Virus record (IMG/VR): IMGVR_UViG_3300042882_001169 | Location: 1 to 64,000 of that record | DNA length: 64,000 nucleotides | Reading direction: 5' to 3' (one strand) | Source: a virus | In this document: positions 1 to 64,000 of the stretch, one piece after another | How the letters are laid out: every line of letters begins with the position of its first letter | Numbering within the stretch: the stretch's first letter is position 1 | The notes under the pieces: generated by a model | The model's input: only the letters and a program-made list of their open reading frames with translations | Databases searched by the model: none | What the model was told of the DNA's origin: nothing | Program-made: the position numbers and the translations under genes

Positions 1-75
1 TCTATTCTTGCTGGAGATATCGAATCAATGAACCAATACCAAAGAGGTAAACAAAACGCAACATTAAATAATTAG
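1..75 (+). CDS. C-terminal end of an upstream gene (partial)
   Basis: An open frame enters from the left edge and encodes 24 residues (SILAGDIESMNQYQRGKQNA and four more) before a TAG stop at 73-75. Only the tail of the protein is visible, so no function can be assigned. It lies 5 nt before the next gene on the same strand and is probably in the same operon. TAG is used as a stop only here and at 25814 in the window. Confidence 0.6.
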   Translation, partial: SILAGDIESMNQYQRGKQNATLNN

Positions 76-80
76 AAAAT

Positions 81-512
81 ATGGACTTTGCACCAAATTA
101 TAAATTAAAAAGACCAAGTAATTCTGGATCATCTCTTGAAGGACAGACATCTATGTTGGTAAGTGAACTAATGAATGCAGCAACAAGTTTTCATAAGTTG
201 CATTTAAAAGTTACAGGATTAGGTTCGTTTGCTTCTCACAAGGCATTGAATGAATTATACGATGCATTACCGGGACATGCTGATGCTTTAGCAGAAGGAT
301 TCCAAGGTGCTGCAGAAAAATTATTAAATTATGAAGATTCTGCTCCAAGAATTTTGAATTCTGTAGAAGAAGCATTATCTTATATGAGAGAATTATGTCA
401 ACAAGTTAATTCATTGCAGGCAGTTATGCCATACAGTGAAATTGTAAATGACCTTGACATGATTAAAAGTACAATGAATAGTATCAAGTATAAGTTACTA
501 TTCTTAAAATAA
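81..512 (+). CDS. Dps/ferritin-like four-helix protein
   Basis: A 143-aa protein whose residues 41-72 align without gaps to the ferroxidase segment of E. coli Dps (residues 51-82). H41 matches H51, H53 matches H63, D68 matches D78 and E72 matches E82, and the G-x-x-F-x-x-H and H-x-D-x-x-A-E spacings are kept. The position of Dps D67 is N57 here, so one metal ligand is changed. Known Dps proteins form 12-mers that oxidise and store iron and protect DNA; in a phage it might act inside the virion or on host iron/DNA. That role is inference. It directly precedes a conserved virion protein (30 nt gap), which suggests a structural or packaged role. The N-terminal 20 residues are polar and low-complexity. 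The fold call is good; activity is uncertain because of the N57 change. Confidence 0.6.
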   Translation: MDFAPNYKLKRPSNSGSSLEGQTSMLVSELMNAATSFHKLHLKVTGLGSFASHKALNELYDALPGHADALAEGFQGAAEKLLNYEDSAPRILNSVEEALSYMRELCQQVNSLQAVMPYSEIVNDLDMIKSTMNSIKYKLLFLK

Positions 513-520
513 AATTTTTA

Positions 521-531
521 TTAACTTTAAA
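521..531 (+). promoter_or_regulatory. TTAACTTTAAA leader motif
   Basis: The 11-mer TTAACTTTAAA ends 11 nt before the ATG at 543. The same 11-mer sits 11 nt before the ATG at 2877 and 12 nt before the ATG at 30060. There is no Shine-Dalgarno sequence at any of the three. It could be a translation enhancer or part of a promoter; the role is inferred from fixed spacing only. Confidence 0.4.
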
Positions 532-542
532 TATATTGTAAA

Positions 543-2177
543 ATGGCTTATTTTCCACATGCCTACCAGAAGGCTTTAGTTGCTAACTCTTTAGTTGCAA
601 CAGCTGGTACTGCAAGTTCTGCTTTAACAGCAGGTCAACTTGCCTTAATTAGTGCAACGACTAACGCGTCAGTTGCATTGTCAGCAGGTGTTTCTCCTGC
701 TTATTCTACAACTCCGCTTGCTTATTTAGCGCAGGGTAGTTTTCACACCGTAGACAAACTTGGACCTTTTCACGGAGGTTACAAAGAGTCTGTAAAATCT
801 AAAGGGATCAATCCTAAGTACATTAGTTCATTTACTGTATCTGAACCATCTAACCCTGTGCAAGATATTTTCCAAATATCTGCTATTGCTGGATGTAAAG
901 TTACTTGTGACACTACTTACAGATTAAGATTAGATCTTAAAGGTTCTCCTGCATTACGTTTCTTAACTCACAATGCTTACTTTACATTAGATGCTTACAC
1001 AGGATGTTGTGATGAGGCAAAAAATAATGTAGATCCAAACATTGTATTGTTAGGATGGGCAGACAGATTGGCTTTATATCCAACTGTAAAAGATTTTGTA
1101 CAAGGTAAAGTATGGAACAGAGTATTAAATGCTGGTGTTGCTGCTACTTCTACTGCTGCAGGTACAGCAGGTATTATTACTGTTACAGACAGAACAGGTA
1201 TTGTTGGTGGTGATAGAGTAATCTTCACTCCAACTACTGCTTCATCTGCTACAGGTTCTACTATCAATGGTAACTTGTTTACTGTAGGTACAGCTGCTGC
1301 TACAGGATTTACTGTAGGACAAGTACTTTCTGGAACTGGTGTTGCTGCTGGTACAACTATTGTAGCTTTAGTTTCTGGTGGTGGTGGTACAGGTTCAACT
1401 TTTACAGTTAACATTGCACAAACTGTTGCTTCAACAACTATTACTTCAGCGTCTCCTTTGACTGCATATGTTTCTACTGCTCATGTTCCTGCTACAGGTG
1501 CTGGTACAGTACAACTTGTTGCTGCAAGTAATCTTCAAACTCCAAGTACAACAAATTTAGGTACAATAACGACTACTGCCGGTACTGTTACTAAAATTTA
1601 TGATGCTATTAATTCAGCTACTTATGTACCATTAACTGGTGCTACTGCTCCTGATACTATAGATTCATTCTTTGAAATTGTAGGTGCTTATGTAGATACT
1701 GTATTTGGTGACTGTTCTTTTTCTCCAAGAGACCATGTAGAATATCAACCAATTGAAATCTATGCTTCTATTACAGCATTAGACCCATTAGGAAATCAGT
1801 GTTTAGCTCAATGTTTTGTTCCTGCAGAGGTTCAACAAGCTATTCAAGGTAGAGGTTTTGGTGAAACTCTTATTAGAGAATTAATCTTAGCTAAGAGATA
1901 CCAACAAGAACCATGGCAGCAAGATCCTCGTTTGAGAGAAGTTCTTGATTATAGTCCATTTGCTGAAGTAACACGTGCAAATAAATATCTTATTTACAAC
2001 TTGTTACACAGCGTTCCTCGTAAGAGCAATCCTTCTGGAACAATGGATAATGATCAATACTTAATCAGAATCTTTGTACCTCAATCTGTAGGTCGTTTGA
2101 CTGCTCTTGAGCAAGGTATATCATACTGGTTATCTACTGCTAATAACTGGGATTGTACTTTCACAGTATTACCGTAA
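543..2177 (+). CDS. Conserved phage virion protein (possible major structural protein) with repeat insert
   Basis: A 544-aa protein that resembles a family seen in environmental phage genomes, recognised by the segments KLGPFHGGYKES, INPKYISSF, KGSPALRFLTHNAY and DAYTGCC in the first 170 residues, and GFGETLIRELILAKRY and NPSGTMDNDQYL near the end. I know of no proven function for the family; a major capsid or tail role is a guess based on its place after the Dps-like gene, its strong terminator and its size. Residues about 195-345 are an Ala/Gly/Thr-rich insert. It contains the module FTVGQVLSGTGVAAGTTI, a beta-structured repeat common in phage surface proteins, so the insert probably faces outward. 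The start follows an A/T-rich leader without Shine-Dalgarno. The transcript ends at the hairpin at 2201-2230. Confidence 0.65.
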   Translation: MAYFPHAYQKALVANSLVATAGTASSALTAGQLALISATTNASVALSAGVSPAYSTTPLAYLAQGSFHTVDKLGPFHGGYKESVKSKGINPKYISSFTVSEPSNPVQDIFQISAIAGCKVTCDTTYRLRLDLKGSPALRFLTHNAYFTLDAYTGCCDEAKNNVDPNIVLLGWADRLALYPTVKDFVQGKVWNRVLNAGVAATSTAAGTAGIITVTDRTGIVGGDRVIFTPTTASSATGSTINGNLFTVGTAAATGFTVGQVLSGTGVAAGTTIVALVSGGGGTGSTFTVNIAQTVASTTITSASPLTAYVSTAHVPATGAGTVQLVAASNLQTPSTTNLGTITTTAGTVTKIYDAINSATYVPLTGATAPDTIDSFFEIVGAYVDTVFGDCSFSPRDHVEYQPIEIYASITALDPLGNQCLAQCFVPAEVQQAIQGRGFGETLIRELILAKRYQQEPWQQDPRLREVLDYSPFAEVTRANKYLIYNLLHSVPRKSNPSGTMDNDQYLIRIFVPQSVGRLTALEQGISYWLSTANNWDCTFTVLP

Positions 2178-2200
2178 GCATAAAGCATATAAACAAATCA

Positions 2201-2230
2201 GAGGAAGTATTAATTTGCTTCCTCTTTTTT
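2201..2230 (+). terminator. Rho-independent terminator
   Basis: GAGGAAG (2201-2207) pairs perfectly with CTTCCTC (2218-2224) across a 10-nt loop and is followed by six T (2225-2230). It lies 24 nt after the stop of the virion protein gene and separates it from the next transcription unit. Confidence 0.9.
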
Positions 2231-2244
2231 GTTTTATTTAATTA

Positions 2245-2266
2245 TTTTTTGTAAATTCATATTGTA
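2245..2266 (+). promoter_or_regulatory. Candidate phage promoter (motif copy 1)
   Basis: TTTTTT followed by GTAAATTCATATTGTA lies directly after the terminator and 25 nt before the ATG at 2292. The core GTAAATT[C/A]NNANTGT[A/G] recurs at 11483, 28386 and 30006, each time before a gene that begins a unit. A promoter role is inferred from position and recurrence. Confidence 0.5.
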
Positions 2267-2291
2267 GTAATGATATAAATATAAATGAGTT

Positions 2292-2858
2292 ATGGCGATT
2301 AAACATCATCTTTGTTTGGATATTCCAGAAACAGCTTGTGAAAATATAATTAGAATATTAGATGCATCTGTATATGGAGAAGGATTGGCGATTGATTGTC
2401 CAAGACTTGATATATATTTACCTGGTTTTTCTTTACCAATTTATTACACAGAAGATGATGGTCTTGCTCCAAACTTTGTGTTGAATTTATCAACATCAGA
2501 TTTAGGAATCACAGCACCTAACACAGATCCGGGAATTCTTCCTGATGGATTATATACAATTAGATATAGTGTATCTCCTAACGATTTAGTTTTTGTACAA
2601 TACTATCATTTAAGAACAACACATTTAGTAAACACATATTACAGAGAAATTTGTAAAGTACAATTACAAGCATGTGAACCTACTGCAGAACAACACCAAA
2701 AAATGCATGATTTAAGATACATTAAAATGTATGCTGATGCTGCAAAAGCAAAAGCAGAATATTGTCATGCACCAGTTCAAGCTGTAGAGATGTATGAATA
2801 TGCAGAACGATTGCTTGCAAAATATCTTACTGGATGTTGTATAACATGTAATCATTAA
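2292..2858 (+). CDS. Conserved phage protein of unknown function, Cys-tail
   Basis: A 188-aa protein that opens the cysteine-rich block. The first 120 residues look beta-rich, with DGLYTIRYSVSPND followed by VQYYHLRTT. Residues 125-185 are helical, and the end is CCITCNH, with three cysteines in a short motif. I do not recognise a named family. The pattern of a beta domain plus a helical tail, and the position before adhesin-like genes, fits a virion component or assembly partner, but this is inference. ATG at 2284 opens a frame that stops after five codons, so ATG 2292 is the start. Confidence 0.6.
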   Translation: MAIKHHLCLDIPETACENIIRILDASVYGEGLAIDCPRLDIYLPGFSLPIYYTEDDGLAPNFVLNLSTSDLGITAPNTDPGILPDGLYTIRYSVSPNDLVFVQYYHLRTTHLVNTYYREICKVQLQACEPTAEQHQKMHDLRYIKMYADAAKAKAEYCHAPVQAVEMYEYAERLLAKYLTGCCITCNH

Positions 2859-2865
2859 CTTTAAA
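2855..2865 (+). promoter_or_regulatory. TTAACTTTAAA leader motif
   Basis: Second copy of the 11-mer. It overlaps the TAA stop (2856-2858) of the preceding gene and ends exactly 11 nt before the ATG at 2877, the same spacing as the copy at 521-531. This argues for a role in translation coupling or initiation more than for a promoter. Confidence 0.4.
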
Positions 2866-2876
2866 TACCAAAACCA

Positions 2877-3032
2877 ATGGCACAATGTAATAACTGTAAA
2901 ACTACTTTAAGCTGCGGCTGTCAAAACAGAAGAGCTTCTAATGGCGTACAAGTATGCTCAAATTGTTTAACACAGTATGAGCAACAAATTGCAGCGTTAA
3001 AAAACAATCAAGCACTTAATAAAAACAAATAA
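2877..3032 (+). CDS. 51-aa zinc-ribbon-like miniprotein
   Basis: A short frame reading MAQCNNCKTTLSCGC and onward, ending in KNNQALNKNK. It has CxxC at residues 4-7, CxC at 13-15 and CxxC at 27-30, which gives six cysteines able to hold zinc as a ribbon or knuckle, followed by a short helical Lys/Asn-rich tail. Its stop TAA overlaps the next ATG (TAATG at 3030-3034), so the two genes are translationally coupled. Similar small CxxC proteins are common in environmental phages of this type; function unknown. Gene status is supported by the coupling, the leader motif and the cysteine pattern. Confidence 0.7.
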   Translation: MAQCNNCKTTLSCGCQNRRASNGVQVCSNCLTQYEQQIAALKNNQALNKNK

Positions 3033-3283
3033 TGAATTCATCTGAACACAGTTGTACATCATCAGAATTAATACGAATAAATGAAGTATTCGCACAATCT
3101 GTGTATGCAAGATATAAGCAAAAGAGATATGGTTTAAAAAACTGTAGTGCTCTTATTGATGCTGATTTTGCTGATGATTTACGCAACTTGTTAGTTCGTG
3201 CAACTGAAATGGAAGCATGTTTGTGCATAATGAGTAACGGTTGTTCATTATCAACAATTAAAGAAAGAATAAATACATTATAA
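3032..3283 (+). CDS. Small hypothetical protein (83 aa)
   Basis: A mostly helical protein with four cysteines and no motif I recognise. It starts inside the stop codon of the zinc-ribbon miniprotein and ends 2 nt before the next gene, so it is the middle member of a tight three-gene run. The acidic helix around DADFADDLRNLLVRATEME suggests an interaction surface. A minus-strand frame over the same region lacks such coupling and is a shadow. Role probably in assembly or folding of the neighbouring Cys-rich proteins, but this is only guilt by association. Confidence 0.6.
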   Translation: MNSSEHSCTSSELIRINEVFAQSVYARYKQKRYGLKNCSALIDADFADDLRNLLVRATEMEACLCIMSNGCSLSTIKERINTL

Positions 3284-3285
3284 AC

Positions 3286-4905
3286 ATGGGAGTACCAGTA
3301 AATAATCCAGGTTCAAATAGAGAAAACTGTCCAAAAATATCTACAGCATGTGTGATATGGCAAGGACCAGATATTCCTTGTATAGATTTATGTGCTGGTG
3401 ATGCCATAGATGAAGTTGTATTTAAACTTGCAACTTACTTATGTGAGTTGTCAGAAAATATTTTTGATATTAATAATATCGAATTTGCATGTTTACTTCC
3501 ACCGGATGCTCCACGCGAAGACACGCCTACAAATCTTGAAGAACTAATTCAGTTAATAATTAACTATGTGTGTGACGGAAGTGTTACACCATTATTAGCA
3601 GCAAGAACTGTTGGTGTAACATCATCAAATGAACCAATAATAGAATTACCAGATGGTATTGCTTATTTTGATGAAAATGGTGATTACATAACTGTATTAG
3701 AACAATCAAAATACATTAAGGTTGCTGCAACTAAATTAGCAGAAACTATACTTTTAATAAACACAACTCAAGGTAGAATTTTTAATGCTGAAAAAGCAAT
3801 AAAAAATTTAGAAAATGAGTTTGCTAAAGCATCAACAGCTTCTACTAATGATATTTATGTTGTTTCACAATGTGCGTCAAGTGGTACACCTGGACAACAA
3901 ATTTTAATTCAAGATGCTTTTACAGTATTTGAAAGAAACTATTGTAATTTAACTTCTGTTATTGGAACTGCTGCTTTATTATATCGTGGTATAAACTCTC
4001 AAATTCCAAACTTGCCTAATTTGCCTCAATTGATGAATAGCTCATTGCAAATGAAAGCAATACCTACATGGTCAGTTTCTGTAAATAATATTGGAGCTTC
4101 ACTTACTAATTTGTGGTTAACAATTGGAGATATGAGAAGCAAGATAATTCAAATTGCAAATGCTACATTTGATGTTCCTTGCGTTTTAGTGTCTCCTGAA
4201 AACATAACAATGGGTTCTGTTAATGAATATTATGGACAAGTTTTTTGGGAAAAGCCATCTGTAGATAGTGTTCAGGTACCTACATCGTATCTTATTGAAG
4301 TTTATGATTTAAAAGATACAGACTTAAAAAATCCGTTGTTTTCAAAAACTCAATCAGAAAATAAAACAAATACTGTAAATATTACAAGTGAAAATATAAC
4401 AGCTGACATTGAGTATTTAATACAAATTTCTTCAATATATAAATGTGGAAAATCTAAACCTTCAAGTTTAGTAAGTAAATTACTCACAACAACTATTTAT
4501 TTTGAAACTTTAGCAACGATTAACACAGAATCTTTTGAAGCAAGTTGTATTAATAATAATGACGATGAACGATTAGATTACACTGGTTCAAAAAGTTCAT
4601 TGTTTTTTGAAATAATAAACATTGCTACAAAATTAAAAGTTCCAAATGAAACAAGAAATACTTTAAATATTATTGCAAGATTTGCAATTGCAAGTTGTGA
4701 AAATGGTTCAGAAACTGCATATGAAGATGTAACATTTGAAATTTTACCAGGTGAATATCAATCAAATACTTATGAATTTTTTGCAGAAAAATTTACAAAT
4801 TGTATTGATGGTTCGTGTGGAGCATATAGTAAGTATTTATTATGTGGTGTATTTGTTTCTAATCCTGTGATTCAGTTTGATTCTAAATACGGTAGTTGTA
4901 AATAA
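3286..4905 (+). CDS. Virion adhesin-type protein with CVIWQGPDIPC module and FN3 domain
   Basis: A 539-aa protein. Residues about 20-58 hold a module (ACVIWQGPDIPCIDLC then a helix ending in LCEL) that recurs near the N-termini of the products at 4929 and 7370. Residues 145-185 form a likely coiled coil that may trimerise the protein. Residues 300-395 look like a fibronectin type III domain, with strand pattern VxVSPENI, GQVFWEKP, YLIEVYD and YLIQISSIYKCGKS. The C-terminal 140 residues are beta-rich with paired cysteines. I infer a tail-fibre or surface-decoration protein, with the shared module as a probable docking domain. The next gene follows after 23 nt of A-rich leader. Confidence 0.6.
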   Translation: MGVPVNNPGSNRENCPKISTACVIWQGPDIPCIDLCAGDAIDEVVFKLATYLCELSENIFDINNIEFACLLPPDAPREDTPTNLEELIQLIINYVCDGSVTPLLAARTVGVTSSNEPIIELPDGIAYFDENGDYITVLEQSKYIKVAATKLAETILLINTTQGRIFNAEKAIKNLENEFAKASTASTNDIYVVSQCASSGTPGQQILIQDAFTVFERNYCNLTSVIGTAALLYRGINSQIPNLPNLPQLMNSSLQMKAIPTWSVSVNNIGASLTNLWLTIGDMRSKIIQIANATFDVPCVLVSPENITMGSVNEYYGQVFWEKPSVDSVQVPTSYLIEVYDLKDTDLKNPLFSKTQSENKTNTVNITSENITADIEYLIQISSIYKCGKSKPSSLVSKLLTTTIYFETLATINTESFEASCINNNDDERLDYTGSKSSLFFEIINIATKLKVPNETRNTLNIIARFAIASCENGSETAYEDVTFEILPGEYQSNTYEFFAEKFTNCIDGSCGAYSKYLLCGVFVSNPVIQFDSKYGSCK

Positions 4906-4928
4906 TAAAAATTAAAAAAATATATAAA

Positions 4929-5597
4929 ATGGCATGTACAGATCCTAATTGCAATTCAGCATGTAATTGTAATCAATGTTGTCCTCCAACTCCACCACCG
5001 GTTCCACCTACTCCACCTGAATGTGAAGGAACAGATTGTGTTGAACTTTATGATGGAAATTGTGTAATATATACTGGTACTGATCTTAATTGTATTGGTA
5101 TACAGACTAATGATAATATTAATACTATTGTACAATTATTGGCAACAAGAATTTGTGATTGTTGTTTAAGTAGCACTTTAACAATTGAAAAAACAGCAAG
5201 TGATTTAACACCAATTGTTGAATCTGAAATTACATTTACAATTGTTATAAGCAATGCGGGTAACGGTACACAAACAAATGTTATTGTTGAAGATGCATTA
5301 CCATCAGGATTTGAACTGATAAGTTATACTGTAACAGATGGTACATATACAGGTGGTTTATTTTGGCTAATTGGAAACATGGCTCCATATCAAGTATCAG
5401 TGTTGACAATGGTGGTTAAAGTTAAGTGTTTAGGTCCTTATGAGAATGTTGCATTTGTAAGATCTGATCAAACAGAAGAATTAGAATCAAGCGTTACAAT
5501 TGTACCAGAAGTATTATGTACAAGTTGTTGTGAAAATCCAATTACATATTTCTTAAACTATGCTTCTCTAACAGCAGGTTACACTAATAACAATTAA
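4929..5597 (+). CDS. Cys/Pro-rich protein with shared docking module and DUF11 domain
   Basis: A 222-aa protein. Residues 1-35 are very rich in Cys and Pro (a CNCNQCC cluster, then repeated PPxPP). Residues 36-77 hold the shared module NCVIYTGTDLNCIGIQ ending in CDCC. Residues 80-185 match the DUF11 Ig-like repeat: LTIEKTASDLTP, VIVEDALPSGFEL, then W.IGNMAP and VVKVKC. DUF11 domains are known in bacterial surface proteins; here it probably extends an adhesin from the virion. The last 30 residues end shortly after another CTSCCENP cluster, so the protein is shorter than most DUF11 adhesins and may once have been longer. Confidence 0.65.
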   Translation: MACTDPNCNSACNCNQCCPPTPPPVPPTPPECEGTDCVELYDGNCVIYTGTDLNCIGIQTNDNINTIVQLLATRICDCCLSSTLTIEKTASDLTPIVESEITFTIVISNAGNGTQTNVIVEDALPSGFELISYTVTDGTYTGGLFWLIGNMAPYQVSVLTMVVKVKCLGPYENVAFVRSDQTEELESSVTIVPEVLCTSCCENPITYFLNYASLTAGYTNNN

Positions 5598-5609
5598 AAT
5601 TAAAAAAAA

Positions 5610-6665
5610 ATGGCAGGAGATATAAGCATATTTAATGATGCAATAGAAGGTGGACTCATATTAACAAAGTTTAATTTATGTTGTCCAGATTGTGATGGTC
5701 CATACTCTTTGAGTAATTATCAAGATTTTGAAATATTTTATGAAATTTATGAAGGTGCTTTAGCAAACGAAAATGATGTAGGCGATATATGTTGTCTTTC
5801 TATATTTGCAGACACAGAAAAAATATTAAAATTTTTAGAAAGTTATGGTCCTGACTTTCCAGATTTACAACATATTCCAACTTCTTATGCTGATGCTTAC
5901 ACGCAATGTGGATCAACATCTGATTTTATGTTTTATGTAAATCAGTTGTCTTTATTATTAGGTGATGTATCTCCTGGTACTAATTTTATACAATTTTATG
6001 TTGAAAATTTCGGAATAGTAGAAATTAATACTATTAGTGGTCATAGTGGATTAAAATTCATATATGAATTTTTATTATCAACAGGACTTACACAATCTGA
6101 AATGCAAAACATGTTTATGATAATTATGGGTGATCCAAAAAAACCTGAATCAGCCAAAGGACTTTTAATAAGATGCATTAATGATGATATATTAATGTCA
6201 CATGCTGAACCTTATTATACTTTTTTAGAAAATTATTTTGGTTCTAATTTGTACTTATGTTTACAAACTCAAAGAGATAGACAAGGTACTGTTACTACAT
6301 ATACATATTCAAATATTTTACCAGAACCTACTTTAGTAAATGGTCAACCATTTTATGTAATTAATTACAATGAAAGCGGAGTGGTAGGAAAATATTATGT
6401 GTTCTGGAGTACTGCAAATAGCAGATGGGAAGTTTGGAGTGGATTTAATACTACTACAAACGTAGGTACTGGAACATTCCATTCATCATTATTAAATCCT
6501 TCATTAGACTTATTTATAACTGCAATTAATTGGGATGATGAAGCAAGTTTAGATCAAGGTGTTGTACTTGATTCAAGTTTAAAAGTAGAATGTATTGGTG
6601 ACTGTCGATTTAGAGGTTTAAGTGCACGCTTAGGTTCTCCTGTTGAAAAAACAATAAATAAATAA
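5610..6665 (+). CDS. Cys-containing virion-associated protein, paralogue of the 6690 product
   Basis: A 351-aa protein. The N-terminal part (CCPDC near residue 25, ICCLSIFADTEKILKFLE near residue 70) parallels the product of the next gene (CCPSC, then a helix containing NTFLRLAEAKGW and a CC). Residues 238-315 form a separate domain, VNGQPFYVINY followed by KYYVFWSTANSRWEVW, that resembles residues 160-230 of the 895-aa adhesin (LNGKPYYKLDF, FYVWYNDNTDLWSF). This aromatic pattern may be a small carbohydrate-binding or beta-sandwich unit, which is inference. The family is not one I can name. Position within the adhesin cluster supports a surface role. Confidence 0.55.
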   Translation: MAGDISIFNDAIEGGLILTKFNLCCPDCDGPYSLSNYQDFEIFYEIYEGALANENDVGDICCLSIFADTEKILKFLESYGPDFPDLQHIPTSYADAYTQCGSTSDFMFYVNQLSLLLGDVSPGTNFIQFYVENFGIVEINTISGHSGLKFIYEFLLSTGLTQSEMQNMFMIIMGDPKKPESAKGLLIRCINDDILMSHAEPYYTFLENYFGSNLYLCLQTQRDRQGTVTTYTYSNILPEPTLVNGQPFYVINYNESGVVGKYYVFWSTANSRWEVWSGFNTTTNVGTGTFHSSLLNPSLDLFITAINWDDEASLDQGVVLDSSLKVECIGDCRFRGLSARLGSPVEKTINK

Positions 6666-6689
6666 AAACAACTATAAAACTATATAATC

Positions 6690-7349
6690 ATGCCTTGTTT
6701 AAGTCCTTTTAAAAAATATATTGACGATTTGTTTGAAGCATACGATGCAACAGGTGGAGCGTTAGATCTTTCTGAATTTATGAATAATACTGCTGGAGAT
6801 ACAGTTAACAGTGCTCCTGGCACACTTGGTAATTATCCAACTCCTGAGTATTGTTGTCCAAGTTGCGATGCAATAGACGACCCTTGTGGAAACATTTATT
6901 TTTTTGGAGGAGTAAATACTTTTCTACGATTGGCAGAAGCTAAAGGATGGACTGGTAATCCGGGAAGTGTACCATGCTGTTATAACTTTATGGGTGTGTA
7001 TAAAAAAATAATGGCATTAGAAGGAGCAATGTGTTGGTCATCTATTGAAAGATGTTGTAATGAATTTGATAATTGTTTTAAAACATTTGAAACTAATGCA
7101 CCAGTTGGTTGTTATCAAAAATTAATGGATGCAGGTGTTGTTGAATACGGTGCTATTGACGATCCTGATAATATTTGTTTTTTAAAAACTTATTTAGACG
7201 AAAGATATGAGGATCCAAATGCAACGTGTAAATTTATTGAACAAATTATGAAAGCATCTATTTTAATTGTTTGTCCTGTTGGAAGTGACGAAGTATGGGT
7301 GATAACATCAGAAGCTTATATGTTATGGTGTGAGACTCAACAACCATAA
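6690..7349 (+). CDS. Cys-rich helical protein, paralogue of 5610 N-terminus
   Basis: A 219-aa protein with about 17 cysteines, many paired (CCPSC, PCCYN, RCCNEFDNC). It lacks the NGxPxY domain of its neighbour and looks mainly helical. The similarity in order and spacing of the CCPxC motif and following helix to the 5610 product suggests an old duplication. The cysteines could bind metal or form disulfides in the mature particle. No known family recognised. Confidence 0.55.
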   Translation: MPCLSPFKKYIDDLFEAYDATGGALDLSEFMNNTAGDTVNSAPGTLGNYPTPEYCCPSCDAIDDPCGNIYFFGGVNTFLRLAEAKGWTGNPGSVPCCYNFMGVYKKIMALEGAMCWSSIERCCNEFDNCFKTFETNAPVGCYQKLMDAGVVEYGAIDDPDNICFLKTYLDERYEDPNATCKFIEQIMKASILIVCPVGSDEVWVITSEAYMLWCETQQP

Positions 7350-7369
7350 TAATATTAAAAAATACAAAT

Positions 7370-10057
7370 ATGTATCCAAACAATAACTGTGACGATTGTC
7401 CACCATGTCCTGGTACTATAACACCATTGCCGCTTCCAGATTTATCTGGATTATGTGGTGATGAATATAATGCTGCTTGTGTAATATATACAGGTCCAGA
7501 TATTACTTGTTTAGGTATTGAATCTGGAATGACTTTTTTAGAAGTATTAGCTATTTTTAATAATATTTTACCTAATTGTAATTGTTGTGAAAAAGTACCA
7601 GTAAACTGTGTTGTTGGACCATGGGGTCCATGGAGTCAATGTGAATGTTATTATGAAGATGAGTTATTAGTTTGTGGCAGAGAAAAACGTACAAGAAGTG
7701 TTATTACACCTCCTCAAAATGGAGGAACAGCTTGTCCACCATTAGTTGAATATAGACCATGTGATCTTCCAGATGTATGTTTTACTTTTGGTAGTGAGTT
7801 CTGTGACACACAACCTGATCCTATACAGTTTTTATTATCTCCTACAGGTTTACTTAATGGTAAACCATATTATAAATTAGACTTTGATTGTGAAGGATTT
7901 AGTGATGATTTTTATGTTTGGTATAATGATAATACTGACTTATGGAGCTTTACACCTGAATTAGGTACTCCTGTACCTGGAACTCAAACATTAAATAATG
8001 GTGGTAACTATTTACCAATAAGTAATGAAACTACTCAAAAATGGAGTTCGTGTGAATCTTGTGGTAATTATTTAGTTCAATCACAAACATCAACATGTCC
8101 TGAAGTAAAAATGTGTTTTCAATATACTGTTTTAATACCTTCATTAGGTCAAACGTTTACATACTATGCATATGTTGCACCTGGTCAATTACTTGATTTA
8201 AGTTTTCCTGTTTATAGTTGGGATATTAATACACCTGACGGTCAATTTGAAATAACAGTTCAACATGATAATAATGGAGGATGGACTATGTTTTATCAAA
8301 CTGGATTTTTTGATCCAGTTATGGGTTCTACTTTAGATACAGACACTTTTAATCCTATTAGCACATCAGTTATTCAATGGGAAAACGAAGAAGCTTCACT
8401 TGTTCAAATGACATCGTCTACTTTAGGAGGTCCTTGTGTACAACCACCGGATGTTCCTTGTGTACTTAATTGTGGTCCTTGGTCAGCGTGTGTAGGAGGT
8501 ACGCGTACACGTACATGTACTGTTACAACTCCTCCTTCAGGAAATGTTCCACCATGCCCTCCACTTATACAAACAGAGGTGTGTTCTGTACCAAGTTGTT
8601 TTCCGCCTACTGCTGTTGTAGCAACTCAAACAGGTTCTGCAGTTGTTATATCATTTACTGGTGTTTCTGGTGCAGCAAGTTATCAAGTAAGTTACTCAAT
8701 TGATGGAGGTACTCCGGTAGTTTTATCAGGAGCAACATCTCCAATAACATTACCATATACTTGTGATGCAACATACACAGGTACTATTGTTACACAATGT
8801 ACAAATGGTGTAACAAGTAGTCCTGTTTCTTGGGGACCTATAACTACAGATGCATGTGCATTTTGTAATACAGAACCTGCAAGACCAATGATAGGTGGAT
8901 ATGGAATAACAGCACCTGCAGGGCAAACAATTGCATTAGGTGCATCAAATGATACTACTTTTGCTTTAGCTAACTTAAACTTTGGAAGTGGTAGAGCAAT
9001 TTACGACATAACTCTTACTCCATTAGGATATGTTTATTCTGGGTGGTTTTCGAGTGTATCAAGTACAGGTTTTCCAGTAGTTTCAGGATTAGGAAGTATT
9101 GTATTAATTAATTGTGATTTTACTCCTAATACAACATTTTTTGGTTCAGGTTTTAGTACAAATTCGCCAGGAGTTCCTACATATATTAAAAAAGTAATAT
9201 ACGATGCAAATACAAATAGACTATATGTTGCAGGAAACTTTGTTAGTTATAAAGGAGTTCTTTGTACACCAGGATTTGTAGTTTTAAATGCTACTACTGG
9301 TAACATTGATACAACATTTGCTACAAGTACAGTAGGTGCTGTAAGCAGTCTTGGGGCAGCGATTGTAAATGATATTACAATTCAACAAGATGGTAAAATA
9401 TTAGTTGGCGGTGTGTTTACAAGTATGTATGGAAACAACGCTTGTAAGTATTTATGTAGATTTACACCTGCAGGGGTTGTTGATACAAGTTTAAATTTAG
9501 GAGTAAGTTTTACTTATTCAACACCAGTATTATTAAGTGTAGAAACAATACTATCAAATTCAGCAGGAGACATCTTTGTAGGAGGAGTTTTTGATACGTA
9601 TCAAGGTGTATCAAGAAGTGGAATTGTGAAAATGTCTTCAACGGGTGCAATTAACACAACATTTAATCCTGGAATAATTGGTATTCCTATAGGTTGTGCA
9701 TCTCGAAGTGTTTATAAAATTGTATATCAAGGTACACAATTGTTAATTGGTGGCTCTTTTAATTCATTTAATGGAGGTGGTACACCTGGCGGTTTTGCAA
9801 GAATTAGTGATACTACTGCAGCATTTGATTCATCATTTACTTTATATACACCAGTAGGAGCATGTCCAGAAGTAAGACACATTGTTGTTAAAAATAATAA
9901 AATATATTTAGGAACTACATACACCCAGTATGGTCCAAGCACAAAAGCAAAATATTATATCTTAAATTCAAATGGTACTATATCAACCACAACAACTGTA
10001 AATATTACAGGAGGAACTGGATCTGCTATTAGAGCTATTTTGTTAGTACCTTTTTAA
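7370..10057 (+). CDS. Multidomain adhesin: docking module, two TSP1-like domains, FN3, delta-60 propeller
   Basis: An 895-aa protein with clear domain order. Residues 27-77: shared module ACVIYTGPDITCLGIE ending in CNCC. 82-132: thrombospondin type 1-like (GPWGPWSQC, then KRTRS, then paired Cys). 159-230: NGKPYY domain. 362-410: second TSP1-like domain (GPWSAC, TRTRTC, CPPLIQTEVC). 410-494: FN3-like. 520-880: several delta-60 (DUF5122-type) propeller repeats such as DGKILVGGVFTSM and GDIFVGGVFDTY, each followed by a G-x-I/V-D/N-T-x-F ending. TSP1 domains are best known in animal and parasite adhesion proteins, so their presence here is unusual. I infer a long receptor-binding fibre. Two hairpins close the unit directly downstream. 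Confidence 0.7.
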   Translation: MYPNNNCDDCPPCPGTITPLPLPDLSGLCGDEYNAACVIYTGPDITCLGIESGMTFLEVLAIFNNILPNCNCCEKVPVNCVVGPWGPWSQCECYYEDELLVCGREKRTRSVITPPQNGGTACPPLVEYRPCDLPDVCFTFGSEFCDTQPDPIQFLLSPTGLLNGKPYYKLDFDCEGFSDDFYVWYNDNTDLWSFTPELGTPVPGTQTLNNGGNYLPISNETTQKWSSCESCGNYLVQSQTSTCPEVKMCFQYTVLIPSLGQTFTYYAYVAPGQLLDLSFPVYSWDINTPDGQFEITVQHDNNGGWTMFYQTGFFDPVMGSTLDTDTFNPISTSVIQWENEEASLVQMTSSTLGGPCVQPPDVPCVLNCGPWSACVGGTRTRTCTVTTPPSGNVPPCPPLIQTEVCSVPSCFPPTAVVATQTGSAVVISFTGVSGAASYQVSYSIDGGTPVVLSGATSPITLPYTCDATYTGTIVTQCTNGVTSSPVSWGPITTDACAFCNTEPARPMIGGYGITAPAGQTIALGASNDTTFALANLNFGSGRAIYDITLTPLGYVYSGWFSSVSSTGFPVVSGLGSIVLINCDFTPNTTFFGSGFSTNSPGVPTYIKKVIYDANTNRLYVAGNFVSYKGVLCTPGFVVLNATTGNIDTTFATSTVGAVSSLGAAIVNDITIQQDGKILVGGVFTSMYGNNACKYLCRFTPAGVVDTSLNLGVSFTYSTPVLLSVETILSNSAGDIFVGGVFDTYQGVSRSGIVKMSSTGAINTTFNPGIIGIPIGCASRSVYKIVYQGTQLLIGGSFNSFNGGGTPGGFARISDTTAAFDSSFTLYTPVGACPEVRHIVVKNNKIYLGTTYTQYGPSTKAKYYILNSNGTISTTTTVNITGGTGSAIRAILLVPF

Positions 10058-10087
10058 AATGTTTAGTTTGTTGGTTTTCTAAACATT
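10058..10087 (+). terminator. Hairpin directly after the adhesin stop codon
   Basis: AATGTTTAG (10058-10066) pairs over 9 bp with CTAAACATT (10079-10087). No T-run follows, so on its own it is more likely a 3'-end stabiliser placed before the true terminator at 10095-10128. Confidence 0.55.
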
Positions 10088-10094
10088 GAAAGAC

Positions 10095-10128
10095 ACCCTC
10101 TTGTAGAAATATGGGAGGGTTGTTTTTT
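10095..10128 (+). terminator. Rho-independent terminator
   Basis: ACCCTC (10095-10100) pairs with GAGGGT (10115-10120) across a 14-nt loop, followed by TG and six T (10123-10128). It ends the adhesin block. Confidence 0.75.
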
Positions 10129-10147
10129 ATAATAAATAATTACTACA

Positions 10148-10165
10148 TTTGTATAACTCCAAATA
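10148..10165 (+). promoter_or_regulatory. Candidate promoter (divergent motif copy)
   Basis: TTTGTATAACTCCAAATAC resembles copy 3 (TTTGTAAATTCTAAATG at 30003) with one extra base. It follows the terminator and lies just before the ATG at 10175. TTTG is the Bacteroidota -33 element. Weakest member of the set. Confidence 0.3.
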
Positions 10166-10174
10166 CTTAATACT

Positions 10175-11443
10175 ATGACTCTTATCACAAAATTGGTATA
10201 CCAAGGATTAAAAAGAAAAAAGTCTAATCAAGAAGAAGCAATAAGATTGGGTCTTTCTTTATCAGATTACAAGATAATTAAAAAAGAAGTTACCGATACA
10301 ATTTATAATCTTGAGGATAACACAGAAATTAATGATGAACTGTTTATCAAAATTGGAAACAGGATCATGAAATCAAAAGAAGAGGTTTCAAAAGTAACAG
10401 AAGTACATCACAACGAAGATGCAGGAACACGTAAAATTACCGGTATATCTTCAACAGAACCAAAAACTCCTGATGAAATTATAAAACTGTTAGGAATAGA
10501 CACAACAAAATGGAAGTTATCACAGTTTTGGAATAAAGAACAAAATAGTAAATGGTTAATATCAGCATTAATAACAAAACTTCCTGAAGCACAAATAATA
10601 CAAGAATCATTTTTACAACAACTTGTAACTTATAAGTTACCTACTTACACAAAAGTTGACCCTATACACTTAAACTCAGTATCAACTGAAAAAGTGTGTG
10701 GGGTTATTTCATTACAGGATCTTCACTTTGGCAAACCTGGAAATGAAAACATGGAAAAAATAATGGACACTGCGTTATTATATCTTGTAGGTAAGGCGTA
10801 TAAGAACTATCACTTAGATAAAATTGTATTTATCATTGGACCAGATACTCTTAATATGGACACTTTTGATGGAACGACTACAAAAGGTACACCGGTAGAA
10901 AATTCAGAAGTTGCTACTAAAGCATATATCAAAGCGTTTGACGCTGTATGTAATGGTATTAATAGACTTAAACAGTTTTGTGACAAACTTGAAGTAGTAT
11001 TTATACCCGGTAATCATGATAGATTATCTTCTTATCATATGATCCACGCAGCATCGCAAGTATTTCGAAATGATTATGATATATCATTTAATGTAGAATA
11101 TGCAGAACGTAAAGTAATTGTGTACGGTAAAAATATGATTGCAGTAGAACATGGGGATGTATCTTCTAAAAACAATCCGTTAGTATATGCTGTTGAGTTT
11201 CCAACTGAATGGGGCAACTCTACTCATCGTATTTTATATACTGGACATTACCATGGTAGAAAAACAAAAGAGGTAATTACAGAAAATGAAGAGCAAGGAT
11301 TTGTTACGCGTATTATTCCTGCACTTACATCTTCTGATTATTATCATTATCATAATAAATGGACTGGTAATCAAAGAGCTGCAATAATGCATATACACGA
11401 AGCAGATAAAGGATTGATATCTGAATTTGTGTACACAGTGTAA
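10175..11443 (+). CDS. Calcineurin-like metallophosphoesterase
   Basis: A 422-aa protein with all metallophosphoesterase motifs in order: D182-x-H184 (DLHFG), D224 with N227 (GPDTLN in place of the usual GDxxN), G279-N280-H281-D282, H326 (EHGD) and H358-x-H360 (GHYHG). These residues bind two metal ions and hydrolyse phosphodiester or phosphomonoester bonds. Residues 1-170 form an extra region with an helical part and a small basic domain (KWKLSQFWNKE), which could bind nucleic acid. Members of this family in phages include nucleases and DNA-repair exonuclease-type enzymes; the substrate cannot be told from sequence. It has its own promoter candidate and sits between structural blocks. Confidence 0.8.
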   Translation: MTLITKLVYQGLKRKKSNQEEAIRLGLSLSDYKIIKKEVTDTIYNLEDNTEINDELFIKIGNRIMKSKEEVSKVTEVHHNEDAGTRKITGISSTEPKTPDEIIKLLGIDTTKWKLSQFWNKEQNSKWLISALITKLPEAQIIQESFLQQLVTYKLPTYTKVDPIHLNSVSTEKVCGVISLQDLHFGKPGNENMEKIMDTALLYLVGKAYKNYHLDKIVFIIGPDTLNMDTFDGTTTKGTPVENSEVATKAYIKAFDAVCNGINRLKQFCDKLEVVFIPGNHDRLSSYHMIHAASQVFRNDYDISFNVEYAERKVIVYGKNMIAVEHGDVSSKNNPLVYAVEFPTEWGNSTHRILYTGHYHGRKTKEVITENEEQGFVTRIIPALTSSDYYHYHNKWTGNQRAAIMHIHEADKGLISEFVYTV

Positions 11444-11475
11444 TATAATTGGACAAATCCTTTAATATGTTCTTA

Positions 11476-11498
11476 TTTTTTAGTAAATTCTTAATGTA
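11476..11498 (+). promoter_or_regulatory. Candidate phage promoter (motif copy 2)
   Basis: TTTTTTA followed by GTAAATTCTTAATGTA (core 11483-11498) lies 8 nt before the ATG at 11507. If it is a promoter the message would be almost leaderless. The downstream TAGTTTATG overlaps the start codon and resembles a Bacteroidota TAnnTTTG -7 box. Confidence 0.45.
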
Positions 11499-11506
11499 AA
11501 TAGTTT

Positions 11507-12079
11507 ATGAATAAACCAAACTTAAATGCACCACGATTCAGAAAAATGACAGATGGTACATTGAATACAGATTTTATAAAGATGTTGAAAGAAAAAGTTC
11601 CAGCATCTGCTAATTTAACAAGTCAGCAAATAAAATCTATAGTGAGCACGTTTAATAAAAACATGTGGCACTCAGTAATTGATAAACGAGATGGTGTTGA
11701 ACTGCCCGAACAAATCGGACATTTATTTGTTGGAACTTGTCCACCACCGAAAAGAAAAAATATTGACTTCAAAGCAAGTGAAGAATATTTACAAACTGTT
11801 CAACATAGAAACTATGAGAGTGACCAGTATCTTGCAAAAATATTTTTTACAACCTTTGGAAGTAAATATAGATTTAAGAATCATGAATTGTGGGCATTTG
11901 ATGCAACAAGAGAATTTAGTAGAACAGTAAGTGCTACTTATCCTGAAAATTGGAAAAAGTATTTACAAGTTGATCCTAAAGTAAAAATCTCAAATATCTA
12001 TAAATCAGACTCTTATAAGTTAGATAAAAAAGATGAAGAACAAGAACTTATTAAATACTATGATGAGTTCGATTTATAA
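11507..12079 (+). CDS. Conserved phage protein of unknown function (190 aa)
   Basis: A basic N-terminal half and an acidic C-terminal end. Features are VIDKRDGVELPEQIGHLFVGTC, then an HRNYESDQYLAKIFF segment, then YRFKNHELWAFDATREF and YPENWKKY. The pattern looks like a compact alpha/beta protein that I have seen in large environmental phages without assigned function. It begins a unit with the two neck candidates (8 nt gap to the next gene), so it may be an assembly factor. An alternative internal frame in the +1 phase is a shadow. Confidence 0.55.
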   Translation: MNKPNLNAPRFRKMTDGTLNTDFIKMLKEKVPASANLTSQQIKSIVSTFNKNMWHSVIDKRDGVELPEQIGHLFVGTCPPPKRKNIDFKASEEYLQTVQHRNYESDQYLAKIFFTTFGSKYRFKNHELWAFDATREFSRTVSATYPENWKKYLQVDPKVKISNIYKSDSYKLDKKDEEQELIKYYDEFDL

Positions 12080-12087
12080 ATAAAATT

Positions 12088-12759
12088 ATGATAGCAATAG
12101 GTGAAGTTTTATCAAGAGTACGTAATCAAATCAAAGCAGTAAAGCAAGACGCTTTCCTTACTGATAGATTCTTGTATTCTATGGTGATGAAGCATGCAAA
12201 AATGCTTGTACGTAGACAAGATATTCAGAACAGAATAATGAAATTCAACAGTGTATTTCAGATTTTGAATTATGTAGAACTTATTGAAGTAGATCGTGCT
12301 GAATCACAGTGTCACTGCATCACATCCGGATGTACATTTAAACGTACAAAAAATAAATTACCTAATATGATGGAGGGTCACTGGGGTCCTATCTTCAGAG
12401 CTGTTAACTCATTAGATTTGTCAGAAGAAGTGATACCTACTTATCCAAATGTATTTGAAAAGATGTCTAATCAAAAGACTTTTAAATACAATAAAAAGAA
12501 ATATTACTGGTATATGGATGGTCACATCTATTTTCCAAATCTTGAATGGGATGCTGTTAGAATTGAAGGTGTATTTGAAGGTGACATAAGTGGTTATAAT
12601 TGCGACACTACTGATGACTGTACATTTATTCAAGACAAAAATTTTGCTATTCCTGAATATTTATATGCAGAGATAGAACAAAATGTTATTAAAGACTTAG
12701 GAGCAATGATGGCTGTTCCGTCAGATCCTCAACAAGATAATAGAAACATAATTAACTAA
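12088..12759 (+). CDS. Putative neck/ring (head-tail connector) protein 1
   Basis: A 223-aa protein. The N-terminal helices (IGEVLSRVRNQIKAVKQD, FLYSMVMKHAKMLVRRQD) and the end (IPEYLYAEIEQNVIKDLG) resemble the small connector proteins that precede the nozzle gene in crAss-like phages. A beta part in the middle contains a CHC..C cluster at about residue 75. In crAss-like phages ring proteins join portal and tail. The assignment rests on order (this gene, then the 12768 product, then a nozzle-like giant) and general character, not on a motif I can prove. Confidence 0.5.
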   Translation: MIAIGEVLSRVRNQIKAVKQDAFLTDRFLYSMVMKHAKMLVRRQDIQNRIMKFNSVFQILNYVELIEVDRAESQCHCITSGCTFKRTKNKLPNMMEGHWGPIFRAVNSLDLSEEVIPTYPNVFEKMSNQKTFKYNKKKYYWYMDGHIYFPNLEWDAVRIEGVFEGDISGYNCDTTDDCTFIQDKNFAIPEYLYAEIEQNVIKDLGAMMAVPSDPQQDNRNIIN

Positions 12760-12767
12760 TTTGCATT

Positions 12768-13871
12768 ATGGCGTTAACTGAATCACAATATAGAACTTTC
12801 GATGACTTATTAGACAGTGTAAGAATTGATTTGTACACGTGGGATCTTGAAGGATTAATTTCACCTCAGCAACTAATTAAAGTTGCTATACGTGTAAATT
12901 ATGACTTAGGTCTACGTATAAATCAATCACGTTCAAAAGCAATTGAAATACATAAAGGAAAAGGAAAACTTCCTCAAGACTTTTATGTAATGAACTTTGG
13001 ATTAGTATGTGAAGAACATTATACTGAAGATATACCTACGTATAATAAAACATATACTGAAGGTATTTTAGAAGGTATTGCTCTTTCAGAAAACTTTTTG
13101 GCAGATAAATTTGTTAATCAGTCTACTACTTTTACTGACATTACGCAAGGTTCAAACATCATTAATCATCAATTACATACACAAAACATAATTGTTCAGG
13201 CGTTTGGTCCTGATGGTGTTGCATTAGATTTTGATATTAATATTATTGATTCTGACAACATTAATATCATATCAACTTCTATGACTACTATAACTAATGT
13301 TAAAGTAATCATTATGGGAGCTAAAATAAGTACAATGGGTACAGGTTCTGGATCTTGTCCAGCATTACTTGATTGTGCAGCTGACGGTACTCCTCATGTG
13401 CACTATGTTACAAACGGTAAAAGAACTGATAGTAGAAGTTTAATTCCATTAAGAATGCACAGGTCTAAATCAGTATCTGCTGATTGCTTTAACTTAAATG
13501 TAAAAGGTAGATATGATGCATATATAAAAAATGGATTTATTCATGTCAATTTTGATGAAGGTGTTATCTATGTTAATTATCAATCTTTAATGGAAGATGA
13601 TGATGGTAACTTATTAATACTGGATCATCCTTACTGTAATGAATATTATGAGTACGCAATTAAACAACGTATTTATGAGAATTTGTTTATGAGTGGTGAA
13701 AATGTTGCCAATCATTTACAATTAATGGAACAAAAACTACGTGGTGCACGTGCTAATGCATTATCATTTGTCAATACTCCTGACTTTAGAGAAATGAAAG
13801 ACTTATGGGAAATGAATAGAAGAGCACAATATCACAATTATTATAACATGTTTAAAAGTTATATGTACTAA
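12768..13871 (+). CDS. Putative neck/tail-adaptor ring protein 2
   Basis: A 367-aa protein. The N-terminal helical part (FDDLLDSVRIDLYTWDLEGLISPQQLIKVA) is followed by a beta insert with a histidine/cysteine cluster. The C-terminal signature is GVIYVNYQSLMEDDDGNLLI, then YCNEYYEYAIKQRIYENL. The 'IYVNYxxxxxDxxGxxLI ... AIkyRIyEnL' pattern is typical of phage tail-adaptor and tail-tube-like proteins of podoviruses. The last 80 residues are a long helix. It ends 3 nt before the nozzle-like giant. Confidence 0.6.
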   Translation: MALTESQYRTFDDLLDSVRIDLYTWDLEGLISPQQLIKVAIRVNYDLGLRINQSRSKAIEIHKGKGKLPQDFYVMNFGLVCEEHYTEDIPTYNKTYTEGILEGIALSENFLADKFVNQSTTFTDITQGSNIINHQLHTQNIIVQAFGPDGVALDFDINIIDSDNINIISTSMTTITNVKVIIMGAKISTMGTGSGSCPALLDCAADGTPHVHYVTNGKRTDSRSLIPLRMHRSKSVSADCFNLNVKGRYDAYIKNGFIHVNFDEGVIYVNYQSLMEDDDGNLLILDHPYCNEYYEYAIKQRIYENLFMSGENVANHLQLMEQKLRGARANALSFVNTPDFREMKDLWEMNRRAQYHNYYNMFKSYMY

Positions 13872-13874
13872 GAC

Positions 13875-16800
13875 ATGGCTGAGGAAACTAAAAATACAGG
13901 AAACCCACGATTGATTAATAGTTTTATAAAAGGAATGCAGAAGGATACTACCGATGTGTATGTACCTGATGGCGTTTGGTTTAATGCTATTAATGCAATT
14001 AACAATGCTCATAATGGGGAAGCAGGAGCAATTGGTAATGAGCAATCTAATTTAGAGTGTTCTACATTTCCATATACAGTAATTGGTATTATACACAAAT
14101 ATAAAACAGAATGGGTTATATTTTCAACAGATAATGTAAATTCTGAAATTGGAATATTTGATGAAGCAGATTGTTCGTATAGAACACTTGTTAATGATGC
14201 ATGTTTAAACTTTAGTACTTTTAATTTAATTACCGGAGCTTCTAAAGAAAACTATGATTGTTCTTATTCAGTATACTGGCAAGATAATTTGAATCCTGAT
14301 AGAGTAATGAATTTGGATTCAGATAAAATTCCATACATATGTTATCCACAACTTGTTAATGTAGATAAAACATGGAACAACTATACTGTTACTAAAGCAA
14401 TACCTCCAAACCTTTGTGGAACAGCTGTTGCACCAGTATCAGGTGGAAATCAAACTGTAACAACTCAACACAGTTTAGGTCCAACATTTGGAGTTGTTAC
14501 TATTGATTTTTGTTTTTTTGTACAAGAAGATAGAATGCAAGTATGGTTTGATGCAGATCCTAATACAGATCCTCCTACATTAGATACCGGTTGTATTTCA
14601 ACTGGTCCTGCGGGTTCAGGTGCTGGTACTCCTGGTGTATGTCCTACTTGTAGATGTGGTGATCAAGCTGGTGAACCTTCTTCAATTTCATTTAATAAAT
14701 TTACTACAACAGATTTTTGTACTGTAAGAATTACAGGAAATTGTATAGGAAATGATCCAAGTACATTATGGGATTACAGAGTCAATTGTCCAGTAGTGAC
14801 ACCAGAAACTCCCCCAATGCCTATTATATCAACTGGTATTTTTTATATAAATGAAAATAATGATTTAGTTGAAGTTCCAAATTTAGATTATGGACAAAGT
14901 ATTACTATATGTGTATTAGAAGGAAGTCTTGATGTGACTAATATTGCTGAAGGATATGATGTGTCAGAACCTGGTGATGTATGTCTTAATATTAACGAAC
15001 TTATACCAGATCCAGATGCATGTGGTGCTGAATGTTGTACTTCACAATTAGATTGTGATGCATTAAGATTGCATCCATTAATACAACAACCATGTGTTAC
15101 TGTAAATAAATCACAAGGTTCTGGACAATTAAACAATGGTTCTTATCAAGCAGTTATTGCATATTCTGAGAACGGTATTAAACTTACTGATTACAGTATG
15201 CCAAGTAATGCACAATCATTATGGGACCATACTGGAATGGGCGGATCAATTGATATAATTGTAGACAACTTAGATCCAAATTTTGACGAATATGAGTTAG
15301 TAGTTATTGCAACTATTAATCAACAATCTGTTGCTAAAAAAATTGGATACTATTCTACAACTCAAAGAAAAGTGCATTTAGATTTATACAATGCTTCTTT
15401 AATTACAGTTGAGTTATCTCTTATTCCTTTAAGAAAAGTGATATATGAGAAGAGTGAAAAAATGTTTGATATTGCAGGATACTTGTTAAGATCAGGTGTC
15501 ACTTCACAAGCATTTATTAATTATCAACCGTTAGCAAATCTTATACAAACAAATTGGGTTGCAGTAGAATATCCAGCAAGTTATTACTGGGATGGTGGAC
15601 ATGAGGTAGGATACTACAGAGATGAGGTATATTCATTTTTTATTAGATGGGTATATAAAACAGGTGCTCGTTCTGCATCGTTTCATATTCCCGGAAGACA
15701 AGCGACAGCCAGTGATCTTGTTTTATTACCAATATCAAATCCTGATTTACTTATTAATACTCGTAGACGTACATGGCAAGTTTATGATACGTCATCTATT
15801 ACGAGTACTCCAGCTGAAGATAGACCTGATGGTGGTGTAATTGTTGCTCGTGGAGACATGGCATATTGGGAATCTTCAGAGTTGTATCCTAATAATCATC
15901 CTGAAATATGGGGTGACTTATGTAATGAACCAATTAGACATCACAAGATGCCTTCTAATGAAACTATTCACATACATGACACAACAGGTACAAGAATAAT
16001 TATTCTTGGTGTAGAGTTTACTAATATAAAACAACCGGTTGATAACGATGGTGTGCCAGTTGAAGATATTGTAGGATATGAAATTCTTCGTGGATCCCGT
16101 GAAGGAAACAGAAGTATTCTTGCAAAAGGTATGTTTAATAATATGATACAGTATGACATGCAAAATACTGTAACACAAAAAGGGTTATTTCAAAACTATC
16201 CGTACAATGATGTAACTACAACAGATCCTTTTTTACAATCTTATAATAATACGGTCAACAATAATTTGCAAGTGCAAGACACTATATTTTCATTTCATGC
16301 ACCTGAAAATAATTTAGTACGACCATATGTAGGTGGTGGTGGACATGTAAAACTTTATACTGAAGAAATTGGTTTAGCTGAAATATATGGTATTATTCCA
16401 TATAAACATCCACGCTTTAAATTTATACATGATGATTTTTTTGCAGTAGCTGTTATTGTTTCTACAGGTATTGCATTGTTAACATTATTTGGTAATCAAT
16501 CTGTCACAACAGGTTCTACAGGACATTCAACATATTTAGGTGGTGAAACACATCAGTGGGGAGCACCTTACGGAATTGGTGTAGAAAATGTTTTAAGAAC
16601 TCCTGGTGCAGCTCCAGGAACTGGAAGTTATGATACACACTTAACAACAGCAACCGCTGGAGGTACTGCAAACGTAATAGCAGGTATACTTCAAAATAAT
16701 ATTAATGCTGCTGCAAATGGTGCTCAATCAGGTAGTACTGGTGTCATTAATATTGCAGCAACTATTGCTACTATTGTTGTTGCAGGATTAACTGCATCAT

Positions 16801-19800
16801 ATACTTTTTTACAAGCATTGCAAGTTTGTATTGACATTATGTATGAAATGATTAATTTTCACGATTGTGTAATTCAATTAAATAGTCATTCATTTTACAA
16901 TAGTCATGCTAATGTAGTAAATACAAATGTTCCTGGAGCATTACAACCATCTATCACCAGACCTATTGCACCACAAGGGGCAAAATATGTTAGTTCAGGA
17001 TTGCAAGATTTTAATTCTACCCAAAGAATTAATAATAATAATAGAAATAAATTTTTAGCAATTCAAACACAAACATCTGTTCCTTTTACATTTAATGTTG
17101 ATAATTCAAAACAATTAATTGCTGATCCTAATAACATATCAAAAATATATACACAAAATACAGCATCATATTATGGTGCAATAAAAGTTGATTATGAAAA
17201 TCAATATGGTCAACTTCAAGCGATTGTACAAATTCCAACTAATTCATGTGTATATTCTGTAAACCAAAATGTATTAATTCCAAATTCAACATCTCAAATA
17301 TTTGGTGGAGATGTTTATATTAATAGATATACAGAAAAAAATACTTATTACTTCTTTAATACGTGGTTGATTGATGTACCAAATGGAACAGAGTGGAATT
17401 ATAAAAATTATGTAAATGGACCGTTACCAACATATTGGTTAGATTCTACAAGATATGATGCTTCAAGATTTGATGTAGCTCTTGACTGGTCAGCTATAAT
17501 TTTTCCACAATTTAATTTTAATTCTCCTGGTAAATATTATGATTTGGATACTCGTGGTCAAGTAAATACTGGTCAGTTAGTTAATTCAAGTTTTTATGAT
17601 TCTTGGATGTATTTATCATTTAGTGGTGTAAGAGACTTTTTTACTGAGTCAGAATTAAATGTAGCATTTAGAGATTATGGTGAAGAACCATGGGAAAAAT
17701 TTTATGATCCAATTGGTAACTCGTTTACTGATTTGGACACAATGTTTAGAAGCGACCTTATAACAAGACCAATTTATTATGAATATGACTTATCACTTAG
17801 CGCATCCAAATTGTACAGTAACTTTGCTTCCTGGTCAAATATCTTACCAAGGGACTATGATCCAACCTTGTATGAAACATGTTTTCAATACCTCCCAAGG
17901 AGAGTTGTATATTCATTACAACAGCAAGAAGGACTTAAACGAGATAACTGGAGAAATTATTTACAAAATAACTACAGAGATTTTGAAGGAAAAATAAGTA
18001 CTATCAAAACATTAAATGCTCAGGGAGCTATTATTTTATATGAAGATATTGAACCTACGCAGTTTGTGGGAGTTGATACTTTACAAACACAAGGTGGTGT
18101 AAAATTTACAATAGGTGATGCAGGATTGTTTCAGCAAAACATGCAGTCACTTGTAAATGCAGATGATGCTTTTAATTATGGAACATGTATTTCAAGTAAG
18201 TCTGCAGTAAATACTCCTTATGGATTGTTTTGGGTATCTCAAGAAACTGGTAAAGTAATTAATTATACTGGTGGTGGAATGAATGATATTTCTAAAGATG
18301 GTATGAAATACTGGTTTTTAGAAAATCTTCCATCTCCGTTATTAAAAAAATATCCAGACTTTCCGTTGTATGATAATGTTGTTGAAGGTATATCAATTCA
18401 AACAGTGTTTGATTCACAATATGATTTATTATACTTTACTAAAAAAGATTACAAACCAACTGCAGAATTTGACGCAATCGCAAATTGTTTAGTATATGTT
18501 AATGGTGACGGATTTTATGTTAATGATTCATTGTGCTATGGTGCTGCATATATTTATAACTGTCCTGCAGGATATACTTATAATTCTGTTAGTGGAGTTT
18601 GTGAAAAAAATGTTGTTACTTCAATATGCGCATTAGACGGATTTGTATATAATCCTGATACTGGATTTTGTGAGAATACTCAATTAGATCCACCTGAAAA
18701 TTCACCAGCATCACCATGCAGTGAAGATTGTATTACTAATGTAGAAGAAAATACTTGTACTTGTATAGTAAGAGCACCTGCAGTATTAGGTCCTGTTTTG
18801 ACAAAAATAGATATTAAAGAATTTTTAGAAGAAATTAGATGGACAGTAAGTTATGATCCAAAATTAAAAATATGGTTATCATTCCATGATTGGCATCCTG
18901 AATGGGTGATGCCTTCTTATGATCATTTTTTAACTATCAAATCAGGTCAATCAATAACACCTGTTTGTCCTCCAGGATATACGTTTGATCCAAACACAGT
19001 TCAATGTGTCAAAACAGTTTCAAATACTGAACTTGCTCAAGTTATTATTTCAGAAGTTGCAGCAACTGTAACATCAAATACATTTAACTGTTTGCTTGAT
19101 ATTGTTATTGCAATGGACTGGTCTACCAGTACTACGCAAGGTGGAAGAATTGAAGCTCAAAGACAATTTGTTCATGAGTTTTTAACTGATCCTGTTATAG
19201 TAGCAGGCATGGCTGGTGGTTTTATACAAGTTGGTTTTACAAAATGGGGTGATGGTACTTTTGTAGATAGTTTAAATCCTAATGGATTTAGCATGAGTAA
19301 CACAGTAACAGTTGCACAAGCAGACGCATATTATGCATCAGCTCCAAGTTCTGGTACTGACATATGTTTAGGAATGAGTCATGCAGATACAATACTAACA
19401 AACAGAGCGGCTTCTCAATTAGGTGATAGATTTTCAGATCCTAATTTTAGAAGCGTAATGTTATTTATGACTGATGCTGCAGGTAGTGCTTGTAATCCAA
19501 GTACAGCTGGTCCCGGTGGAACTGAAGTAGGATGTCAATATCAAAATTTACCTAAATACGATGTGTATAGTATATTTTGTGATGATGATAGTCCTATACC
19601 ACCACAACCGGCAATACCTTCTGCAATCACATGCAGTGTAACAGCTAATCAATTTAACATGGTCGCTAATGGTACTTTTCCAAATAATACAGCTGCTTTT
19701 ATTGCAAATGCTGTTGCAGGAACCATATGTGATGCACCACCAACATGCAGTTGTCCTCCAGGTTATACATTAATTGGAGCATGTAGTGAAACCACTCCTC

Positions 19801-20576
19801 CAATTTGTAAAAAAGTTACATGTAAGTGCCCTACTGTTTGTGAACCTGGTGCAGAAGTATCAACAATTGGTGCATGTGATGATGTTATACAAGCTGGTAC
19901 GCCTGGTTATGTAAATCAAAACCCATTAGTTTGTTTGTCAAGTTATACTTTAATTAAACCTGCAAGTAATTCAATAAGTAAAATTTGGAGACATAATGTT
20001 CGCACTGATAGTTTTGCAAATTACTATGGTGATGATTACCCTTGGGAAATTGAATATAGTGTTGTTACACCTAACACAATTACAACATTAAGAAATTTTG
20101 AATATACTCTTGATGTGTACAAGTATTATAATGATGGTAAAGACTTTAATCATATTCTTGATGAAAACTTTGACAGAGCCATCATTTTTAACTCTGAACA
20201 AAATAGTGGATTACTGAAGTTAAATTTAAAAACTAAAAACAATCCGTTGACATTGTTGACTTACCCTGTTGTAAACATTGACTCTATTGATATTCAATTT
20301 AGCAAAGAAGAAAACAAATTCAGATTCAATCAGTTTTATGATGTTACTGCAGACAGAGGTGAGTTTACTAACAACACTGTTCCAATGTGGATTACTGCTG
20401 CTGATGGTTATCACAAAATAATTAATCCTGCTTATGTTAACTATGCTAAACAACCATTGCAACATAAAAAGTTTAGACATTACGGTAATAAAATTATATT
20501 ACGTAAAAACATTAGTAATGATAGAAAAATGATTCTTAAATTTGTAAATAATAAATACTTGTTAAGTCCTCGATAA
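13875..20576 (+). CDS. Giant tail nozzle ('muzzle')-like protein with von Willebrand A domain
   Basis: A 2233-aa protein. The start (FIKGMQKDTTDVYVPDGVW, FNAINAINN, GAIGNEQSN) and middle (YRDEVYSFFIRWVYKTGARS, FHIPGRQA) match the style of the crAss-like tail nozzle, the distal tube that touches the cell. Residues 855-873 and 955-992 are hydrophobic and could insert in a membrane. Residues about 1520-1560, 1640 and 1960-2000 hold CPxGYTY...C motifs like EGF-type units. Residues 1740-1900 are a von Willebrand A domain with a full MIDAS: D1748-x-S1750-x-S1752, T1828 and D1867, suggesting metal-dependent ligand binding. It is longer than nozzle proteins I know of, apparently because of inserted domains. 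Its stop overlaps the next ATG. Nozzle role: probable; VWA call: strong. Confidence 0.7.
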   Translation: MAEETKNTGNPRLINSFIKGMQKDTTDVYVPDGVWFNAINAINNAHNGEAGAIGNEQSNLECSTFPYTVIGIIHKYKTEWVIFSTDNVNSEIGIFDEADCSYRTLVNDACLNFSTFNLITGASKENYDCSYSVYWQDNLNPDRVMNLDSDKIPYICYPQLVNVDKTWNNYTVTKAIPPNLCGTAVAPVSGGNQTVTTQHSLGPTFGVVTIDFCFFVQEDRMQVWFDADPNTDPPTLDTGCISTGPAGSGAGTPGVCPTCRCGDQAGEPSSISFNKFTTTDFCTVRITGNCIGNDPSTLWDYRVNCPVVTPETPPMPIISTGIFYINENNDLVEVPNLDYGQSITICVLEGSLDVTNIAEGYDVSEPGDVCLNINELIPDPDACGAECCTSQLDCDALRLHPLIQQPCVTVNKSQGSGQLNNGSYQAVIAYSENGIKLTDYSMPSNAQSLWDHTGMGGSIDIIVDNLDPNFDEYELVVIATINQQSVAKKIGYYSTTQRKVHLDLYNASLITVELSLIPLRKVIYEKSEKMFDIAGYLLRSGVTSQAFINYQPLANLIQTNWVAVEYPASYYWDGGHEVGYYRDEVYSFFIRWVYKTGARSASFHIPGRQATASDLVLLPISNPDLLINTRRRTWQVYDTSSITSTPAEDRPDGGVIVARGDMAYWESSELYPNNHPEIWGDLCNEPIRHHKMPSNETIHIHDTTGTRIIILGVEFTNIKQPVDNDGVPVEDIVGYEILRGSREGNRSILAKGMFNNMIQYDMQNTVTQKGLFQNYPYNDVTTTDPFLQSYNNTVNNNLQVQDTIFSFHAPENNLVRPYVGGGGHVKLYTEEIGLAEIYGIIPYKHPRFKFIHDDFFAVAVIVSTGIALLTLFGNQSVTTGSTGHSTYLGGETHQWGAPYGIGVENVLRTPGAAPGTGSYDTHLTTATAGGTANVIAGILQNNINAAANGAQSGSTGVINIAATIATIVVAGLTASYTFLQALQVCIDIMYEMINFHDCVIQLNSHSFYNSHANVVNTNVPGALQPSITRPIAPQGAKYVSSGLQDFNSTQRINNNNRNKFLAIQTQTSVPFTFNVDNSKQLIADPNNISKIYTQNTASYYGAIKVDYENQYGQLQAIVQIPTNSCVYSVNQNVLIPNSTSQIFGGDVYINRYTEKNTYYFFNTWLIDVPNGTEWNYKNYVNGPLPTYWLDSTRYDASRFDVALDWSAIIFPQFNFNSPGKYYDLDTRGQVNTGQLVNSSFYDSWMYLSFSGVRDFFTESELNVAFRDYGEEPWEKFYDPIGNSFTDLDTMFRSDLITRPIYYEYDLSLSASKLYSNFASWSNILPRDYDPTLYETCFQYLPRRVVYSLQQQEGLKRDNWRNYLQNNYRDFEGKISTIKTLNAQGAIILYEDIEPTQFVGVDTLQTQGGVKFTIGDAGLFQQNMQSLVNADDAFNYGTCISSKSAVNTPYGLFWVSQETGKVINYTGGGMNDISKDGMKYWFLENLPSPLLKKYPDFPLYDNVVEGISIQTVFDSQYDLLYFTKKDYKPTAEFDAIANCLVYVNGDGFYVNDSLCYGAAYIYNCPAGYTYNSVSGVCEKNVVTSICALDGFVYNPDTGFCENTQLDPPENSPASPCSEDCITNVEENTCTCIVRAPAVLGPVLTKIDIKEFLEEIRWTVSYDPKLKIWLSFHDWHPEWVMPSYDHFLTIKSGQSITPVCPPGYTFDPNTVQCVKTVSNTELAQVIISEVAATVTSNTFNCLLDIVIAMDWSTSTTQGGRIEAQRQFVHEFLTDPVIVAGMAGGFIQVGFTKWGDGTFVDSLNPNGFSMSNTVTVAQADAYYASAPSSGTDICLGMSHADTILTNRAASQLGDRFSDPNFRSVMLFMTDAAGSACNPSTAGPGGTEVGCQYQNLPKYDVYSIFCDDDSPIPPQPAIPSAITCSVTANQFNMVANGTFPNNTAAFIANAVAGTICDAPPTCSCPPGYTLIGACSETTPPICKKVTCKCPTVCEPGAEVSTIGACDDVIQAGTPGYVNQNPLVCLSSYTLIKPASNSISKIWRHNVRTDSFANYYGDDYPWEIEYSVVTPNTITTLRNFEYTLDVYKYYNDGKDFNHILDENFDRAIIFNSEQNSGLLKLNLKTKNNPLTLLTYPVVNIDSIDIQFSKEENKFRFNQFYDVTADRGEFTNNTVPMWITAADGYHKIINPAYVNYAKQPLQHKKFRHYGNKIILRKNISNDRKMILKFVNNKYLLSPR

Positions 20577-23500
20577 TGGCAGCAAATAGAGAAATATTGA
20601 TGAAGTTCATCACAGGTCAAGCTCAAAAAGTACGTGAAGACGTATCCAGACAAGGATACAAAGACGATTCTCCATATAGAAATAATTCTTCCAATACTAT
20701 TTATGGTACACCGGAAGGAACCTCTATTACAATGGAAGGTGTGAGCACTCCTCTTATAGGTATAGATGAGTTTGGCAACAGACAAGAAATGTTTCCTGGA
20801 CAAAGATATGAATATCCTGGATCGCGCGTGATTGAAACACCTATGGCAAAATATGGTGGTTTACTTAATAAGACTATAAAGTGTTCTAATTGTGGTTGGT
20901 CGTGGAAAGCTGCAGATGGAGGTAATGATGTTACTACTTGTCATAAATGTGGTAATGAAAATACAATAATGCAAGACGGTGGCGAAAAAGATTTTAACAA
21001 AGTAAAAGAATGGTTTAACAATTACATAGACTCGCCATTATATAAAAGAAATTTAGAAAATTCAGGATACCTTGATGTTGACAAAGTAATTAATCAAAGA
21101 AAATCAAATGTAGGTAAAACAGAATATGTATATGATGAAAATAGACTTGGTACATATTATCAACCTAACACTAACACAGTGCATCATGCTCCTGAAAAAG
21201 ATTCTGAAATATGGTCTAAAGAATATGAAAGTGTTTTGCCACAAGATACTGTACTTGCACATGAGTTTGGACATTCTGTGTTAGATGATAGTAAATCGTT
21301 TTTTGGAAAACAAACACCTGGTTATAATAGATATGATTATGAGCAGTTGCAAACAAGAAACAAAGACAGAAAAATATCAAGAGGTGCTAATGAAAATTAT
21401 GCTGATCAAAAAGCATTGCAGTATGAAGCTGCAAAACTTGGTATTTATAAACCTGGTTTTGAAGAATTTACAAAAGAGCATTTAGATAAATTACCTGTTC
21501 ATATAAAAGACAGAGCTTTAAAAAACTATTCTGAAGAAGATCTTATATGGTTAATGAATAACATTGCTCAAAATAATAATAACACTAATGACATGCTGGC
21601 TGTTGCTCAAGAAGGTGGTGAACCAAGTAGTACATTAGAAGGACTTACTGATGAAGAGCGACAAAGAAAAATAGAAGAAAATACTACATATCAATTAGAG
21701 AATATAAAAAAGGTACGTGAAGAAGAAAAAATAAAAGAAGAGGAAGCTAAAAGAAAAGCGCAAGAAGAACACAATGCTTTTATTAAAAAGAACTTTAATC
21801 CGGATGCTGTAGAAAAAAGAAAAAATCTTTTTGATAAAGTTGTAAGTGAAAATGAATATCCAAGTACTTTCTTTCATGAAGAATGGATGAACTCACCACA
21901 ATATAAAAAATTACTAACAGAATCTACAGTAGAAAATAATTCTTTTGATTTATATAATGATATAAGAAATAGAAATTTACAAGAACTAAAAGGAAAAAAA
22001 ATAAACACATCTGAAGACAGTTATAAACCTGGAGCAGTTGCTTATTTTAGTCCAGAAGAAAGAACTATTAATTATCCATTTGACAGAAATGAATTAGATA
22101 CTTTAGGTGGTAACTTTTCCAATGATTTTAATAGAGGTGTTGCTGTACATGAAAAAAGTCATTTTATAGATAATCTATTTGCTGAAGGTCAGAAAAAATT
22201 TAGATTAAATAGTAGACTACTAAGAAAAGAATTAAAAAACAGAGAAGATGATGAAGTTTCTGCAATACCTCTAAAAGATGTAGACTTAATAAATTCATTA
22301 AAAGTTCCAAAAACAGATGATAATAAATTTAAGTATGACTATTTTACAGAACCTACAGAAGTACGTGCAAGATTAAATGAGGTTAGAGATAACTTGTATA
22401 ACAGTGGTAATAAAGAATTTTTAAATAGAGAACTTAATGAAGAAGATTTAAAATCTTTATATAATGATATTGACTTAAATACAAATCAAGGTTTTAAAGA
22501 CTTAAATGATTACTTTGGAAAAGAAGGTACATTAAAATTATTGAACTCTGTTAGTCAAAATGATAACAATCTTAATAATCAAATGCCTGTTGCAAAACGT
22601 GGTGGTACTTGGTTTGGTAATGCTGATATGATGTCTGTTAGTAATAAGTATCAAGAAGCAGGAACTGTAACATCTGAAGAACGCAAGCCGTATATGGGTT
22701 ATCCACCTGTAAATGGTAAATGGTTAGGTAATAAATTAACCAAAGAAGGATACATAACATCTACTACTAAAGGTGGTAACAGAATTTCTTTTACAGGCAA
22801 TGTTAGAGCAGATGATTGGATTAATAAACAAATTGATTCAGGTAAGTTTGGTTTTGATCCTGCAACAGGAGGAACTTTTCCTTTAAAAAAACCTGTAAAG
22901 GGATTAAGCAAAGAAGATCAGTTTATAGGAAGTAGAACATTTGATGATTTACAAGCACCACAAGGATTTACAACTGAATCTCAAGAGGCGCAAATTAAAA
23001 AATTACCTGAATGGCAACAAGATATTATCAATGAAGTAAATACAAAACGTAGAAAAGCAGTAGTTAGAGATCAATGGGATGAAGTATATAAAAGTCCTTT
23101 ATGGTATGCACCAGGTGTTATAGCTACTGGAGGATTAGGTCTTCTTGGTTTAGAAGCAGCAGGTGCTGCAGCTGCACCATATATTACAGGAGCATTAGCA
23201 ACTCAACTACCTGGTATGGCAGCTGTTCCTGGAGCAACTGTTGGTAATGCTATTACAGCAGGATTTGCAGGACATGGTTTGGCTAATGTTGGACCTGATA
23301 CTGTAGAGATGTATAAAAATCCTAACTGGAGTAATGCAGGTTCTTTAGGCATGGATATTTTAGAAATAGCACCTATTGCTGGACCTGCTGCTAAAACTAT
23401 AGGTGAAGGATTATCTGCTACAAGAAAAGCGTTAGGTACAGAAGAAGGTTTACTATCTAAGTTTAAACCTAAACAAAATTATACTTTACCTGAATATATG

Positions 23501-25816
23501 TCTTTAGAAGCACCTAAAGGTAATATGTATGGAGAGAATCAAGTTTTAGTACAACAACAAAGATTATTGAACCCTGATATAAAAGCTAAATTTTTTGAAC
23601 ATCAAGCACCTGAATTTGTACCTTCTAAACCAACAAATAGTTTATTAAATTTTGAAAAAAGTCCTAAAGATTTTGGTAATAGAATTACACCTGAAAATTA
23701 TGAAGATTTTGTAAATCGTATACATGGATCTACAGCATATGATTTTGCAGCAAGTTCAAGTAAAAAACCTGGAAATTTAGGAGTAGGTAATTATGATATG
23801 CCTGGTAAAGTTTTTAAAGATGCACCATTAAATCAATTAGGTAAAGATATTATAAATGCTCATGAAAAAAATCATGGAATATTTGCAGGAACTTTATCAA
23901 AAGAAATGCAAGAAGCTTTATTAAAACCTTTTGGTACTAAAAAAGCAGTACCTCATTATGCTGCTAAACATCAAGCAGATGAAGTTTTAGCAAGAATGGC
24001 TCAATTTAAAAATGCTGTTGGTATAGGAGATAATCAAATATTTACTTTAGGACATCTAAATTTAATACGTAAAAATTATGCTAAACAATTTTTAGATAAT
24101 AGTATTACAGAGATGTTAGCTAAAATAAAACCTGGAAGTGCTGGAGAAAAAGAATTTTTAAAAAATATGAACAAATATGCTTTTGGAGTAACAGGTGCAG
24201 GAGCATTAACATATAAAGCTTTGCAAGAAGAAGATCCTAAATATAAACAAGGAGGTCTTATTGAGTATCAAGAAGCAGGAACTGTAAAACCTACAAACAC
24301 TTCTGACAAAAATACTCACACCAGAGAAATGGCTCAAAGAGTTGTTCAACTTGCAGAAGAAAGAATTAGAAATAATAACTATGTAGATGTACCTAAAGAC
24401 ATTGAAGATATTGCAAAAGCAAGAGGTGAGTCAGCGTTTAGTTGTATAGGTGGTGTATGTACAGTTTTAAAAGATGCGGGTGTAATGGACAGAGTTGATT
24501 GGTCTAATACACATTTTTCTGAACATGCAAAAGAATACGGTTTTACAGCAAATCAAGGATGGGGTCTGAAAGGTATTCAAAATTTAGAACCTGGAGATGT
24601 ATTGCAATATAACAATAAATCAAATGAACAAGGTAATTATTATCCAGGACATTCTCAAATTTATTTAGGTAAAGATGCAAGTGGTCAACTTAGATTTTTT
24701 GATAATTTTTGGGGAACTGAAAAAACATATTTTGAAAGTGAAGTAAAAGATTTGCTTGATAGTTCAAGAAAAAAAACAGAACCTTCAGCAACTATTTATA
24801 AAGTTAATCCTTATAATGATTCTAATCCGTGGGGATTAAGTCCAGAAGCTTTACAAAATTACAAAGACAAACAAGAATTAATAGAAAAAGAATCAAAATC
24901 AAAACAGTCTTATATATGGAGTGTTGCAAAAAATGCAAAAAATTATAATGACACCACAAAACGTGTCATAGATAGTTTTATTGAGTACGCAAATGACAAT
25001 GATAAAATAAACGATCTTGTTAAAAAAACAGGAAAATCAAAAGCAGAAATACATGATTCATTGTTAAATGTGTTTGGTGAACTTGGTGCAGAAAACAACT
25101 GGACAACTTCTAAAGGAAAAGGTATTGGTTCACGATTAGAAAATATTGCTGAAAGTGTTATTACTGCATTTGGGGGTGGTAAGAAATTATCAGTTGGACC
25201 TGGTCAAATTAAATACGCATTTATACCAAAAGATTTAAAAGAAAAATTTAATATTAAATCTTCAAATGATTTATATGACTTAGATAAAGTTTTACCTCTT
25301 ATGACAGCTTTAGATTTAAGAGATAAACAAGTTTTAGAAAACTGGGGTAAAAACAATACATTGAGTAAAAAATTATTTGGATTTACAAATCCAGTTGAAA
25401 CAGAATGGATCGAAGGACAAGGTAGTGTTCCTATAAGTGGTGGATTTACTGTAGAAGATTTACCATCTTATAATAATAGTGATTCAACATTAAACCATGG
25501 TGTGGGTAGATACTCGCCTTATTTAAGAAATCAGTATTCATCTATTTCTTCAGGAACCACATGGGAAAACGGTGATGACTGGTTGCCTTTTAATGAAGGA
25601 ACAATGACAAATTATTCACCTGCTGAAAATAATAAAAGTGGTAAAGAAGAAATGCGTGTAAAATACGAAAGAGATCCTGGAAGTTATCCTTATAAAGTAG
25701 AACAAAATTGGAGAGACAATCTTGACAGAACAATGTATACAACACAACCAAGTGGTAGTCCTCAAGAACTTGATGAAGTTATCATTGAAGCAATAAGAAA
25801 GAAAAAAACATCATAG
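20576..25816 (+). CDS. Multidomain envelope-penetration protein: zinc ribbon, three zincins, NlpC/P60, lysozyme-like
   Basis: A 1746-aa protein. Order: zinc ribbon about residues 102-132 (CSNCGWSW ... CHKCGNEN); zincin 1 with H229-E-F-G-H233; Lys/Glu coiled coil 360-410; zincin 2 with H525-E-K-S-H529 and a distal TEVRARLNEVR helix; hydrophobic stretch 843-905; zincin 3 with H1096-E-K-N-H1100 and a distal DEVLARM helix; NlpC/P60-like cysteine peptidase (FSCIGGVC with C1290, GHSQIYLG with H1359); lysozyme-like domain (GELGAENNW with E1502/E1506, SVGPGQIK at 1539-1546). Zincins 1 and 2 each begin with EW(F/M)NxxxxSPxYK and end with NNxNxMxVAxxGG, so they are a tandem duplication. Linkers YQEAGTV occur at 692 and 1231. 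Likely virion-borne, degrading peptidoglycan and proteins at entry. Stop is TAG. Confidence 0.75.
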   Translation: MAANREILMKFITGQAQKVREDVSRQGYKDDSPYRNNSSNTIYGTPEGTSITMEGVSTPLIGIDEFGNRQEMFPGQRYEYPGSRVIETPMAKYGGLLNKTIKCSNCGWSWKAADGGNDVTTCHKCGNENTIMQDGGEKDFNKVKEWFNNYIDSPLYKRNLENSGYLDVDKVINQRKSNVGKTEYVYDENRLGTYYQPNTNTVHHAPEKDSEIWSKEYESVLPQDTVLAHEFGHSVLDDSKSFFGKQTPGYNRYDYEQLQTRNKDRKISRGANENYADQKALQYEAAKLGIYKPGFEEFTKEHLDKLPVHIKDRALKNYSEEDLIWLMNNIAQNNNNTNDMLAVAQEGGEPSSTLEGLTDEERQRKIEENTTYQLENIKKVREEEKIKEEEAKRKAQEEHNAFIKKNFNPDAVEKRKNLFDKVVSENEYPSTFFHEEWMNSPQYKKLLTESTVENNSFDLYNDIRNRNLQELKGKKINTSEDSYKPGAVAYFSPEERTINYPFDRNELDTLGGNFSNDFNRGVAVHEKSHFIDNLFAEGQKKFRLNSRLLRKELKNREDDEVSAIPLKDVDLINSLKVPKTDDNKFKYDYFTEPTEVRARLNEVRDNLYNSGNKEFLNRELNEEDLKSLYNDIDLNTNQGFKDLNDYFGKEGTLKLLNSVSQNDNNLNNQMPVAKRGGTWFGNADMMSVSNKYQEAGTVTSEERKPYMGYPPVNGKWLGNKLTKEGYITSTTKGGNRISFTGNVRADDWINKQIDSGKFGFDPATGGTFPLKKPVKGLSKEDQFIGSRTFDDLQAPQGFTTESQEAQIKKLPEWQQDIINEVNTKRRKAVVRDQWDEVYKSPLWYAPGVIATGGLGLLGLEAAGAAAAPYITGALATQLPGMAAVPGATVGNAITAGFAGHGLANVGPDTVEMYKNPNWSNAGSLGMDILEIAPIAGPAAKTIGEGLSATRKALGTEEGLLSKFKPKQNYTLPEYMSLEAPKGNMYGENQVLVQQQRLLNPDIKAKFFEHQAPEFVPSKPTNSLLNFEKSPKDFGNRITPENYEDFVNRIHGSTAYDFAASSSKKPGNLGVGNYDMPGKVFKDAPLNQLGKDIINAHEKNHGIFAGTLSKEMQEALLKPFGTKKAVPHYAAKHQADEVLARMAQFKNAVGIGDNQIFTLGHLNLIRKNYAKQFLDNSITEMLAKIKPGSAGEKEFLKNMNKYAFGVTGAGALTYKALQEEDPKYKQGGLIEYQEAGTVKPTNTSDKNTHTREMAQRVVQLAEERIRNNNYVDVPKDIEDIAKARGESAFSCIGGVCTVLKDAGVMDRVDWSNTHFSEHAKEYGFTANQGWGLKGIQNLEPGDVLQYNNKSNEQGNYYPGHSQIYLGKDASGQLRFFDNFWGTEKTYFESEVKDLLDSSRKKTEPSATIYKVNPYNDSNPWGLSPEALQNYKDKQELIEKESKSKQSYIWSVAKNAKNYNDTTKRVIDSFIEYANDNDKINDLVKKTGKSKAEIHDSLLNVFGELGAENNWTTSKGKGIGSRLENIAESVITAFGGGKKLSVGPGQIKYAFIPKDLKEKFNIKSSNDLYDLDKVLPLMTALDLRDKQVLENWGKNNTLSKKLFGFTNPVETEWIEGQGSVPISGGFTVEDLPSYNNSDSTLNHGVGRYSPYLRNQYSSISSGTTWENGDDWLPFNEGTMTNYSPAENNKSGKEEMRVKYERDPGSYPYKVEQNWRDNLDRTMYTTQPSGSPQELDEVIIEAIRKKKTS

Positions 25817-25818
25817 TC

Positions 25819-28389
25819 ATGGCATCAAAAGGAAACAAATTTATATTGGAAAAATTTATTTCTAATAATCAATTGCAAAAAGCACAAGACGGAGTTGAAA
25901 CATGGAAAAAACAACAAGCACTTGTAGCTAAAGAAAAAGCTGGAAAACTAAAAGAGTTGTTAGAAACACCTTTGGTTTTTAAAACTAAAGAAGAAAAGTT
26001 AGCTGAAAAAATGCAACAAGAAAGGTATAGAATTATTCCTAAAGACAATACTGTTGTAAGAAATTATAATAATGTTGCTAAACATTCTAATGTTGCAAGA
26101 AATAAAACAGACAAAGAAATTGCAGATGAAAGAAAAGCTGTAAGAAAAAAATCTGACGCAAATGTTTTAAATCAATATTCTACAGAGTTATTTGACGGTG
26201 ATAACTGGACAAGAGAAAATCTTGCTGAAGGTGCGCAAGGATTAGAATCAAAATTTAGAGTTTCAGATGAACCAAACTTTTTTGATGACTGGTTAAATCC
26301 TGCAAACATGATAGGCAATATGGCGTCTAATTTAGGACAAGCACCTTTACAAGCACAACAATCAGATTCATATTTACCGTATATTACAGCTATAGGTACA
26401 CCATTAACTGTGGGAGCACTCGCTGGATTAGGAACAAGTTCAAATGCACAATTTATAAATAATTTAACAAATCCAATTGCAGGATTTGAAACATCAATAG
26501 GAAATTTTGCAAAATCAAATTTTAATAAATTAAAACAAATTGGTAAAAGAACTTTTACTCCAAGTCGTGAAGTAGATTTAAGTGGTATTGAAAGATTAAG
26601 TGGACAATTAAGAGAATCAAATGTTGAAGCAAACTTAATTGAAAAAGTTGGGAATGATATTAATTTTTCACATCAGGATTACATGTTAAATAAATATCCA
26701 GATGTACCGGTTACTGAAAACTACATTAATCTTATTGAAAATCAAGAACTCAATGAAATTAATAAAAATAGAATAACTGATCTTGCTGAACATTGGGTTT
26801 ATGAAAATCCTGCTCAAAGAGTTGAGAATCAAAAAATAATGGAACAATTAGATCCTCTTCTTGAACAACAAAGACAAGAAGCATACGGAATTTTTAACAT
26901 GAGTAGAAAAAACAAACTTGATCATGTAAATGAAAGAATTAAAATTATACAAAATGATGCAGAAACAATTCAAAACAATATTGATGTTGGAGCTAACAAG
27001 TTTATAGAAAAATTGCAAAATAAAGCAAAAGATGATCCTAATTTTATAAATGAATTATTAGAACAAAGAAAACAACTTGAAGAAGCAATTACAAAATACG
27101 GTGATGAATTTTTTGGTGATACTAAAAATCCAAATTTTAATAATCTTACTGAAGAAGAACTTAACGCAGCGCATCTTGAGATAAAAGCAAAAAGAGATAA
27201 TCTCAGAAATGAAATTCAAGGTGTAAGAGATCAGGTTACACCTGCTAAACTAAATCCAGCATTTGAAGAAAAAATAAAAGATTTATATATGTATGCTGAG
27301 GAACCTATACCTGCAAGCATAAACGATGTGTTTCCTGTTGAAAAAGGAATGAGAGAAAGAAACAGAGTTGTGTATCCAAGAGCAATTCCTGAATCAGTTT
27401 CAGATTTGAACAAATACGAATTAGATAAATTATTAGATACTCAAAAAACTGCTTCAGGTGTTAATCAAGGAAGTTACGGTAATACAATTTCATTTGGTGA
27501 AAATTCTTATTCATTTGAAGATTTAAAAGCACTTTATGATGTTAACTATGAAAAAGCTCCTTTTAAATTATCTGAACCATCTACATGGTTTGGTAAAAAG
27601 ATGAATCGTGTTGTAGATAATAAACCATCAGAATTTGTTAAAAATATTAAAATTCGTGATGTAGATCCTGAAAAACTTTTTCATACAATTGGTCATGAAG
27701 TTGGTCATGATTTTCAAAAGTTTGGTAGTTGGGGAGAACTAATTGCAAAATACTTTGACAATATTGAATATTTCTCAAATCATGGTGAAAATAATTTATC
27801 AAGAGCATTTAAAAAACACATGGTTGAACCAAATGGATGGGATAGTTCATCAGCATGGCGTAGCAGTGGAAATGAATTACATTCTGATTTAGTAGCAGAA
27901 AGATTTAAGATAATAGATAAATTAGATCCTGATCCTAAAAAAGCTGTTGAAATGTTTAGAGCAAACGAAGATGCTTTTACAGAACAAATAGTTGAAAGTG
28001 GAGTTTTAGATAAATTTTTTAAACCTGATACACCTCTCAATATTAAAAAGGAATTAGCAAAAATTTTACCAGTTGCAGTACCTGCTGCTTTAACAGTAGG
28101 TGCAACAGTAGGTGCAAAGAATCAAAATGAATCTGAACAAATGCCAACACAAAAGTATGGTGGTAATCAATCACATTTTAATTTTGAAAAATATGCAATG
28201 AAAGAAATGGGTGGAATGATGTACGCAAATAAAGATGCAGGATTGCCACACGAACAGTCAATGCGAAAATATTTAAGTGCACAAAATAATCTTTTAGATT
28301 TTATGAAACGTGTAAAAGTTGTTGGTGGTCCTGTACCGTTTGATGAATATTATAGAGAAAACATAATAAATCCAAGAAATAAATCGTAA
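25819..28389 (+). CDS. Virion-associated zincin metallopeptidase-like protein
   Basis: An 856-aa protein that starts 2 nt after the preceding stop. Its N-terminus (FILEKFISNNQLQKAQDG) parallels that of the 1746-aa neighbour (ILMKFITGQAQK), hinting at a shared packaging signal. Long helical and coiled-coil regions cover residues 330-460. The zincin motif is H626-E-V-G-H630, followed about 75 residues later by ELHSDLVAERFK, the likely third-ligand helix. A hydrophobic segment (ILPVAVPAALTVGATVG) at about 755-772 precedes a QKYGG linker and an MGGMM stretch. The arrangement of zincin, hydrophobic helix and GG motif repeats that of zincin 3 in the neighbour. Substrate unknown. Confidence 0.7.
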   Translation: MASKGNKFILEKFISNNQLQKAQDGVETWKKQQALVAKEKAGKLKELLETPLVFKTKEEKLAEKMQQERYRIIPKDNTVVRNYNNVAKHSNVARNKTDKEIADERKAVRKKSDANVLNQYSTELFDGDNWTRENLAEGAQGLESKFRVSDEPNFFDDWLNPANMIGNMASNLGQAPLQAQQSDSYLPYITAIGTPLTVGALAGLGTSSNAQFINNLTNPIAGFETSIGNFAKSNFNKLKQIGKRTFTPSREVDLSGIERLSGQLRESNVEANLIEKVGNDINFSHQDYMLNKYPDVPVTENYINLIENQELNEINKNRITDLAEHWVYENPAQRVENQKIMEQLDPLLEQQRQEAYGIFNMSRKNKLDHVNERIKIIQNDAETIQNNIDVGANKFIEKLQNKAKDDPNFINELLEQRKQLEEAITKYGDEFFGDTKNPNFNNLTEEELNAAHLEIKAKRDNLRNEIQGVRDQVTPAKLNPAFEEKIKDLYMYAEEPIPASINDVFPVEKGMRERNRVVYPRAIPESVSDLNKYELDKLLDTQKTASGVNQGSYGNTISFGENSYSFEDLKALYDVNYEKAPFKLSEPSTWFGKKMNRVVDNKPSEFVKNIKIRDVDPEKLFHTIGHEVGHDFQKFGSWGELIAKYFDNIEYFSNHGENNLSRAFKKHMVEPNGWDSSSAWRSSGNELHSDLVAERFKIIDKLDPDPKKAVEMFRANEDAFTEQIVESGVLDKFFKPDTPLNIKKELAKILPVAVPAALTVGATVGAKNQNESEQMPTQKYGGNQSHFNFEKYAMKEMGGMMYANKDAGLPHEQSMRKYLSAQNNLLDFMKRVKVVGGPVPFDEYYRENIINPRNKS

Positions 28390-28401
28390 ATTAGTAATGT
28401 A
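28386..28401 (+). promoter_or_regulatory. Candidate phage promoter (motif copy 4)
   Basis: GTAAATTAGTAATGTA overlaps the TAA stop at 28387-28389 and lies 38 nt before the ATG at 28440. It differs from copies 1 and 2 by A for C at position 8. It begins the cargo-protein unit. Confidence 0.45.
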
Positions 28402-28422
28402 AACATGTGATAATAAACATGT
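28401..28422. repeat. Direct repeat AAACATGT
   Basis: AAACATGT occurs at 28401-28408 and 28415-28422, 14 nt apart, and its ACATGT core is self-complementary. It lies between promoter motif copy 4 and the ATG at 28440, where an operator or leader element might sit. Function unknown. Confidence 0.35.
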
Positions 28423-28439
28423 AACTAAAAATTTTTATC

Positions 28440-29966
28440 ATGAGTAAAACTTGTCACGAATGCGAAAAAAATAAATTTGTATTACCATACGAATATTTTG
28501 CAAATCCATTAACTGTTTTAGAATATGGTGGTGATTTATATCAAGCACAGCAGGGTGGAGAACAGCAAAAACAAATTATGCAAATAATTGCAATGTATGC
28601 AAAATTGCACAATGCTCAACCTGAAATGATTATTCAGAAACTGCAACAACTTGATGAGTCACAACAGCAACAAGCATTACAATATATGGTTGCAGAATTA
28701 CAACAAGGTGGTGCTGGACAACAACAGTCAGCTCCAACATCTTACGCAGCTAATGATGAGTTTAGTGAAATGGAAAGCATGCCACAGTTTGCACCAGGTG
28801 GTACAAACAGTTATAGTCAAACAGGTGGTGCTGGTTATAGAGGTGCTGCAGGTGGTGTTGGTGGCGTTCCATATATTGCACCTGCTCTACAAACATCAAT
28901 TGGAGATTCAAAATTTCTTGGTCCACTGAAAGCTGTTACTGGTTACATGGGACTTGCGGCAGGTCTTGGTGCATCTGCATTAGGGTGGGGTAAATCTGCA
29001 CAATGGTTAGGTAACAAAGTATTGCCAGATGGTGGGTTAAAAGATGGTTTTAATGGTGTAATGGATACTGCAAATAATACTTTTAAAGGTATTGTTGATT
29101 TTGGTGTAACTGCTGGTGGTATTTCTACTAATGGTCAAAATTCTGCTAATAGACAAGCAGCTGCTAATAGAAAACAACCTGTTACTTTTCCTACTCAAAA
29201 TCCTGTAGTTAAAGGTGCAGCTGTACAAAAAGCAGACTCTACTAAAATACCAATTAATCCAGAAGATGAAGGTTACAAACCTGATTTGATTAATAAATAT
29301 GGTAGATATCTTCCTAAACATCAAGGAACCACTGGTTCAAGTACTGTTGGTGGTGGTGACGGTGGTATGGGCAGTGGAGAAGCAGGAATGATGATGAATG
29401 ATGGATCTACTGATTACAATGAAGGATACTTTCAAGCATATAAACAAGACAACAATGCTTATAATGCAGATCCTAATCAATGTCCACCAGGAAGCGAATG
29501 TGATAAAGCAAAAAAACAACAACAACAACCGCAACAACCTGCGAAGAAAAAAGCTAACCCAAATGCTGGTGCTGGTGAAGGTGAAAAACCTTTTAATGGA
29601 ATGGAATATGCACAAAAAGGACTCATGGGACTTGGTGCATTTAGAGATTACAAAACATGGCAAAATGACCAAAAAGAAAGAGACGAATATGAAAAGATGT
29701 TAGAACGTGTTGGTAATACTGATTTTAGACTTGCTTCAAACAGTCCTAATCCATTTGGTGATTATACATTAAATGTTGGTCCTGCAAATAATTTCCAATT
29801 AGGCATGACCACTCCTGTACAAGATAGTGGTACTTATGGAAGATACGGTGGTTCATTCAAATATGGTGGTCAATCATATAAAGAAGGTGGTGAATATCAA
29901 GTATCAGAAGACGAGTTATTACAACTTATGCAGAATGGTGCAGAAATAGAATTCATTAATAAATAA
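28440..29966 (+). CDS. Gln/Gly-rich putative ejected cargo protein
   Basis: A 508-aa protein. A CxxC pair near the N-terminus is followed by YGG and QGG motifs, then a helical segment (IMQIIAMYAKLHNAQPEMI, then QQLDESQQQQALQYM) of a kind common in crAss-like tail cargo proteins. A Gly-rich middle with a hydrophobic helix (GYMGLAAGLGASALGW) follows. Residues about 290-325 contain GRYLPKHQGTTGSSTVGG, which recurs in the next gene. The end (YGGSFKYGGQSYKEGGEYQVS then an acidic helix and AEIEFINK) looks like a conserved terminal tag in this protein class. Probably packaged in the virion; mechanism unknown. Confidence 0.55.
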   Translation: MSKTCHECEKNKFVLPYEYFANPLTVLEYGGDLYQAQQGGEQQKQIMQIIAMYAKLHNAQPEMIIQKLQQLDESQQQQALQYMVAELQQGGAGQQQSAPTSYAANDEFSEMESMPQFAPGGTNSYSQTGGAGYRGAAGGVGGVPYIAPALQTSIGDSKFLGPLKAVTGYMGLAAGLGASALGWGKSAQWLGNKVLPDGGLKDGFNGVMDTANNTFKGIVDFGVTAGGISTNGQNSANRQAAANRKQPVTFPTQNPVVKGAAVQKADSTKIPINPEDEGYKPDLINKYGRYLPKHQGTTGSSTVGGGDGGMGSGEAGMMMNDGSTDYNEGYFQAYKQDNNAYNADPNQCPPGSECDKAKKQQQQPQQPAKKKANPNAGAGEGEKPFNGMEYAQKGLMGLGAFRDYKTWQNDQKERDEYEKMLERVGNTDFRLASNSPNPFGDYTLNVGPANNFQLGMTTPVQDSGTYGRYGGSFKYGGQSYKEGGEYQVSEDELLQLMQNGAEIEFINK

Positions 29967-30002
29967 CAAAATCCCTAACAAAATAGGAAAAAACAAATTA
30001 TA

Positions 30003-30021
30003 TTTGTAAATTCTAAATGTG
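30003..30021 (+). promoter_or_regulatory. Candidate phage promoter (motif copy 3)
   Basis: TTTGTAAATTCTAAATGTG combines a Bacteroidota-like TTTG with the core motif (30006-30021), 38 nt before the ATG at 30060. It lies in the 93-nt gap after the preceding gene. Confidence 0.5.
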
Positions 30022-30036
30022 AGAGATTTATCATTT

Positions 30037-30059
30037 TTAACTTTAAACTTTAAAAGTTT
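30037..30059 (+). promoter_or_regulatory. TTAACTTTAAA leader motif plus palindrome
   Basis: Third copy of TTAACTTTAAA (30037-30047), 12 nt before the ATG. It overlaps AAACTTT-A-AAAGTTT (30045-30059), a palindrome ending exactly at the start codon. The palindrome could be a protein-binding site or a weak hairpin affecting initiation. Confidence 0.4.
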
Positions 30060-33000
30060 ATGTACAACATTAGAATAAAACAACTTCCAAAAAATGGTGA
30101 TCAACGTAACTACAGTTTAGTTGATAGAAATGATTTATATATCAAAGTAAATCCAATTAACCAAGACAGTAATGTCAAAAACACTATCAGTGCAGTTCCA
30201 CGTGAAGAAGCTAATATAGAAGCTGAAGGTGGAGAAACTGTAATCGGTGATATCAACAATGATGGTTTTTTAGAACATAGTAAAATTGTTGGTAAAAGAC
30301 ATACTGAAGGCGGTGTGCCTCTTAATGTTGCACCTGGTTCATTTATATTCTCTGACACAAAAAAGTTAAAGATTAAAGATCCTGAAGTACTTTCTATTTT
30401 TGGTATTACCAAATTTGACAAAGGTGGTGTTACACCAGCAAAGATTGCACAAAAATATCCTATGAATAACTACATGAATATTCTAAAGGATGATGCAACA
30501 GATCCTGTATCAAAGCGTACTGCTTCTCAGATGTTAAAAAATAATCTTGAGAAACTTGGCATGTTAGCATTGGTGCAAGAATCAATGAAAGGATTTCCTG
30601 ATGGAGTACCTGCAATTGCACAATCTGTTATGGCAGGATTGCAAGGACAAGGTGAGGGTATGCCTGAAGAAGCAATGGAAGGTAGAGAAGCTGCTGGAGA
30701 AGAAGGTCAAATGCGTTATGGTGGAATGGCTATGTACCAAAAAGCAGGTACAGTTAAACCAAAACCAAAAGCAAAACCTAAACCTGCAGCACCTGCTCCT
30801 GGTACGTTTTATATAAATGGTAAACCGAATAGAATTGTAAAAACTTATGAAGGGTTCTTTGATGTTGATAATGATAGTGATGGAGATGATGCAAACGATA
30901 TGTGGGTTCAATTTGAAAAACCTATTCAAGTAATTGATGAGGATGGTAATCCTGATACAATGACTGAAATGACACTTTCTGATTGGAAAAAATTAACTGC
31001 AAAAAAGTCTCTTAAAATGGGATTGACAGATAATTTAATTCAACCAAATAACTATACAGATATTAGCAATCTTACTTGGTGGAATCAAGATAGATCTATA
31101 TTTGATATTGGTAGAGGTGTGAAATATAATACAATTAATTATTCTCCTACAGCTCCTGTTGCTACTGCAAAACCTGCAGTTAAACCACAAATGAAACCTG
31201 GATATACATTTACACAAGGTAACAAAAAATATAAAGTTGTTGCTTCTGATGTATACAGTCCTTATGGTTCAGCAGCTGGTAATAGACAAGCTGTAAGTGT
31301 AGAACAAATTGATGATCCAGATCAAAACATTGGTTCTTTCTTTGATACTAAATTTGGCAAGAAGTTAATTCCTATTGACGAGTTTAACAAAATTGTTGGT
31401 ATAGCTCCAACCGTAGTTCCTGAAGCAGCTGCCGGTACTACACAAGCAGATGCTGAAACTGCTGGTGCAAAAGATTGGGTAGATACTGCTGAAGAAGAAG
31501 TAGTTGAAGAAGATACTCTAACAACAAAAGTTGTTGTAAAAGAAGATAACAGCAAACCTGCAGCAAAAACTGTAGTAACACCAAACACAAAGGTAACACA
31601 GCAACCTGCTAAAAGAGTTTCTGGTAAAATGCAAACATTTCCAAAGTTTATTATACCAAGTGGAAAGTTTAAAGGTCAAGAAGGTTCTGCTGTTAAAATG
31701 GGTGATACAATAAGAATTTTTTATCCAGACGGAACGCATGAAGCTTTTATTAATGGTAAACCGCTTCCAGGTTATAGACATGGTGGATATTTACCAAAAC
31801 ATCAAGGTGATACTGGTCCAAGCACAGTTGGCGATGCTTCTGGATCTTCAATGATGGATGATGGTTCATCAAACGGATTTTTTGGTGGTATAGGTGACTT
31901 TTTTAGTGACCTGTTTAGTGGTGAAGATAAATCAAAAAGTGATTCTGCAACTTCAACTTCCGCAACTCCATCTCTTGATCAACAAGCAATGGATGCTGTT
32001 GCTAATCCTGCAGCAACATCTGCAAGTACATCTGTTAATATTCCACCTGTTGCTACAAATACAAATGTTGCCAATCCTGAATTACCAGCTGAACTTGCAA
32101 GTTTATTTCCTGCAGATGCTGCACCAACTGCTGCATCTCAACCCTTTATGGCAACTACAGCACAAGGAATTCAAAATGGTTCTGTAGCAGCAGTTTCCAC
32201 AGGAGATCCTAATAAGCAAGTAATTGCAAATAATGATCCAAACTATGAATTTCAACCATCCAGTGTAAAAAGATTACCAAGTACTTCAAAAGAAAAAGCA
32301 ACATATGAAGACTGGAAGCCACAAAATTATGACAAAGTGTGGAAACCAAAAGCTCAACAAGCAATGTTAAATTCAGAAAGTGCTAAAGCAATTGATGATT
32401 ATTTAACCAATGTTGCAGCTAAAGGTAAATATGGTCCAAACATACTTTATCAATTACAAGGTTTAACAGGTCAAGCACGTTATGATAAGATATTAGAACT
32501 TGCTACAGATGGTGATCCAGGTCCATTTCACAATGCTTTCTTAGAAGCAATGACTGCTAAGAAACCAGAAGACAAACCTGAACCAATACCAGAGAAAAAA
32601 AGAGCATGGTCATGTAGACAAGATCCTGTAACCGGTGTAAAAGAAATATATCAATTTGAATATGAAGGAGAGATGCCTGCAGGTTCTTACAATACACGTG
32701 AAGAAGCTGAAGCAGGATGTAATGGTAAACAAGAAGTAGTTGAAGAAAAACCAAAACCAAGAAGACCTTGGTGGATACAAGATGCAGTAAACTTTGCTGG
32801 TACACTTACTGACAATGTTGGTTATTATCCTCCTGCATTAACTCAAGTTGATTTAGAAACTCCTCGTTACGCATTGCTTGATCCTGATAGAAGAATTGCT
32901 GCGATGCAAGAAGCTGCTGCTGCTGATAGAGAAGCTGCATACAATACAACAGCAGGTAATGTTGCTGGTGCATCTCAAGTTGCGCCATCAAATCAAAGAC

Positions 33001-33650
33001 TTGGTCAAGCTGCAAATATTATTGGTGATGTTGAAAATCAAAATTCAAATATTTTTAATCGATTTTCTGGTAACATTGCTGGAATTAATAATCAAGAAAA
33101 GATTTTAAATGCAAACTCATTACAAAATTACATTGGTCAATCAGTAACAGCAAGACAACAATATGATAATGCCAGACGTGCATTAAAATGGAGACAGCTT
33201 GATGCTTGGAATAATGGTACTACAAACTGGCAAAGAACTAATCAGTTATCTGACATGTTTAATTACGATATTGATCGTAATACAGGTGATGTAACTTTTA
33301 AAGATGGCAGACAAATGTTTGATGCACAAGGTAGACCTGTGTATGATCCGTATATTAATCCTGCAGACCCAACTGGTAAAAATAGTAAATCAGGATATAT
33401 ATTTGAAGATCGAGTAAAATATTGGAAAAGTCAAGGTTTTAGTGCGTCAGACGCGATAGATGCTGCAAATGCAGAAGTAAATGGTAAAGCTGCTGTAGCT
33501 GATAATAAAACTGCTGGTCGTAATGCTATTCTATCTGGACAAGCATTACCTGCGCCAAGACAATCAAAATATGGTGGAAAAGTAAAAAAACAATATGGTG
33601 GTGTAGTATTTGATTTTGGTGCATTACCTTTATACTTTTTTGAAGATTAA
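30060..33650 (+). CDS. crAss-like cargo protein (PREEANIEAE family)
   Basis: A 1196-aa protein. Residues 45-105 contain VPREEANIEAEGGETVIGD, then KRHTEGGVPLNV and SFIFSDTKKLKI, a signature I associate with crAss-like phage virion proteins expressed just before the RNA polymerase. A YQKAGTVKPK linker at residue 226 matches linkers of the 1746-aa protein. A Pro/Lys-rich stretch follows, then beta segments, then GGYLPKHQGDTGPSTVG at about 575, shared with the preceding gene, and an Ala/Thr/Pro-rich low-complexity region. A small Cys pair module (AWSCRQDP ... EEAEAGC) sits near 860-895. The end is YGGKVKKQYGG. Likely ejected with the genome. Confidence 0.65.
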   Translation: MYNIRIKQLPKNGDQRNYSLVDRNDLYIKVNPINQDSNVKNTISAVPREEANIEAEGGETVIGDINNDGFLEHSKIVGKRHTEGGVPLNVAPGSFIFSDTKKLKIKDPEVLSIFGITKFDKGGVTPAKIAQKYPMNNYMNILKDDATDPVSKRTASQMLKNNLEKLGMLALVQESMKGFPDGVPAIAQSVMAGLQGQGEGMPEEAMEGREAAGEEGQMRYGGMAMYQKAGTVKPKPKAKPKPAAPAPGTFYINGKPNRIVKTYEGFFDVDNDSDGDDANDMWVQFEKPIQVIDEDGNPDTMTEMTLSDWKKLTAKKSLKMGLTDNLIQPNNYTDISNLTWWNQDRSIFDIGRGVKYNTINYSPTAPVATAKPAVKPQMKPGYTFTQGNKKYKVVASDVYSPYGSAAGNRQAVSVEQIDDPDQNIGSFFDTKFGKKLIPIDEFNKIVGIAPTVVPEAAAGTTQADAETAGAKDWVDTAEEEVVEEDTLTTKVVVKEDNSKPAAKTVVTPNTKVTQQPAKRVSGKMQTFPKFIIPSGKFKGQEGSAVKMGDTIRIFYPDGTHEAFINGKPLPGYRHGGYLPKHQGDTGPSTVGDASGSSMMDDGSSNGFFGGIGDFFSDLFSGEDKSKSDSATSTSATPSLDQQAMDAVANPAATSASTSVNIPPVATNTNVANPELPAELASLFPADAAPTAASQPFMATTAQGIQNGSVAAVSTGDPNKQVIANNDPNYEFQPSSVKRLPSTSKEKATYEDWKPQNYDKVWKPKAQQAMLNSESAKAIDDYLTNVAAKGKYGPNILYQLQGLTGQARYDKILELATDGDPGPFHNAFLEAMTAKKPEDKPEPIPEKKRAWSCRQDPVTGVKEIYQFEYEGEMPAGSYNTREEAEAGCNGKQEVVEEKPKPRRPWWIQDAVNFAGTLTDNVGYYPPALTQVDLETPRYALLDPDRRIAAMQEAAAADREAAYNTTAGNVAGASQVAPSNQRLGQAANIIGDVENQNSNIFNRFSGNIAGINNQEKILNANSLQNYIGQSVTARQQYDNARRALKWRQLDAWNNGTTNWQRTNQLSDMFNYDIDRNTGDVTFKDGRQMFDAQGRPVYDPYINPADPTGKNSKSGYIFEDRVKYWKSQGFSASDAIDAANAEVNGKAAVADNKTAGRNAILSGQALPAPRQSKYGGKVKKQYGGVVFDFGALPLYFFED

Positions 33651-33672
33651 TATTTTTATACAATAAATAAAC

Positions 33673-36288
33673 ATGGCAACATTTTTAAAAGGAGTTACTG
33701 ACGAGTTTCCACAATTAAATTTATATAAACCTGATTATGCTTTTCTTACACAAGTGTTGGGAACTAAACAAGGTGAGTATGATCGTGGATTTAATTATGT
33801 AAAAAGCATAATCAACTCTGCATTAAATGATCCATTAACTTCTGAATCAAACGAACAATTTCGCAAAGAAGTGTTTAAAAAAGTACAAAGCTCTTTAAAA
33901 GACATTTCAAACTTAGATTTATCAAATCCTGCAAACATTAGTATTGCAAATTCTATTGTAGATCCAATTACGCAAGACAAAGAACTTGGTCGTGACATGG
34001 CGTTGACAAAATATTATAGTAATGAAATAGGTAAATATAATGCACTAAAAGCAAGTGACGATCCAAAGCAAAGAGCGCTTGCAAGTGATTATAGTATGGC
34101 TTATATGAACTATGGTATTAGTGAATTAAAAAATGCCAAACGTGGTGACGGTAGTATATTAAAAGCACAACCAAAAAACTTTGTACCATTTGAAGATGTA
34201 ACTGGATTTCTTGAACAACGTGTAAAAGATTTAAAATTAGAAATTGTCAGAGATGAGGTGCATGGTTTTTATAAAATTAAAAAAACTAATGGACCAGAGG
34301 TTGCACCATCATTTGCACAATGGGCAATTTCAGAAATGAAAGCAGATGGTAGATTTAATGAACAATTGCGAGTAATGGGGTTTGTTAATGCTGAAAATGA
34401 CATTAAAGAAGAAATGGAAACAAGTAAAGTTTCCAGAGATCAAGCATTACAAAACCTTGCAAAAAAACTTGAACAACCTGCAGTTGAAGAAGCCAAGAAA
34501 ACAGAAATTCAAACTAAATTAGGATTATCTGATGTACTTGAAAAAATAGAACTATTTGATAGAGAACATCCGGATGGAGTACCTGTTTTACAACAGGCAT
34601 ATTATAATAGTTTACAAGCACAAAAACAAGAACTTGAAAAAACTGCAGGAAATGCAGAGAAAGATCTAAATGATTTAACTACTGGTGGTTTTGAATATAT
34701 TGCACAAAACTTGCACAATCTTTACAAAAATAATGCAATGATTAAAACTGCATTAGATTGGGGTAAAAATTATGCAAATGTAACATCTAAAGTTGAAATA
34801 GATCAGGATGATGTAGCAATGAATGTGTGGAAAGAAAATAATGCCAGAAGTCTTGCTATTGCAAAAATGAATCAAGATAGAGATCTTAAGTTAATGGAGA
34901 TGGATCAAGACCAAAAACAGTTTGATAGTGAGATGGCATTGAAAATAAGAATTGCCGGAGGAAAAGGTGAGTTGCCAACAAGTACTATCACTGGTACTTC
35001 TCAGACAACTTCTTCTTTACCAGCTGTTGATGTTCTTGCTGAATCATTGACAACTACACGTAACGAATTATTTTCAGACGCATTTGATCCAAAAGAAGGT
35101 GCTTTAAACATTGTTGTTGGTGGTGATAATTCTGGTAAGTATTATACAGTAATGGATAAATTAAAAAGAATTGCTGGTGGTAGTAATGAAAAATTAACAG
35201 AACAAGAAGGAAAATTGTATGGTTCACTTGCAAAAAAACTTGGTCTTGATCACGCATATGATCCAAAAACTCCACAACTTGCACAATCAATGCTTGAATC
35301 ATTTGCACTTGGTGTTTATACTAAAGCAAAAAAACTTATTCCTATTCTTGCAAAACAAGGAAGTGTTCAAGAGTACAAACAACAATTGTATGTATTGAAT
35401 AATTTAATGGGTAAGTTTGATCAAGTATTTACACAAAGAGAACAACTTGATAAAAATTATGAAAACATTGCTAAAAGTATAACTGATGCTGAAGGGAACA
35501 TAAAAGAGACATACAAAGACAAAGTAAAAATCACAGGGCGTACACAATCAGGGTATCCAATATTTGATTTATCTAAGTTGTCAGAAGCAGAAAAAAATGG
35601 TTTAAGTTTAAAAGTATCTCCAGAATTTACAAAAAGAACAACCGGTACAACTATAACAAGATTAAACACAGGTGTTACTGCAGACGAATGGGGTAATATA
35701 TTTGGTTCTGTTGCGGCATCATCTGCAAATGATCCTGAAGTATTTACTAAATTTGCTAACATGAACACTAAAGCAAGAGCTGAAGCATTAGGTGACGAGT
35801 ATGAAGTAAGCAGTGATCCGGTTAAGAAAACTGTAAAAATAACTGTAAGAAATAAAAATGATAATCCAAAAACTGCAACAGCACCTTTAGTTGTGACATT
35901 GCCATTTGAAACAATAAATACAAATCCTTCATTATCAAGGTTTAAGAAATTTGTAAAAGAATCTACAATGAATCAAACATCTCTTGGTGATTTTAATTTG
36001 TTGTTCCAAAATCCAACAGGTACTATAAATGCTAAAACAAATATTAAAAACTCAGGATTTGATTTTACTGCTACTGGTAATTATGACAGATATGGTAACT
36101 ATTCAGTTTCATACAGTACTAAATACAAAGATCCAATACAAGACAAATGGGTTAGTTCAGGAGTTGATTTTATTCCAATGAGTGGACCAGATGATATAGA
36201 AGGAATCATGGCACTTGATGAACACATCAAAACGCAATATGAAACTTATATGACTGCGTTACAAACAATTAATAGCAAAAAGAAATAA
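33673..36288 (+). CDS. Putative ejected cargo protein (871 aa)
   Basis: Mostly helical. The N-terminal part (FPQLNLYKPDYAFLTQVLGTK, then YDRGFNYVKSIINSALNDPLT, then LDLSNPANISIANSIVDP) resembles a crAss-like virion protein positioned between the PREEANIEAE protein and the next cargo gene. Coiled-coil stretches at 310-350 and 390-440 are rich in Gln, Lys and Glu. The C-terminal third is beta-rich with no motif I recognise. No catalytic signature is seen. It is probably a scaffold or channel component of the ejected load. Ends 6 nt before the next gene. Confidence 0.55.
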   Translation: MATFLKGVTDEFPQLNLYKPDYAFLTQVLGTKQGEYDRGFNYVKSIINSALNDPLTSESNEQFRKEVFKKVQSSLKDISNLDLSNPANISIANSIVDPITQDKELGRDMALTKYYSNEIGKYNALKASDDPKQRALASDYSMAYMNYGISELKNAKRGDGSILKAQPKNFVPFEDVTGFLEQRVKDLKLEIVRDEVHGFYKIKKTNGPEVAPSFAQWAISEMKADGRFNEQLRVMGFVNAENDIKEEMETSKVSRDQALQNLAKKLEQPAVEEAKKTEIQTKLGLSDVLEKIELFDREHPDGVPVLQQAYYNSLQAQKQELEKTAGNAEKDLNDLTTGGFEYIAQNLHNLYKNNAMIKTALDWGKNYANVTSKVEIDQDDVAMNVWKENNARSLAIAKMNQDRDLKLMEMDQDQKQFDSEMALKIRIAGGKGELPTSTITGTSQTTSSLPAVDVLAESLTTTRNELFSDAFDPKEGALNIVVGGDNSGKYYTVMDKLKRIAGGSNEKLTEQEGKLYGSLAKKLGLDHAYDPKTPQLAQSMLESFALGVYTKAKKLIPILAKQGSVQEYKQQLYVLNNLMGKFDQVFTQREQLDKNYENIAKSITDAEGNIKETYKDKVKITGRTQSGYPIFDLSKLSEAEKNGLSLKVSPEFTKRTTGTTITRLNTGVTADEWGNIFGSVAASSANDPEVFTKFANMNTKARAEALGDEYEVSSDPVKKTVKITVRNKNDNPKTATAPLVVTLPFETINTNPSLSRFKKFVKESTMNQTSLGDFNLLFQNPTGTINAKTNIKNSGFDFTATGNYDRYGNYSVSYSTKYKDPIQDKWVSSGVDFIPMSGPDDIEGIMALDEHIKTQYETYMTALQTINSKKK

Positions 36289-36294
36289 TAAGTC

Positions 36295-39200
36295 ATGGCT
36301 GAAAACACAGAATTAGACGCATCAGCATTAACTGCTACTGATGCAAATCAACAACAGGATTTTGCGTCATTAATGTCATCAAATAATCAGGCAACAAATA
36401 ATGTTGAAACTTCTTCTGATGGTCCAGCTGGTGATCCACTTGGAGATGCTATGCGTTATTCTCAGTATGTTGGTAGACAACAGTTGCAAAACAAAATAGA
36501 TCCTCCTACATCTCTTATTGATTCAATGACTTACCAAAAGTCACCTGGTATAAGATACTTGGATGCTGATAGTATAGCAAATTTTACACAACAAGAATCA
36601 TATAATCCAGATGGATTTAATCCAAAGGATCCTACTAACTATGCAAGATTTGCTGCAATGGAAACATGGGGAACAGCTCTTGCAAAAGGATTTGATTCTA
36701 TGTCAAGCAAATTTGGTGCAGCATTCAAAGAAAACTTTGTTGGTTATGGTAGAATGGGTTCTGCTATTGCAAACATGGATATGTCTTTGCTTATGCCTAC
36801 TGAAGATGAAATGATGCAGCAATATTATAAAGATCAAAAGGATGCACAAAAAAACTTTGTATTTCAAAAACCTGAAGATCAAGATAGTATTTTTTCAAAA
36901 GGAAGTGTGTCTGAGTTTATTGGAAGTAGTGGATTTATGCTTGGAACATTTGCAGCACTGTCGTTAGAGATTGCTGCAGATATTTTAATAACAGCGGCTA
37001 CAGCTCCTGGTGGTGGTGAAGGTGCTGCATTATTTGCACCTACCTTTGCAAAAATTGGAGCAGGTTTCGGAAGATTACTTGGTAGAGAAGCTGTTGAAGT
37101 AGGAGCCAGAGAATCTGCAGAAGCACTTGCAAAGAAAACAAATTTCTTTAGAGAAGCAGCACAAGGTTTTACATTAGGTAATAAGTCTGCAGAAGAAATT
37201 AGATTATTGACTAAAATAGATGAAGCGGCTGCTGTATCTAACACAACCGGTAGTATTGCACGAGATGCTATAAATGATACATTTACAGTTTTCAATGGTA
37301 ACTTGCCAGCAATATTAAAATCAAAATCTGTACTTGAAATGACAGGTAATGTCGCAAGAGGATTACCATTAGTTGGTACAGGTATAAGATATGGTGAAAG
37401 AATTAAAGCTGGTGTAGATGCAGGATTATCAACAGGTAAACTTGTTGGTATGGGTGCACAAGGATTAAGACGTGTAGCACAAGAGTTAAATATGTCTGCA
37501 ACAGAAGCATCTTTTGAAGCTGTGTCTTCTTATGGTGATACATTGAATAAACTTATTGACAATCATCGTAATAGTAATAATGGTGAGAATCCAAATGAAA
37601 CGCAGTTTGAAGAAATGCGTAAGTTATCAATGGAATCAAGTGGTGCAAATTATAAAACAAACATGGCAATCTTATTGGCAACTAACAAGTTACAATTTGG
37701 AAACATGTTTAATAAGTTTTTACCTGCCAATAAAACAATGCGAGAATTGATTGAGGCAACTAAAGATAACTTGTTACTTGTAGAAAAAAATGGCTTAAAG
37801 AAATTTTATAAAAAAGGATTTGCTGGAGCGTATGGTCTTACAGGACAAATTGCAACAGACTTTGGTAAAAAAGAAGCAACTTTCCAAGTAGGTAAAGCGT
37901 TCTTTAAAGACATGGCAAGATTTGAACTTGTTGAAGGTTTGCAAGAAAACTTACAAAGCATTTCTTCAAATGGTTGGAAAGATTACTATGTTGGTCAATA
38001 CCAGAAATCTAATTCAATATTAAGCGAATCATTTGGTCAGGCGTTTGAAGATGAACTAAGTAAACAAGGTATAAAAACATTTTTAATGGGAGCATTAACA
38101 GGAACATTAGTTAGACTTCCTGTTCATATGACAACCAAAGGATTAGAAGCTGCATCTAACAAAATTAACGAAAGACAGTACGCAAAAAATCCTGGTGAAA
38201 ATCCTGTTGAAAGAGTTAGAAAACAATTTGACAAAGACATTGAAACTTTAAATACTTTCTTTAAACAAACAGAAGAAAGAACATTTAAACATAAGATTGT
38301 AAATTTTGTCAATCAAACACAAGAAGGACAGAACCAAGCTGAAGCTGCTGCGAAAGGTTTAAGATACGAATTCGAAAACAGTAGAGATAACGCATTAGTT
38401 TCTGCAATTAGTGCCGCAAAACGCACAGAATCGATTGACGTATTACAAAGAGTGGTAAAAGAAATGGGAGTTGATATGTCAAATGAAGATTTTGAAAAAT
38501 CATTTGGTGTAAAACTTGAAGATACTAAATACACAACTCCATTAGAATTTTCAAAAAGTCTTGCAAAAGATATTAAAAAATATTCTGATGTAACTGACAG
38601 TATAAGAAACAAGGTTAAGACTTTTACTGAACCAACTTTATACACTCAAGGTAGTAAAGAATATTTTACTGCAATGATTGCTCGTTCTGCAGAAGAAGAT
38701 GCTGTTCATACAATTGCTATGAATGCAGTTAAAGGAGACATGACTGCAAAACGTGCACAACAAATCGCACAAGAATTATTAAGTAATCAGAGTATTGCAA
38801 ACAGTTCTGATTATGTTATCCGAGTTCTGACAGATCCTAAGATTCTTAATGATGAAAAGGGAAACATAATGTCTGAATTAAGAATTTATAGAAACAATCT
38901 TAAAGAGAATACAGACGAGAGTTTGAAACCTAAGATTGAAAAACAAATTAAAGACAAGGAAGAAGAACTTGCAAACTTAGAAAAATGGCAATCATTTTTC
39001 AGTAATAGAGTTGATGCAAGTATTTCATTAAATGAACAAGGTGAAATAGTACCGGTAGAAAATATAGTATTAGATACTTTTGTTGGTAAACGTATTGACA
39101 AAAAACAAACATTACTTGACGGATACGGAGAACCTTTAGACACAATTGAAACAACATTTGATACAAATGATGATGAGGTCATTGAAGTATTTAGACAATT

Positions 39201-41121
39201 ATTAAATGTTAAAAATCGACAAGCTGGAGTAGATACACAAATTTCTGAAACAGAAATGCGCGATGTTCACAGCAAGTTAGTAGATTACATGAAACTTGAC
39301 AAGGATACAAAAGACTACATGAATGCTGTTGATACTCTTATGAATCCTAAAAACTTTAAACATGCTATTAGTAAAATGACTGATGGTAAAATGAAGTTTA
39401 ATGTAATATCATTTTTAGACAGATATAATGTTACAATTATACAACATGTTTATGGTAAAGGAGGATTGCTTGACAGTTTAGAAGAAGTTAATAGTTCATT
39501 TAATGAATCAGATAAACTTGCAATTGGTTTTGAGATCATGGAGATGATGTATCAAGATGAGAATTATAAAAACTTATTAACGGTTGCTCTTGATCCAAAT
39601 CTTGGTATACAAAATGGTGAGTATGTAGACAAATTACTTGGTTCTCTTAAAGACAATGTTACAGCAAAATTTGCAGACATAGTTAAAAAGTATGCACCAA
39701 GTGAATATACTCAAGACATTACTGACGAAGACTATGATCAAATGATTGCTACTGGTAAAATTGAACCTATTAAAGAACAATTACTTGTAGACAAAATTGC
39801 TCGTGGTGAAATTGCGCTTGGAGAAAATGAACAAAAACTTGTAAACTCAGAACAGTTTAAAGAGTCTATTGATGCTCAAGTTGCAATAGCAAAACAAAAA
39901 ATATCTGAAGAAAAAACAGGTACAAAAACATTTAAGGATCCTGATGGTAAATGGGGTGTAGCAACAACTAATGATGAGATTATTACTGAAGGTTATGATA
40001 CTGAAGCAGAAGCTATTGCAGCATCTGAAGCAATGACAAATACTTCTGAAACTCCTGTTAGTGAAATACCTGAGACAACTCCGGGTCAACAGTACATGGA
40101 CATGTCTGTAGTTGAGTTACAAGATAATCTTAATAGCATTAATGAGGCGTATGATGAATTAAGTATTCAAGGTACACAACAAGAAATAGATGATTTATTA
40201 CAAGAAAGAAATTATGTACTTGCTGCATTAAATAAAAAATTAAAAGAAACTCCAGCATCAAATGCTCCTGAACCAGAAATACCTGAAGCAGCTGTTACTA
40301 CTACACAAGGAATTCCTGATGAAATATCTCAGCCAATAGAATTGCCTGTAACACCTGTTGCGACTGTTGCTCCTGTAACTCCTGCACCGGCTCCTACTCC
40401 TAATGTTACGCAATTAACTGAAAGTAATGAAGAAGGTTTTGTAAGTGCTGCAGAAGTTAATTTCTTAAGTTCATTACTTGGAGAAACTCCAGTTGAATCT
40501 GCAGCAGAACCTTTTACGGTTACAACAAATGATGCTCAAACATACGATGTTAAAGACACAAGTAACAATGTACTACAAACTGTTGATACTGAAACAAAAG
40601 CTGATGAGATTGCAACTTCTGCAAACAACACAAGAAAAGACATTGATTTTGTAAAGAAATTTATGGATGAAGTATTGACAAACATTGAAGACAAAATGGA
40701 TACTGTAAAGTATACCAGCATGCAATCGCGTGGTGAGAAAGCAATGAAGTTGTACAATAAGAAAAACGGTACTGAGTTTAAAACATTAGAAGAATACGCT
40801 GCTACAAAAGAAGGTAGAAAAAGTCTTGAAGGCATTAGAGAATCTGTTATAACAGGTAAAAGAATTAAATACACTTCAAAAAAAGTTACTGTTGCTAAAC
40901 CTACTGAAGAAGTTCAAACAAGTTTATTTGACACAGTTGAAACACCTAACGTGTTGTCTACTGGTCGTAATATTTTAGAAAGTTTGAACAATGAACTTGC
41001 AGATTTTAAATCAATTGTACAAGAAAATTCAAAAGAAATTAGTAAATTTGTAAGTGAGGAACCTATTTCTGAATCCTCAATACTTGAACAATTAAAGAAA
41101 GCAGCAGAGTGCTTTAAGTAA
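36295..41121 (+). CDS. Large putative ejected cargo protein with membrane-like segments
   Basis: A 1608-aa protein. The N-terminus is acidic and low-complexity. Residues 203-262 are hydrophobic (SSGFMLGTFAALSLEIAADI then Ala/Gly-rich), and could cross or line a membrane during DNA entry. The middle 900 residues are helical. Residues about 1210-1250 (GKWGVATTNDEII ... EAEAIAASEAM) and 1408-1448 (YDVKDTSNNVLQTVDTETKA) look like two copies of a small 'xWxV...G...T..EA' beta-beta-alpha module. Between them is a Pro/Thr linker. The end SILEQLKKAAECF resembles the end of the following giant (EIIEKLKCL), perhaps a shared sorting tag. No enzyme motif found. Confidence 0.55.
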   Translation: MAENTELDASALTATDANQQQDFASLMSSNNQATNNVETSSDGPAGDPLGDAMRYSQYVGRQQLQNKIDPPTSLIDSMTYQKSPGIRYLDADSIANFTQQESYNPDGFNPKDPTNYARFAAMETWGTALAKGFDSMSSKFGAAFKENFVGYGRMGSAIANMDMSLLMPTEDEMMQQYYKDQKDAQKNFVFQKPEDQDSIFSKGSVSEFIGSSGFMLGTFAALSLEIAADILITAATAPGGGEGAALFAPTFAKIGAGFGRLLGREAVEVGARESAEALAKKTNFFREAAQGFTLGNKSAEEIRLLTKIDEAAAVSNTTGSIARDAINDTFTVFNGNLPAILKSKSVLEMTGNVARGLPLVGTGIRYGERIKAGVDAGLSTGKLVGMGAQGLRRVAQELNMSATEASFEAVSSYGDTLNKLIDNHRNSNNGENPNETQFEEMRKLSMESSGANYKTNMAILLATNKLQFGNMFNKFLPANKTMRELIEATKDNLLLVEKNGLKKFYKKGFAGAYGLTGQIATDFGKKEATFQVGKAFFKDMARFELVEGLQENLQSISSNGWKDYYVGQYQKSNSILSESFGQAFEDELSKQGIKTFLMGALTGTLVRLPVHMTTKGLEAASNKINERQYAKNPGENPVERVRKQFDKDIETLNTFFKQTEERTFKHKIVNFVNQTQEGQNQAEAAAKGLRYEFENSRDNALVSAISAAKRTESIDVLQRVVKEMGVDMSNEDFEKSFGVKLEDTKYTTPLEFSKSLAKDIKKYSDVTDSIRNKVKTFTEPTLYTQGSKEYFTAMIARSAEEDAVHTIAMNAVKGDMTAKRAQQIAQELLSNQSIANSSDYVIRVLTDPKILNDEKGNIMSELRIYRNNLKENTDESLKPKIEKQIKDKEEELANLEKWQSFFSNRVDASISLNEQGEIVPVENIVLDTFVGKRIDKKQTLLDGYGEPLDTIETTFDTNDDEVIEVFRQLLNVKNRQAGVDTQISETEMRDVHSKLVDYMKLDKDTKDYMNAVDTLMNPKNFKHAISKMTDGKMKFNVISFLDRYNVTIIQHVYGKGGLLDSLEEVNSSFNESDKLAIGFEIMEMMYQDENYKNLLTVALDPNLGIQNGEYVDKLLGSLKDNVTAKFADIVKKYAPSEYTQDITDEDYDQMIATGKIEPIKEQLLVDKIARGEIALGENEQKLVNSEQFKESIDAQVAIAKQKISEEKTGTKTFKDPDGKWGVATTNDEIITEGYDTEAEAIAASEAMTNTSETPVSEIPETTPGQQYMDMSVVELQDNLNSINEAYDELSIQGTQQEIDDLLQERNYVLAALNKKLKETPASNAPEPEIPEAAVTTTQGIPDEISQPIELPVTPVATVAPVTPAPAPTPNVTQLTESNEEGFVSAAEVNFLSSLLGETPVESAAEPFTVTTNDAQTYDVKDTSNNVLQTVDTETKADEIATSANNTRKDIDFVKKFMDEVLTNIEDKMDTVKYTSMQSRGEKAMKLYNKKNGTEFKTLEEYAATKEGRKSLEGIRESVITGKRIKYTSKKVTVAKPTEEVQTSLFDTVETPNVLSTGRNILESLNNELADFKSIVQENSKEISKFVSEEPISESSILEQLKKAAECFK

Positions 41122-41140
41122 TTTAAAAAAATCACTTTTT

Positions 41141-44100
41141 ATGAAACAGTGTGAAATAACAACTGGTCAATATGTATCAATTGTAAAGAACCTTATTAAA
41201 TTAAATCCTGAGATATATAGAAACTTTGATAAAACAGCGGAGTTTATTTTAAAGAGTGGTCTCTCAAACAATGAGAAATCACTTTCTTTATTTTCAATAT
41301 CAGAGATATACATTGGTTTAAATGATCTTGATAAATCATTTTATCAAGTTGGTAATGCTGTAAAAATTGCAGAAGCAAAAGTGTTACTTTCTGAACCGGA
41401 TGCGTTTCTATCAGCTGTAAGCAATCTTTACACTATTAAAAAAGCACCTTCATTAAAAGCAGAAGTTATTGAAAAAAAGATAGAGGCACTTTCTAAAAAG
41501 AATACAATCACCGGTAATGATTTAACAGGATCAAATGGTGTGCTTACTGCCATAAAAAATTATTTTAACACTCATGAGTTTGCAAGTCTTGAAGAAAGAG
41601 CTGAAGTATTAAAAAGTATAACTTCAGAATTAAAAGATGTTATTCGTGAATTAAATACTACTGATTCTCAGAAAGAATTTTTATTAGCAAGAATTGATTC
41701 TGTTATAGAATCATTAGATAAAAAATCTGATTTCATATCATTGCGTGATATTGCATCTCTTGCAGAATTAAACAATGTACTTGTTACTTTGAAAAATGGT
41801 CAAATGCTTGAGGCAATAGCTAAACCAGAAGGTTTGTTTATTATGACAGAAGATGGTAACGAATTTCAACTTGATGAAATTGATATACTTTCTACAAAAA
41901 ATGCACGTAACGATGATTACTCTAATAGTAACACTGGTAAACAAGAATTTTTTGAAGACACTATTACATCTAATTTTAAGATCCAACCTGTAGAAAATAC
42001 TGTTTATCTTAAAGATAAAATTGAAGATAAGCTTAAAAAAATGGACAACCCAGAAGCTGGTGTACGGATAATTGCTGTACAATTAAGTACTGTTGGTGAT
42101 GAACGTCTAAAGAGAATACAGGGACTTGCTGCAAATCCACAATACAAAGGTCTTGGTAATAGAACATATGAAACATTTGAGAATGAGACTCAAATTAATT
42201 ATTTAAAATCTACTTCTAAAGGAACAGTTATTACTGTTGCAAGACCACAGAAAGCAGATAGTAAATTTGCGTTGATGGGTGAAATAATTGGAACCGGTGA
42301 AAAATTTTACTTGTATCCACTTGACAACTATGTTTTCTTAAATAGTGATAACACTACAGAAAAAATAGACTTTTCAAATCCTGTGCATCTTGCAAAAGTT
42401 AAAGAATTATCTATTAAAAGATTATCAGATAAAAGTCAAGATGAATTAACTGAAGATGATTTACTTACAATAAAAAATGCTCATGAAGTATATAAAACAT
42501 TTAAAGAGCAATTAACAAACAGTATTGAAGATCAATTCTCAGATGATGTAACTTCTATAGATGTTACTAAAGAATTTTTTTCACAATATAACATTGGCAC
42601 ACAAACTTTTGGTAAAGAGACAAGACAAAACTTATCTGAAGTAATTGAGTCTGAACCTAATCTTTCTCGCAAGTTGACAATTGGAACAATTGATAATGCT
42701 GGTAATATAATCAAAGAAGAAGAGCGCAATGTTGTATTTGCATTTAGCAAAATCAAAGACAAGTTTGATAAAAAAACTGGAAAATTTCCTGATAAAGATA
42801 AATTAAACAAGTTTACTTTAATCAATACTTTAGGTGCTAATGAGCGTATTATTATAAAAGATGAAAACGGTGGAGTTATTGATAAAGTTACACAAGATGC
42901 ATATTTGACTTCTTATTTCGATCCTAATATAAAACTTACTGATGAGTATATTAAAAACAATATACTTAAAAATCAATATGTTGAAACAACTACAAACATA
43001 ATTATTCGTTTTAACAACAACCGTACATATGGTTTTAGAGTTGTACGACCTGTATATGTATTATCACAAGAAGAAGGGTTTGCTACATTTATGACAACTT
43101 TGGCTGATGTATTAAATTCTCCAAATAAAAAAGCTCTGTTGCAAGATTTTAATAGAAATGTTTACGCTTTTAAAAAGTTTGCATCTAAAAATGATAACTT
43201 GGAATTATATGTAAATTTTGCAAGTGACGCTGAAGGATTTTTACAAGTTGAAGTCAGACCTGTAAGTAGTACAGGCAAATACGGTTTCATGGGAGATAAA
43301 GAACTTAAATCAGATTTTAATTTTTCTTTTAGACCAATGTTTGCAGCAGATGGTACAACTATTTTATCACCTGAAAAAGACATAAAAACTTTAGCAGCTG
43401 CTTTAAGAGGAGGTCCGTTAGTTACAAAAGTAATTAATGAAAACATTATATTTTCAGAATTGGATCTTACAAAACAAAAAGATCTTGCAAAATTCTATTC
43501 ATTAGTAAATCAATTATCTAAAGAAGAAAATCCATCTGAAAATATAGTTGCTCTTGTAGACGAAATTAAAAAACAACAACAAAAGTTTTCTGAAATAATT
43601 ATTGAAAGAGTAATTGATAAGCTATTAGTAGTTGGTAAAAAATATGAAGGGTTTACTGAAAACTTTATGAATGATTTTCCAGATCCTAAACATTTAGTTG
43701 TAGATGTTAATGAAGAAGGAGCATACATTCCGCGTATTGAATTTGCAAATAATAATAAAACACAAGCAAGACAAAACTACGATAAAAGCCTAAGTAGTTT
43801 AGATATTAAAACTATACCTGTAAAAAAACTTGTTATTACTTCTAAATCTCCATCTGCAACTAACATGCCTGTTGCAAACGTAGAACCATTAGAAGTTACA
43901 AATCATCCGATTGAAAATATACCAGTAAGTCAACCATTACCATCTGCAGAATACGCAGAAGGAACTACTACAGAACAAATTGACGTAAACGATGATATTC
44001 CAGAAATTGATGTGTTTTCTATTTCTGACACTGAGGTGCAAACTGAAACAGAAGCAGAAAGACAAAACTCTGTTCAGTGGTTGCAAGAAAATTTACCACA

Positions 44101-47100
44101 GTTTGGTATATCAACAGAAGATATTGCAAGCATTGTTGATTTAGCAGCAATTGATGGAACTGTACTTGGTATGTTTAAAGATAGAGTTATCTATTTGAAT
44201 AATTCTATATTGTCAAAAGGTGTAGTATACCATGAGGCATTTCATGGTGTGTTTAGATATCTAATGTCTCCAGAACAAAGAGCAAAACTTATTGATGCAG
44301 TATCATCAAACAAAAAATACAAAAAAGCATTTACACCTGCAGCATTGAAAAAATTTGCAAGTGAAAGAAACTATGTATATGATTATGAGAAAATGTTTCA
44401 GTTAAAAGCTGAAGAAATTCTTGCAGATGGTTTCCAAAACTACATGAATAAAAATACAAAACCTCAAGGTCTTGTAGCACAGCTATTCGAAATGCTTAAA
44501 AGACTAATTGATATGTTTACTCAAAGAGGTAAACTTGTTGATAGTACATACAAAGACATTCAAAGAGGTTACTATAGTAGCAAGCAAATTCAGTCAAATT
44601 TATATGATGGTCAAGTTGCTTATGAAGTAATTGATGGTTTAAAAGTAATTGTAAAAGATAAAACATCTGCAACTGGAGTTAGTCAACAAGCAATGCCATT
44701 AAGTGCATCTGATCAAAGTCAGTTAGTAAACATGGTGACAAAATATGTTATTGAAAACACATCAGCACAAACATTTGAAGAAAAGTTTAAAACAGCACAA
44801 AGATTAATTCTTGATAAAGTATACAACCTTGATAGATTAATTGAAAAAAATCCAAATACAGAACAGTATCCAAACAGAGTACAAGAACTTATTAAAACAA
44901 AAGGTAATCTTATTTCACAATATCGATTTATGTTAGGAGCCAGAGCAACTGGAGAAACAATTTATGATTTAAACAACTCTGGTAATGCTGCATATGACAA
45001 AAGAATATTACCAAATAAAATACTGCAGTATGAATCCGATCCGTTAAACAACGATCTTGGACAAGTATCTCTTGAAAAATTAAAAAAACTTGTTAAGAAA
45101 AAATCACAAGAGTTATATTCTATATTAGACGGAACTGGTGAAACTCTTGATAAAGGACTTTTATTAAAAGAACTTGCTGGAGAAAATGAGAAAAAATCTC
45201 AAGTAGATCAAGACTACGAAGATGGTCAAGAAATATCTGATGACGTAAACATCGATGAAGGATTTGGTGAACACAACAGACTTGATTCAGCGCCAAGACA
45301 AATCAGAAGATTTCTTGCTATTATCAATTATGAAAAAGAAGAAGATTTAGGTATAACTTTTCCACGTGTAATTGATGGAGAAAGTATTTATGGTACTTTA
45401 TTAAAAATCACATCTGATGTATCTGTAGACAACATTATTAATCAGATACAAGTTACTGCTGATGTTTACAGAGAAGATGGTAAATTTAACGATGCTGCAG
45501 ATTTACAAGCTGTATATAATCAGTTAAAAGATTATACCGGGATGGATGAAAATGGTAATCCATCTTCTAACAGACAATTATATAACATGTTTGTTGACGT
45601 ACTTCACGGTACTGAAACAGAATATTTTATGATGATTGCCAGATTAAAAACAGGAGTATTTGAAGAAGAAGGTAATAATATTGAAAACTATACATTAGGA
45701 GATACTATTGTAAAAATGGATTCAAAAAATAAAAGAAGTAATATGATTGCTTCAATGATTACCACTCATGCTAAAAAAAGAAATGATCCTGAATACTTAG
45801 CATCTGTAAACAGATTGATTGAATTATCAAACACAATTATTAATAAAAAGATAATTCTTGGTAGTGCTGCAAAAGCAAATAATGATTTAGAAACTCTTAC
45901 TTTTGATTTATACAATGCCTTCAAAGGTGTCGGTATTGAATTACCAAAATCATTAATAAGAATGTCAATTTTAGCAATTGATAAAATAGACAATAATAAT
46001 AATGGATTATCTCAAATAGATAAAAAAACACTTTTACATTATGATGCTAATGCTTCTCTTATTGCTGATAAAGCGTTTTTACAAAAAGATTTGTTCTATG
46101 ACATAAGAGCAATATACAATACTGTTAAAAATGATTCTATTACTTCAAATGCATTTGGTAAAATGCTTGACGAAAACAATGATAACTTCAAGCGTTTTTT
46201 TAGTATTGCTTACAAATTTCAAAAATATATATTAAAATATGACGCTACTGATAGACCAAGTGTTGTAAGAAATGCTGCTGGTAAACCAGTATATCGTTAT
46301 ACAAAATACACACCGCTGATTTCAACTGCTCAAGCTTTTAGAAGAACAGGTTTAGAAAACACATTAAGAAAAGATCCTTATTATAATGATTTCTTAAAAG
46401 ATTTTTATAAAGATAATCCATTGTTTGCAGACTTGCTTGCCGGTAAAGACACAGCTGATGCAAAAAAAGCACAGCTTTTAATGGACAACATGAGAGTGTC
46501 TTTATTTGGAGGAGTGGCTCAGTTTAATAATCAGACATACAAAGATGGTAAAACATTTGGTAAACTTGATAAACAATCATTCCATGTAATGAGTATTTTA
46601 TCATTTTTGCAAAGAACAACTGTATCATCCACTGAAACAAAATTAGATGAAGATGGGAACCCAGAAGATGTTAGTACATCATTCCAGACATTCTTGCGTA
46701 CTTTTGACACACTTGAGGCATCTCAGACAAACTTTTTAATTACTTCTATCTACAAACCTTATGCAGATAAAACAGGTCTTTTAAAAGAAGGAAAACATTT
46801 AAAAATTGTTGCAGATCTTGAAGGCAAAGTAAAACAAGAATTTAACAGAATTAAAAAAGAATGGAACAGTAGAGTTGATAACAAATCAAACTTTGATTCT
46901 GGTAAATCAAATAGAATAATTAACAAGTACAATGGTGTATTAAGTAAAGAAAATGTGACAGAAGCAGACACTGAATCTGAAAACTTAAGAGCATATAACT
47001 TTAATTACTTACCATACTTTTTTGCAGCTCCTGAAAATGATACTTTAACACAAACATTAATAGGTTTAGCAAAAGATAAAAATATAAATTTTGAAGACAT

Positions 47101-50100
47101 TGATGAAAGTACTTTAGCAGATTTACGTGAAGGACTAAACAACTATGCTTTACAAGAATTAAACACGTATATAAATACATTAAAAAATTTAGGTGTTGTA
47201 AAAGAAAATGAAGAAACAGTAAAAGCTCTTAAAAAAGATCCAGCAACTGGAAAAACTATTACTGATGTTGAAGGAAATCCTATTGTGTTTGAAACAAAAC
47301 AGCCACCCCTTAGATATTTAACTTCAAGTTTAATTGCAGACAAATTAAAAATTGACAGTAGACCTGATCAAAGTACTACTACAGTATATGCTGGTACAAA
47401 ACCAAATTATGATGTAAGAGCTGAATTACAATCTCGCAGTGACTTGAACGGATTACTTGCTGATTATTTCTTTAATCAATGGTATAACTCGTTAATGGTT
47501 AATGAATTATTCTTAGGTGATAAGGCAATGAATGTTAAAGACGGTATTGATTCTACAAAACGTAATAAAAAATTACTTGCGTCTGGTAGTACAATGAAAG
47601 CAGGTAAACATACTGTTACTTATCTTAATACTATTGAAGGATACATAAATGATAAATATCCAGAATATGGACCATTTTATAATCCTCAAGAAGTATTAAA
47701 TGATATTCAAATTACTGATGATGCTGTGCGTGATTACATTTATAGAAACTTTAAACTTAATCAAAAAGTATTTGATGGTCAAAGTATTTCTACATTGTTT
47801 CATCAAGCAGATATGCATGATGCTTTAGGAAGACTTACTCCTGAAATATTAAGTTCTCTTATTGCAAAACAATATCGCGAACTAACTGAAGAAGAAGTTC
47901 GAAACATGGAGAAAAACAAAGTAGTAAATAATCCTAAGAAAACTGTTACTGCTTCTCGTAATGTATATCATAAACAATCAGAAGCGTATATTGATAGAAA
48001 TGACGTGAGTAGATTGATTGTGCCGGAAGGTAAAACTCGTGATCAAGTGTATGACGATTTACATTCTAAATACATGTACATATATAGTTTACGTAATCAA
48101 ATACAAGAGTCACACAAAATTAATGATACAGGAGAATTTGATACTACTATTGAAGATTTAGAAAAAAGTATTCAAGACACATATGTAAAAATTCATGCAT
48201 ATTATGTGCCACTTCCTAATAGAGTAAAACTTCACAAGATTTTAAACTCTATGGAGTATCACAATATAGATCAGTTAATGGATACTGAAGCATCTAAAAA
48301 TGCTACAAAACTTCCTGTTGATTTCTTTGGACATGAAGCTGAAGAATATCTTCCATTAAATTTGTCATCATTAAGAGTAAACAATGAAGATAAATATCTT
48401 CAGGTTGAAACTTCTGGCGTACACGACACAGCACGTTTTTCTGTACAAGGTAAAATATTATTACCTGCAGATTTAAAATACATTGAACAACTTGCAGAAA
48501 AGCGTCACGCTGAAGACGGAACGGTAATGTCTTCTTCTGAAAGAAAAGCAATGAACCAATTAGGTGATGTTCTTCTTAAATATCAAGAGTCACTTTATGA
48601 TATTGCTGATTCTAATCTGCAGTCATTAAAACACTTTATGCGTAAAGGTGAAGACTTTGATTTAGGAAAAGTATTTGATTTGATTAGAGAAAATCTTGAA
48701 ACACAGAATGCACCGGCATCAGTATTAAAACTATTTGATGTAGATGCTTCTGGTAAACCTGTTCATAGTCCTAACCTTCCAGGTATTAGATCTATGTTAG
48801 AATACTATTTCTTTTCGCTTTACAGTAAACATGTAACTGATGAAAAAGGTTCTGGATTTAAAAATATTCACGTTTCTTCATTTGGACTTGACGTATTAGA
48901 AAATGAAGATGGAGAAGTTGTTACAACTGAAGATTACAAAAACAATCCAGAAAGATATCCTAATGTAAAAAGTAGACCATTAGGTGTACGTATTGAAGCT
49001 AAATATGATTCTAATGGAGAATTAATTAGTAAAAAATACTTTGTTGAATGTATTTTACCAAAGCAGTTTTTTAGAAGTCAGCAGCAAGAAGATTTCTTTA
49101 TGGAAAATCTTAGAGAAATGTTTGCTCTTCGTATTCCAACTGAAGATAAGCGTTCAATGATTGTACTTAAAGTAGTAGACTACGTGGATAGTTCTAACAT
49201 GAACACTATTGTCGTACCACAATTTATACACTTACTTGCAGGATCTGACTTTGACGTTGACTCGTTATATGGTCAAACATATGCGCATTATATAAATGCG
49301 GCAGGTGATTATGCAAAATATGGTAATTATGATGTTTACAAATCTCCTGCACAAGGTAAATTTATAGAGTACATTCATTACATGGCTAATGATGAAAACT
49401 TTAAAAAATTAATCAAAGCAAAAAGAAAAGAAATTTTAGAATCTAAAGAGCTTGTTATAACTGCAAATGCACTTGAGGTAATGTACGGAATGGGTTATAC
49501 TCAGGAAGATTATATCAAAGCGTTAACTGCAGGTGTAATTGATGATCTTGAAAGTTACGAATCAGATTTAGAAGAAGATATTGTAGACATTAAATCAGAA
49601 AAAGAAGTAAGTAGACAAGCATTTGTTCAAGCAAAACGTGATACTGAAAATGATTCTAATGACTATGTTGCAAAAGCAAATCGTAGAAAATTTGGTAAAG
49701 AACATTTTGATTTGAAAAATGAACTTGACGAAACATATCAGGAACGTAATAAAGTACGTGCAGAAAAACGAAGATTGTTAACACTTGTAGATGGAGCTGT
49801 AAGAATTGAAGCAGCATTACAAGTTTTTGAAAAATATGGTTTACCAGTTGATCAAGCAAACTTTGATAGTAACATTGTGAATCATTTGTCTGTATTACCT
49901 ATACACCAAAATAATAACTTGGATGCAAAGATTAATATTCTTTCTAATGAGGCAGTGTTTAAAAACTTGTACATACACGCTAAATCTTCTACAGAATACT
50001 TCGAAAGTATTGTAGAAGGCTACGGTAGGGATCTTGAAAATTTTGGACCTAAGTCTGATCCAAATACTATTACATCTATTATTGAGTCTAAATATTTAGG

Positions 50101-52672
50101 TTCTGCTTATAAAGATATGATTGGTATTGCAGCGTCATTACAAAAATTCTTAGCACTTGCAAGTCAATATGAATTAGAACTAAATTCTAACAATGTTGTT
50201 TGGAAATTTTTTAGCAACGATTTGCAAGCAGATGGTACTACTAAAATAACTGAAAACAATCTTTTTAAATTTGGTGCAATAAACAAAAATGGTCAGCGTG
50301 TAATTGAACTTAATGGTATTGTATTAGGTATTGCTGCAGACGGTATGAAAAAACCTATTCCTGCTGCATTAGAAATGAATGAAATAAATACTGGTGTTAC
50401 TCTTGCGATGATTGGAATCGGATTAGATCCTGCATTTGCATTTGGATTTAACTTTATTCCTGAAATAAGAAATGCTATAAATGAAGTTCAAGCATCTCGT
50501 TTTGCAATTAGTGAATCAATTTCGACAGAGTATTTGTTTTTAAATGACAGGATTGGAAAACAAATTGAAAAATTTGTAAAAACCAATGGTGATAGAAAAT
50601 TGTTAAATGAACTAATTGATGCAGGTCTAATTGCACCAGATTCATATGCTGTTAATGTTAAAATTAACAAAGACAACTTAATGATTGATTTTAAACAAAC
50701 TCCACTTGATGAATACAGATTAGAGAACAATGTTCTTACTACTGAAGACATTGGATATGAAGTATCAGCTTATGTTGGAGGTGTTAAAACAGCACTATCA
50801 AATGAAGCACAAAAATTGATTTTGTTACAATTATACAAAGAACAATCACAACAAGCATGGAAGATACGAAATGCAGGTGCAATAGTTGATTTGTATAAAA
50901 AACTTAATCCGACTTTTGTATCTTTTGACAAATTGTATAAAAACATTAATCAGTTACGTGATGGTGAATCTATATTTACAGTAGAATCCAGCGATAAATT
51001 ATTTAATGGAAAACAAGTGTGGGTTCCACTTACTGAATCAATGGATGATTTAAAAGAGCAATCTTCTAAAATATTCTTAGAAAGAACGTCTTTCTTCCAA
51101 CCAATTAAAAACTTGTTTGATACTGTGTTTACAGATCCATCTAACATTGCCAAAATTATGACAAGTTTTGTTGCTTTGCGTAAATATCAACTAAGTCTTC
51201 CTGGAAGCAGAAAAAGTACTAACGCCTCGATGCAAGCAAACTTTGACGCAGATGACAGAAACTTGATTGAAACATTTACTGCAGATTACTGGTTTAAAAA
51301 TTCTTTAGATAAAGAACTTGATGCAATGAAGGATCTGTATCCTGATAATAAGTTCTTACAATACTTAAAAGTATCCAACAATACAGCAACAGTATTTACT
51401 ACAACCAATCAACCTGTTCAAGAAAAGACTTTGGAAATGGTAAATAAAGCAAAAATTGCTGGTGAATTAGCTGATAGTATTTCGAATGATGCGTATGTAT
51501 TGTATAAAAAAGAAAACTTGTTTATGAAAAAACTATTTTATCATGAACTTGCAAGAACAGGGTTGCAATATAAATCTGGATCTTTTTTACAATATCTACC
51601 TGCTGAATTACAGATACCATTGTCTAAAAACATAGAAGACTTTATTAAAGCAATTGAGAGTACTCAAGGTAATAAAAAAGAATTAATTGATGCAATTAAA
51701 TCATTTATTGGCGATGAGTCAACAACTACTCAAGAACAAGTGTACAAGTTATTTGATGATTTGTTTGTTTTAATGGCGCATGGTGCATCAAAAGAAGTTA
51801 GTAATAAGAAAATCAAAGGTGTTAAAAATATTTCATACAATGAGTCTGCAGATTATGCATCTAAATTTATGAAAAACATTAATTTCCAAACAACAGATGC
51901 AAAAGAAAGAATTGACATTGCAAATAAAATTGTTGGAAATATTTTAGGATTAGTTGTTACTGCAGATAAAAAAGGATTTTTACTTACTGATAGACTTACT
52001 TCTGGTAAACTTGAAGAAATTGTTATTAACATGAAAGGTGCTGATAGCATTCCTGAAGCAACTTCTCAAGCAGTAATGGCTGTAGGTGAAAAGTTAAACA
52101 TCTTCAAAGATAAAGATGATAAAAATAAGTTTAAGTTTCCAGTTATGTTAAAACTTGGATCCACTACTTATTTGTTACAAGGTGTTGATGAAGAAATAGG
52201 TAATAAGAGTTTTGGTAAATCTATTATCAATTCTATTGCAGGTGTAGGTGAATATAGAACTACAGGTAACGCTGCAAAATATGTTGCATTACCAATGGAA
52301 CTTACAACTAATACACTTAGTCCAATTGGATTTAGTATTGAACAATCTAAACGATACATGAGTCTTATAAATAAAAAAGCAAAAGTTGACATGTCAGAAT
52401 TTGATCTTGCAGAAGCAATGTCTGAAGGTTTAACTGCAGACATGTTTGAAGACTATTCTATTAAACCGGAAACATCTGCACCACTTACTCAATTAGAACT
52501 TGATATTCAAAATATTAATGTTACCTTTGATGTAGTAAAGCACTTCTACGAGCAAAGCGGTAAACGTCAATCTTTAGAAGCGTATTCTAAAACTTTTGCA
52601 GACATGGCTGTACAGTTAAAATCTACAGGATTATCTAACCAAGAAATTATTGAAAAACTTAAATGTTTATAA
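41141..52672 (+). CDS. Giant virion RNA polymerase-like protein with zincin domain
   Basis: A 3843-aa protein. The key motif is D2703-F-D2705-V-D2707 in HLLAGSDFDVDSLYG, preceded by ALRIPTEDKRSM (about 2663) and KGSGFKNIHVSSFGLD (about 2568). This order matches the double-psi beta-barrel polymerase of crAss-like phages, in which a DxDxD motif binds the catalytic magnesium and the enzyme is packaged and injected to transcribe early genes. Upstream, H1031-E-A-F-H1035 (GVVYHEAFHGVF) with a distal KAEEILADGFQ helix is a zincin domain. The protein is far longer than the roughly 2200-aa polymerase of Cellulophaga phage phi14:2. The remaining helical regions may be tail-cargo sequence. The polymerase call rests on motif recognition. 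Confidence 0.7.
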   Translation: MKQCEITTGQYVSIVKNLIKLNPEIYRNFDKTAEFILKSGLSNNEKSLSLFSISEIYIGLNDLDKSFYQVGNAVKIAEAKVLLSEPDAFLSAVSNLYTIKKAPSLKAEVIEKKIEALSKKNTITGNDLTGSNGVLTAIKNYFNTHEFASLEERAEVLKSITSELKDVIRELNTTDSQKEFLLARIDSVIESLDKKSDFISLRDIASLAELNNVLVTLKNGQMLEAIAKPEGLFIMTEDGNEFQLDEIDILSTKNARNDDYSNSNTGKQEFFEDTITSNFKIQPVENTVYLKDKIEDKLKKMDNPEAGVRIIAVQLSTVGDERLKRIQGLAANPQYKGLGNRTYETFENETQINYLKSTSKGTVITVARPQKADSKFALMGEIIGTGEKFYLYPLDNYVFLNSDNTTEKIDFSNPVHLAKVKELSIKRLSDKSQDELTEDDLLTIKNAHEVYKTFKEQLTNSIEDQFSDDVTSIDVTKEFFSQYNIGTQTFGKETRQNLSEVIESEPNLSRKLTIGTIDNAGNIIKEEERNVVFAFSKIKDKFDKKTGKFPDKDKLNKFTLINTLGANERIIIKDENGGVIDKVTQDAYLTSYFDPNIKLTDEYIKNNILKNQYVETTTNIIIRFNNNRTYGFRVVRPVYVLSQEEGFATFMTTLADVLNSPNKKALLQDFNRNVYAFKKFASKNDNLELYVNFASDAEGFLQVEVRPVSSTGKYGFMGDKELKSDFNFSFRPMFAADGTTILSPEKDIKTLAAALRGGPLVTKVINENIIFSELDLTKQKDLAKFYSLVNQLSKEENPSENIVALVDEIKKQQQKFSEIIIERVIDKLLVVGKKYEGFTENFMNDFPDPKHLVVDVNEEGAYIPRIEFANNNKTQARQNYDKSLSSLDIKTIPVKKLVITSKSPSATNMPVANVEPLEVTNHPIENIPVSQPLPSAEYAEGTTTEQIDVNDDIPEIDVFSISDTEVQTETEAERQNSVQWLQENLPQFGISTEDIASIVDLAAIDGTVLGMFKDRVIYLNNSILSKGVVYHEAFHGVFRYLMSPEQRAKLIDAVSSNKKYKKAFTPAALKKFASERNYVYDYEKMFQLKAEEILADGFQNYMNKNTKPQGLVAQLFEMLKRLIDMFTQRGKLVDSTYKDIQRGYYSSKQIQSNLYDGQVAYEVIDGLKVIVKDKTSATGVSQQAMPLSASDQSQLVNMVTKYVIENTSAQTFEEKFKTAQRLILDKVYNLDRLIEKNPNTEQYPNRVQELIKTKGNLISQYRFMLGARATGETIYDLNNSGNAAYDKRILPNKILQYESDPLNNDLGQVSLEKLKKLVKKKSQELYSILDGTGETLDKGLLLKELAGENEKKSQVDQDYEDGQEISDDVNIDEGFGEHNRLDSAPRQIRRFLAIINYEKEEDLGITFPRVIDGESIYGTLLKITSDVSVDNIINQIQVTADVYREDGKFNDAADLQAVYNQLKDYTGMDENGNPSSNRQLYNMFVDVLHGTETEYFMMIARLKTGVFEEEGNNIENYTLGDTIVKMDSKNKRSNMIASMITTHAKKRNDPEYLASVNRLIELSNTIINKKIILGSAAKANNDLETLTFDLYNAFKGVGIELPKSLIRMSILAIDKIDNNNNGLSQIDKKTLLHYDANASLIADKAFLQKDLFYDIRAIYNTVKNDSITSNAFGKMLDENNDNFKRFFSIAYKFQKYILKYDATDRPSVVRNAAGKPVYRYTKYTPLISTAQAFRRTGLENTLRKDPYYNDFLKDFYKDNPLFADLLAGKDTADAKKAQLLMDNMRVSLFGGVAQFNNQTYKDGKTFGKLDKQSFHVMSILSFLQRTTVSSTETKLDEDGNPEDVSTSFQTFLRTFDTLEASQTNFLITSIYKPYADKTGLLKEGKHLKIVADLEGKVKQEFNRIKKEWNSRVDNKSNFDSGKSNRIINKYNGVLSKENVTEADTESENLRAYNFNYLPYFFAAPENDTLTQTLIGLAKDKNINFEDIDESTLADLREGLNNYALQELNTYINTLKNLGVVKENEETVKALKKDPATGKTITDVEGNPIVFETKQPPLRYLTSSLIADKLKIDSRPDQSTTTVYAGTKPNYDVRAELQSRSDLNGLLADYFFNQWYNSLMVNELFLGDKAMNVKDGIDSTKRNKKLLASGSTMKAGKHTVTYLNTIEGYINDKYPEYGPFYNPQEVLNDIQITDDAVRDYIYRNFKLNQKVFDGQSISTLFHQADMHDALGRLTPEILSSLIAKQYRELTEEEVRNMEKNKVVNNPKKTVTASRNVYHKQSEAYIDRNDVSRLIVPEGKTRDQVYDDLHSKYMYIYSLRNQIQESHKINDTGEFDTTIEDLEKSIQDTYVKIHAYYVPLPNRVKLHKILNSMEYHNIDQLMDTEASKNATKLPVDFFGHEAEEYLPLNLSSLRVNNEDKYLQVETSGVHDTARFSVQGKILLPADLKYIEQLAEKRHAEDGTVMSSSERKAMNQLGDVLLKYQESLYDIADSNLQSLKHFMRKGEDFDLGKVFDLIRENLETQNAPASVLKLFDVDASGKPVHSPNLPGIRSMLEYYFFSLYSKHVTDEKGSGFKNIHVSSFGLDVLENEDGEVVTTEDYKNNPERYPNVKSRPLGVRIEAKYDSNGELISKKYFVECILPKQFFRSQQQEDFFMENLREMFALRIPTEDKRSMIVLKVVDYVDSSNMNTIVVPQFIHLLAGSDFDVDSLYGQTYAHYINAAGDYAKYGNYDVYKSPAQGKFIEYIHYMANDENFKKLIKAKRKEILESKELVITANALEVMYGMGYTQEDYIKALTAGVIDDLESYESDLEEDIVDIKSEKEVSRQAFVQAKRDTENDSNDYVAKANRRKFGKEHFDLKNELDETYQERNKVRAEKRRLLTLVDGAVRIEAALQVFEKYGLPVDQANFDSNIVNHLSVLPIHQNNNLDAKINILSNEAVFKNLYIHAKSSTEYFESIVEGYGRDLENFGPKSDPNTITSIIESKYLGSAYKDMIGIAASLQKFLALASQYELELNSNNVVWKFFSNDLQADGTTKITENNLFKFGAINKNGQRVIELNGIVLGIAADGMKKPIPAALEMNEINTGVTLAMIGIGLDPAFAFGFNFIPEIRNAINEVQASRFAISESISTEYLFLNDRIGKQIEKFVKTNGDRKLLNELIDAGLIAPDSYAVNVKINKDNLMIDFKQTPLDEYRLENNVLTTEDIGYEVSAYVGGVKTALSNEAQKLILLQLYKEQSQQAWKIRNAGAIVDLYKKLNPTFVSFDKLYKNINQLRDGESIFTVESSDKLFNGKQVWVPLTESMDDLKEQSSKIFLERTSFFQPIKNLFDTVFTDPSNIAKIMTSFVALRKYQLSLPGSRKSTNASMQANFDADDRNLIETFTADYWFKNSLDKELDAMKDLYPDNKFLQYLKVSNNTATVFTTTNQPVQEKTLEMVNKAKIAGELADSISNDAYVLYKKENLFMKKLFYHELARTGLQYKSGSFLQYLPAELQIPLSKNIEDFIKAIESTQGNKKELIDAIKSFIGDESTTTQEQVYKLFDDLFVLMAHGASKEVSNKKIKGVKNISYNESADYASKFMKNINFQTTDAKERIDIANKIVGNILGLVVTADKKGFLLTDRLTSGKLEEIVINMKGADSIPEATSQAVMAVGEKLNIFKDKDDKNKFKFPVMLKLGSTTYLLQGVDEEIGNKSFGKSIINSIAGVGEYRTTGNAAKYVALPMELTTNTLSPIGFSIEQSKRYMSLINKKAKVDMSEFDLAEAMSEGLTADMFEDYSIKPETSAPLTQLELDIQNINVTFDVVKHFYEQSGKRQSLEAYSKTFADMAVQLKSTGLSNQEIIEKLKCL

Positions 52673-52675
52673 GAC

Positions 52676-55600
52676 ATGACAAATTGTATTAACATAAATG
52701 ATCCATTGTTTAAAGAACTTGTTGCAGCATTTGGAGGCAATGAGGCATTAGCAAGAACCGCTGTTGCATTAAATAAAGATATTATTCCTTCTGTTGATGA
52801 AGCAAAAAGTTTAATTGCAGGTATGAAAGTGGAAGAAAATGATGAACGACATGTTCGTCACTCTGATGAATTCAAATTAGAAAGAACTAAAGATCAAGCA
52901 GTTACACTTACAAATCTTAGTTTATTTGCAAACAATGCTCAAAGAGAAGCAATTTCAAAACTGTTACAAAACAATAGAGAGTATCAAGAATTTCTTGAAA
53001 AAAACATTGAGCTAAGAAAAGATGGTAGAAACACTTTACCTTCTTACTCTGTTACTTCATTTATTGGATCTTCAGATTTTGCAGGAGATCCTGCTAAGTA
53101 TGAAGCATTCAAACTGTTTGGTACATTTATGCACGACGTGTTAGAAAAAGCACAGATTGAAGCGTTAAAAACAAACAAGGTTATTGACCAAGTCTTGACT
53201 CCAGAATTTTTTGACAAGGTGTATGAAAAGTATTTAGAAAAGAATCCATTTTACATAGAAGAACTTACAAAAGAAAAAATATTTGACATGGCAGATCGTG
53301 TTGCAAAACATGTCGCTGTTAACAAAGATGAAGGATATCTTATCTTACCAGAGATTACTCTTGCTGGTAAAGATATTGCAGGTAACTATATTGTTGGTCG
53401 TCTGGATTTACTTTTGATTAGCAATACCGGTAAAGTAAAAGTGTTTGACTTTAAGACAAAAAAGGTTCATAACATGGTTACTACTGGTCCGTTTGGTGTT
53501 GAAATTGACAAAGACAGAGCATTTGTCAATCTTGCCACAACTTCATATCAGGTTAATGACAAACCAGGTATGGCTGATAAATTAAAACAAGCAAACTTAC
53601 TTAGAACAGCATACGACAACTGGACACTGCAATTAAAAGCATATGAAAATATGCTTGGTCAAATTGGTCTTGTTACTGAAGAAAGTAAGATTGTTGCTTT
53701 ACTATATCAAACAGATGCAAACAATAAATTCTTAGGTGATGCATTACATATATTTCAAGGTAATAACTACTTTGATTATGCAACATACGCTCAAACAATC
53801 AATGAGTATGGTGATTGGATAAAAGATCCACTACGAACTGCACAAAGATTAAAAGAATATCGTGATGCAATAGATGCAGAAATCCCTGTTGGTAACAAAG
53901 CTATTGAGGATGAACTTGAAAAGAACTTTCAAACATTAGAGTTTACTCCAACTGAAGCAGAAAACAAAAGAGTAATGAAAGCATTAAAAGAGGCATATAA
54001 ACAACAGAGTGAAGAAATCTTTGATAGAATAAATGAATTAGACGCTCAAGGTAAAAACTCGACTCCATTGCGTGAACTACTTGCAGTTAGAAGAGCCACC
54101 TTAGCAACATTTAATACTTATACTGAAAAGGTAGATGCAACAGATGCTGCATATGAAATTAACTTTTTTAATATTCTTGCTGCTACAGAAGACGATCTTA
54201 AAAAGTTATCTGATTTGTCAAAAGAAGCAATCAAGTCTTTTAGAACTGGAACACTTGATTTTTTTAGTTCAGATACAACACAAATTCATCAAGCATTTAT
54301 ACGTTCAAAAGGACTAAACGATATTATTGAAACTCTTGAGTCTATTGTAAACAAAGCTGCAGAAGATCCTAATAATAATATTTCTCCAAGCAGTCCTGTA
54401 ATGCAAAAATTAAATCAATTACGTCAACATAACATGACAATTGAAGCAAATTTTAGAGAAGCATTTTTACTAAACGGTGTTAAAATATTAATGACACCTG
54501 GTGAAGCAGTGTTTTCTTCTATTAATGCTCAAACACGTCAGGCACTTGAACCAAAGATTGCTAAATTAGAAAAAGAAATTGAAGACATGAAAGCTGGTAA
54601 AGCAGCAAATCTTTTTAAACAACTGCAAGGAAGTTTAATATCTTTAGTATCTGTTGAGTTTAGAAAAAAAGTTGCTAATAGTTCTCCTGATGCTAAAGAT
54701 ATTTTGGACAATGTACAACGTAAAGAACTTGAGTTATTACGTTTACGCGCATACGTTACTACAGGAGTTGAATATGATATTGAGGCGTTAAAAAAATACA
54801 TCAATGCTGTTACAGATCCAAACTCTCAAGTTTATATTGGAGCACAAGATACTTTTAATAGTACATCATTGTTTTCCGGATTGTTATTAGATAAAGGTAT
54901 CGCTTCTGCATCTAATAGTGATCTTGCAATATCAGCAATGACTCAAATGTATAAAAATGGACAAGCAAAAGCTGTATACAATATGCAAAATGATTTTGCA
55001 ATAATGCAGTTTGACAGAGACAGAGATAATTTATTAAAACGATTTACTGTTGAACAATTAAATGATGAAATGTCTGAATGGAGAGAATACAAAGTATTTA
55101 ATAAGGATAAAGGTGAGTATGAAACTGCAAGAAGTTTAAATTTTGTAAAACCATATAGTCAAGAATACGAAAACACATTCAAAGAATACAACTCAAAACT
55201 AAAAGAATTTAATCAAGAAATTCGAAACTTGACAAGTGAAGTTAATTCTAAACAGAATGGTACTCAAGAATATGAAGATGCTAAAACAGCATTGTTTGAA
55301 AAAAAGAAAGAAAAAGAAAATTTTAATACTGAAAGAATTAAATGGTTAATTGATAATACATCATTACCATTTAATGAATCATTCTACAAATTACAAGCAT
55401 TAATGCCTGAAGAAATCAGAAATGAACTTCAGGAAAAATATTTTGAGATACAGCAAATAACATTTCAGGTAGGTGAAGGAAACGAAGTGTTACTTGAGGA
55501 TTATGACTTTGATAGATTGAAAGAACTTGAAGATGACATCAGAGTTCTGAGAGAAAAGGCAAAGAAGATGAATCCTGATTATGCTGCGTACATGGAAGAG

Positions 55601-58561
55601 TTTAATAATTTATTTGAGTTTGATACAAACTTTGCATTCTACGAAAGAAGAAAAGCAAATGCAATTGCAAAGTATCAAGAACATCCTGAATTACTTAAAA
55701 AATGGTATGCTGATAACACAGTAACAAGACCGACATCACAATGGTATGATGAGCTTTCTGCATTATATGAAGCTCGTGCAGAAATATTTGGTTCTGATCC
55801 TGCAGTATCTGATTTGATTAAACAGCGTTCTGAGATACTAAAACCACACAAGGTTGCTGGTATACTTCAGTCACAGTTTGTTACTGAAGAAGAAGCAGAT
55901 CAAATTGCTGATATAGAAGCACAACTTGAGTCTATATTTGAAGGCAAGACACTTGATATGAGTAAATTTACTCCTGAAGAAAAACAAAGATCTACTCAAA
56001 TTAAAGAACAAATAAACAGAATTGCTTCACTGCAGTTAAGTAAATCTTACATAAACAGTCGTGATGCTAAAATCAAAGCATTAAATAGTTCAAAAAAACT
56101 ATTAATTAAAGCACAACTTGATTTAGAAAAAGCAGAGGCAAGTAAAGACGCAGCTGCAATTGATAATGCTACAAAAGATGTTATATTTTATGAAGGTCAA
56201 TTTGACATTGAAGAAAAGAAATTTGAAAAATGGTACAATCAATTTCACCAACAACCATATCAAAGTATATTAGACAGTGAAGAAGATATTTACAAACGAA
56301 CAATAGCAAAATCTTTTAATTACCAAAGACTTCCTGCTCCAGGCGTTGCTGCAGAATATACTGAAACTGTACCACATCCTAAGTATAAAATCAAAAAATT
56401 AAAAGAGTCGTCGTATAATCCAGACTTTTTAAAATCACCAGATGGAATTCCAATGCCAAAAGGTATTTATCAAGATTCTGACAAATCTTATCAAGTAGAC
56501 AGGTCTACATATAAAGTAGAAAACATCAATTCAAAATACTTGAACATGATGAATGATCCTGAACTATTTAATTTTTACAAAAAATTAACTACCATGTTTT
56601 TTGATTTACAAGTAAAAACTGATGGTAAAAAAATTGGATACCAAGTTCCTGGATTTGCTTCAACCACAATGCAAAACTTCTCAAGAGAAGGAATTATTGA
56701 AGGTTCAAAAAACAGATGGGAACAATACATTGATAAAGCATGGAAAACACGTAGTGTACAAGACACAGTGTCAAATACTTTTGGTGATAATGGAGGTAGA
56801 ATTCGTTTAAGATTTAACGATCAACTTCCTGAAAACATGCAATCAAAAGATGCAGTTGGTTGTTTAATGAAATGGACAACAGAAGCAAACTATAATATTG
56901 CAATGCAAGAAGTTGCACCGGTTGCTGATATTTTTATTTCTGGTATTGAATTACTTTCTGAGGATTTGAAAAAACAAACTCAAAACAAAGCAGTTCTTAA
57001 AGATGATGAAGGTAGACCAATTGATATGAATAAACGTCTTGCAGAACTTGAAAATGTAATTTCAATTCTTAAATTTGAAAGAAGAAAGTTTATTAATGCA
57101 CAAGATCAATCACTTACATATCTTAACAAAAAACTTACAAAGATTGTAAATAACGTAATGTCATACACCAGTTTTATTAGAATTGGATTTGATGTTGTCA
57201 ACCAAACTAAAAACTACGTGTCTGGTAATGTACAAGCATTTATTGCAGCAGGAGGATTAGAAAGTGATCACTATAGTAGAGAAGACTATATGTGGGCAAA
57301 AGGTCAAGTGTATGGTCTTGGTGAAAACGGTTTTATCAAAAACTATTTTGGTGACTGGGGTAGAGTTAGTGACATTAGTAAATCTACTATGTTGTACAGA
57401 CTATTTAACCCAATGCAAAAGGATTATATAAAATATGTCGATGAAGTAACTGGTTCAAGAGGTAGAAGAATTTTATCTAAAGCAATGAATGTTCAAGAAC
57501 TTGGATATTTATTTCAAGATAAAGGTGATACAGAAATTGGTGTTACAGTAATGTACGCAATTTTAAATCGTTACAAATTTAAAACTTTTGACATTGATCC
57601 GGTTACAGGAGATAAAGTGTACAGAAAAGATGCTGAAGGTAATGATGTAGTTATACCAGCTCACGAGGTCTATTTTAAAGATGCTGATGGTTCCATATCA
57701 AAACGCAATGATGTAGAATATACACAACAAGATGAAAACAGATTAAGAAATACTATTTATTCTGAAATGCGTAGAGCACAAGGTAACTATGCTAAAGCAG
57801 ATCAAACTGCTTTTGAAGAAAATGTAGTAGGTAAACTTGTATTCTTCTTTAGAAAATATGTAATACCTCAGATGTTAAATAGATTTGGATATCTTAGACC
57901 AAACTATGAATCTGGAGAAGTTGCTGTTGGATACTGGAGAGCATTTGTAACAGCATATCGCTATTATGGACCAAAAGAAATTGCTAAACATGTATTGTTT
58001 GGTAGCAAAAATCTTTTGAGAGATAATAAAACAAAAGTAAATGGTTTTTATGCGTCTAAAATTCAGCATGCAAAAAGAGATGCGTTGACAATGGCTCTCT
58101 TTACAGTTTTAAGTATGATGGCTCTTTCATACGTTAGGAAAAAAGACGATGATGATGAAGAATTATCATTCTTGGAAGGTAACGCAATTAGAGTTCTTTG
58201 GGGTGTACATGGTGAAACCAACTCGATGTTTCCAATTGGAGGTGGTTCTAAAGAATACGTTAAGAATTTTACAACATTTACTGCATACACACGTGAATTT
58301 AACGCGCTGATGGCAACAAGTAGTCATGGATTTAATCTTTTACTATCATATATTTTTAATGGTGGTGAAGAACCTAATGAAGATGATAGTCAATGGAAAC
58401 ATGAAATCTGGAAAGATTCTCACTATATGAGAAAAGCTGGTGGTTATGAGAAAGGTGATGCAAAATTGATGAAAGATTTCTTCGATCTAACTGGTATTAA
58501 AAACTTTAGAGATATTGCAGATCCAAATTGGCGTATTGATATTATGAAACGTAACCAATAA
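52676..58561 (+). CDS. Giant cargo protein with N-terminal PD-(D/E)XK nuclease
   Basis: A 1961-aa protein starting 3 nt after the polymerase stop. Residues 140-265 carry RecB/Cas4-like nuclease motifs: a helix with GTFMHDVLE, then E226 (LPEITL), D244 (GRLDLLLI) and D258-x-K260 (VFDFKTKK). This fold cuts DNA with magnesium. The next 900 residues are helical and Lys/Glu-rich with coiled coils. The C-terminal 500 residues (SYTSFIRIGFDVVNQTKNYV, KGQVYGLGENGF, LVFFFRKYVIPQMLNRFGY) include hydrophobic pieces near 1830 and may pass through membrane. The gene partner suggests joint ejection with the polymerase; the nuclease could degrade host DNA or process phage DNA (inference). Confidence 0.65.
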   Translation: MTNCININDPLFKELVAAFGGNEALARTAVALNKDIIPSVDEAKSLIAGMKVEENDERHVRHSDEFKLERTKDQAVTLTNLSLFANNAQREAISKLLQNNREYQEFLEKNIELRKDGRNTLPSYSVTSFIGSSDFAGDPAKYEAFKLFGTFMHDVLEKAQIEALKTNKVIDQVLTPEFFDKVYEKYLEKNPFYIEELTKEKIFDMADRVAKHVAVNKDEGYLILPEITLAGKDIAGNYIVGRLDLLLISNTGKVKVFDFKTKKVHNMVTTGPFGVEIDKDRAFVNLATTSYQVNDKPGMADKLKQANLLRTAYDNWTLQLKAYENMLGQIGLVTEESKIVALLYQTDANNKFLGDALHIFQGNNYFDYATYAQTINEYGDWIKDPLRTAQRLKEYRDAIDAEIPVGNKAIEDELEKNFQTLEFTPTEAENKRVMKALKEAYKQQSEEIFDRINELDAQGKNSTPLRELLAVRRATLATFNTYTEKVDATDAAYEINFFNILAATEDDLKKLSDLSKEAIKSFRTGTLDFFSSDTTQIHQAFIRSKGLNDIIETLESIVNKAAEDPNNNISPSSPVMQKLNQLRQHNMTIEANFREAFLLNGVKILMTPGEAVFSSINAQTRQALEPKIAKLEKEIEDMKAGKAANLFKQLQGSLISLVSVEFRKKVANSSPDAKDILDNVQRKELELLRLRAYVTTGVEYDIEALKKYINAVTDPNSQVYIGAQDTFNSTSLFSGLLLDKGIASASNSDLAISAMTQMYKNGQAKAVYNMQNDFAIMQFDRDRDNLLKRFTVEQLNDEMSEWREYKVFNKDKGEYETARSLNFVKPYSQEYENTFKEYNSKLKEFNQEIRNLTSEVNSKQNGTQEYEDAKTALFEKKKEKENFNTERIKWLIDNTSLPFNESFYKLQALMPEEIRNELQEKYFEIQQITFQVGEGNEVLLEDYDFDRLKELEDDIRVLREKAKKMNPDYAAYMEEFNNLFEFDTNFAFYERRKANAIAKYQEHPELLKKWYADNTVTRPTSQWYDELSALYEARAEIFGSDPAVSDLIKQRSEILKPHKVAGILQSQFVTEEEADQIADIEAQLESIFEGKTLDMSKFTPEEKQRSTQIKEQINRIASLQLSKSYINSRDAKIKALNSSKKLLIKAQLDLEKAEASKDAAAIDNATKDVIFYEGQFDIEEKKFEKWYNQFHQQPYQSILDSEEDIYKRTIAKSFNYQRLPAPGVAAEYTETVPHPKYKIKKLKESSYNPDFLKSPDGIPMPKGIYQDSDKSYQVDRSTYKVENINSKYLNMMNDPELFNFYKKLTTMFFDLQVKTDGKKIGYQVPGFASTTMQNFSREGIIEGSKNRWEQYIDKAWKTRSVQDTVSNTFGDNGGRIRLRFNDQLPENMQSKDAVGCLMKWTTEANYNIAMQEVAPVADIFISGIELLSEDLKKQTQNKAVLKDDEGRPIDMNKRLAELENVISILKFERRKFINAQDQSLTYLNKKLTKIVNNVMSYTSFIRIGFDVVNQTKNYVSGNVQAFIAAGGLESDHYSREDYMWAKGQVYGLGENGFIKNYFGDWGRVSDISKSTMLYRLFNPMQKDYIKYVDEVTGSRGRRILSKAMNVQELGYLFQDKGDTEIGVTVMYAILNRYKFKTFDIDPVTGDKVYRKDAEGNDVVIPAHEVYFKDADGSISKRNDVEYTQQDENRLRNTIYSEMRRAQGNYAKADQTAFEENVVGKLVFFFRKYVIPQMLNRFGYLRPNYESGEVAVGYWRAFVTAYRYYGPKEIAKHVLFGSKNLLRDNKTKVNGFYASKIQHAKRDALTMALFTVLSMMALSYVRKKDDDDEELSFLEGNAIRVLWGVHGETNSMFPIGGGSKEYVKNFTTFTAYTREFNALMATSSHGFNLLLSYIFNGGEEPNEDDSQWKHEIWKDSHYMRKAGGYEKGDAKLMKDFFDLTGIKNFRDIADPNWRIDIMKRNQ

Positions 58562-58571
58562 TTCGTATATT

Positions 58572-58588
58572 ATAGTATAACTTACTAT
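58572..58588. repeat. Short inverted repeat before the fibre gene
   Basis: ATAGTA (58572-58577) and TACTAT (58583-58588) form a perfect 6-bp inverted repeat with a 5-nt centre, 8 nt before the ATG of the fibre gene. It could be an operator or a weak leader hairpin. No copy of the recurring promoter motif is seen in this 34-nt gap. Confidence 0.3.
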
Positions 58589-58595
58589 TTATATT

Positions 58596-61382
58596 ATGAA
58601 GCATCTTGTACCAATACATGTAGCGAATTACGTTGGATCCCCAGGTTCTGTGCAACCAGGATTCAAAAAATTCTATCTTAAAAATGGATATTTTAAGTTA
58701 TATGATGGTGCAAATGAAAACGATGTAGTACTTGATAGACCTCTTGATGGATTTGTACCAATTCCTGGTACAATTACTGCTGCAGATTCAGTGCTTACAG
58801 CATTAGAAAAATTACAAAATGCAATTTCTTCTTTTGGTGGTATTACAGGTTCTGGTACACCAAATCGTGTATCTAAATTTTTTACACCAACAACTATTGG
58901 CGATTCACTTATAGAAGACAATGGTACTTCGGTAATAGTTAATAGACCGATCAGTTTTGCAACACCTTTTAGATTTGACGTAAACGGTACAATTTATTGT
59001 GACTATGGTGCAAGTAATGTTGCAAATGTACCTTCTACCTTATATGTCAATATGCCATTTTATAATTTACCTGGAGGAACTCCAGATGCAGTAATTGTAA
59101 GAATAAATGGTAAAGCAGCACCTGCAAATGGTATAATGACTGGATACAATGTTGCTGTTTCTGGTCCAGAAAATATTGGTTTTTATGGTGACTTTGATGA
59201 CACCTCTGCACTTTCAGATGGTATAAGATTAAATAGTAGACCACTGCATACTGGTGATTTTATAAATTTTATCAAGTACACAGGTGTTATTGGAAATAGT
59301 GTATTTCGTGTTAATAATACAGGAGATACTATAACTAATAAAATACTTGTTGGAACTGCAATTGATCCAGGACTTTCTATAAAAGCTGCCATAACAAATG
59401 GAAATATTGCAATAGATAATAATAGACATTTCATAAGTTATAGACCGGATGGTTTACCATTATCAGTTTTTAAAATAAATACTTCTAATCAATTAGAATT
59501 TAACCCATTATTTGGACAATCTTTAACAGCATATCTTTTTACAATTAATGGTGCTGAGCGAATGCGTATTACTCAAGCAGGTGATGTTGGGATGGGAACA
59601 AATAGTCCTTCTCAAAAATTACATGTCAGTGGTAATGCAAGAATTACTGGTGCAGTATATGATTCAGCAAATTCACCAGGTACAGCAGGTCAAATTTTAT
59701 CTTCAACTTTAACTGGTACTGCTTGGATTACTTCTGGTGTAACATCAGTAAGTGCTACAAGTCCTATAACATCTTCAGGAGGAACAACGCCTGTTATATC
59801 TACATCTATGGCTACTAATAAACTTATTGGTAGAAGCACAGCAGGTACAGGTGTAATGGAAGAAATAACTATTGGCACAGGATTAACTTTATCAGGAGGA
59901 ACATTAAATGCAAGTGCAACAGGTGGCGGAATACCTCACGCAACAGCATCCGGAACTGACACATATACTGCTACAATTACAGGAGTTACTGCTTATAATG
60001 ATGCTGATGCCTACTTGATTAGATTTACAAATGGAAATACTACGAGTGCAACACTAAATATAAATTCACTTGGCGCAATACCTTTATATAGAAATAATGA
60101 TGGTGTTTTAATCGGTGGTGATATTATTAATGGAGGCGAAATGCTTTGTGTGTATAATTCAACAACAAGTAGGTTTCAAGTTATTGGAACTGCTCCAAAT
60201 AGTTTATTGTCTTATGTTACGAATGATGATTCCGTTACTCTAACTAAAGGAATGCCTGTTTATGCTTTTAGCGGAACAGGAGACAGAATGACTGTAAAAA
60301 GAGCAAATAATACAAGTGATGCGACATCTGCTCAAACAGTTGGATTAGTATTGTCTACATCTATTGGTGTTAATCAAAAGGGGTTGATAATGATGCAAGG
60401 ATTGTTGGATGGATTAAGTATTTTACCTACATCAACTTGGAATGATGGGGATCCTGTATATCTTGGTGCAACAGCAGGAACAATTACAAATGTTAAACCT
60501 TATGCACCTAATCATTTAGTTTATTTAGGTGTTGTAACAACAGCTTCAAATGGAAGTGCGGGTAGAATGTATGTAAGGGTGCAAAATGGGTATGAGTTAC
60601 AAGAGCTTCATAATGTGGACTTGATAAGTAATACTCCAAATAATGGTGATTCATTATTGTACAATAAAACTACTACACTTTGGGAAAATAGATCAGAAGA
60701 ATTTAGACTACGACAAGTATCAAGAGTTCTTAGTTCAGATTTTATTGGTTTGGCAACTCAAGCTATTCAACCTTTTTCATCTGGTACGTATCTTTCAGGA
60801 TCAATTACAGTAGCGCCTTATTTTAATGGAACAAATCCGGGGATGTTGAGAATTTCATCATCAGCAACAGCAAGCAGTGGTGGTTTTTTTACTACAAACT
60901 CGCTATCAATTGGTAATATATTTCCAACAATTGGAATGCAAATGGATTTAGTTTTTAGAACACCAAATACTATAATTGGAATAGGTTCTACAATTAGAGC
61001 AGGTTTTATGGTTGCTACAAATACTGTTACAGATGCCTCACAAGGTTTTTATATGGAAATTGTTGATAATCAATTATATGGAAAAACAGCAAATGCATCA
61101 GTAAGAAGTCAAACAGGAACTTTTTTTCCTATATCAAATGGTGGAATATGGTTTCACATGAGAGTTTTGTATAAGGCGACAAATTTAATAGAATACAGTT
61201 TATACAACATGGCTGGTGCATTGTTATGGAGTGACACATTAACAACAAATATACCAACAGCACTTTTAACTGGTAGTGCGTTAGCTTTTTCATCAGTATC
61301 AATAACTGTACCAACAGAAATGATAACTGTTGATTATCTTGGATTTACCATAATAGCATCGACAAGAGGTGCGTTAAATTAA
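58596..61382 (+). CDS. Tail/head fibre with lectin-like C-terminus
   Basis: A 928-aa protein. The N-terminal 75 residues include a TAADSVLTALEKLQNAI helix, a likely trimerising or attachment segment. Residues 320-350 (RMRITQAGDVGMGTNSPSQK then LHVSGNARITG) are a common phage-fibre motif. Residues 375-440 have the 'GLTLSGGTLNAS' beta style. The segment at 520-660 (VTLTKGMPVYAFSGTGDRMT) is also frequent in fibres. Residues about 735-928 look like a LamG/concanavalin-type sandwich (GGFFTTNSLSI, GFYMEIVDNQLYGKT, WFHMRVLYK), likely binding host glycans. It follows the cargo genes and is probably a receptor-binding appendage. Confidence 0.7.
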   Translation: MKHLVPIHVANYVGSPGSVQPGFKKFYLKNGYFKLYDGANENDVVLDRPLDGFVPIPGTITAADSVLTALEKLQNAISSFGGITGSGTPNRVSKFFTPTTIGDSLIEDNGTSVIVNRPISFATPFRFDVNGTIYCDYGASNVANVPSTLYVNMPFYNLPGGTPDAVIVRINGKAAPANGIMTGYNVAVSGPENIGFYGDFDDTSALSDGIRLNSRPLHTGDFINFIKYTGVIGNSVFRVNNTGDTITNKILVGTAIDPGLSIKAAITNGNIAIDNNRHFISYRPDGLPLSVFKINTSNQLEFNPLFGQSLTAYLFTINGAERMRITQAGDVGMGTNSPSQKLHVSGNARITGAVYDSANSPGTAGQILSSTLTGTAWITSGVTSVSATSPITSSGGTTPVISTSMATNKLIGRSTAGTGVMEEITIGTGLTLSGGTLNASATGGGIPHATASGTDTYTATITGVTAYNDADAYLIRFTNGNTTSATLNINSLGAIPLYRNNDGVLIGGDIINGGEMLCVYNSTTSRFQVIGTAPNSLLSYVTNDDSVTLTKGMPVYAFSGTGDRMTVKRANNTSDATSAQTVGLVLSTSIGVNQKGLIMMQGLLDGLSILPTSTWNDGDPVYLGATAGTITNVKPYAPNHLVYLGVVTTASNGSAGRMYVRVQNGYELQELHNVDLISNTPNNGDSLLYNKTTTLWENRSEEFRLRQVSRVLSSDFIGLATQAIQPFSSGTYLSGSITVAPYFNGTNPGMLRISSSATASSGGFFTTNSLSIGNIFPTIGMQMDLVFRTPNTIIGIGSTIRAGFMVATNTVTDASQGFYMEIVDNQLYGKTANASVRSQTGTFFPISNGGIWFHMRVLYKATNLIEYSLYNMAGALLWSDTLTTNIPTALLTGSALAFSSVSITVPTEMITVDYLGFTIIASTRGALN

Positions 61383-61394
61383 AAATTAAATATT

Positions 61395-61535
61395 ATGATA
61401 CTTACAAAATACAGAATGATAGTAGGAGAAGGGTATGTAGAAACTCTTGATCTTTTAGAAGCAGAAGCTCATGGTGACTACGTCATTATCACTGAAGAAA
61501 TAATTGAAAATAACGAACAAATAATTGAAGAATAA
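61395..61535 (+). CDS. 46-aa acidic miniprotein
   Basis: The frame encodes MILTKYRMIVGEGYVETLDL followed by an acidic tail ending in NNEQIIEE. The start follows the fibre stop by 12 nt. Its TAA overlaps the next ATG (TAATG at 61533-61537), so it is coupled to the basic miniprotein. The strongly acidic C-terminus next to a very basic partner suggests that the two may bind each other; no family recognised. Confidence 0.6.
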   Translation: MILTKYRMIVGEGYVETLDLLEAEAHGDYVIITEEIIENNEQIIEE

Positions 61536-61678
61536 TGGCAAAAGCAAAAACAACACAAACAGGTACGTTTCAAGCGCGACCAAAAGTAAAAAGACCAGGT
61601 GTTCATAGTAAAACTAAAACATCTGTTTTAAAATCCTCAAAGAATTACAAGAAATTGTACAGAGGACAAGGAAAGTAA
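61535..61678 (+). CDS. 47-aa basic miniprotein (PGVHSK family)
   Basis: The protein begins MAKAKTTQTGTFQARPKVKR and ends NYKKLYRGQGK, with a central RPGVHSKTKTS. About one third of residues are Lys or Arg. Short proteins with the PGVHSK...NYKK.YRGQG pattern are widespread in environmental phages; none has a proven role to my knowledge, and nucleic-acid binding is the natural guess. It is the last gene of the plus-strand block. Confidence 0.7.
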   Translation: MAKAKTTQTGTFQARPKVKRPGVHSKTKTSVLKSSKNYKKLYRGQGK

Positions 61679-61685
61679 AAGAATA

Positions 61686-61715
61686 AAGGGGGTGTTTAAA
61701 CCCCCTTATCTTTTT
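61686..61715. terminator. Bidirectional terminator between convergent blocks
   Basis: AAGGGGG (61686-61692) pairs with CCCCCTT (61701-61707) over an 8-nt loop. On the plus strand TTTTT follows at 61711-61715; on the minus strand TTTATTCTTTT follows the stem. It sits 7 nt after the basic miniprotein and overlaps the end of the minus-strand gene at 61714, so it can stop transcription from both sides. Confidence 0.85.
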
Positions 61716-62334
61716 AATCACCAAAGTATTTGTAATTGTCAGAAACCTGATCAAGATTACCTTCTACTATATTGTAACACATGGTCCCAAGTGTAGAAGT
61801 TGTATTTTTATTCTTGTCATCTTTCCGGATAAAATACTTTGAAGTCTGCATATACTGATAATCTGACGTTTCATCAAACGGTTTCACATATTCTGCAGTT
61901 GCTTTAAACACCATATCCCAATCATAATCAGGATACTCACCAAAGAACCATTTGAATTTATCATATAGTTCTTTTGGATTAGTTCTAAAACTTACTGATG
62001 ATCCTTCTTTTTTACCTTTAGGAAACAAATTATTATATGCAATAATTTTTTCCTGCCAGTCTTCAAATGGAACTTCATTCTTTTTAATTCTTTTGTTTCG
62101 AATCAAAATATCTTCAGACTCTTTTAACAAGTGAAGACCTTTAGTTGTAATTACATAAGATGAACCAAACTCGTTTTCCTTTTTAGCAACAAAACCATGC
62201 ATTTCTAATCTGTATAGTTCTGTTAAAGTATTCACATAATTTTGGTAACTATAACTCTTATGTAAACAGTGTAGCACAAACAACCCATTTGGAGTTGTTT
62301 CATTTTTTACGAGATGATCATAAAAGTCTTTCAT
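61714..62334 (-). CDS. Putative winged-helix DNA-binding phage protein
   Basis: A 206-aa protein. Residues 10-75 look like a winged helix: TTPNGLFVLHCLHKSY, a helix with NTLTELYRLEMHGFVAK, then a wing SSYVITTKGLHLLKE. The C-terminal part (NNLFPKGKKEGSSVSFRTN, FKWFFGEYP, AEYVKPFDET, QTSKYFIRK) is of a type found in phage early-region proteins, with no known function. It could be a transcription regulator or replication factor. It reads opposite to the virion genes and probably belongs to an early or middle unit with the reductase, although the hairpin at 62357-62385 lies between them. Confidence 0.5.
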   Translation of the reverse strand: MKDFYDHLVKNETTPNGLFVLHCLHKSYSYQNYVNTLTELYRLEMHGFVAKKENEFGSSYVITTKGLHLLKESEDILIRNKRIKKNEVPFEDWQEKIIAYNNLFPKGKKEGSSVSFRTNPKELYDKFKWFFGEYPDYDWDMVFKATAEYVKPFDETSDYQYMQTSKYFIRKDDKNKNTTSTLGTMCYNIVEGNLDQVSDNYKYFGD

Positions 62335-62356
62335 GTTTAAATAATTTACTTGTGAT

Positions 62357-62385
62357 GAAGAGAGTGTATACCCAACACTCTCTTC
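62357..62385 (-). terminator. Perfect 11-bp hairpin between the reductase and the winged-helix gene
   Basis: GAAGAGAGTGT (62357-62367) pairs perfectly with ACACTCTCTTC (62375-62385) with a 7-nt loop. It lies 15 nt after the reductase stop on the minus strand. No U-run follows on that strand, so termination alone is doubtful. It may be an RNA stabiliser, a processing site or an operator for the next gene, whose ATG is 22 nt downstream. Confidence 0.5.
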
Positions 62386-62400
62386 CTAAATATGTATGCA

Positions 62401-64000
62401 TTATACTTCGCATCCTGCTCCTCCACAAGCAACTGATTCTCCAAAGTTTGTAGTATCAGCTACTTCAATTACTTTAGATAAATCAACGTCTTTTAGAGTA
62501 AGCATCATTTGTTCGTATTGTTCCTTGGTACAATCTTCAAATGGAGTTTGCTTATATGTACCACCATCATAAGGAAGTACAGACAATCCATTGTAGTATT
62601 CTTTGTTTGCCCACATCCATTCACCAACAATTTTCCATTCTCCAGGTCTAACAGAAACTGTACAAGATACATTGTGTGTATTTTGTCCTTTAAAGTGTCC
62701 AGGTTTTACCCAGTCTTTGGAAATTGTTTTTACTCTTTCAAGTAAATCTAATGTAGACTCGTGACGTGTAATTGCTCCTTCAGGTGCTTTTTGTGGAACA
62801 GAAATAACAGATTGTGAATTAGGATTAAAATATTCATCCTCAAGAAGTTCAGGATGATTAATTGCAAGATAGGTGTAGATAGCTTCGTTTTTACCTAAAC
62901 GCATGCGACGAATATAATAATCATTGTGCCATGCATGAATACCAGAAGACGTACCTAATACAAGAGAAGTAGTACCAGCAGGTTTAACTGCAGTGGTTCT
63001 TGCAGCAACATTGATTCCAATTTTTTCAGCAATTGTCTTATTCATTGCAACTACATGTGTTGTAGCTTCAACATAGTTCAATTCCATATTAGATTTGGAA
63101 GCAATTCCTGTCATTGATACACCAAGTAATGCATCTTTTTCAGTGTTTTTTCTCCAGATATCACGTAAATAATGAAAATCTGTGTAAGATGCTTGCAAGG
63201 TTGCAAGAAATGATGCAGCACGTGCGCGACTATTCAAATCATCTTGATTAGTAATTTCACCCATATTTATTTCTACAAGGTTACAGAACTGATATGGTCG
63301 TAGTGCAATCTCACAACATGGATTAGTACCCCAGTCTTTATCATTAGTAAGATATATTCCAGGTTCCCCGGATCCAGATGCCTCGATTCTTTCCCATACC
63401 ATATCAAATGTCTTCTTATCAATCATGTGACGTTGCAATACAACTGAGTTATTTGCTCTACCACGCTGTGGATTATTTTCCCACCAGTTACCAGCTTTAC
63501 AATTTAGCATTTGCATACTATGTAAATCAAACAAACTGATCATTGCAGCTCTACGGATACCACCTGCAAGTACAGCATCTGCAATATGACACTGAATATC
63601 GTGACACTCGATGTCTGTAAGTTTTGAACCATCTTCTTTTTCACGAAGTATTGCTTCAATTTTTACTAACGCGATACGTAATGGTTCTGGTCCTGGAGCT
63701 TTACCACCTGCAGTAATTAATAAAGCACCTTTTGGTCTAATGTCTGACAAATCAAATTCAATATGAGATGTAACTCCTCCTGTATATGATTTGAACAAAG
63801 TTTTAACAGCATCACCCCATCCAATAATACTATCTTGAACAACATATCTTTTCTTTCTATTGTAATTAGGTTTTCTAATTTCAGGAAGTTTTTCAATATG
63901 ATGTCCTTGTACAGAGTATCCTACTCCGGTTCCACCAAGTAATAAAAACATAGTCTCAGAAAAACTATGAATGCTGTCAACAGGTAAAAATGCACAGTTG
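62401..64000 (-). CDS. nrdJ: Class II (adenosylcobalamin-dependent) ribonucleotide reductase, 5' end missing
   Basis: About 532 codons lie in the window; the frame runs open past 64000, so the N-terminus is outside. It makes deoxyribonucleotides from ribonucleotides using a B12-derived thiyl radical. Visible residues fit monomeric RTPR (Lactobacillus type, about 740 aa): an N-C-A-F cysteine two codons inside the edge, GTGVGYSV, the thiyl cysteine in NPCCEI, the partner cysteine in FCNLVEI, and the C-terminal redox pair CGGAGC three residues from the end. All redox cysteines are present, so the enzyme should be active. ATG at 63951 is internal (LPVDSIHSFSETM is in frame upstream) and is not the start. 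Class II enzymes need no oxygen but depend on host B12. Confidence 0.9.
   Translation of the reverse strand, partial: NCAFLPVDSIHSFSETMFLLLGGTGVGYSVQGHHIEKLPEIRKPNYNRKKRYVVQDSIIGWGDAVKTLFKSYTGGVTSHIEFDLSDIRPKGALLITAGGKAPGPEPLRIALVKIEAILREKEDGSKLTDIECHDIQCHIADAVLAGGIRRAAMISLFDLHSMQMLNCKAGNWWENNPQRGRANNSVVLQRHMIDKKTFDMVWERIEASGSGEPGIYLTNDKDWGTNPCCEIALRPYQFCNLVEINMGEITNQDDLNSRARAASFLATLQASYTDFHYLRDIWRKNTEKDALLGVSMTGIASKSNMELNYVEATTHVVAMNKTIAEKIGINVAARTTAVKPAGTTSLVLGTSSGIHAWHNDYYIRRMRLGKNEAIYTYLAINHPELLEDEYFNPNSQSVISVPQKAPEGAITRHESTLDLLERVKTISKDWVKPGHFKGQNTHNVSCTVSVRPGEWKIVGEWMWANKEYYNGLSVLPYDGGTYKQTPFEDCTKEQYEQMMLTLKDVDLSKVIEVADTTNFGESVACGGAGCEV

Follow-up and report, generated by a model that had tools for sequence, protein, structure and literature searches.

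Candidate zincin metallopeptidase domains in modular, putatively virion-borne proteins of a crAss-like phage

Why should one stretch of phage DNA carry five HExxH motifs in three large proteins? We addressed this question in a 64,000-nt stretch, analyzed as a whole and hereafter called the window, in which the original prediction had described five zincins as one set within an ejection cassette. Two of the three proteins are encoded side by side:

20576..25816, + strand: P0001, a 1746-aa modular virion-type protein (open reading frame)
25819..28389, + strand: P0002, an 856-aa companion modular protein (open reading frame)

All five motifs were found at the residues predicted: HEFGH (229), HEKSH (525) and HEKNH (1096) in P0001, HEVGH (626) in P0002, and HEAFH (1031) in the 3843-aa P0003, labeled z1–z3, z4 and z5, respectively. 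The remaining 21 of the 24 open reading frames examined contained no HExxH. Composition predicts ~0.27 occurrences in the 24 frames (sum of per-frame values), and 2000 shuffles of the 22 forward frames gave a mean of 0.22 and a maximum of 3. Furthermore, the pattern E-x-x-(A/S)-(D/R/E), picked after inspecting the sequences, lies 40–70 residues downstream of all five (E273, E595, E1136, E686 and E1092 for z1 to z5). Because 24% of random positions in P0001, P0002 and P0003 have such a motif within 20–110 residues, we rejected this downstream Glu as stand-alone proof. The third ligands proposed earlier fit z2, z3 and z5; none had been named for z1, in which E273 is invariant, and for z4 E686 (NELHSD) seems likelier than the acid of SDLVAER.

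Judged by its hallmark genes and gene order, the window is that of a crAss-like phage: it contains a CrAss_Ring_1 match (2.2e-11), a 2233-aa muzzle-like protein that precedes P0001 and matches crAss001 gp44 (E = 2.3e-4 in a small set), and an order of genes that, compared by position, resembles that of Cellulophaga phage phi14:2. The z5 region likewise matches a crAss001 protein, gp47, and is distinct from the other motifs.

44231..44416, + strand: z5 in P0003, HEAFH (1031–1035) to E1092, a separate domain common to crAss001 gp47

The motif HE(A/S)(F/W)H and a downstream E.(L/M/F)A(E/D).F were present in 8/8 sequences read, and the domain is common to other crass phages and to the RNAP-associated crAss001 gp47, which carries the z5 motif. 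By sequence comparison, z5 is a separate, older domain. The fifth motif in the giant protein is thus confirmed, but the five cannot be treated as a single set, because z5 belongs to a conserved domain of crAss001 gp47; moreover, z2 and z3 are missing from the corresponding site in the protein of a close relative, L012 (L-numbers denote relatives throughout). In crAss001 gp47 and comparable proteins, z5 instead indicates a conserved motif of putative peptidase type. Among articles on crAss phages, the main text of PMC10172136 contains none of the terms “protease”, “peptidase”, “zinc” and “cleav”, and that of PMC7886860 contains neither “protease” nor “peptidase”.

We then considered the first motif of P0001.

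21002..21589, + strand: z1, gluzincin domain, P0001 residues 143–338, HEFGH 229–233, third ligand E273 (conservation, AF2 model, VIA-align)

By conservation and predicted fold, z1 is a real gluzincin. The two His, the Glu and E273 are invariant in 12/12 sequences (27–89% pairwise identity, window included), and these four metal/catalytic residues are among just 11 invariant columns of 212. In the AF2 model, 15 of the first 20 ten-residue blocks have pLDDT ≥ 80. In model numbering, strands 54–57, 65–67 and 72–75 form a three-stranded sheet, helix 94–106 holds HExxH (100–104) and helix 142–158 holds E144. Both the predicted zincin fold, with its HExxH helix and Glu-bearing helix, and the retention of the ligand residues, which extends to z5, bear out the original prediction. 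VIA-align placed the model closest to neprilysin/PepO (best Z 9.8, 172 residues, 4.1 Å), against a typical best Z of 7–8 for models without a clear match; going by name, we take 48 of the 50 listed entries to be zinc peptidases, the exceptions by title being 6row and Certhrax. Foldseek against the PDB returned nothing below E = 0.001 (best 0.031), a search that excludes no family. The z1 profile had four matches among PDB sequences up to E = 10, the best (E = 0.031) to an M13 entry; three are named M13 or zinc metalloproteases, and the fourth, 4gaa “MGC78867 protein”, is presumably an M1-type hydrolase. The domain resembles M13 peptidases (neprilysin, PepO, Zmp1) in predicted fold and HExxH, and the third-ligand motif ENxAD of the window, with similar forms in relatives, is what we take to be the M13 motif. 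It differs from them in length (~200 versus ~650 residues), in sequence (9% identity) and in the lack of any Pfam M13 match at E up to 1. Genome contigs pre-filtered by short patterns yielded no confirmed bacterial relative of z1 or z3.

Zincin folds elsewhere have lost activity, and the candidate activity here is read from sequence and models, so that z1 and its companions might be structural or inactive folds kept for shape or channel building. We regard this as very unlikely given the four invariant metal/catalytic residues and z1 dN/dS values of 0.09–0.49 in four comparisons.

The other three motifs are supported to decreasing degrees.

21830..22591, + strand: z2, second zincin copy, P0001 residues 419–672, HEKSH 525–529, ligand E595 (hhalign to z1)
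23492..24202, + strand: z3, HExxH module, P0001 residues 973–1209, HEKNH 1096–1100, ligand E1136 (conserved ligands)
27571..27918, + strand: z4, putative zincin segment, P0002 residues 585–700, HEVGH 626–630, possible ligand E686 (motif)

That z2 is a homologous second copy of z1 is well supported by profile comparison: hhalign aligned the two over 197 columns (95.1%, E = 3.2e-8) with ligands in register, and the z1 HMM matched z2 at 1e-7. Its ligands are kept in 3/3 rows, one of them (L024) at 26% identity, and most of its AF2 model has pLDDT < 50. z1 and z2 were modeled together and z3 separately, because MAFFT misplaced fragments in a joint alignment. The ligands of z3 are invariant in five rows (four distinct, window included) at 73–74% identity to the window, and its model has a mean pLDDT of 44.9; hhalign found nothing significant between z3 and z1, z2 or the HEINH and HEIGH modules described below. 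From its conserved ligands, z3 is probably another zinc metallopeptidase domain. For z4, possibly a further such domain by its motif, no relatives were found beyond the window’s own contig. The z1 HMM scored z4 at 6.5 bits, which is noise level (second among 21 open reading frames and 840 shuffles, with one shuffle above), and hhalign gave 3% to z1 and nothing to the HEINH/HEIGH modules. Thus, of the zincin domains claimed originally, z1 is well shown, z2 well supported and z3 plausible, and z4 is unproven; on ligand conservation, z2 (three rows) and z3 (four distinct rows of close relatives) pass weakly.

In another reading, only z1, z2 and z5 would be zincins, and the HExxH of z3 and z4 would have arisen by chance in modules that are not peptidases. 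The missing profile similarity of z3 to z1/z2, the low pLDDT of its model and the failure to find z4 relatives would fit this account. However, the motif count is far above random expectation, four distinct rows keep the H, E, H and E of z3 (weak support at an identity of ~73%), the z3 HMM reaches positions 190–237 of the cr108_1 zincin protein (0.018, small set), and HExxH and ExxSD of z4 fall in register with z1 in the 6.5-bit alignment. We consider chance a serious but fairly unlikely explanation.

The zincin segments are embedded in a series of further modules of P0001:

20690..20863, + strand: N-terminal ITMxGV module, residues 39–96 (HMM map of relatives)
20846..20983, + strand: zinc-ribbon-like module with two CxxC pairs, residues 91–136 (common to relatives)
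22916..23455, + strand: hydrophobic Gly/Ala-rich module, residues 781–960 (also in L013 and L018)
24296..24910, + strand: NlpC/CHAP-like module by eye, residues 1241–1445, with invariant C1290 and H1359 (5/5 rows)
24911..25390, + strand: lysozyme/transglycosylase-like module by eye, residues 1446–1605 (conserved in 5/5 rows)

The ITMxGV module recurs in L002, L012, L013, L014, L018, L016, L026 and L003, and weakly in L005, and the zinc-ribbon-like module occurs at varying places in relatives. No Pfam family reached its cutoff in P0001 or P0002, and the two C-terminal modules of P0001 had no convincing Pfam, NCBIfam or PDB match; their NlpC/CHAP-like and lysozyme/transglycosylase-like identities are putative. 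Phage_lysozyme2 (PF18013) stands alongside a zincin in phi4:1 gp41 and L023. Altogether, 7/13 z1-bearing proteins have PF18013 or the P0001-type C-terminal pair and 6/13 have neither; two of these six are cut by contig ends, and L020 matches weakly over part of its length (0.0021). The frequency of z1 among relatives says little, because most of them were retrieved by searching with z1. Modules in L026 and L003 that look by eye like ADP-ribosyltransferases had no Pfam match up to E = 1.

P0001 and P0002 are each built from a series of modules bordered by glycine-glycine linkers, and this modularity is the stronger finding. Among 46 module edges in 12 proteins, a set with reduced redundancy, 28 have GG immediately outside them, versus 7.1 expected, and an HMM map revealed that module presence, absence and order differ among relatives. 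In L013 and L018, modules of P0002 and P0001 occur fused to each other, and the P0002 position holds different HExxH modules between common flanks: z4 in the window, HEINH in L013, HEIGH in L018 and HEATH in L014. The segment around z3 is bounded by a repeat:

22642..22675, + strand: left copy of a 34-nt direct repeat (linker YQEAGTV), 88% identical to 24259–24292
24259..24292, + strand: right copy; the pair flanks the z3 segment

The linker YQEAGTV region is single-copy in L012. Between the window and L002, dS was 0.043 for z2, 0.147 for z1, 0.376 for the N-terminal part and 0.786 for the C-terminal part. We infer that modules are exchanged by recombination; relatives differ in peptidase-type domains, as if an injection kit had been re-tooled for different hosts.

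Linkers at module edges also raise the idea that the zincins cut the phage’s own giant cargo at or near the glycines, before packaging or after ejection, and so free the modules. Such self-processing has been proposed for polyvalent proteins generally in the part of PMC5512222 consulted, and the GG enrichment agrees with it, but recombination accounts for edge linkers without cleavage, and the same part of that article describes the N4 virion RNAP as packaged unprocessed. In addition, crAss001 gp45 has many GG linkers, yet gp44–gp46 lack HExxH; this objection is not decisive, because crAss001 also encodes gp47, in which the z5 motif occurs. Overall, we hold self-processing to be unlikely. A combined reading, in which the slot between the muzzle and the main cargo genes receives cassettes traded at glycine linkers, resident zincins cut the ejected chain at the same linkers, and each packed polypeptide thereby yields separate enzymes inside the cell in a combination specific to the host, is quite improbable as a whole.

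Are P0001 and P0002 carried in the particle? Homology suggests that they are virion-borne. The zincin segment of P0001 is homologous to gp41 of Cellulophaga phage phi4:1, annotated as a tail protein from MS/MS, and both phi4:1 gp41 (739 aa) and phi14:2 g070 (593 aa) are virion proteins according to MS/MS annotation in database records, which do not name zincins. Each has two HExxH motifs, is encoded by the gene after the muzzle position and is matched by the z1 HMM; phi4:1 gp41 also has the tail lysozyme PF18013. Neither significantly matches z3 or the C-terminal modules of P0001. The proposal of zincins in virion proteins stands in part: a minimum of two domains are of zincin type, z1 on the basis of its conservation and predicted fold and z2 through homology to z1, and P0001 has homologues annotated as virion proteins from MS/MS. 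crAss001 gp45 is likewise encoded after the muzzle and has GG-type linkers but, unlike P0001, no HExxH. phi14:2 g070 and L022 share with it a segment homologous to gp45 444–494 (28.3 bits; the best other score, 4.7, was a shuffle), which falls inside residues 425–552 of gp45 (cargo C1), portal-bound according to the part of PMC10172136 consulted. We detected this portal-docking segment in neither P0001 nor P0002, and the N-terminal module of P0001 was rejected as its relative (hhalign 0.5%).

By a narrow balance of judgment, we favor P0001 and P0002 as virion-borne, ejected multi-enzyme proteins with interchangeable modules on GG linkers, in which z1 and z2, probably z3 and possibly z4 are gluzincin-type metallopeptidases. 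The particle would carry both proteins and eject them into the host, where the C-terminal modules of P0001 may cut peptidoglycan and the zincins may cleave proteins of the host envelope or cell; z1 would work beside the wall-cutting modules, and z2, z3 and z4 would be accessories suited to individual hosts. Putative peptidases for the envelope or host are thus preferred to self-processing enzymes. Alternatively, the accessory zincins may target proteins of defense or regulation in the host cytoplasm, much as polymorphic toxins do. The varied HExxH modules between common flanks in P0002, further unidentified modules in the same proteins and hydrophobic stretches seen by eye after several such modules are compatible with effectors, but none showed homology to known effectors or defense targets, and z1 often accompanies wall-cutting or wall-cutting-like modules (7/13); we judge the effector role rather unlikely. 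Polymorphic toxin systems combine conserved carrier parts with varied enzyme modules, a plan that these proteins resemble, although here delivery would be by virion.

The closest known kind is the polyvalent proteins of phages and conjugative elements (Iyer et al. 2017, PMC5512222). In the part of that article consulted, they have one to five zincin-like MPTase domains (12 MPTase clades are described), lysozyme domains and other enzymes, and are thought to be delivered with DNA, the N4 virion RNAP being fused to an MPTase; ideas of both injected peptidases and maturation proteases are already published there. Compared by description, the likeness lies in multi-domain phage proteins with MPTase domains. 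Unrelated enzyme domains occur together in phi4:1 gp41 and L023 (zincin and PF18013); for P0001, the support covers two related zincins, with the wall-cutting modules assigned by eye. Here, moreover, no Pfam family reaches its cutoff, z1 matches M13 catalytic domains best, GG linkers mark module edges, close relatives differ and the context is crAss-like.

We found no report of zincins in crAss-like virions in the literature searched, mostly articles free of subscription, nor any in the part of PMC9853417 consulted. If the zincins are ejected peptidases, protein cutting would be added to wall cutting in envelope passage, and the zincins would form a discrete element, variable among close relatives, with a testable link to host range. 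To our knowledge, the passage of crass-like phages through the Bacteroidota envelope and the functions of their large virion cargo are largely open questions. tblastn detected no match to z2, z3 or z4 in sequenced phages at E up to 1; the z2 HMM touched phi14:2 g070 at 4.8e-8, and this protein is a ready isolate-based model.

The window belongs to a 70,963-base virus record and carries crAss-like genes, including one for a tail-ring protein (CrAss_Ring_1 Pfam profile, 2.2e-11). A 2233-aa protein resembles the muzzle protein gp44 of crAss001 (E 2.3e-4, small set) and also matches gp42 of Cellulophaga phage phi4:1 (3.6e-48). The genes for two modular proteins lie downstream of this muzzle-like gene:

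20576-25816: P0001, 1746 aa, downstream of the muzzle-like gene
25819-28389: P0002, 856 aa, downstream of the muzzle-like gene and next to P0001

All five HExxH motifs of the original prediction were found at their assigned residues: HEFGH 229 (z1), HEKSH 525 (z2) and HEKNH 1096 (z3) in P0001, HEVGH 626 (z4) in P0002 and HEAFH 1031 (z5) in the 3843-aa P0003. Shuffling 22 ORFs 2000 times yielded a mean of 0.22 and a maximum of 3 motifs. E-x-x-(A/S)-(D/R/E) occurred 40–70 residues downstream in 5/5, with a background of 24% at random positions for a pattern picked after the sequences were inspected. Elsewhere, an ORF ahead of the tail genes (10175-11443) weakly matched a metallophosphatase (PF12850, E 0.0086), and Cellulophaga phage phi14:2 likewise has an annotated metallophosphatase, g075, ahead of its tail genes; an opposite-strand protein (62401-63951, −) matched the ribonucleotide reductase barrel (PF02867, 2.4e-8).

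The zincin fold proposed for z1 was borne out by residue conservation and structure prediction. Across 12 distinct sequences including the window (27–89% pairwise identity), 11 of 212 columns were invariant, and H229, E230, H233 and E273 were retained in all 12. An AlphaFold2 model of P0001 residues 130–690, covering z1 and z2 and built from 13 sequences, had a mean pLDDT of 55.4 and a pTM of 0.40 overall; over z1, the first 20 ten-residue blocks include 15 at 80 or above (minimum block, 52). The z1 part comprises three short strands, a helix bearing HExxH and, after it, another that has E273 close to its start, and VIA-align 2 superposed neprilysin on model residues 1–203 (Z 9.8, 172 residues, 4.1 Å). 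Among the 50 best VIA-align rows, 48 carry the names of zinc peptidases; the two that do not by title are 6row and Certhrax. Foldseek by itself was weak (best E 0.031), and its top 25 rows were nevertheless zinc peptidases. An independent sequence profile search of the PDB gave four matches up to E 10 (best E 0.031), namely three M13/zinc-metalloprotease entries and 4gaa, 'MGC78867 protein', which we take to be an M1-type hydrolase. We take z1 to be a gluzincin, as predicted from model and alignment, and do not assign it to M13 because a Pfam match was absent.

Records of related proteins place such domains in virions. The database records annotate two from MS/MS: phi4:1 gp41 (739 aa), with a PF18013 tail lysozyme (5.1e-32) and two HExxH motifs, and phi14:2 g070 (593 aa), with HEFTH and HEFIH, which immediately follows the muzzle-position gene g071. 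In the gut crassvirus cr108_1, a 'morphogenesis protein' found by the z1 HMM (7.3e-8) and by fold in BFVD (4.2e-4) runs from HELTH through a YGG linker to a lysozyme-like end. A segment of crAss001 gp45 (residues 444–494) is common to g070 and the related sequence L022 (28.3 bits; runner-up 4.7, from a shuffled sequence). In crAss001, gp45 residues 425–552 sit portal-bound inside the capsid (PMC10172136), so the shared segment supports packaging as ejected cargo in these relatives; neither P0001 nor P0002 gave a hit to it.

The P0001 and P0002 proteins would likewise be ejected from the virion, and z1-type domains would then act as peptidases on their targets. In 7 of 13 z1-bearing proteins, z1 is on one polypeptide with PF18013 or a P0001-type C-terminal pair, which looks NlpC-like plus lysozyme-like, an arrangement suggesting that z1 may act at the envelope during entry. 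The remaining six include two truncated at contig ends, as well as L020, which matches weakly over part of the length. Since z1 was the query that brought in most of the relatives, its frequency among them is not informative. Possibly, the zincins instead cut the phage's own proteins, by analogy with the self-processing proposed for polyvalent proteins in PMC5512222. The polyvalent phage proteins described there carry one to five MPTase domains, and in having multiple predicted zincins P0001 resembles them. Against self-processing, crAss001 gp45 carries linkers of the P0001 type though gp44–gp46 have no HExxH; this argument is not decisive, as crAss001 gp47 holds the z5 motif.

An HMM search over 27 proteins showed that the parts of P0001 and P0002 recur in varied order. 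The parts mapped were an ITMxGV module, a zinc-ribbon-like module, z1, z2, a hydrophobic module with z3, the C-terminal pair and the P0002 ends. Among these relatives, L002 has z1 and z2 without z3, L012 has z1 without z2 or z3, and L003, L026 and L027 have z3 without z1. L013 and L018 join P0001 and P0002 parts in a single ORF with a different HExxH module in the P0002 position (40% identical between the two), and the P0002 of L014 holds a further one (HEATH). In the window, the z3 segment is bounded by a 34-nt direct repeat with 88% identical copies, one of 48 repeat families at the search setting used. L012 has one copy of each linker, in which the sequence left of one window copy meets the sequence right of the other, and therefore represents this site lacking z2 and z3, a difference that fits gain in the window as well as loss in L012. 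In the comparison of the window with L002, dS rises from 0.043 in z2 (6 synonymous changes) through 0.147 in z1 and 0.376 in the N-terminal part to 0.786 in the C-terminal pair; more even values would be expected from one history, and we therefore infer exchange. A module of ~230 aa ending in NKYGG also occurs in zincin-bearing proteins (protein residues 1007–1266 of L013, 520–775 of L014 and 1128–1286 of L003; the L013 and L003 copies are 74% and 30% identical to that of L014). A module in front of z3 (L026 706–836, L003 1880–1986) is ADP-ribosyltransferase-like by eye and had no Pfam match.

Glycine linkers tend to lie at module edges. GG lay at most 20 residues outside 47 of 70 edges in 17 proteins (circular-shift mean 11.2) and, when the set was reduced to 12 less redundant proteins, outside 28 of 46 (mean 7.1), counts reached by none of 2000 circular shifts. 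One caveat is that the initial z1 segment had been cut at GG motifs, although the edges themselves were set by HMM ends. P0001-like YGG/QxGG linkers are also present in the next two window proteins (28440-29966 and 30060-33650), which have a YLPKHQG stretch in common, and in cargo C1 of crAss001, gp45 (5988-8516 of L059); this points to a linker type used across the cargo of crass-like phages.

The remaining motifs of the two proteins, z2, z3 and z4, look like accessory modules. By profile comparison with z1 (95.1%, E 3.2e-8, 197 columns; E595 aligned to E273), z2 is a second z1-family domain in P0001. Its relatives are in L002 (97%) and L024 (26%, ligands retained), phi14:2 g070 partially matches its HMM, and its stretch of the AlphaFold2 model had no usable fold. 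Four further IMG/VR contigs, of which two are identical across z3, carry relatives of z3; these relatives are 73–74% identical to the window and retain all ligands. The z3 model was not usable (mean pLDDT 44.9), and profile comparison gave no significant similarity to z1 or z2, a weak match of the z3 HMM to the cr108_1 zincin protein (0.018, small set) being the sole hint. No z4 relatives were found beyond the window's own contig. The z1 HMM placed both z4 motifs in register at only 6.5 bits; in a set of 21 ORFs and 840 shuffled sequences this score ranked second, behind a shuffled sequence at 7.0.

As far as our literature search reached, the new elements are a gluzincin in tail/cargo proteins of crAss-like phages, modules that are bounded by linkers and have an empty site in a natural relative, and a conserved HExxH motif in gp47-type proteins. 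This last motif, z5, separates from the single set of five originally envisaged. Its region of P0003 matches crAss001 gp47, and 234 aa spanning HEAFH hit 45 phage records, with 20 of the 30 listed annotated as RNA-polymerase subunits. Of seven z5-type proteins compared, those of crAss001 (gp47), cr112_1 and cr128_1 are so annotated, and the others are recorded as hypothetical, DNA helicase, DprA-like and structural. Both HE(A/S)(F/W)H and the glutamate motif that follows it were conserved in 8/8 sequences, window included, spanning Steigviridae, Suoliviridae and one virus without a family; z5 is therefore a long-standing component of the giant proteins of crass phages and, on this sequence evidence, is independent of z1–z4. 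In L055 (uncultured phage cr109_1), the z5-bearing stretch contains in-frame stop codons under table 11, consistent with stop reassignment in that phage.

Follow-up and report, generated by a model that had tools for sequence, protein, structure and literature searches.

The proteins of the RNA polymerase (RNAP) block of crAss-like phages carry cysteines at their ends in a pattern that is beyond doubt, and we read this pattern as the mark of a linked cargo: with a probability of about 0.6, a 3843-amino-acid (aa) crAss-like RNAP with a zincin domain is the middle link of a disulfide-joined chain of proteins of 1608, 3843 and 1961 aa, in that order. All three are encoded in the window studied here, the first 64,000 nucleotides of the IMG/VR record IMGVR_UViG_3300042882_001169. 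The 3843-aa protein is in itself of a known kind, correctly recognised in the first-pass annotation of the window, and its motif variation is ordinary; its interest lies in the terminal cysteines that it has in common with the neighbouring proteins.

A crAss-like RNA polymerase in a single reading frame

The gene (41141–52672, +, as are all features of this protein given below) is one intact ORF of 3843 aa with 0 internal stops, comprising an N-terminal part, a zincin and a catalytic RNA polymerase. The source record is a 70,963-base viral fragment, relatives of which extend to 97–136 kb, and the single-ORF state is kept in all full-length relatives. The motifs are where the first-pass annotation had placed them or where its numbering leads: the aspartates of GSDFDVDSLYG are D2703, D2705 and D2707 (catalytic DFDVD, residues 2703–2707, 49247–49261), KGSGFKNIHVSS occupies residues 2569–2580, and RIPTEDKRSM (residues 2664–2673, 49130–49159), invariant in the clade, has the counterparts RIPTEGKQS and RVPTEDKYS in alignments with known crAss RNAPs. 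All three aspartates, RIPTEDKRSM and the zincin residues H1031/E1032/H1035 and E1091/E1092 are invariant in 21 full-length relatives, so that neither GSDFDVDSLYG nor the zincin motif is a chance occurrence.

The identification as a crAss-like virion RNA polymerase held up by both structure and sequence. In a Foldseek search with an AlphaFold model of the polymerase core (residues 2130–3130, 47528–50530; pLDDT 79.9, pTM 0.75), the virion RNA polymerase of phi14:2 (PDB 6VR4) was the top match and the sole PDB match below 0.001 (E 7.9e-18, probability 1.00); cellular and P23-45-type polymerases occupied the following ranks, and the viral matches were crAss RNAPs. This comparison with 6VR4, which had been proposed as a check on the polymerase fold, supports in the model a double-psi-barrel polymerase around residue 2705, with a two-barrel single-chain fold like that of 6VR4, the barrels not being traced strand by strand. 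The C-terminal half gave in tblastn only crAss-like RNAPs among the matches listed (E to 5e-15). A family alignment reached in hhalign 97.9% with phi14:2 gp66, 98.3% with crAss001 gp50, 99.1% with p-crAss gp44 and 99.7% with cr11_1, percentages that come from single-target comparisons in which controls (unrelated block proteins) stayed near zero, and the DxDxD motifs were in register in the alignments with crAss RNAPs. Searches of Pfam, PHROGs and PDB sequences gave no meaningful match for the whole protein, profile searches of PDB sequences with A6 and A7 were likewise negative, and a proteome-wide hhalign comparison of the window genes with those of crAss001 and phi14:2 produced weak matches beyond the RNAP block.

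Two traits had been singled out in the first-pass annotation, the V in place of I in DFDVD and a chain longer than the phi14:2 enzyme. Both are real, but neither sets the protein apart. DFDVD is also present in p-crAssphage (gp44), crAss001 (gp50) and cr11_1, while phi14:2 and others have DFDID and cr111_1 has DLDVD; within the window clade itself, DFDID is seen in L005 and DLDVD or DLDID in deeper members. As for size, crAss-like RNAPs as long as ~6000 aa have been published (PMC10136315). A tree of the catalytic core places the window and its environmental relatives in one clade (support 100/100), separate from Steigviridae, Suoliviridae, Intestiviridae and Crevaviridae, its deeper placement being uncertain given the long branches. 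A phi14:2-type major capsid protein was found in 13/13 longer relatives tested; the record of the window itself, a fragment of 71 kb, lacks it. As phi14:2 and crAss001 suggest by analogy, the 3843-aa protein would travel inside the capsid, be ejected together with the DNA and then transcribe the early genes. Elsewhere in the window, a ribonucleotide reductase ORF (62401–63951, −) matched its family profile from position 131 onward only, so that the N-terminal portion may be lacking or encoded elsewhere.

The zincin domain and its fusion to the polymerase

The zincin reported in the first-pass annotation is located at residues 966–1170 (44036–44650), after a variable linker (residues 901–955, 43841–44005), which within this half of the ORF is the least conserved stretch and rich in insertions. 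Its zinc motif HEAFH (residues 1031–1035, 44231–44245), with H1031, E1032, F1034 and H1035 invariant in 21 relatives, is followed by the equally invariant E1091-E1092 in AEEILADGF (44411–44416), the probable third zinc ligand. Both the HExxH and the EExxAD/E-F motif that follows it are invariant across the clade and can be made out in other crAss zincins, where the latter reads EENMAEGF, EELLAEDF and EEFLVES. The homologue of the domain in crAss001 is the C-terminus of gp47 (hhalign 98.9%), and its tblastn matches were exclusively crAss genes of the RNAP block annotated as 'RNA-polymerase subunit' (E 2e-9). Against the closest relative, L001, the zincin had the lowest dN/dS of any segment (0.058; whole ORF 0.12). 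An AlphaFold model of the isolated domain was poor (pLDDT 57) and matched no known fold. By its sequence, the domain is a putative HExxH zincin metallopeptidase that accompanies the crAss RNAP block.

Zincin and polymerase share one ORF throughout the window clade, as they do in cr118_1, cr53_1, cr109_1, cr6_1 and cr4_1 (Suoliviridae) and in cr108_1 (Steigviridae); we considered and rejected the idea that this fusion is new to crAss phages, since cr118_1 has both in one ORF. The annotation of p-crAss gp45 already describes an RNAP-associated protein fused to a zincin protease. By the matching of the DxDxD motifs, the part resembling crAss001 gp50 begins near residue 1220, right after the end of the zincin near residue 1170, so the 3843-aa protein is, in essence, a gp47-like C-terminal part joined to a gp50-like polymerase. 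Its neighbours are the upstream 1608-aa protein (36295–41121, +), with a weak match to residues 324–636 of crAss001 gp47 (40%), and the downstream 1961-aa RNAP-associated protein (52676–58561, +), which hhalign relates to phi14:2 gp65 (94%). A second type of HExxH domain occurs near the N-terminus of phi14:2 gp65 (residue 245) and of the second subunits of cr53_1 and cr4_1, and is absent from the 1961-aa protein; in Flavobacterium phage Fpv3, gp32 has an HExxH at residue 4065, near the protein end.

Cysteines at the ends of the RNAP-block proteins

Cys4 (41150–41152) and Cys3842 (52664–52666, the second-last residue) were among the invariant residues in the first full-length conservation map, and a census revealed that the RNAP-block proteins are almost cysteine-free apart from their ends. 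The 3843-aa protein has cysteines at 4, 2637 and 3842, the upstream protein has Cys1606 only (41110–41112), and the downstream one begins with an N-terminal Cys4 (52685–52687). The same is seen in phi14:2, where gp67 (1797 aa) has a cysteine only as its last residue, gp66 (2180 aa) only at positions 3 and −2, and gp65 (1421 aa) only at 3, and in crAss001, with a single cysteine at −3 in gp47 (2341 aa) and at 5 in gp49 (1349 aa). The rule follows gene order: all proteins but the last end with a cysteine (in the final nine residues), and all but the first start M-x(1-3)-Cys. Across 21 crAss-like chains (Steigviridae, Intestiviridae, Suoliviridae, Crevaviridae, Dulem virus 41, Flavobacterium phage Fpv3 and the window), 27/27 junctions had cysteines on both sides, with an N-terminal cysteine in 0/21 first proteins and a C-terminal one in 0/21 last proteins. 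Five of these chains use ORFs with recoded stop codons and one a post-intron piece; protein starts are mechanical first-ATG calls, and for crAss002_33 the annotated start precedes the MSC start taken in the analysis by 33 residues.

Within the window clade, the four junction ends carried a cysteine, in order, in 26/26, 27/27, 30/30 and 24/24 proteins; for the 3843-aa protein and its counterparts it was at residue 3 or 4 (27/27 members) and within the last two residues (30/30). No first protein had one at its N-terminus (0/18), and the 3 of 23 immediately downstream proteins that end in cysteine are all extra links, placed before another protein with a cysteine start. Among background ORFs of the same genomes, 2.6% had a cysteine at residues 2–6, 7.7% in the last nine, and 0% both. 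In 34 block proteins the terminal density was 104 times the internal one (40/476 vs 71/87,615 residues, uncorrected for kinship, so that a binomial p-value for the enrichment is overstated by phylogenetic dependence), and 15 of the 34 had cysteines at the termini only.

The domain string is cut at different places in different lineages, and each cut comes with a cysteine pair, whereas no cysteine was present at the fused sites examined. The window clade and Suoliviridae have the zincin part and the polymerase in one protein, whereas Steigviridae, Intestiviridae and Crevaviridae have them split, with a cysteine pair; the polymerase is joined to the second subunit in Intestiviridae, and elsewhere these two are split with a pair. 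A further cut is seen in eight relatives (L033, L038, L040, L075, L076, L080, L081 and L102), in which the last ~60 residues of the 3843-aa protein form the end of a separate protein of 149–1214 aa (E 1e-11 to 1e-16). In these split relatives the main protein gains a terminal cysteine (e.g. ...TDENNC), the small extra protein has exactly two, at 3–5 and −2, and the next protein starts M-x-x-C; the window, fused at this point, has none there. Judging by these sequences, gene fusion and a terminal cysteine pair behave as alternatives.

The pattern also had predictive value. The second protein of L102 has a cysteine at −2, which called for a further protein with a cysteine start, and this was present (MSEKC), giving a chain of four links. 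Genomes fetched after the pattern had been formulated (seven more crassvirus genomes, cr4_1 and the cultured Flavobacterium phage Fpv3) fitted it, except for Dulem virus 42, which is heavily recoded and was left unscored. A natural control is provided by cr108_1 (L105, NC_055878), in which a group I intron (14375–14693, Rfam E 1.1e-20) within the catalytic DxDxD codons splits the polymerase gene into two annotated genes (GSD | YDID): the ORF ends made by the intron are without cysteine, while the real ends of the protein carry it. Opposite strands encode the zincin protein and the polymerase in crAss001 and cr128_1, and the cysteine pair is still present, which excludes an mRNA-level explanation and argues for a cause at the protein level.

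Some observations lie beside this pattern. L102 (RZYO01000024.1) is a contig with a crAss-like RNAP block that was binned in a Spirochaetia MAG; it probably comes from a phage, and its assignment to this host is doubtful. One case runs counter to the pattern: in p-crAssphage (L014), gp47 (857 aa) has a lone cysteine at its second-last residue that lacks a partner in a simple chain and may pair with another cargo protein. The unrelated virion RNA polymerase of N4 (L111), gp50 (3500 aa, 12524–23026, −), and its neighbour gp51 have zero cysteines, which may mean that threaded proteins avoid cysteine in general, the terminal ones being an exception specific to crAss phages. A putative tail protein in the window (13875–20576, 2233 aa) has 55 cysteines, as against the nearly cysteine-free cargo proteins. 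The literature searched, which did not include the phi14:2 structure paper (PMC12127119), held no mention of the terminal cysteines.

Proposed linkage, alternatives and known systems

Terminal cysteines of such strict polarity are most simply read as head-to-tail disulfides, in which the C-terminal cysteine of one protein would bond the cysteine at residues 3–5 of the next. As phages assemble under the reducing conditions of the cytoplasm, the bonds would have to form at a late stage, presumably once the virion meets oxidising surroundings. The linked cargo could then pass the narrow tail as a single thread with its order and stoichiometry fixed, and the host cytoplasm would reduce the bonds and release free subunits. 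The wider proposal, that crAss-like phages join their giant ejected transcription proteins in this way into one covalent, gene-ordered thread, with fusion and disulfide interchangeable and cytoplasmic reduction freeing the subunits, appears to us somewhat favoured; much the same confidence applies to a linkage at the protein junctions, whether covalent or otherwise paired, and rather less to its threading role.

Work on crAss001 virions gives this proposal a setting: gp47, gp49 and gp50 are held in the capsid, the tail constrictions measure <50 angstroms and force cargo proteins to unfold in order to pass, and inter-subunit disulfides are known in the tail and portal vertex (PMC10172136). How hundreds of kDa of folded polymerase pass in an ordered and correctly numbered way through a podovirus-type tail of <50 angstroms is a question raised in the same study (PMC10172136), to which a cysteine code at every junction suggests a simple and testable answer. 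The test could perhaps be made on existing mass-spectrometry data from reduced and non-reduced crAss001 virions, where the peptide pairs expected from the sequence are CNS of gp47 with CITTNSTIEELAAK of gp50, and ICGANTLYEL of gp50 with CAIIPQVR of gp49. If true, the linkage would explain why crAss RNAP genes split and fuse so freely. The code also offers a sequence rule with which the cargo chain and its order can be found in uncharacterised genomes.

Two roles come into question for the zincin. It might free the polymerase from the N-terminal part, in the virion or after injection, making the protein a self-processed polyprotein, as the first-pass annotation had suggested for the time after injection. 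Its catalytic residues are indeed invariant, and in the comparison with the closest relative purifying selection was strongest on it; it lies immediately ahead of the polymerase part, between less conserved stretches, and the two parts are separate proteins in Steigviridae and Intestiviridae. Yet crAss001 gp47, which is not fused, has its zincin at the same C-terminal place; the role of the domain is thus older than the fusion, and it is unlikely to have arisen to separate the fused parts. The conservation map of the relatives shows no conspicuous short conserved site at the junction, and the split lineages re-mark the junction with a cysteine pair where bare ends might be expected, which suggests that linkage and not separation has been selected. 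We therefore regard self-processing as improbable. A much stronger candidate, which we place only a little short of even odds, is that the zincin acts elsewhere, on the host envelope or host proteins at entry or on other virion proteins, and that fusion or linkage serves co-delivery only. HExxH and the glutamate are conserved in a virion-cargo protein, the second HExxH domains of phi14:2 gp65 and cr53/cr4 would fit, and the ejected tape-measure protein of P23-45 also joins a virion RNAP to a metallopeptidase (PMC10770324); nothing in the analysis, however, identified a candidate substrate.

The cysteines themselves could be short sorting or packaging tags, or metal ligands, instead of disulfide partners. 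The evidence being that of sequence, and similar C-terminal endings (CL, CFK, CFS) recurring within the clade, this deserves some weight, but a tag has no need of strict polarity (0/21 and 0/21), the endings of different families share the cysteine and no further motif, a single cysteine per end makes a poor metal site, and the small extra links carry one at both ends; we consider it unlikely. Far less credible still is that they are a by-product of gene splitting (intein remnants, translational coupling) or of cysteine depletion plus chance. Some crAss groups commonly have introns and inteins (PMC7886860), and cysteine is generally rare in these proteins, down to zero in the 3500 residues of N4 gp50. 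Against this, the pair is carried by the opposite-strand genes of crAss001 and cr128_1, is missing from intron-made ends, leaves no space for an intein sequence and recurs at several unrelated cut sites, and both translation coupling and intein remnants were rejected as its source.

The 3843-aa protein and the proposed chain can be set against several known systems. The closest in structure is phi14:2 gp66 (PDB 6VR4), which shares the core fold, the catalytic block, the giant single chain of virion type, a gp65-like protein following it and terminal cysteines at residue 3 and −2, but has 2180 aa, DFDID, no zincin in the same chain and ~13% structural identity. The parts are also matched in crAss001, with a C-terminal zincin in gp47 (HEAFH), the polymerase gp50 (DFDVD), the associated protein gp49 and cysteines at both junctions; there they are three separate genes on two strands, whereas in the window zincin and polymerase are one ORF and the cut has moved upstream. 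p-crAssphage likewise has a zincin at the end of gp45, the polymerase gp44 next, DFDVD and a cysteine pair at the gp45/gp44 junction, but its zincin is separate and very divergent (hhalign 5.6%), and the second subunit is fused to the polymerase. In cr118_1, cr4_1, cr109_1 and cr6_1 (Suoliviridae) and cr108_1 (Steigviridae), zincin and polymerase are one gene followed by a separate associated protein, as in the window, although the N-terminal protein is fused too (4.3–4.9 kaa) and they belong to another clade in the RNAP tree. Outside the crAss-like phages, gp96 of Thermus phage P23-45 is also a giant ejected protein that unites a virion RNAP with a metallopeptidase (PMC10770324); it is the tape-measure protein of a phage with a long tail, has membrane domains and shows no close sequence kinship.
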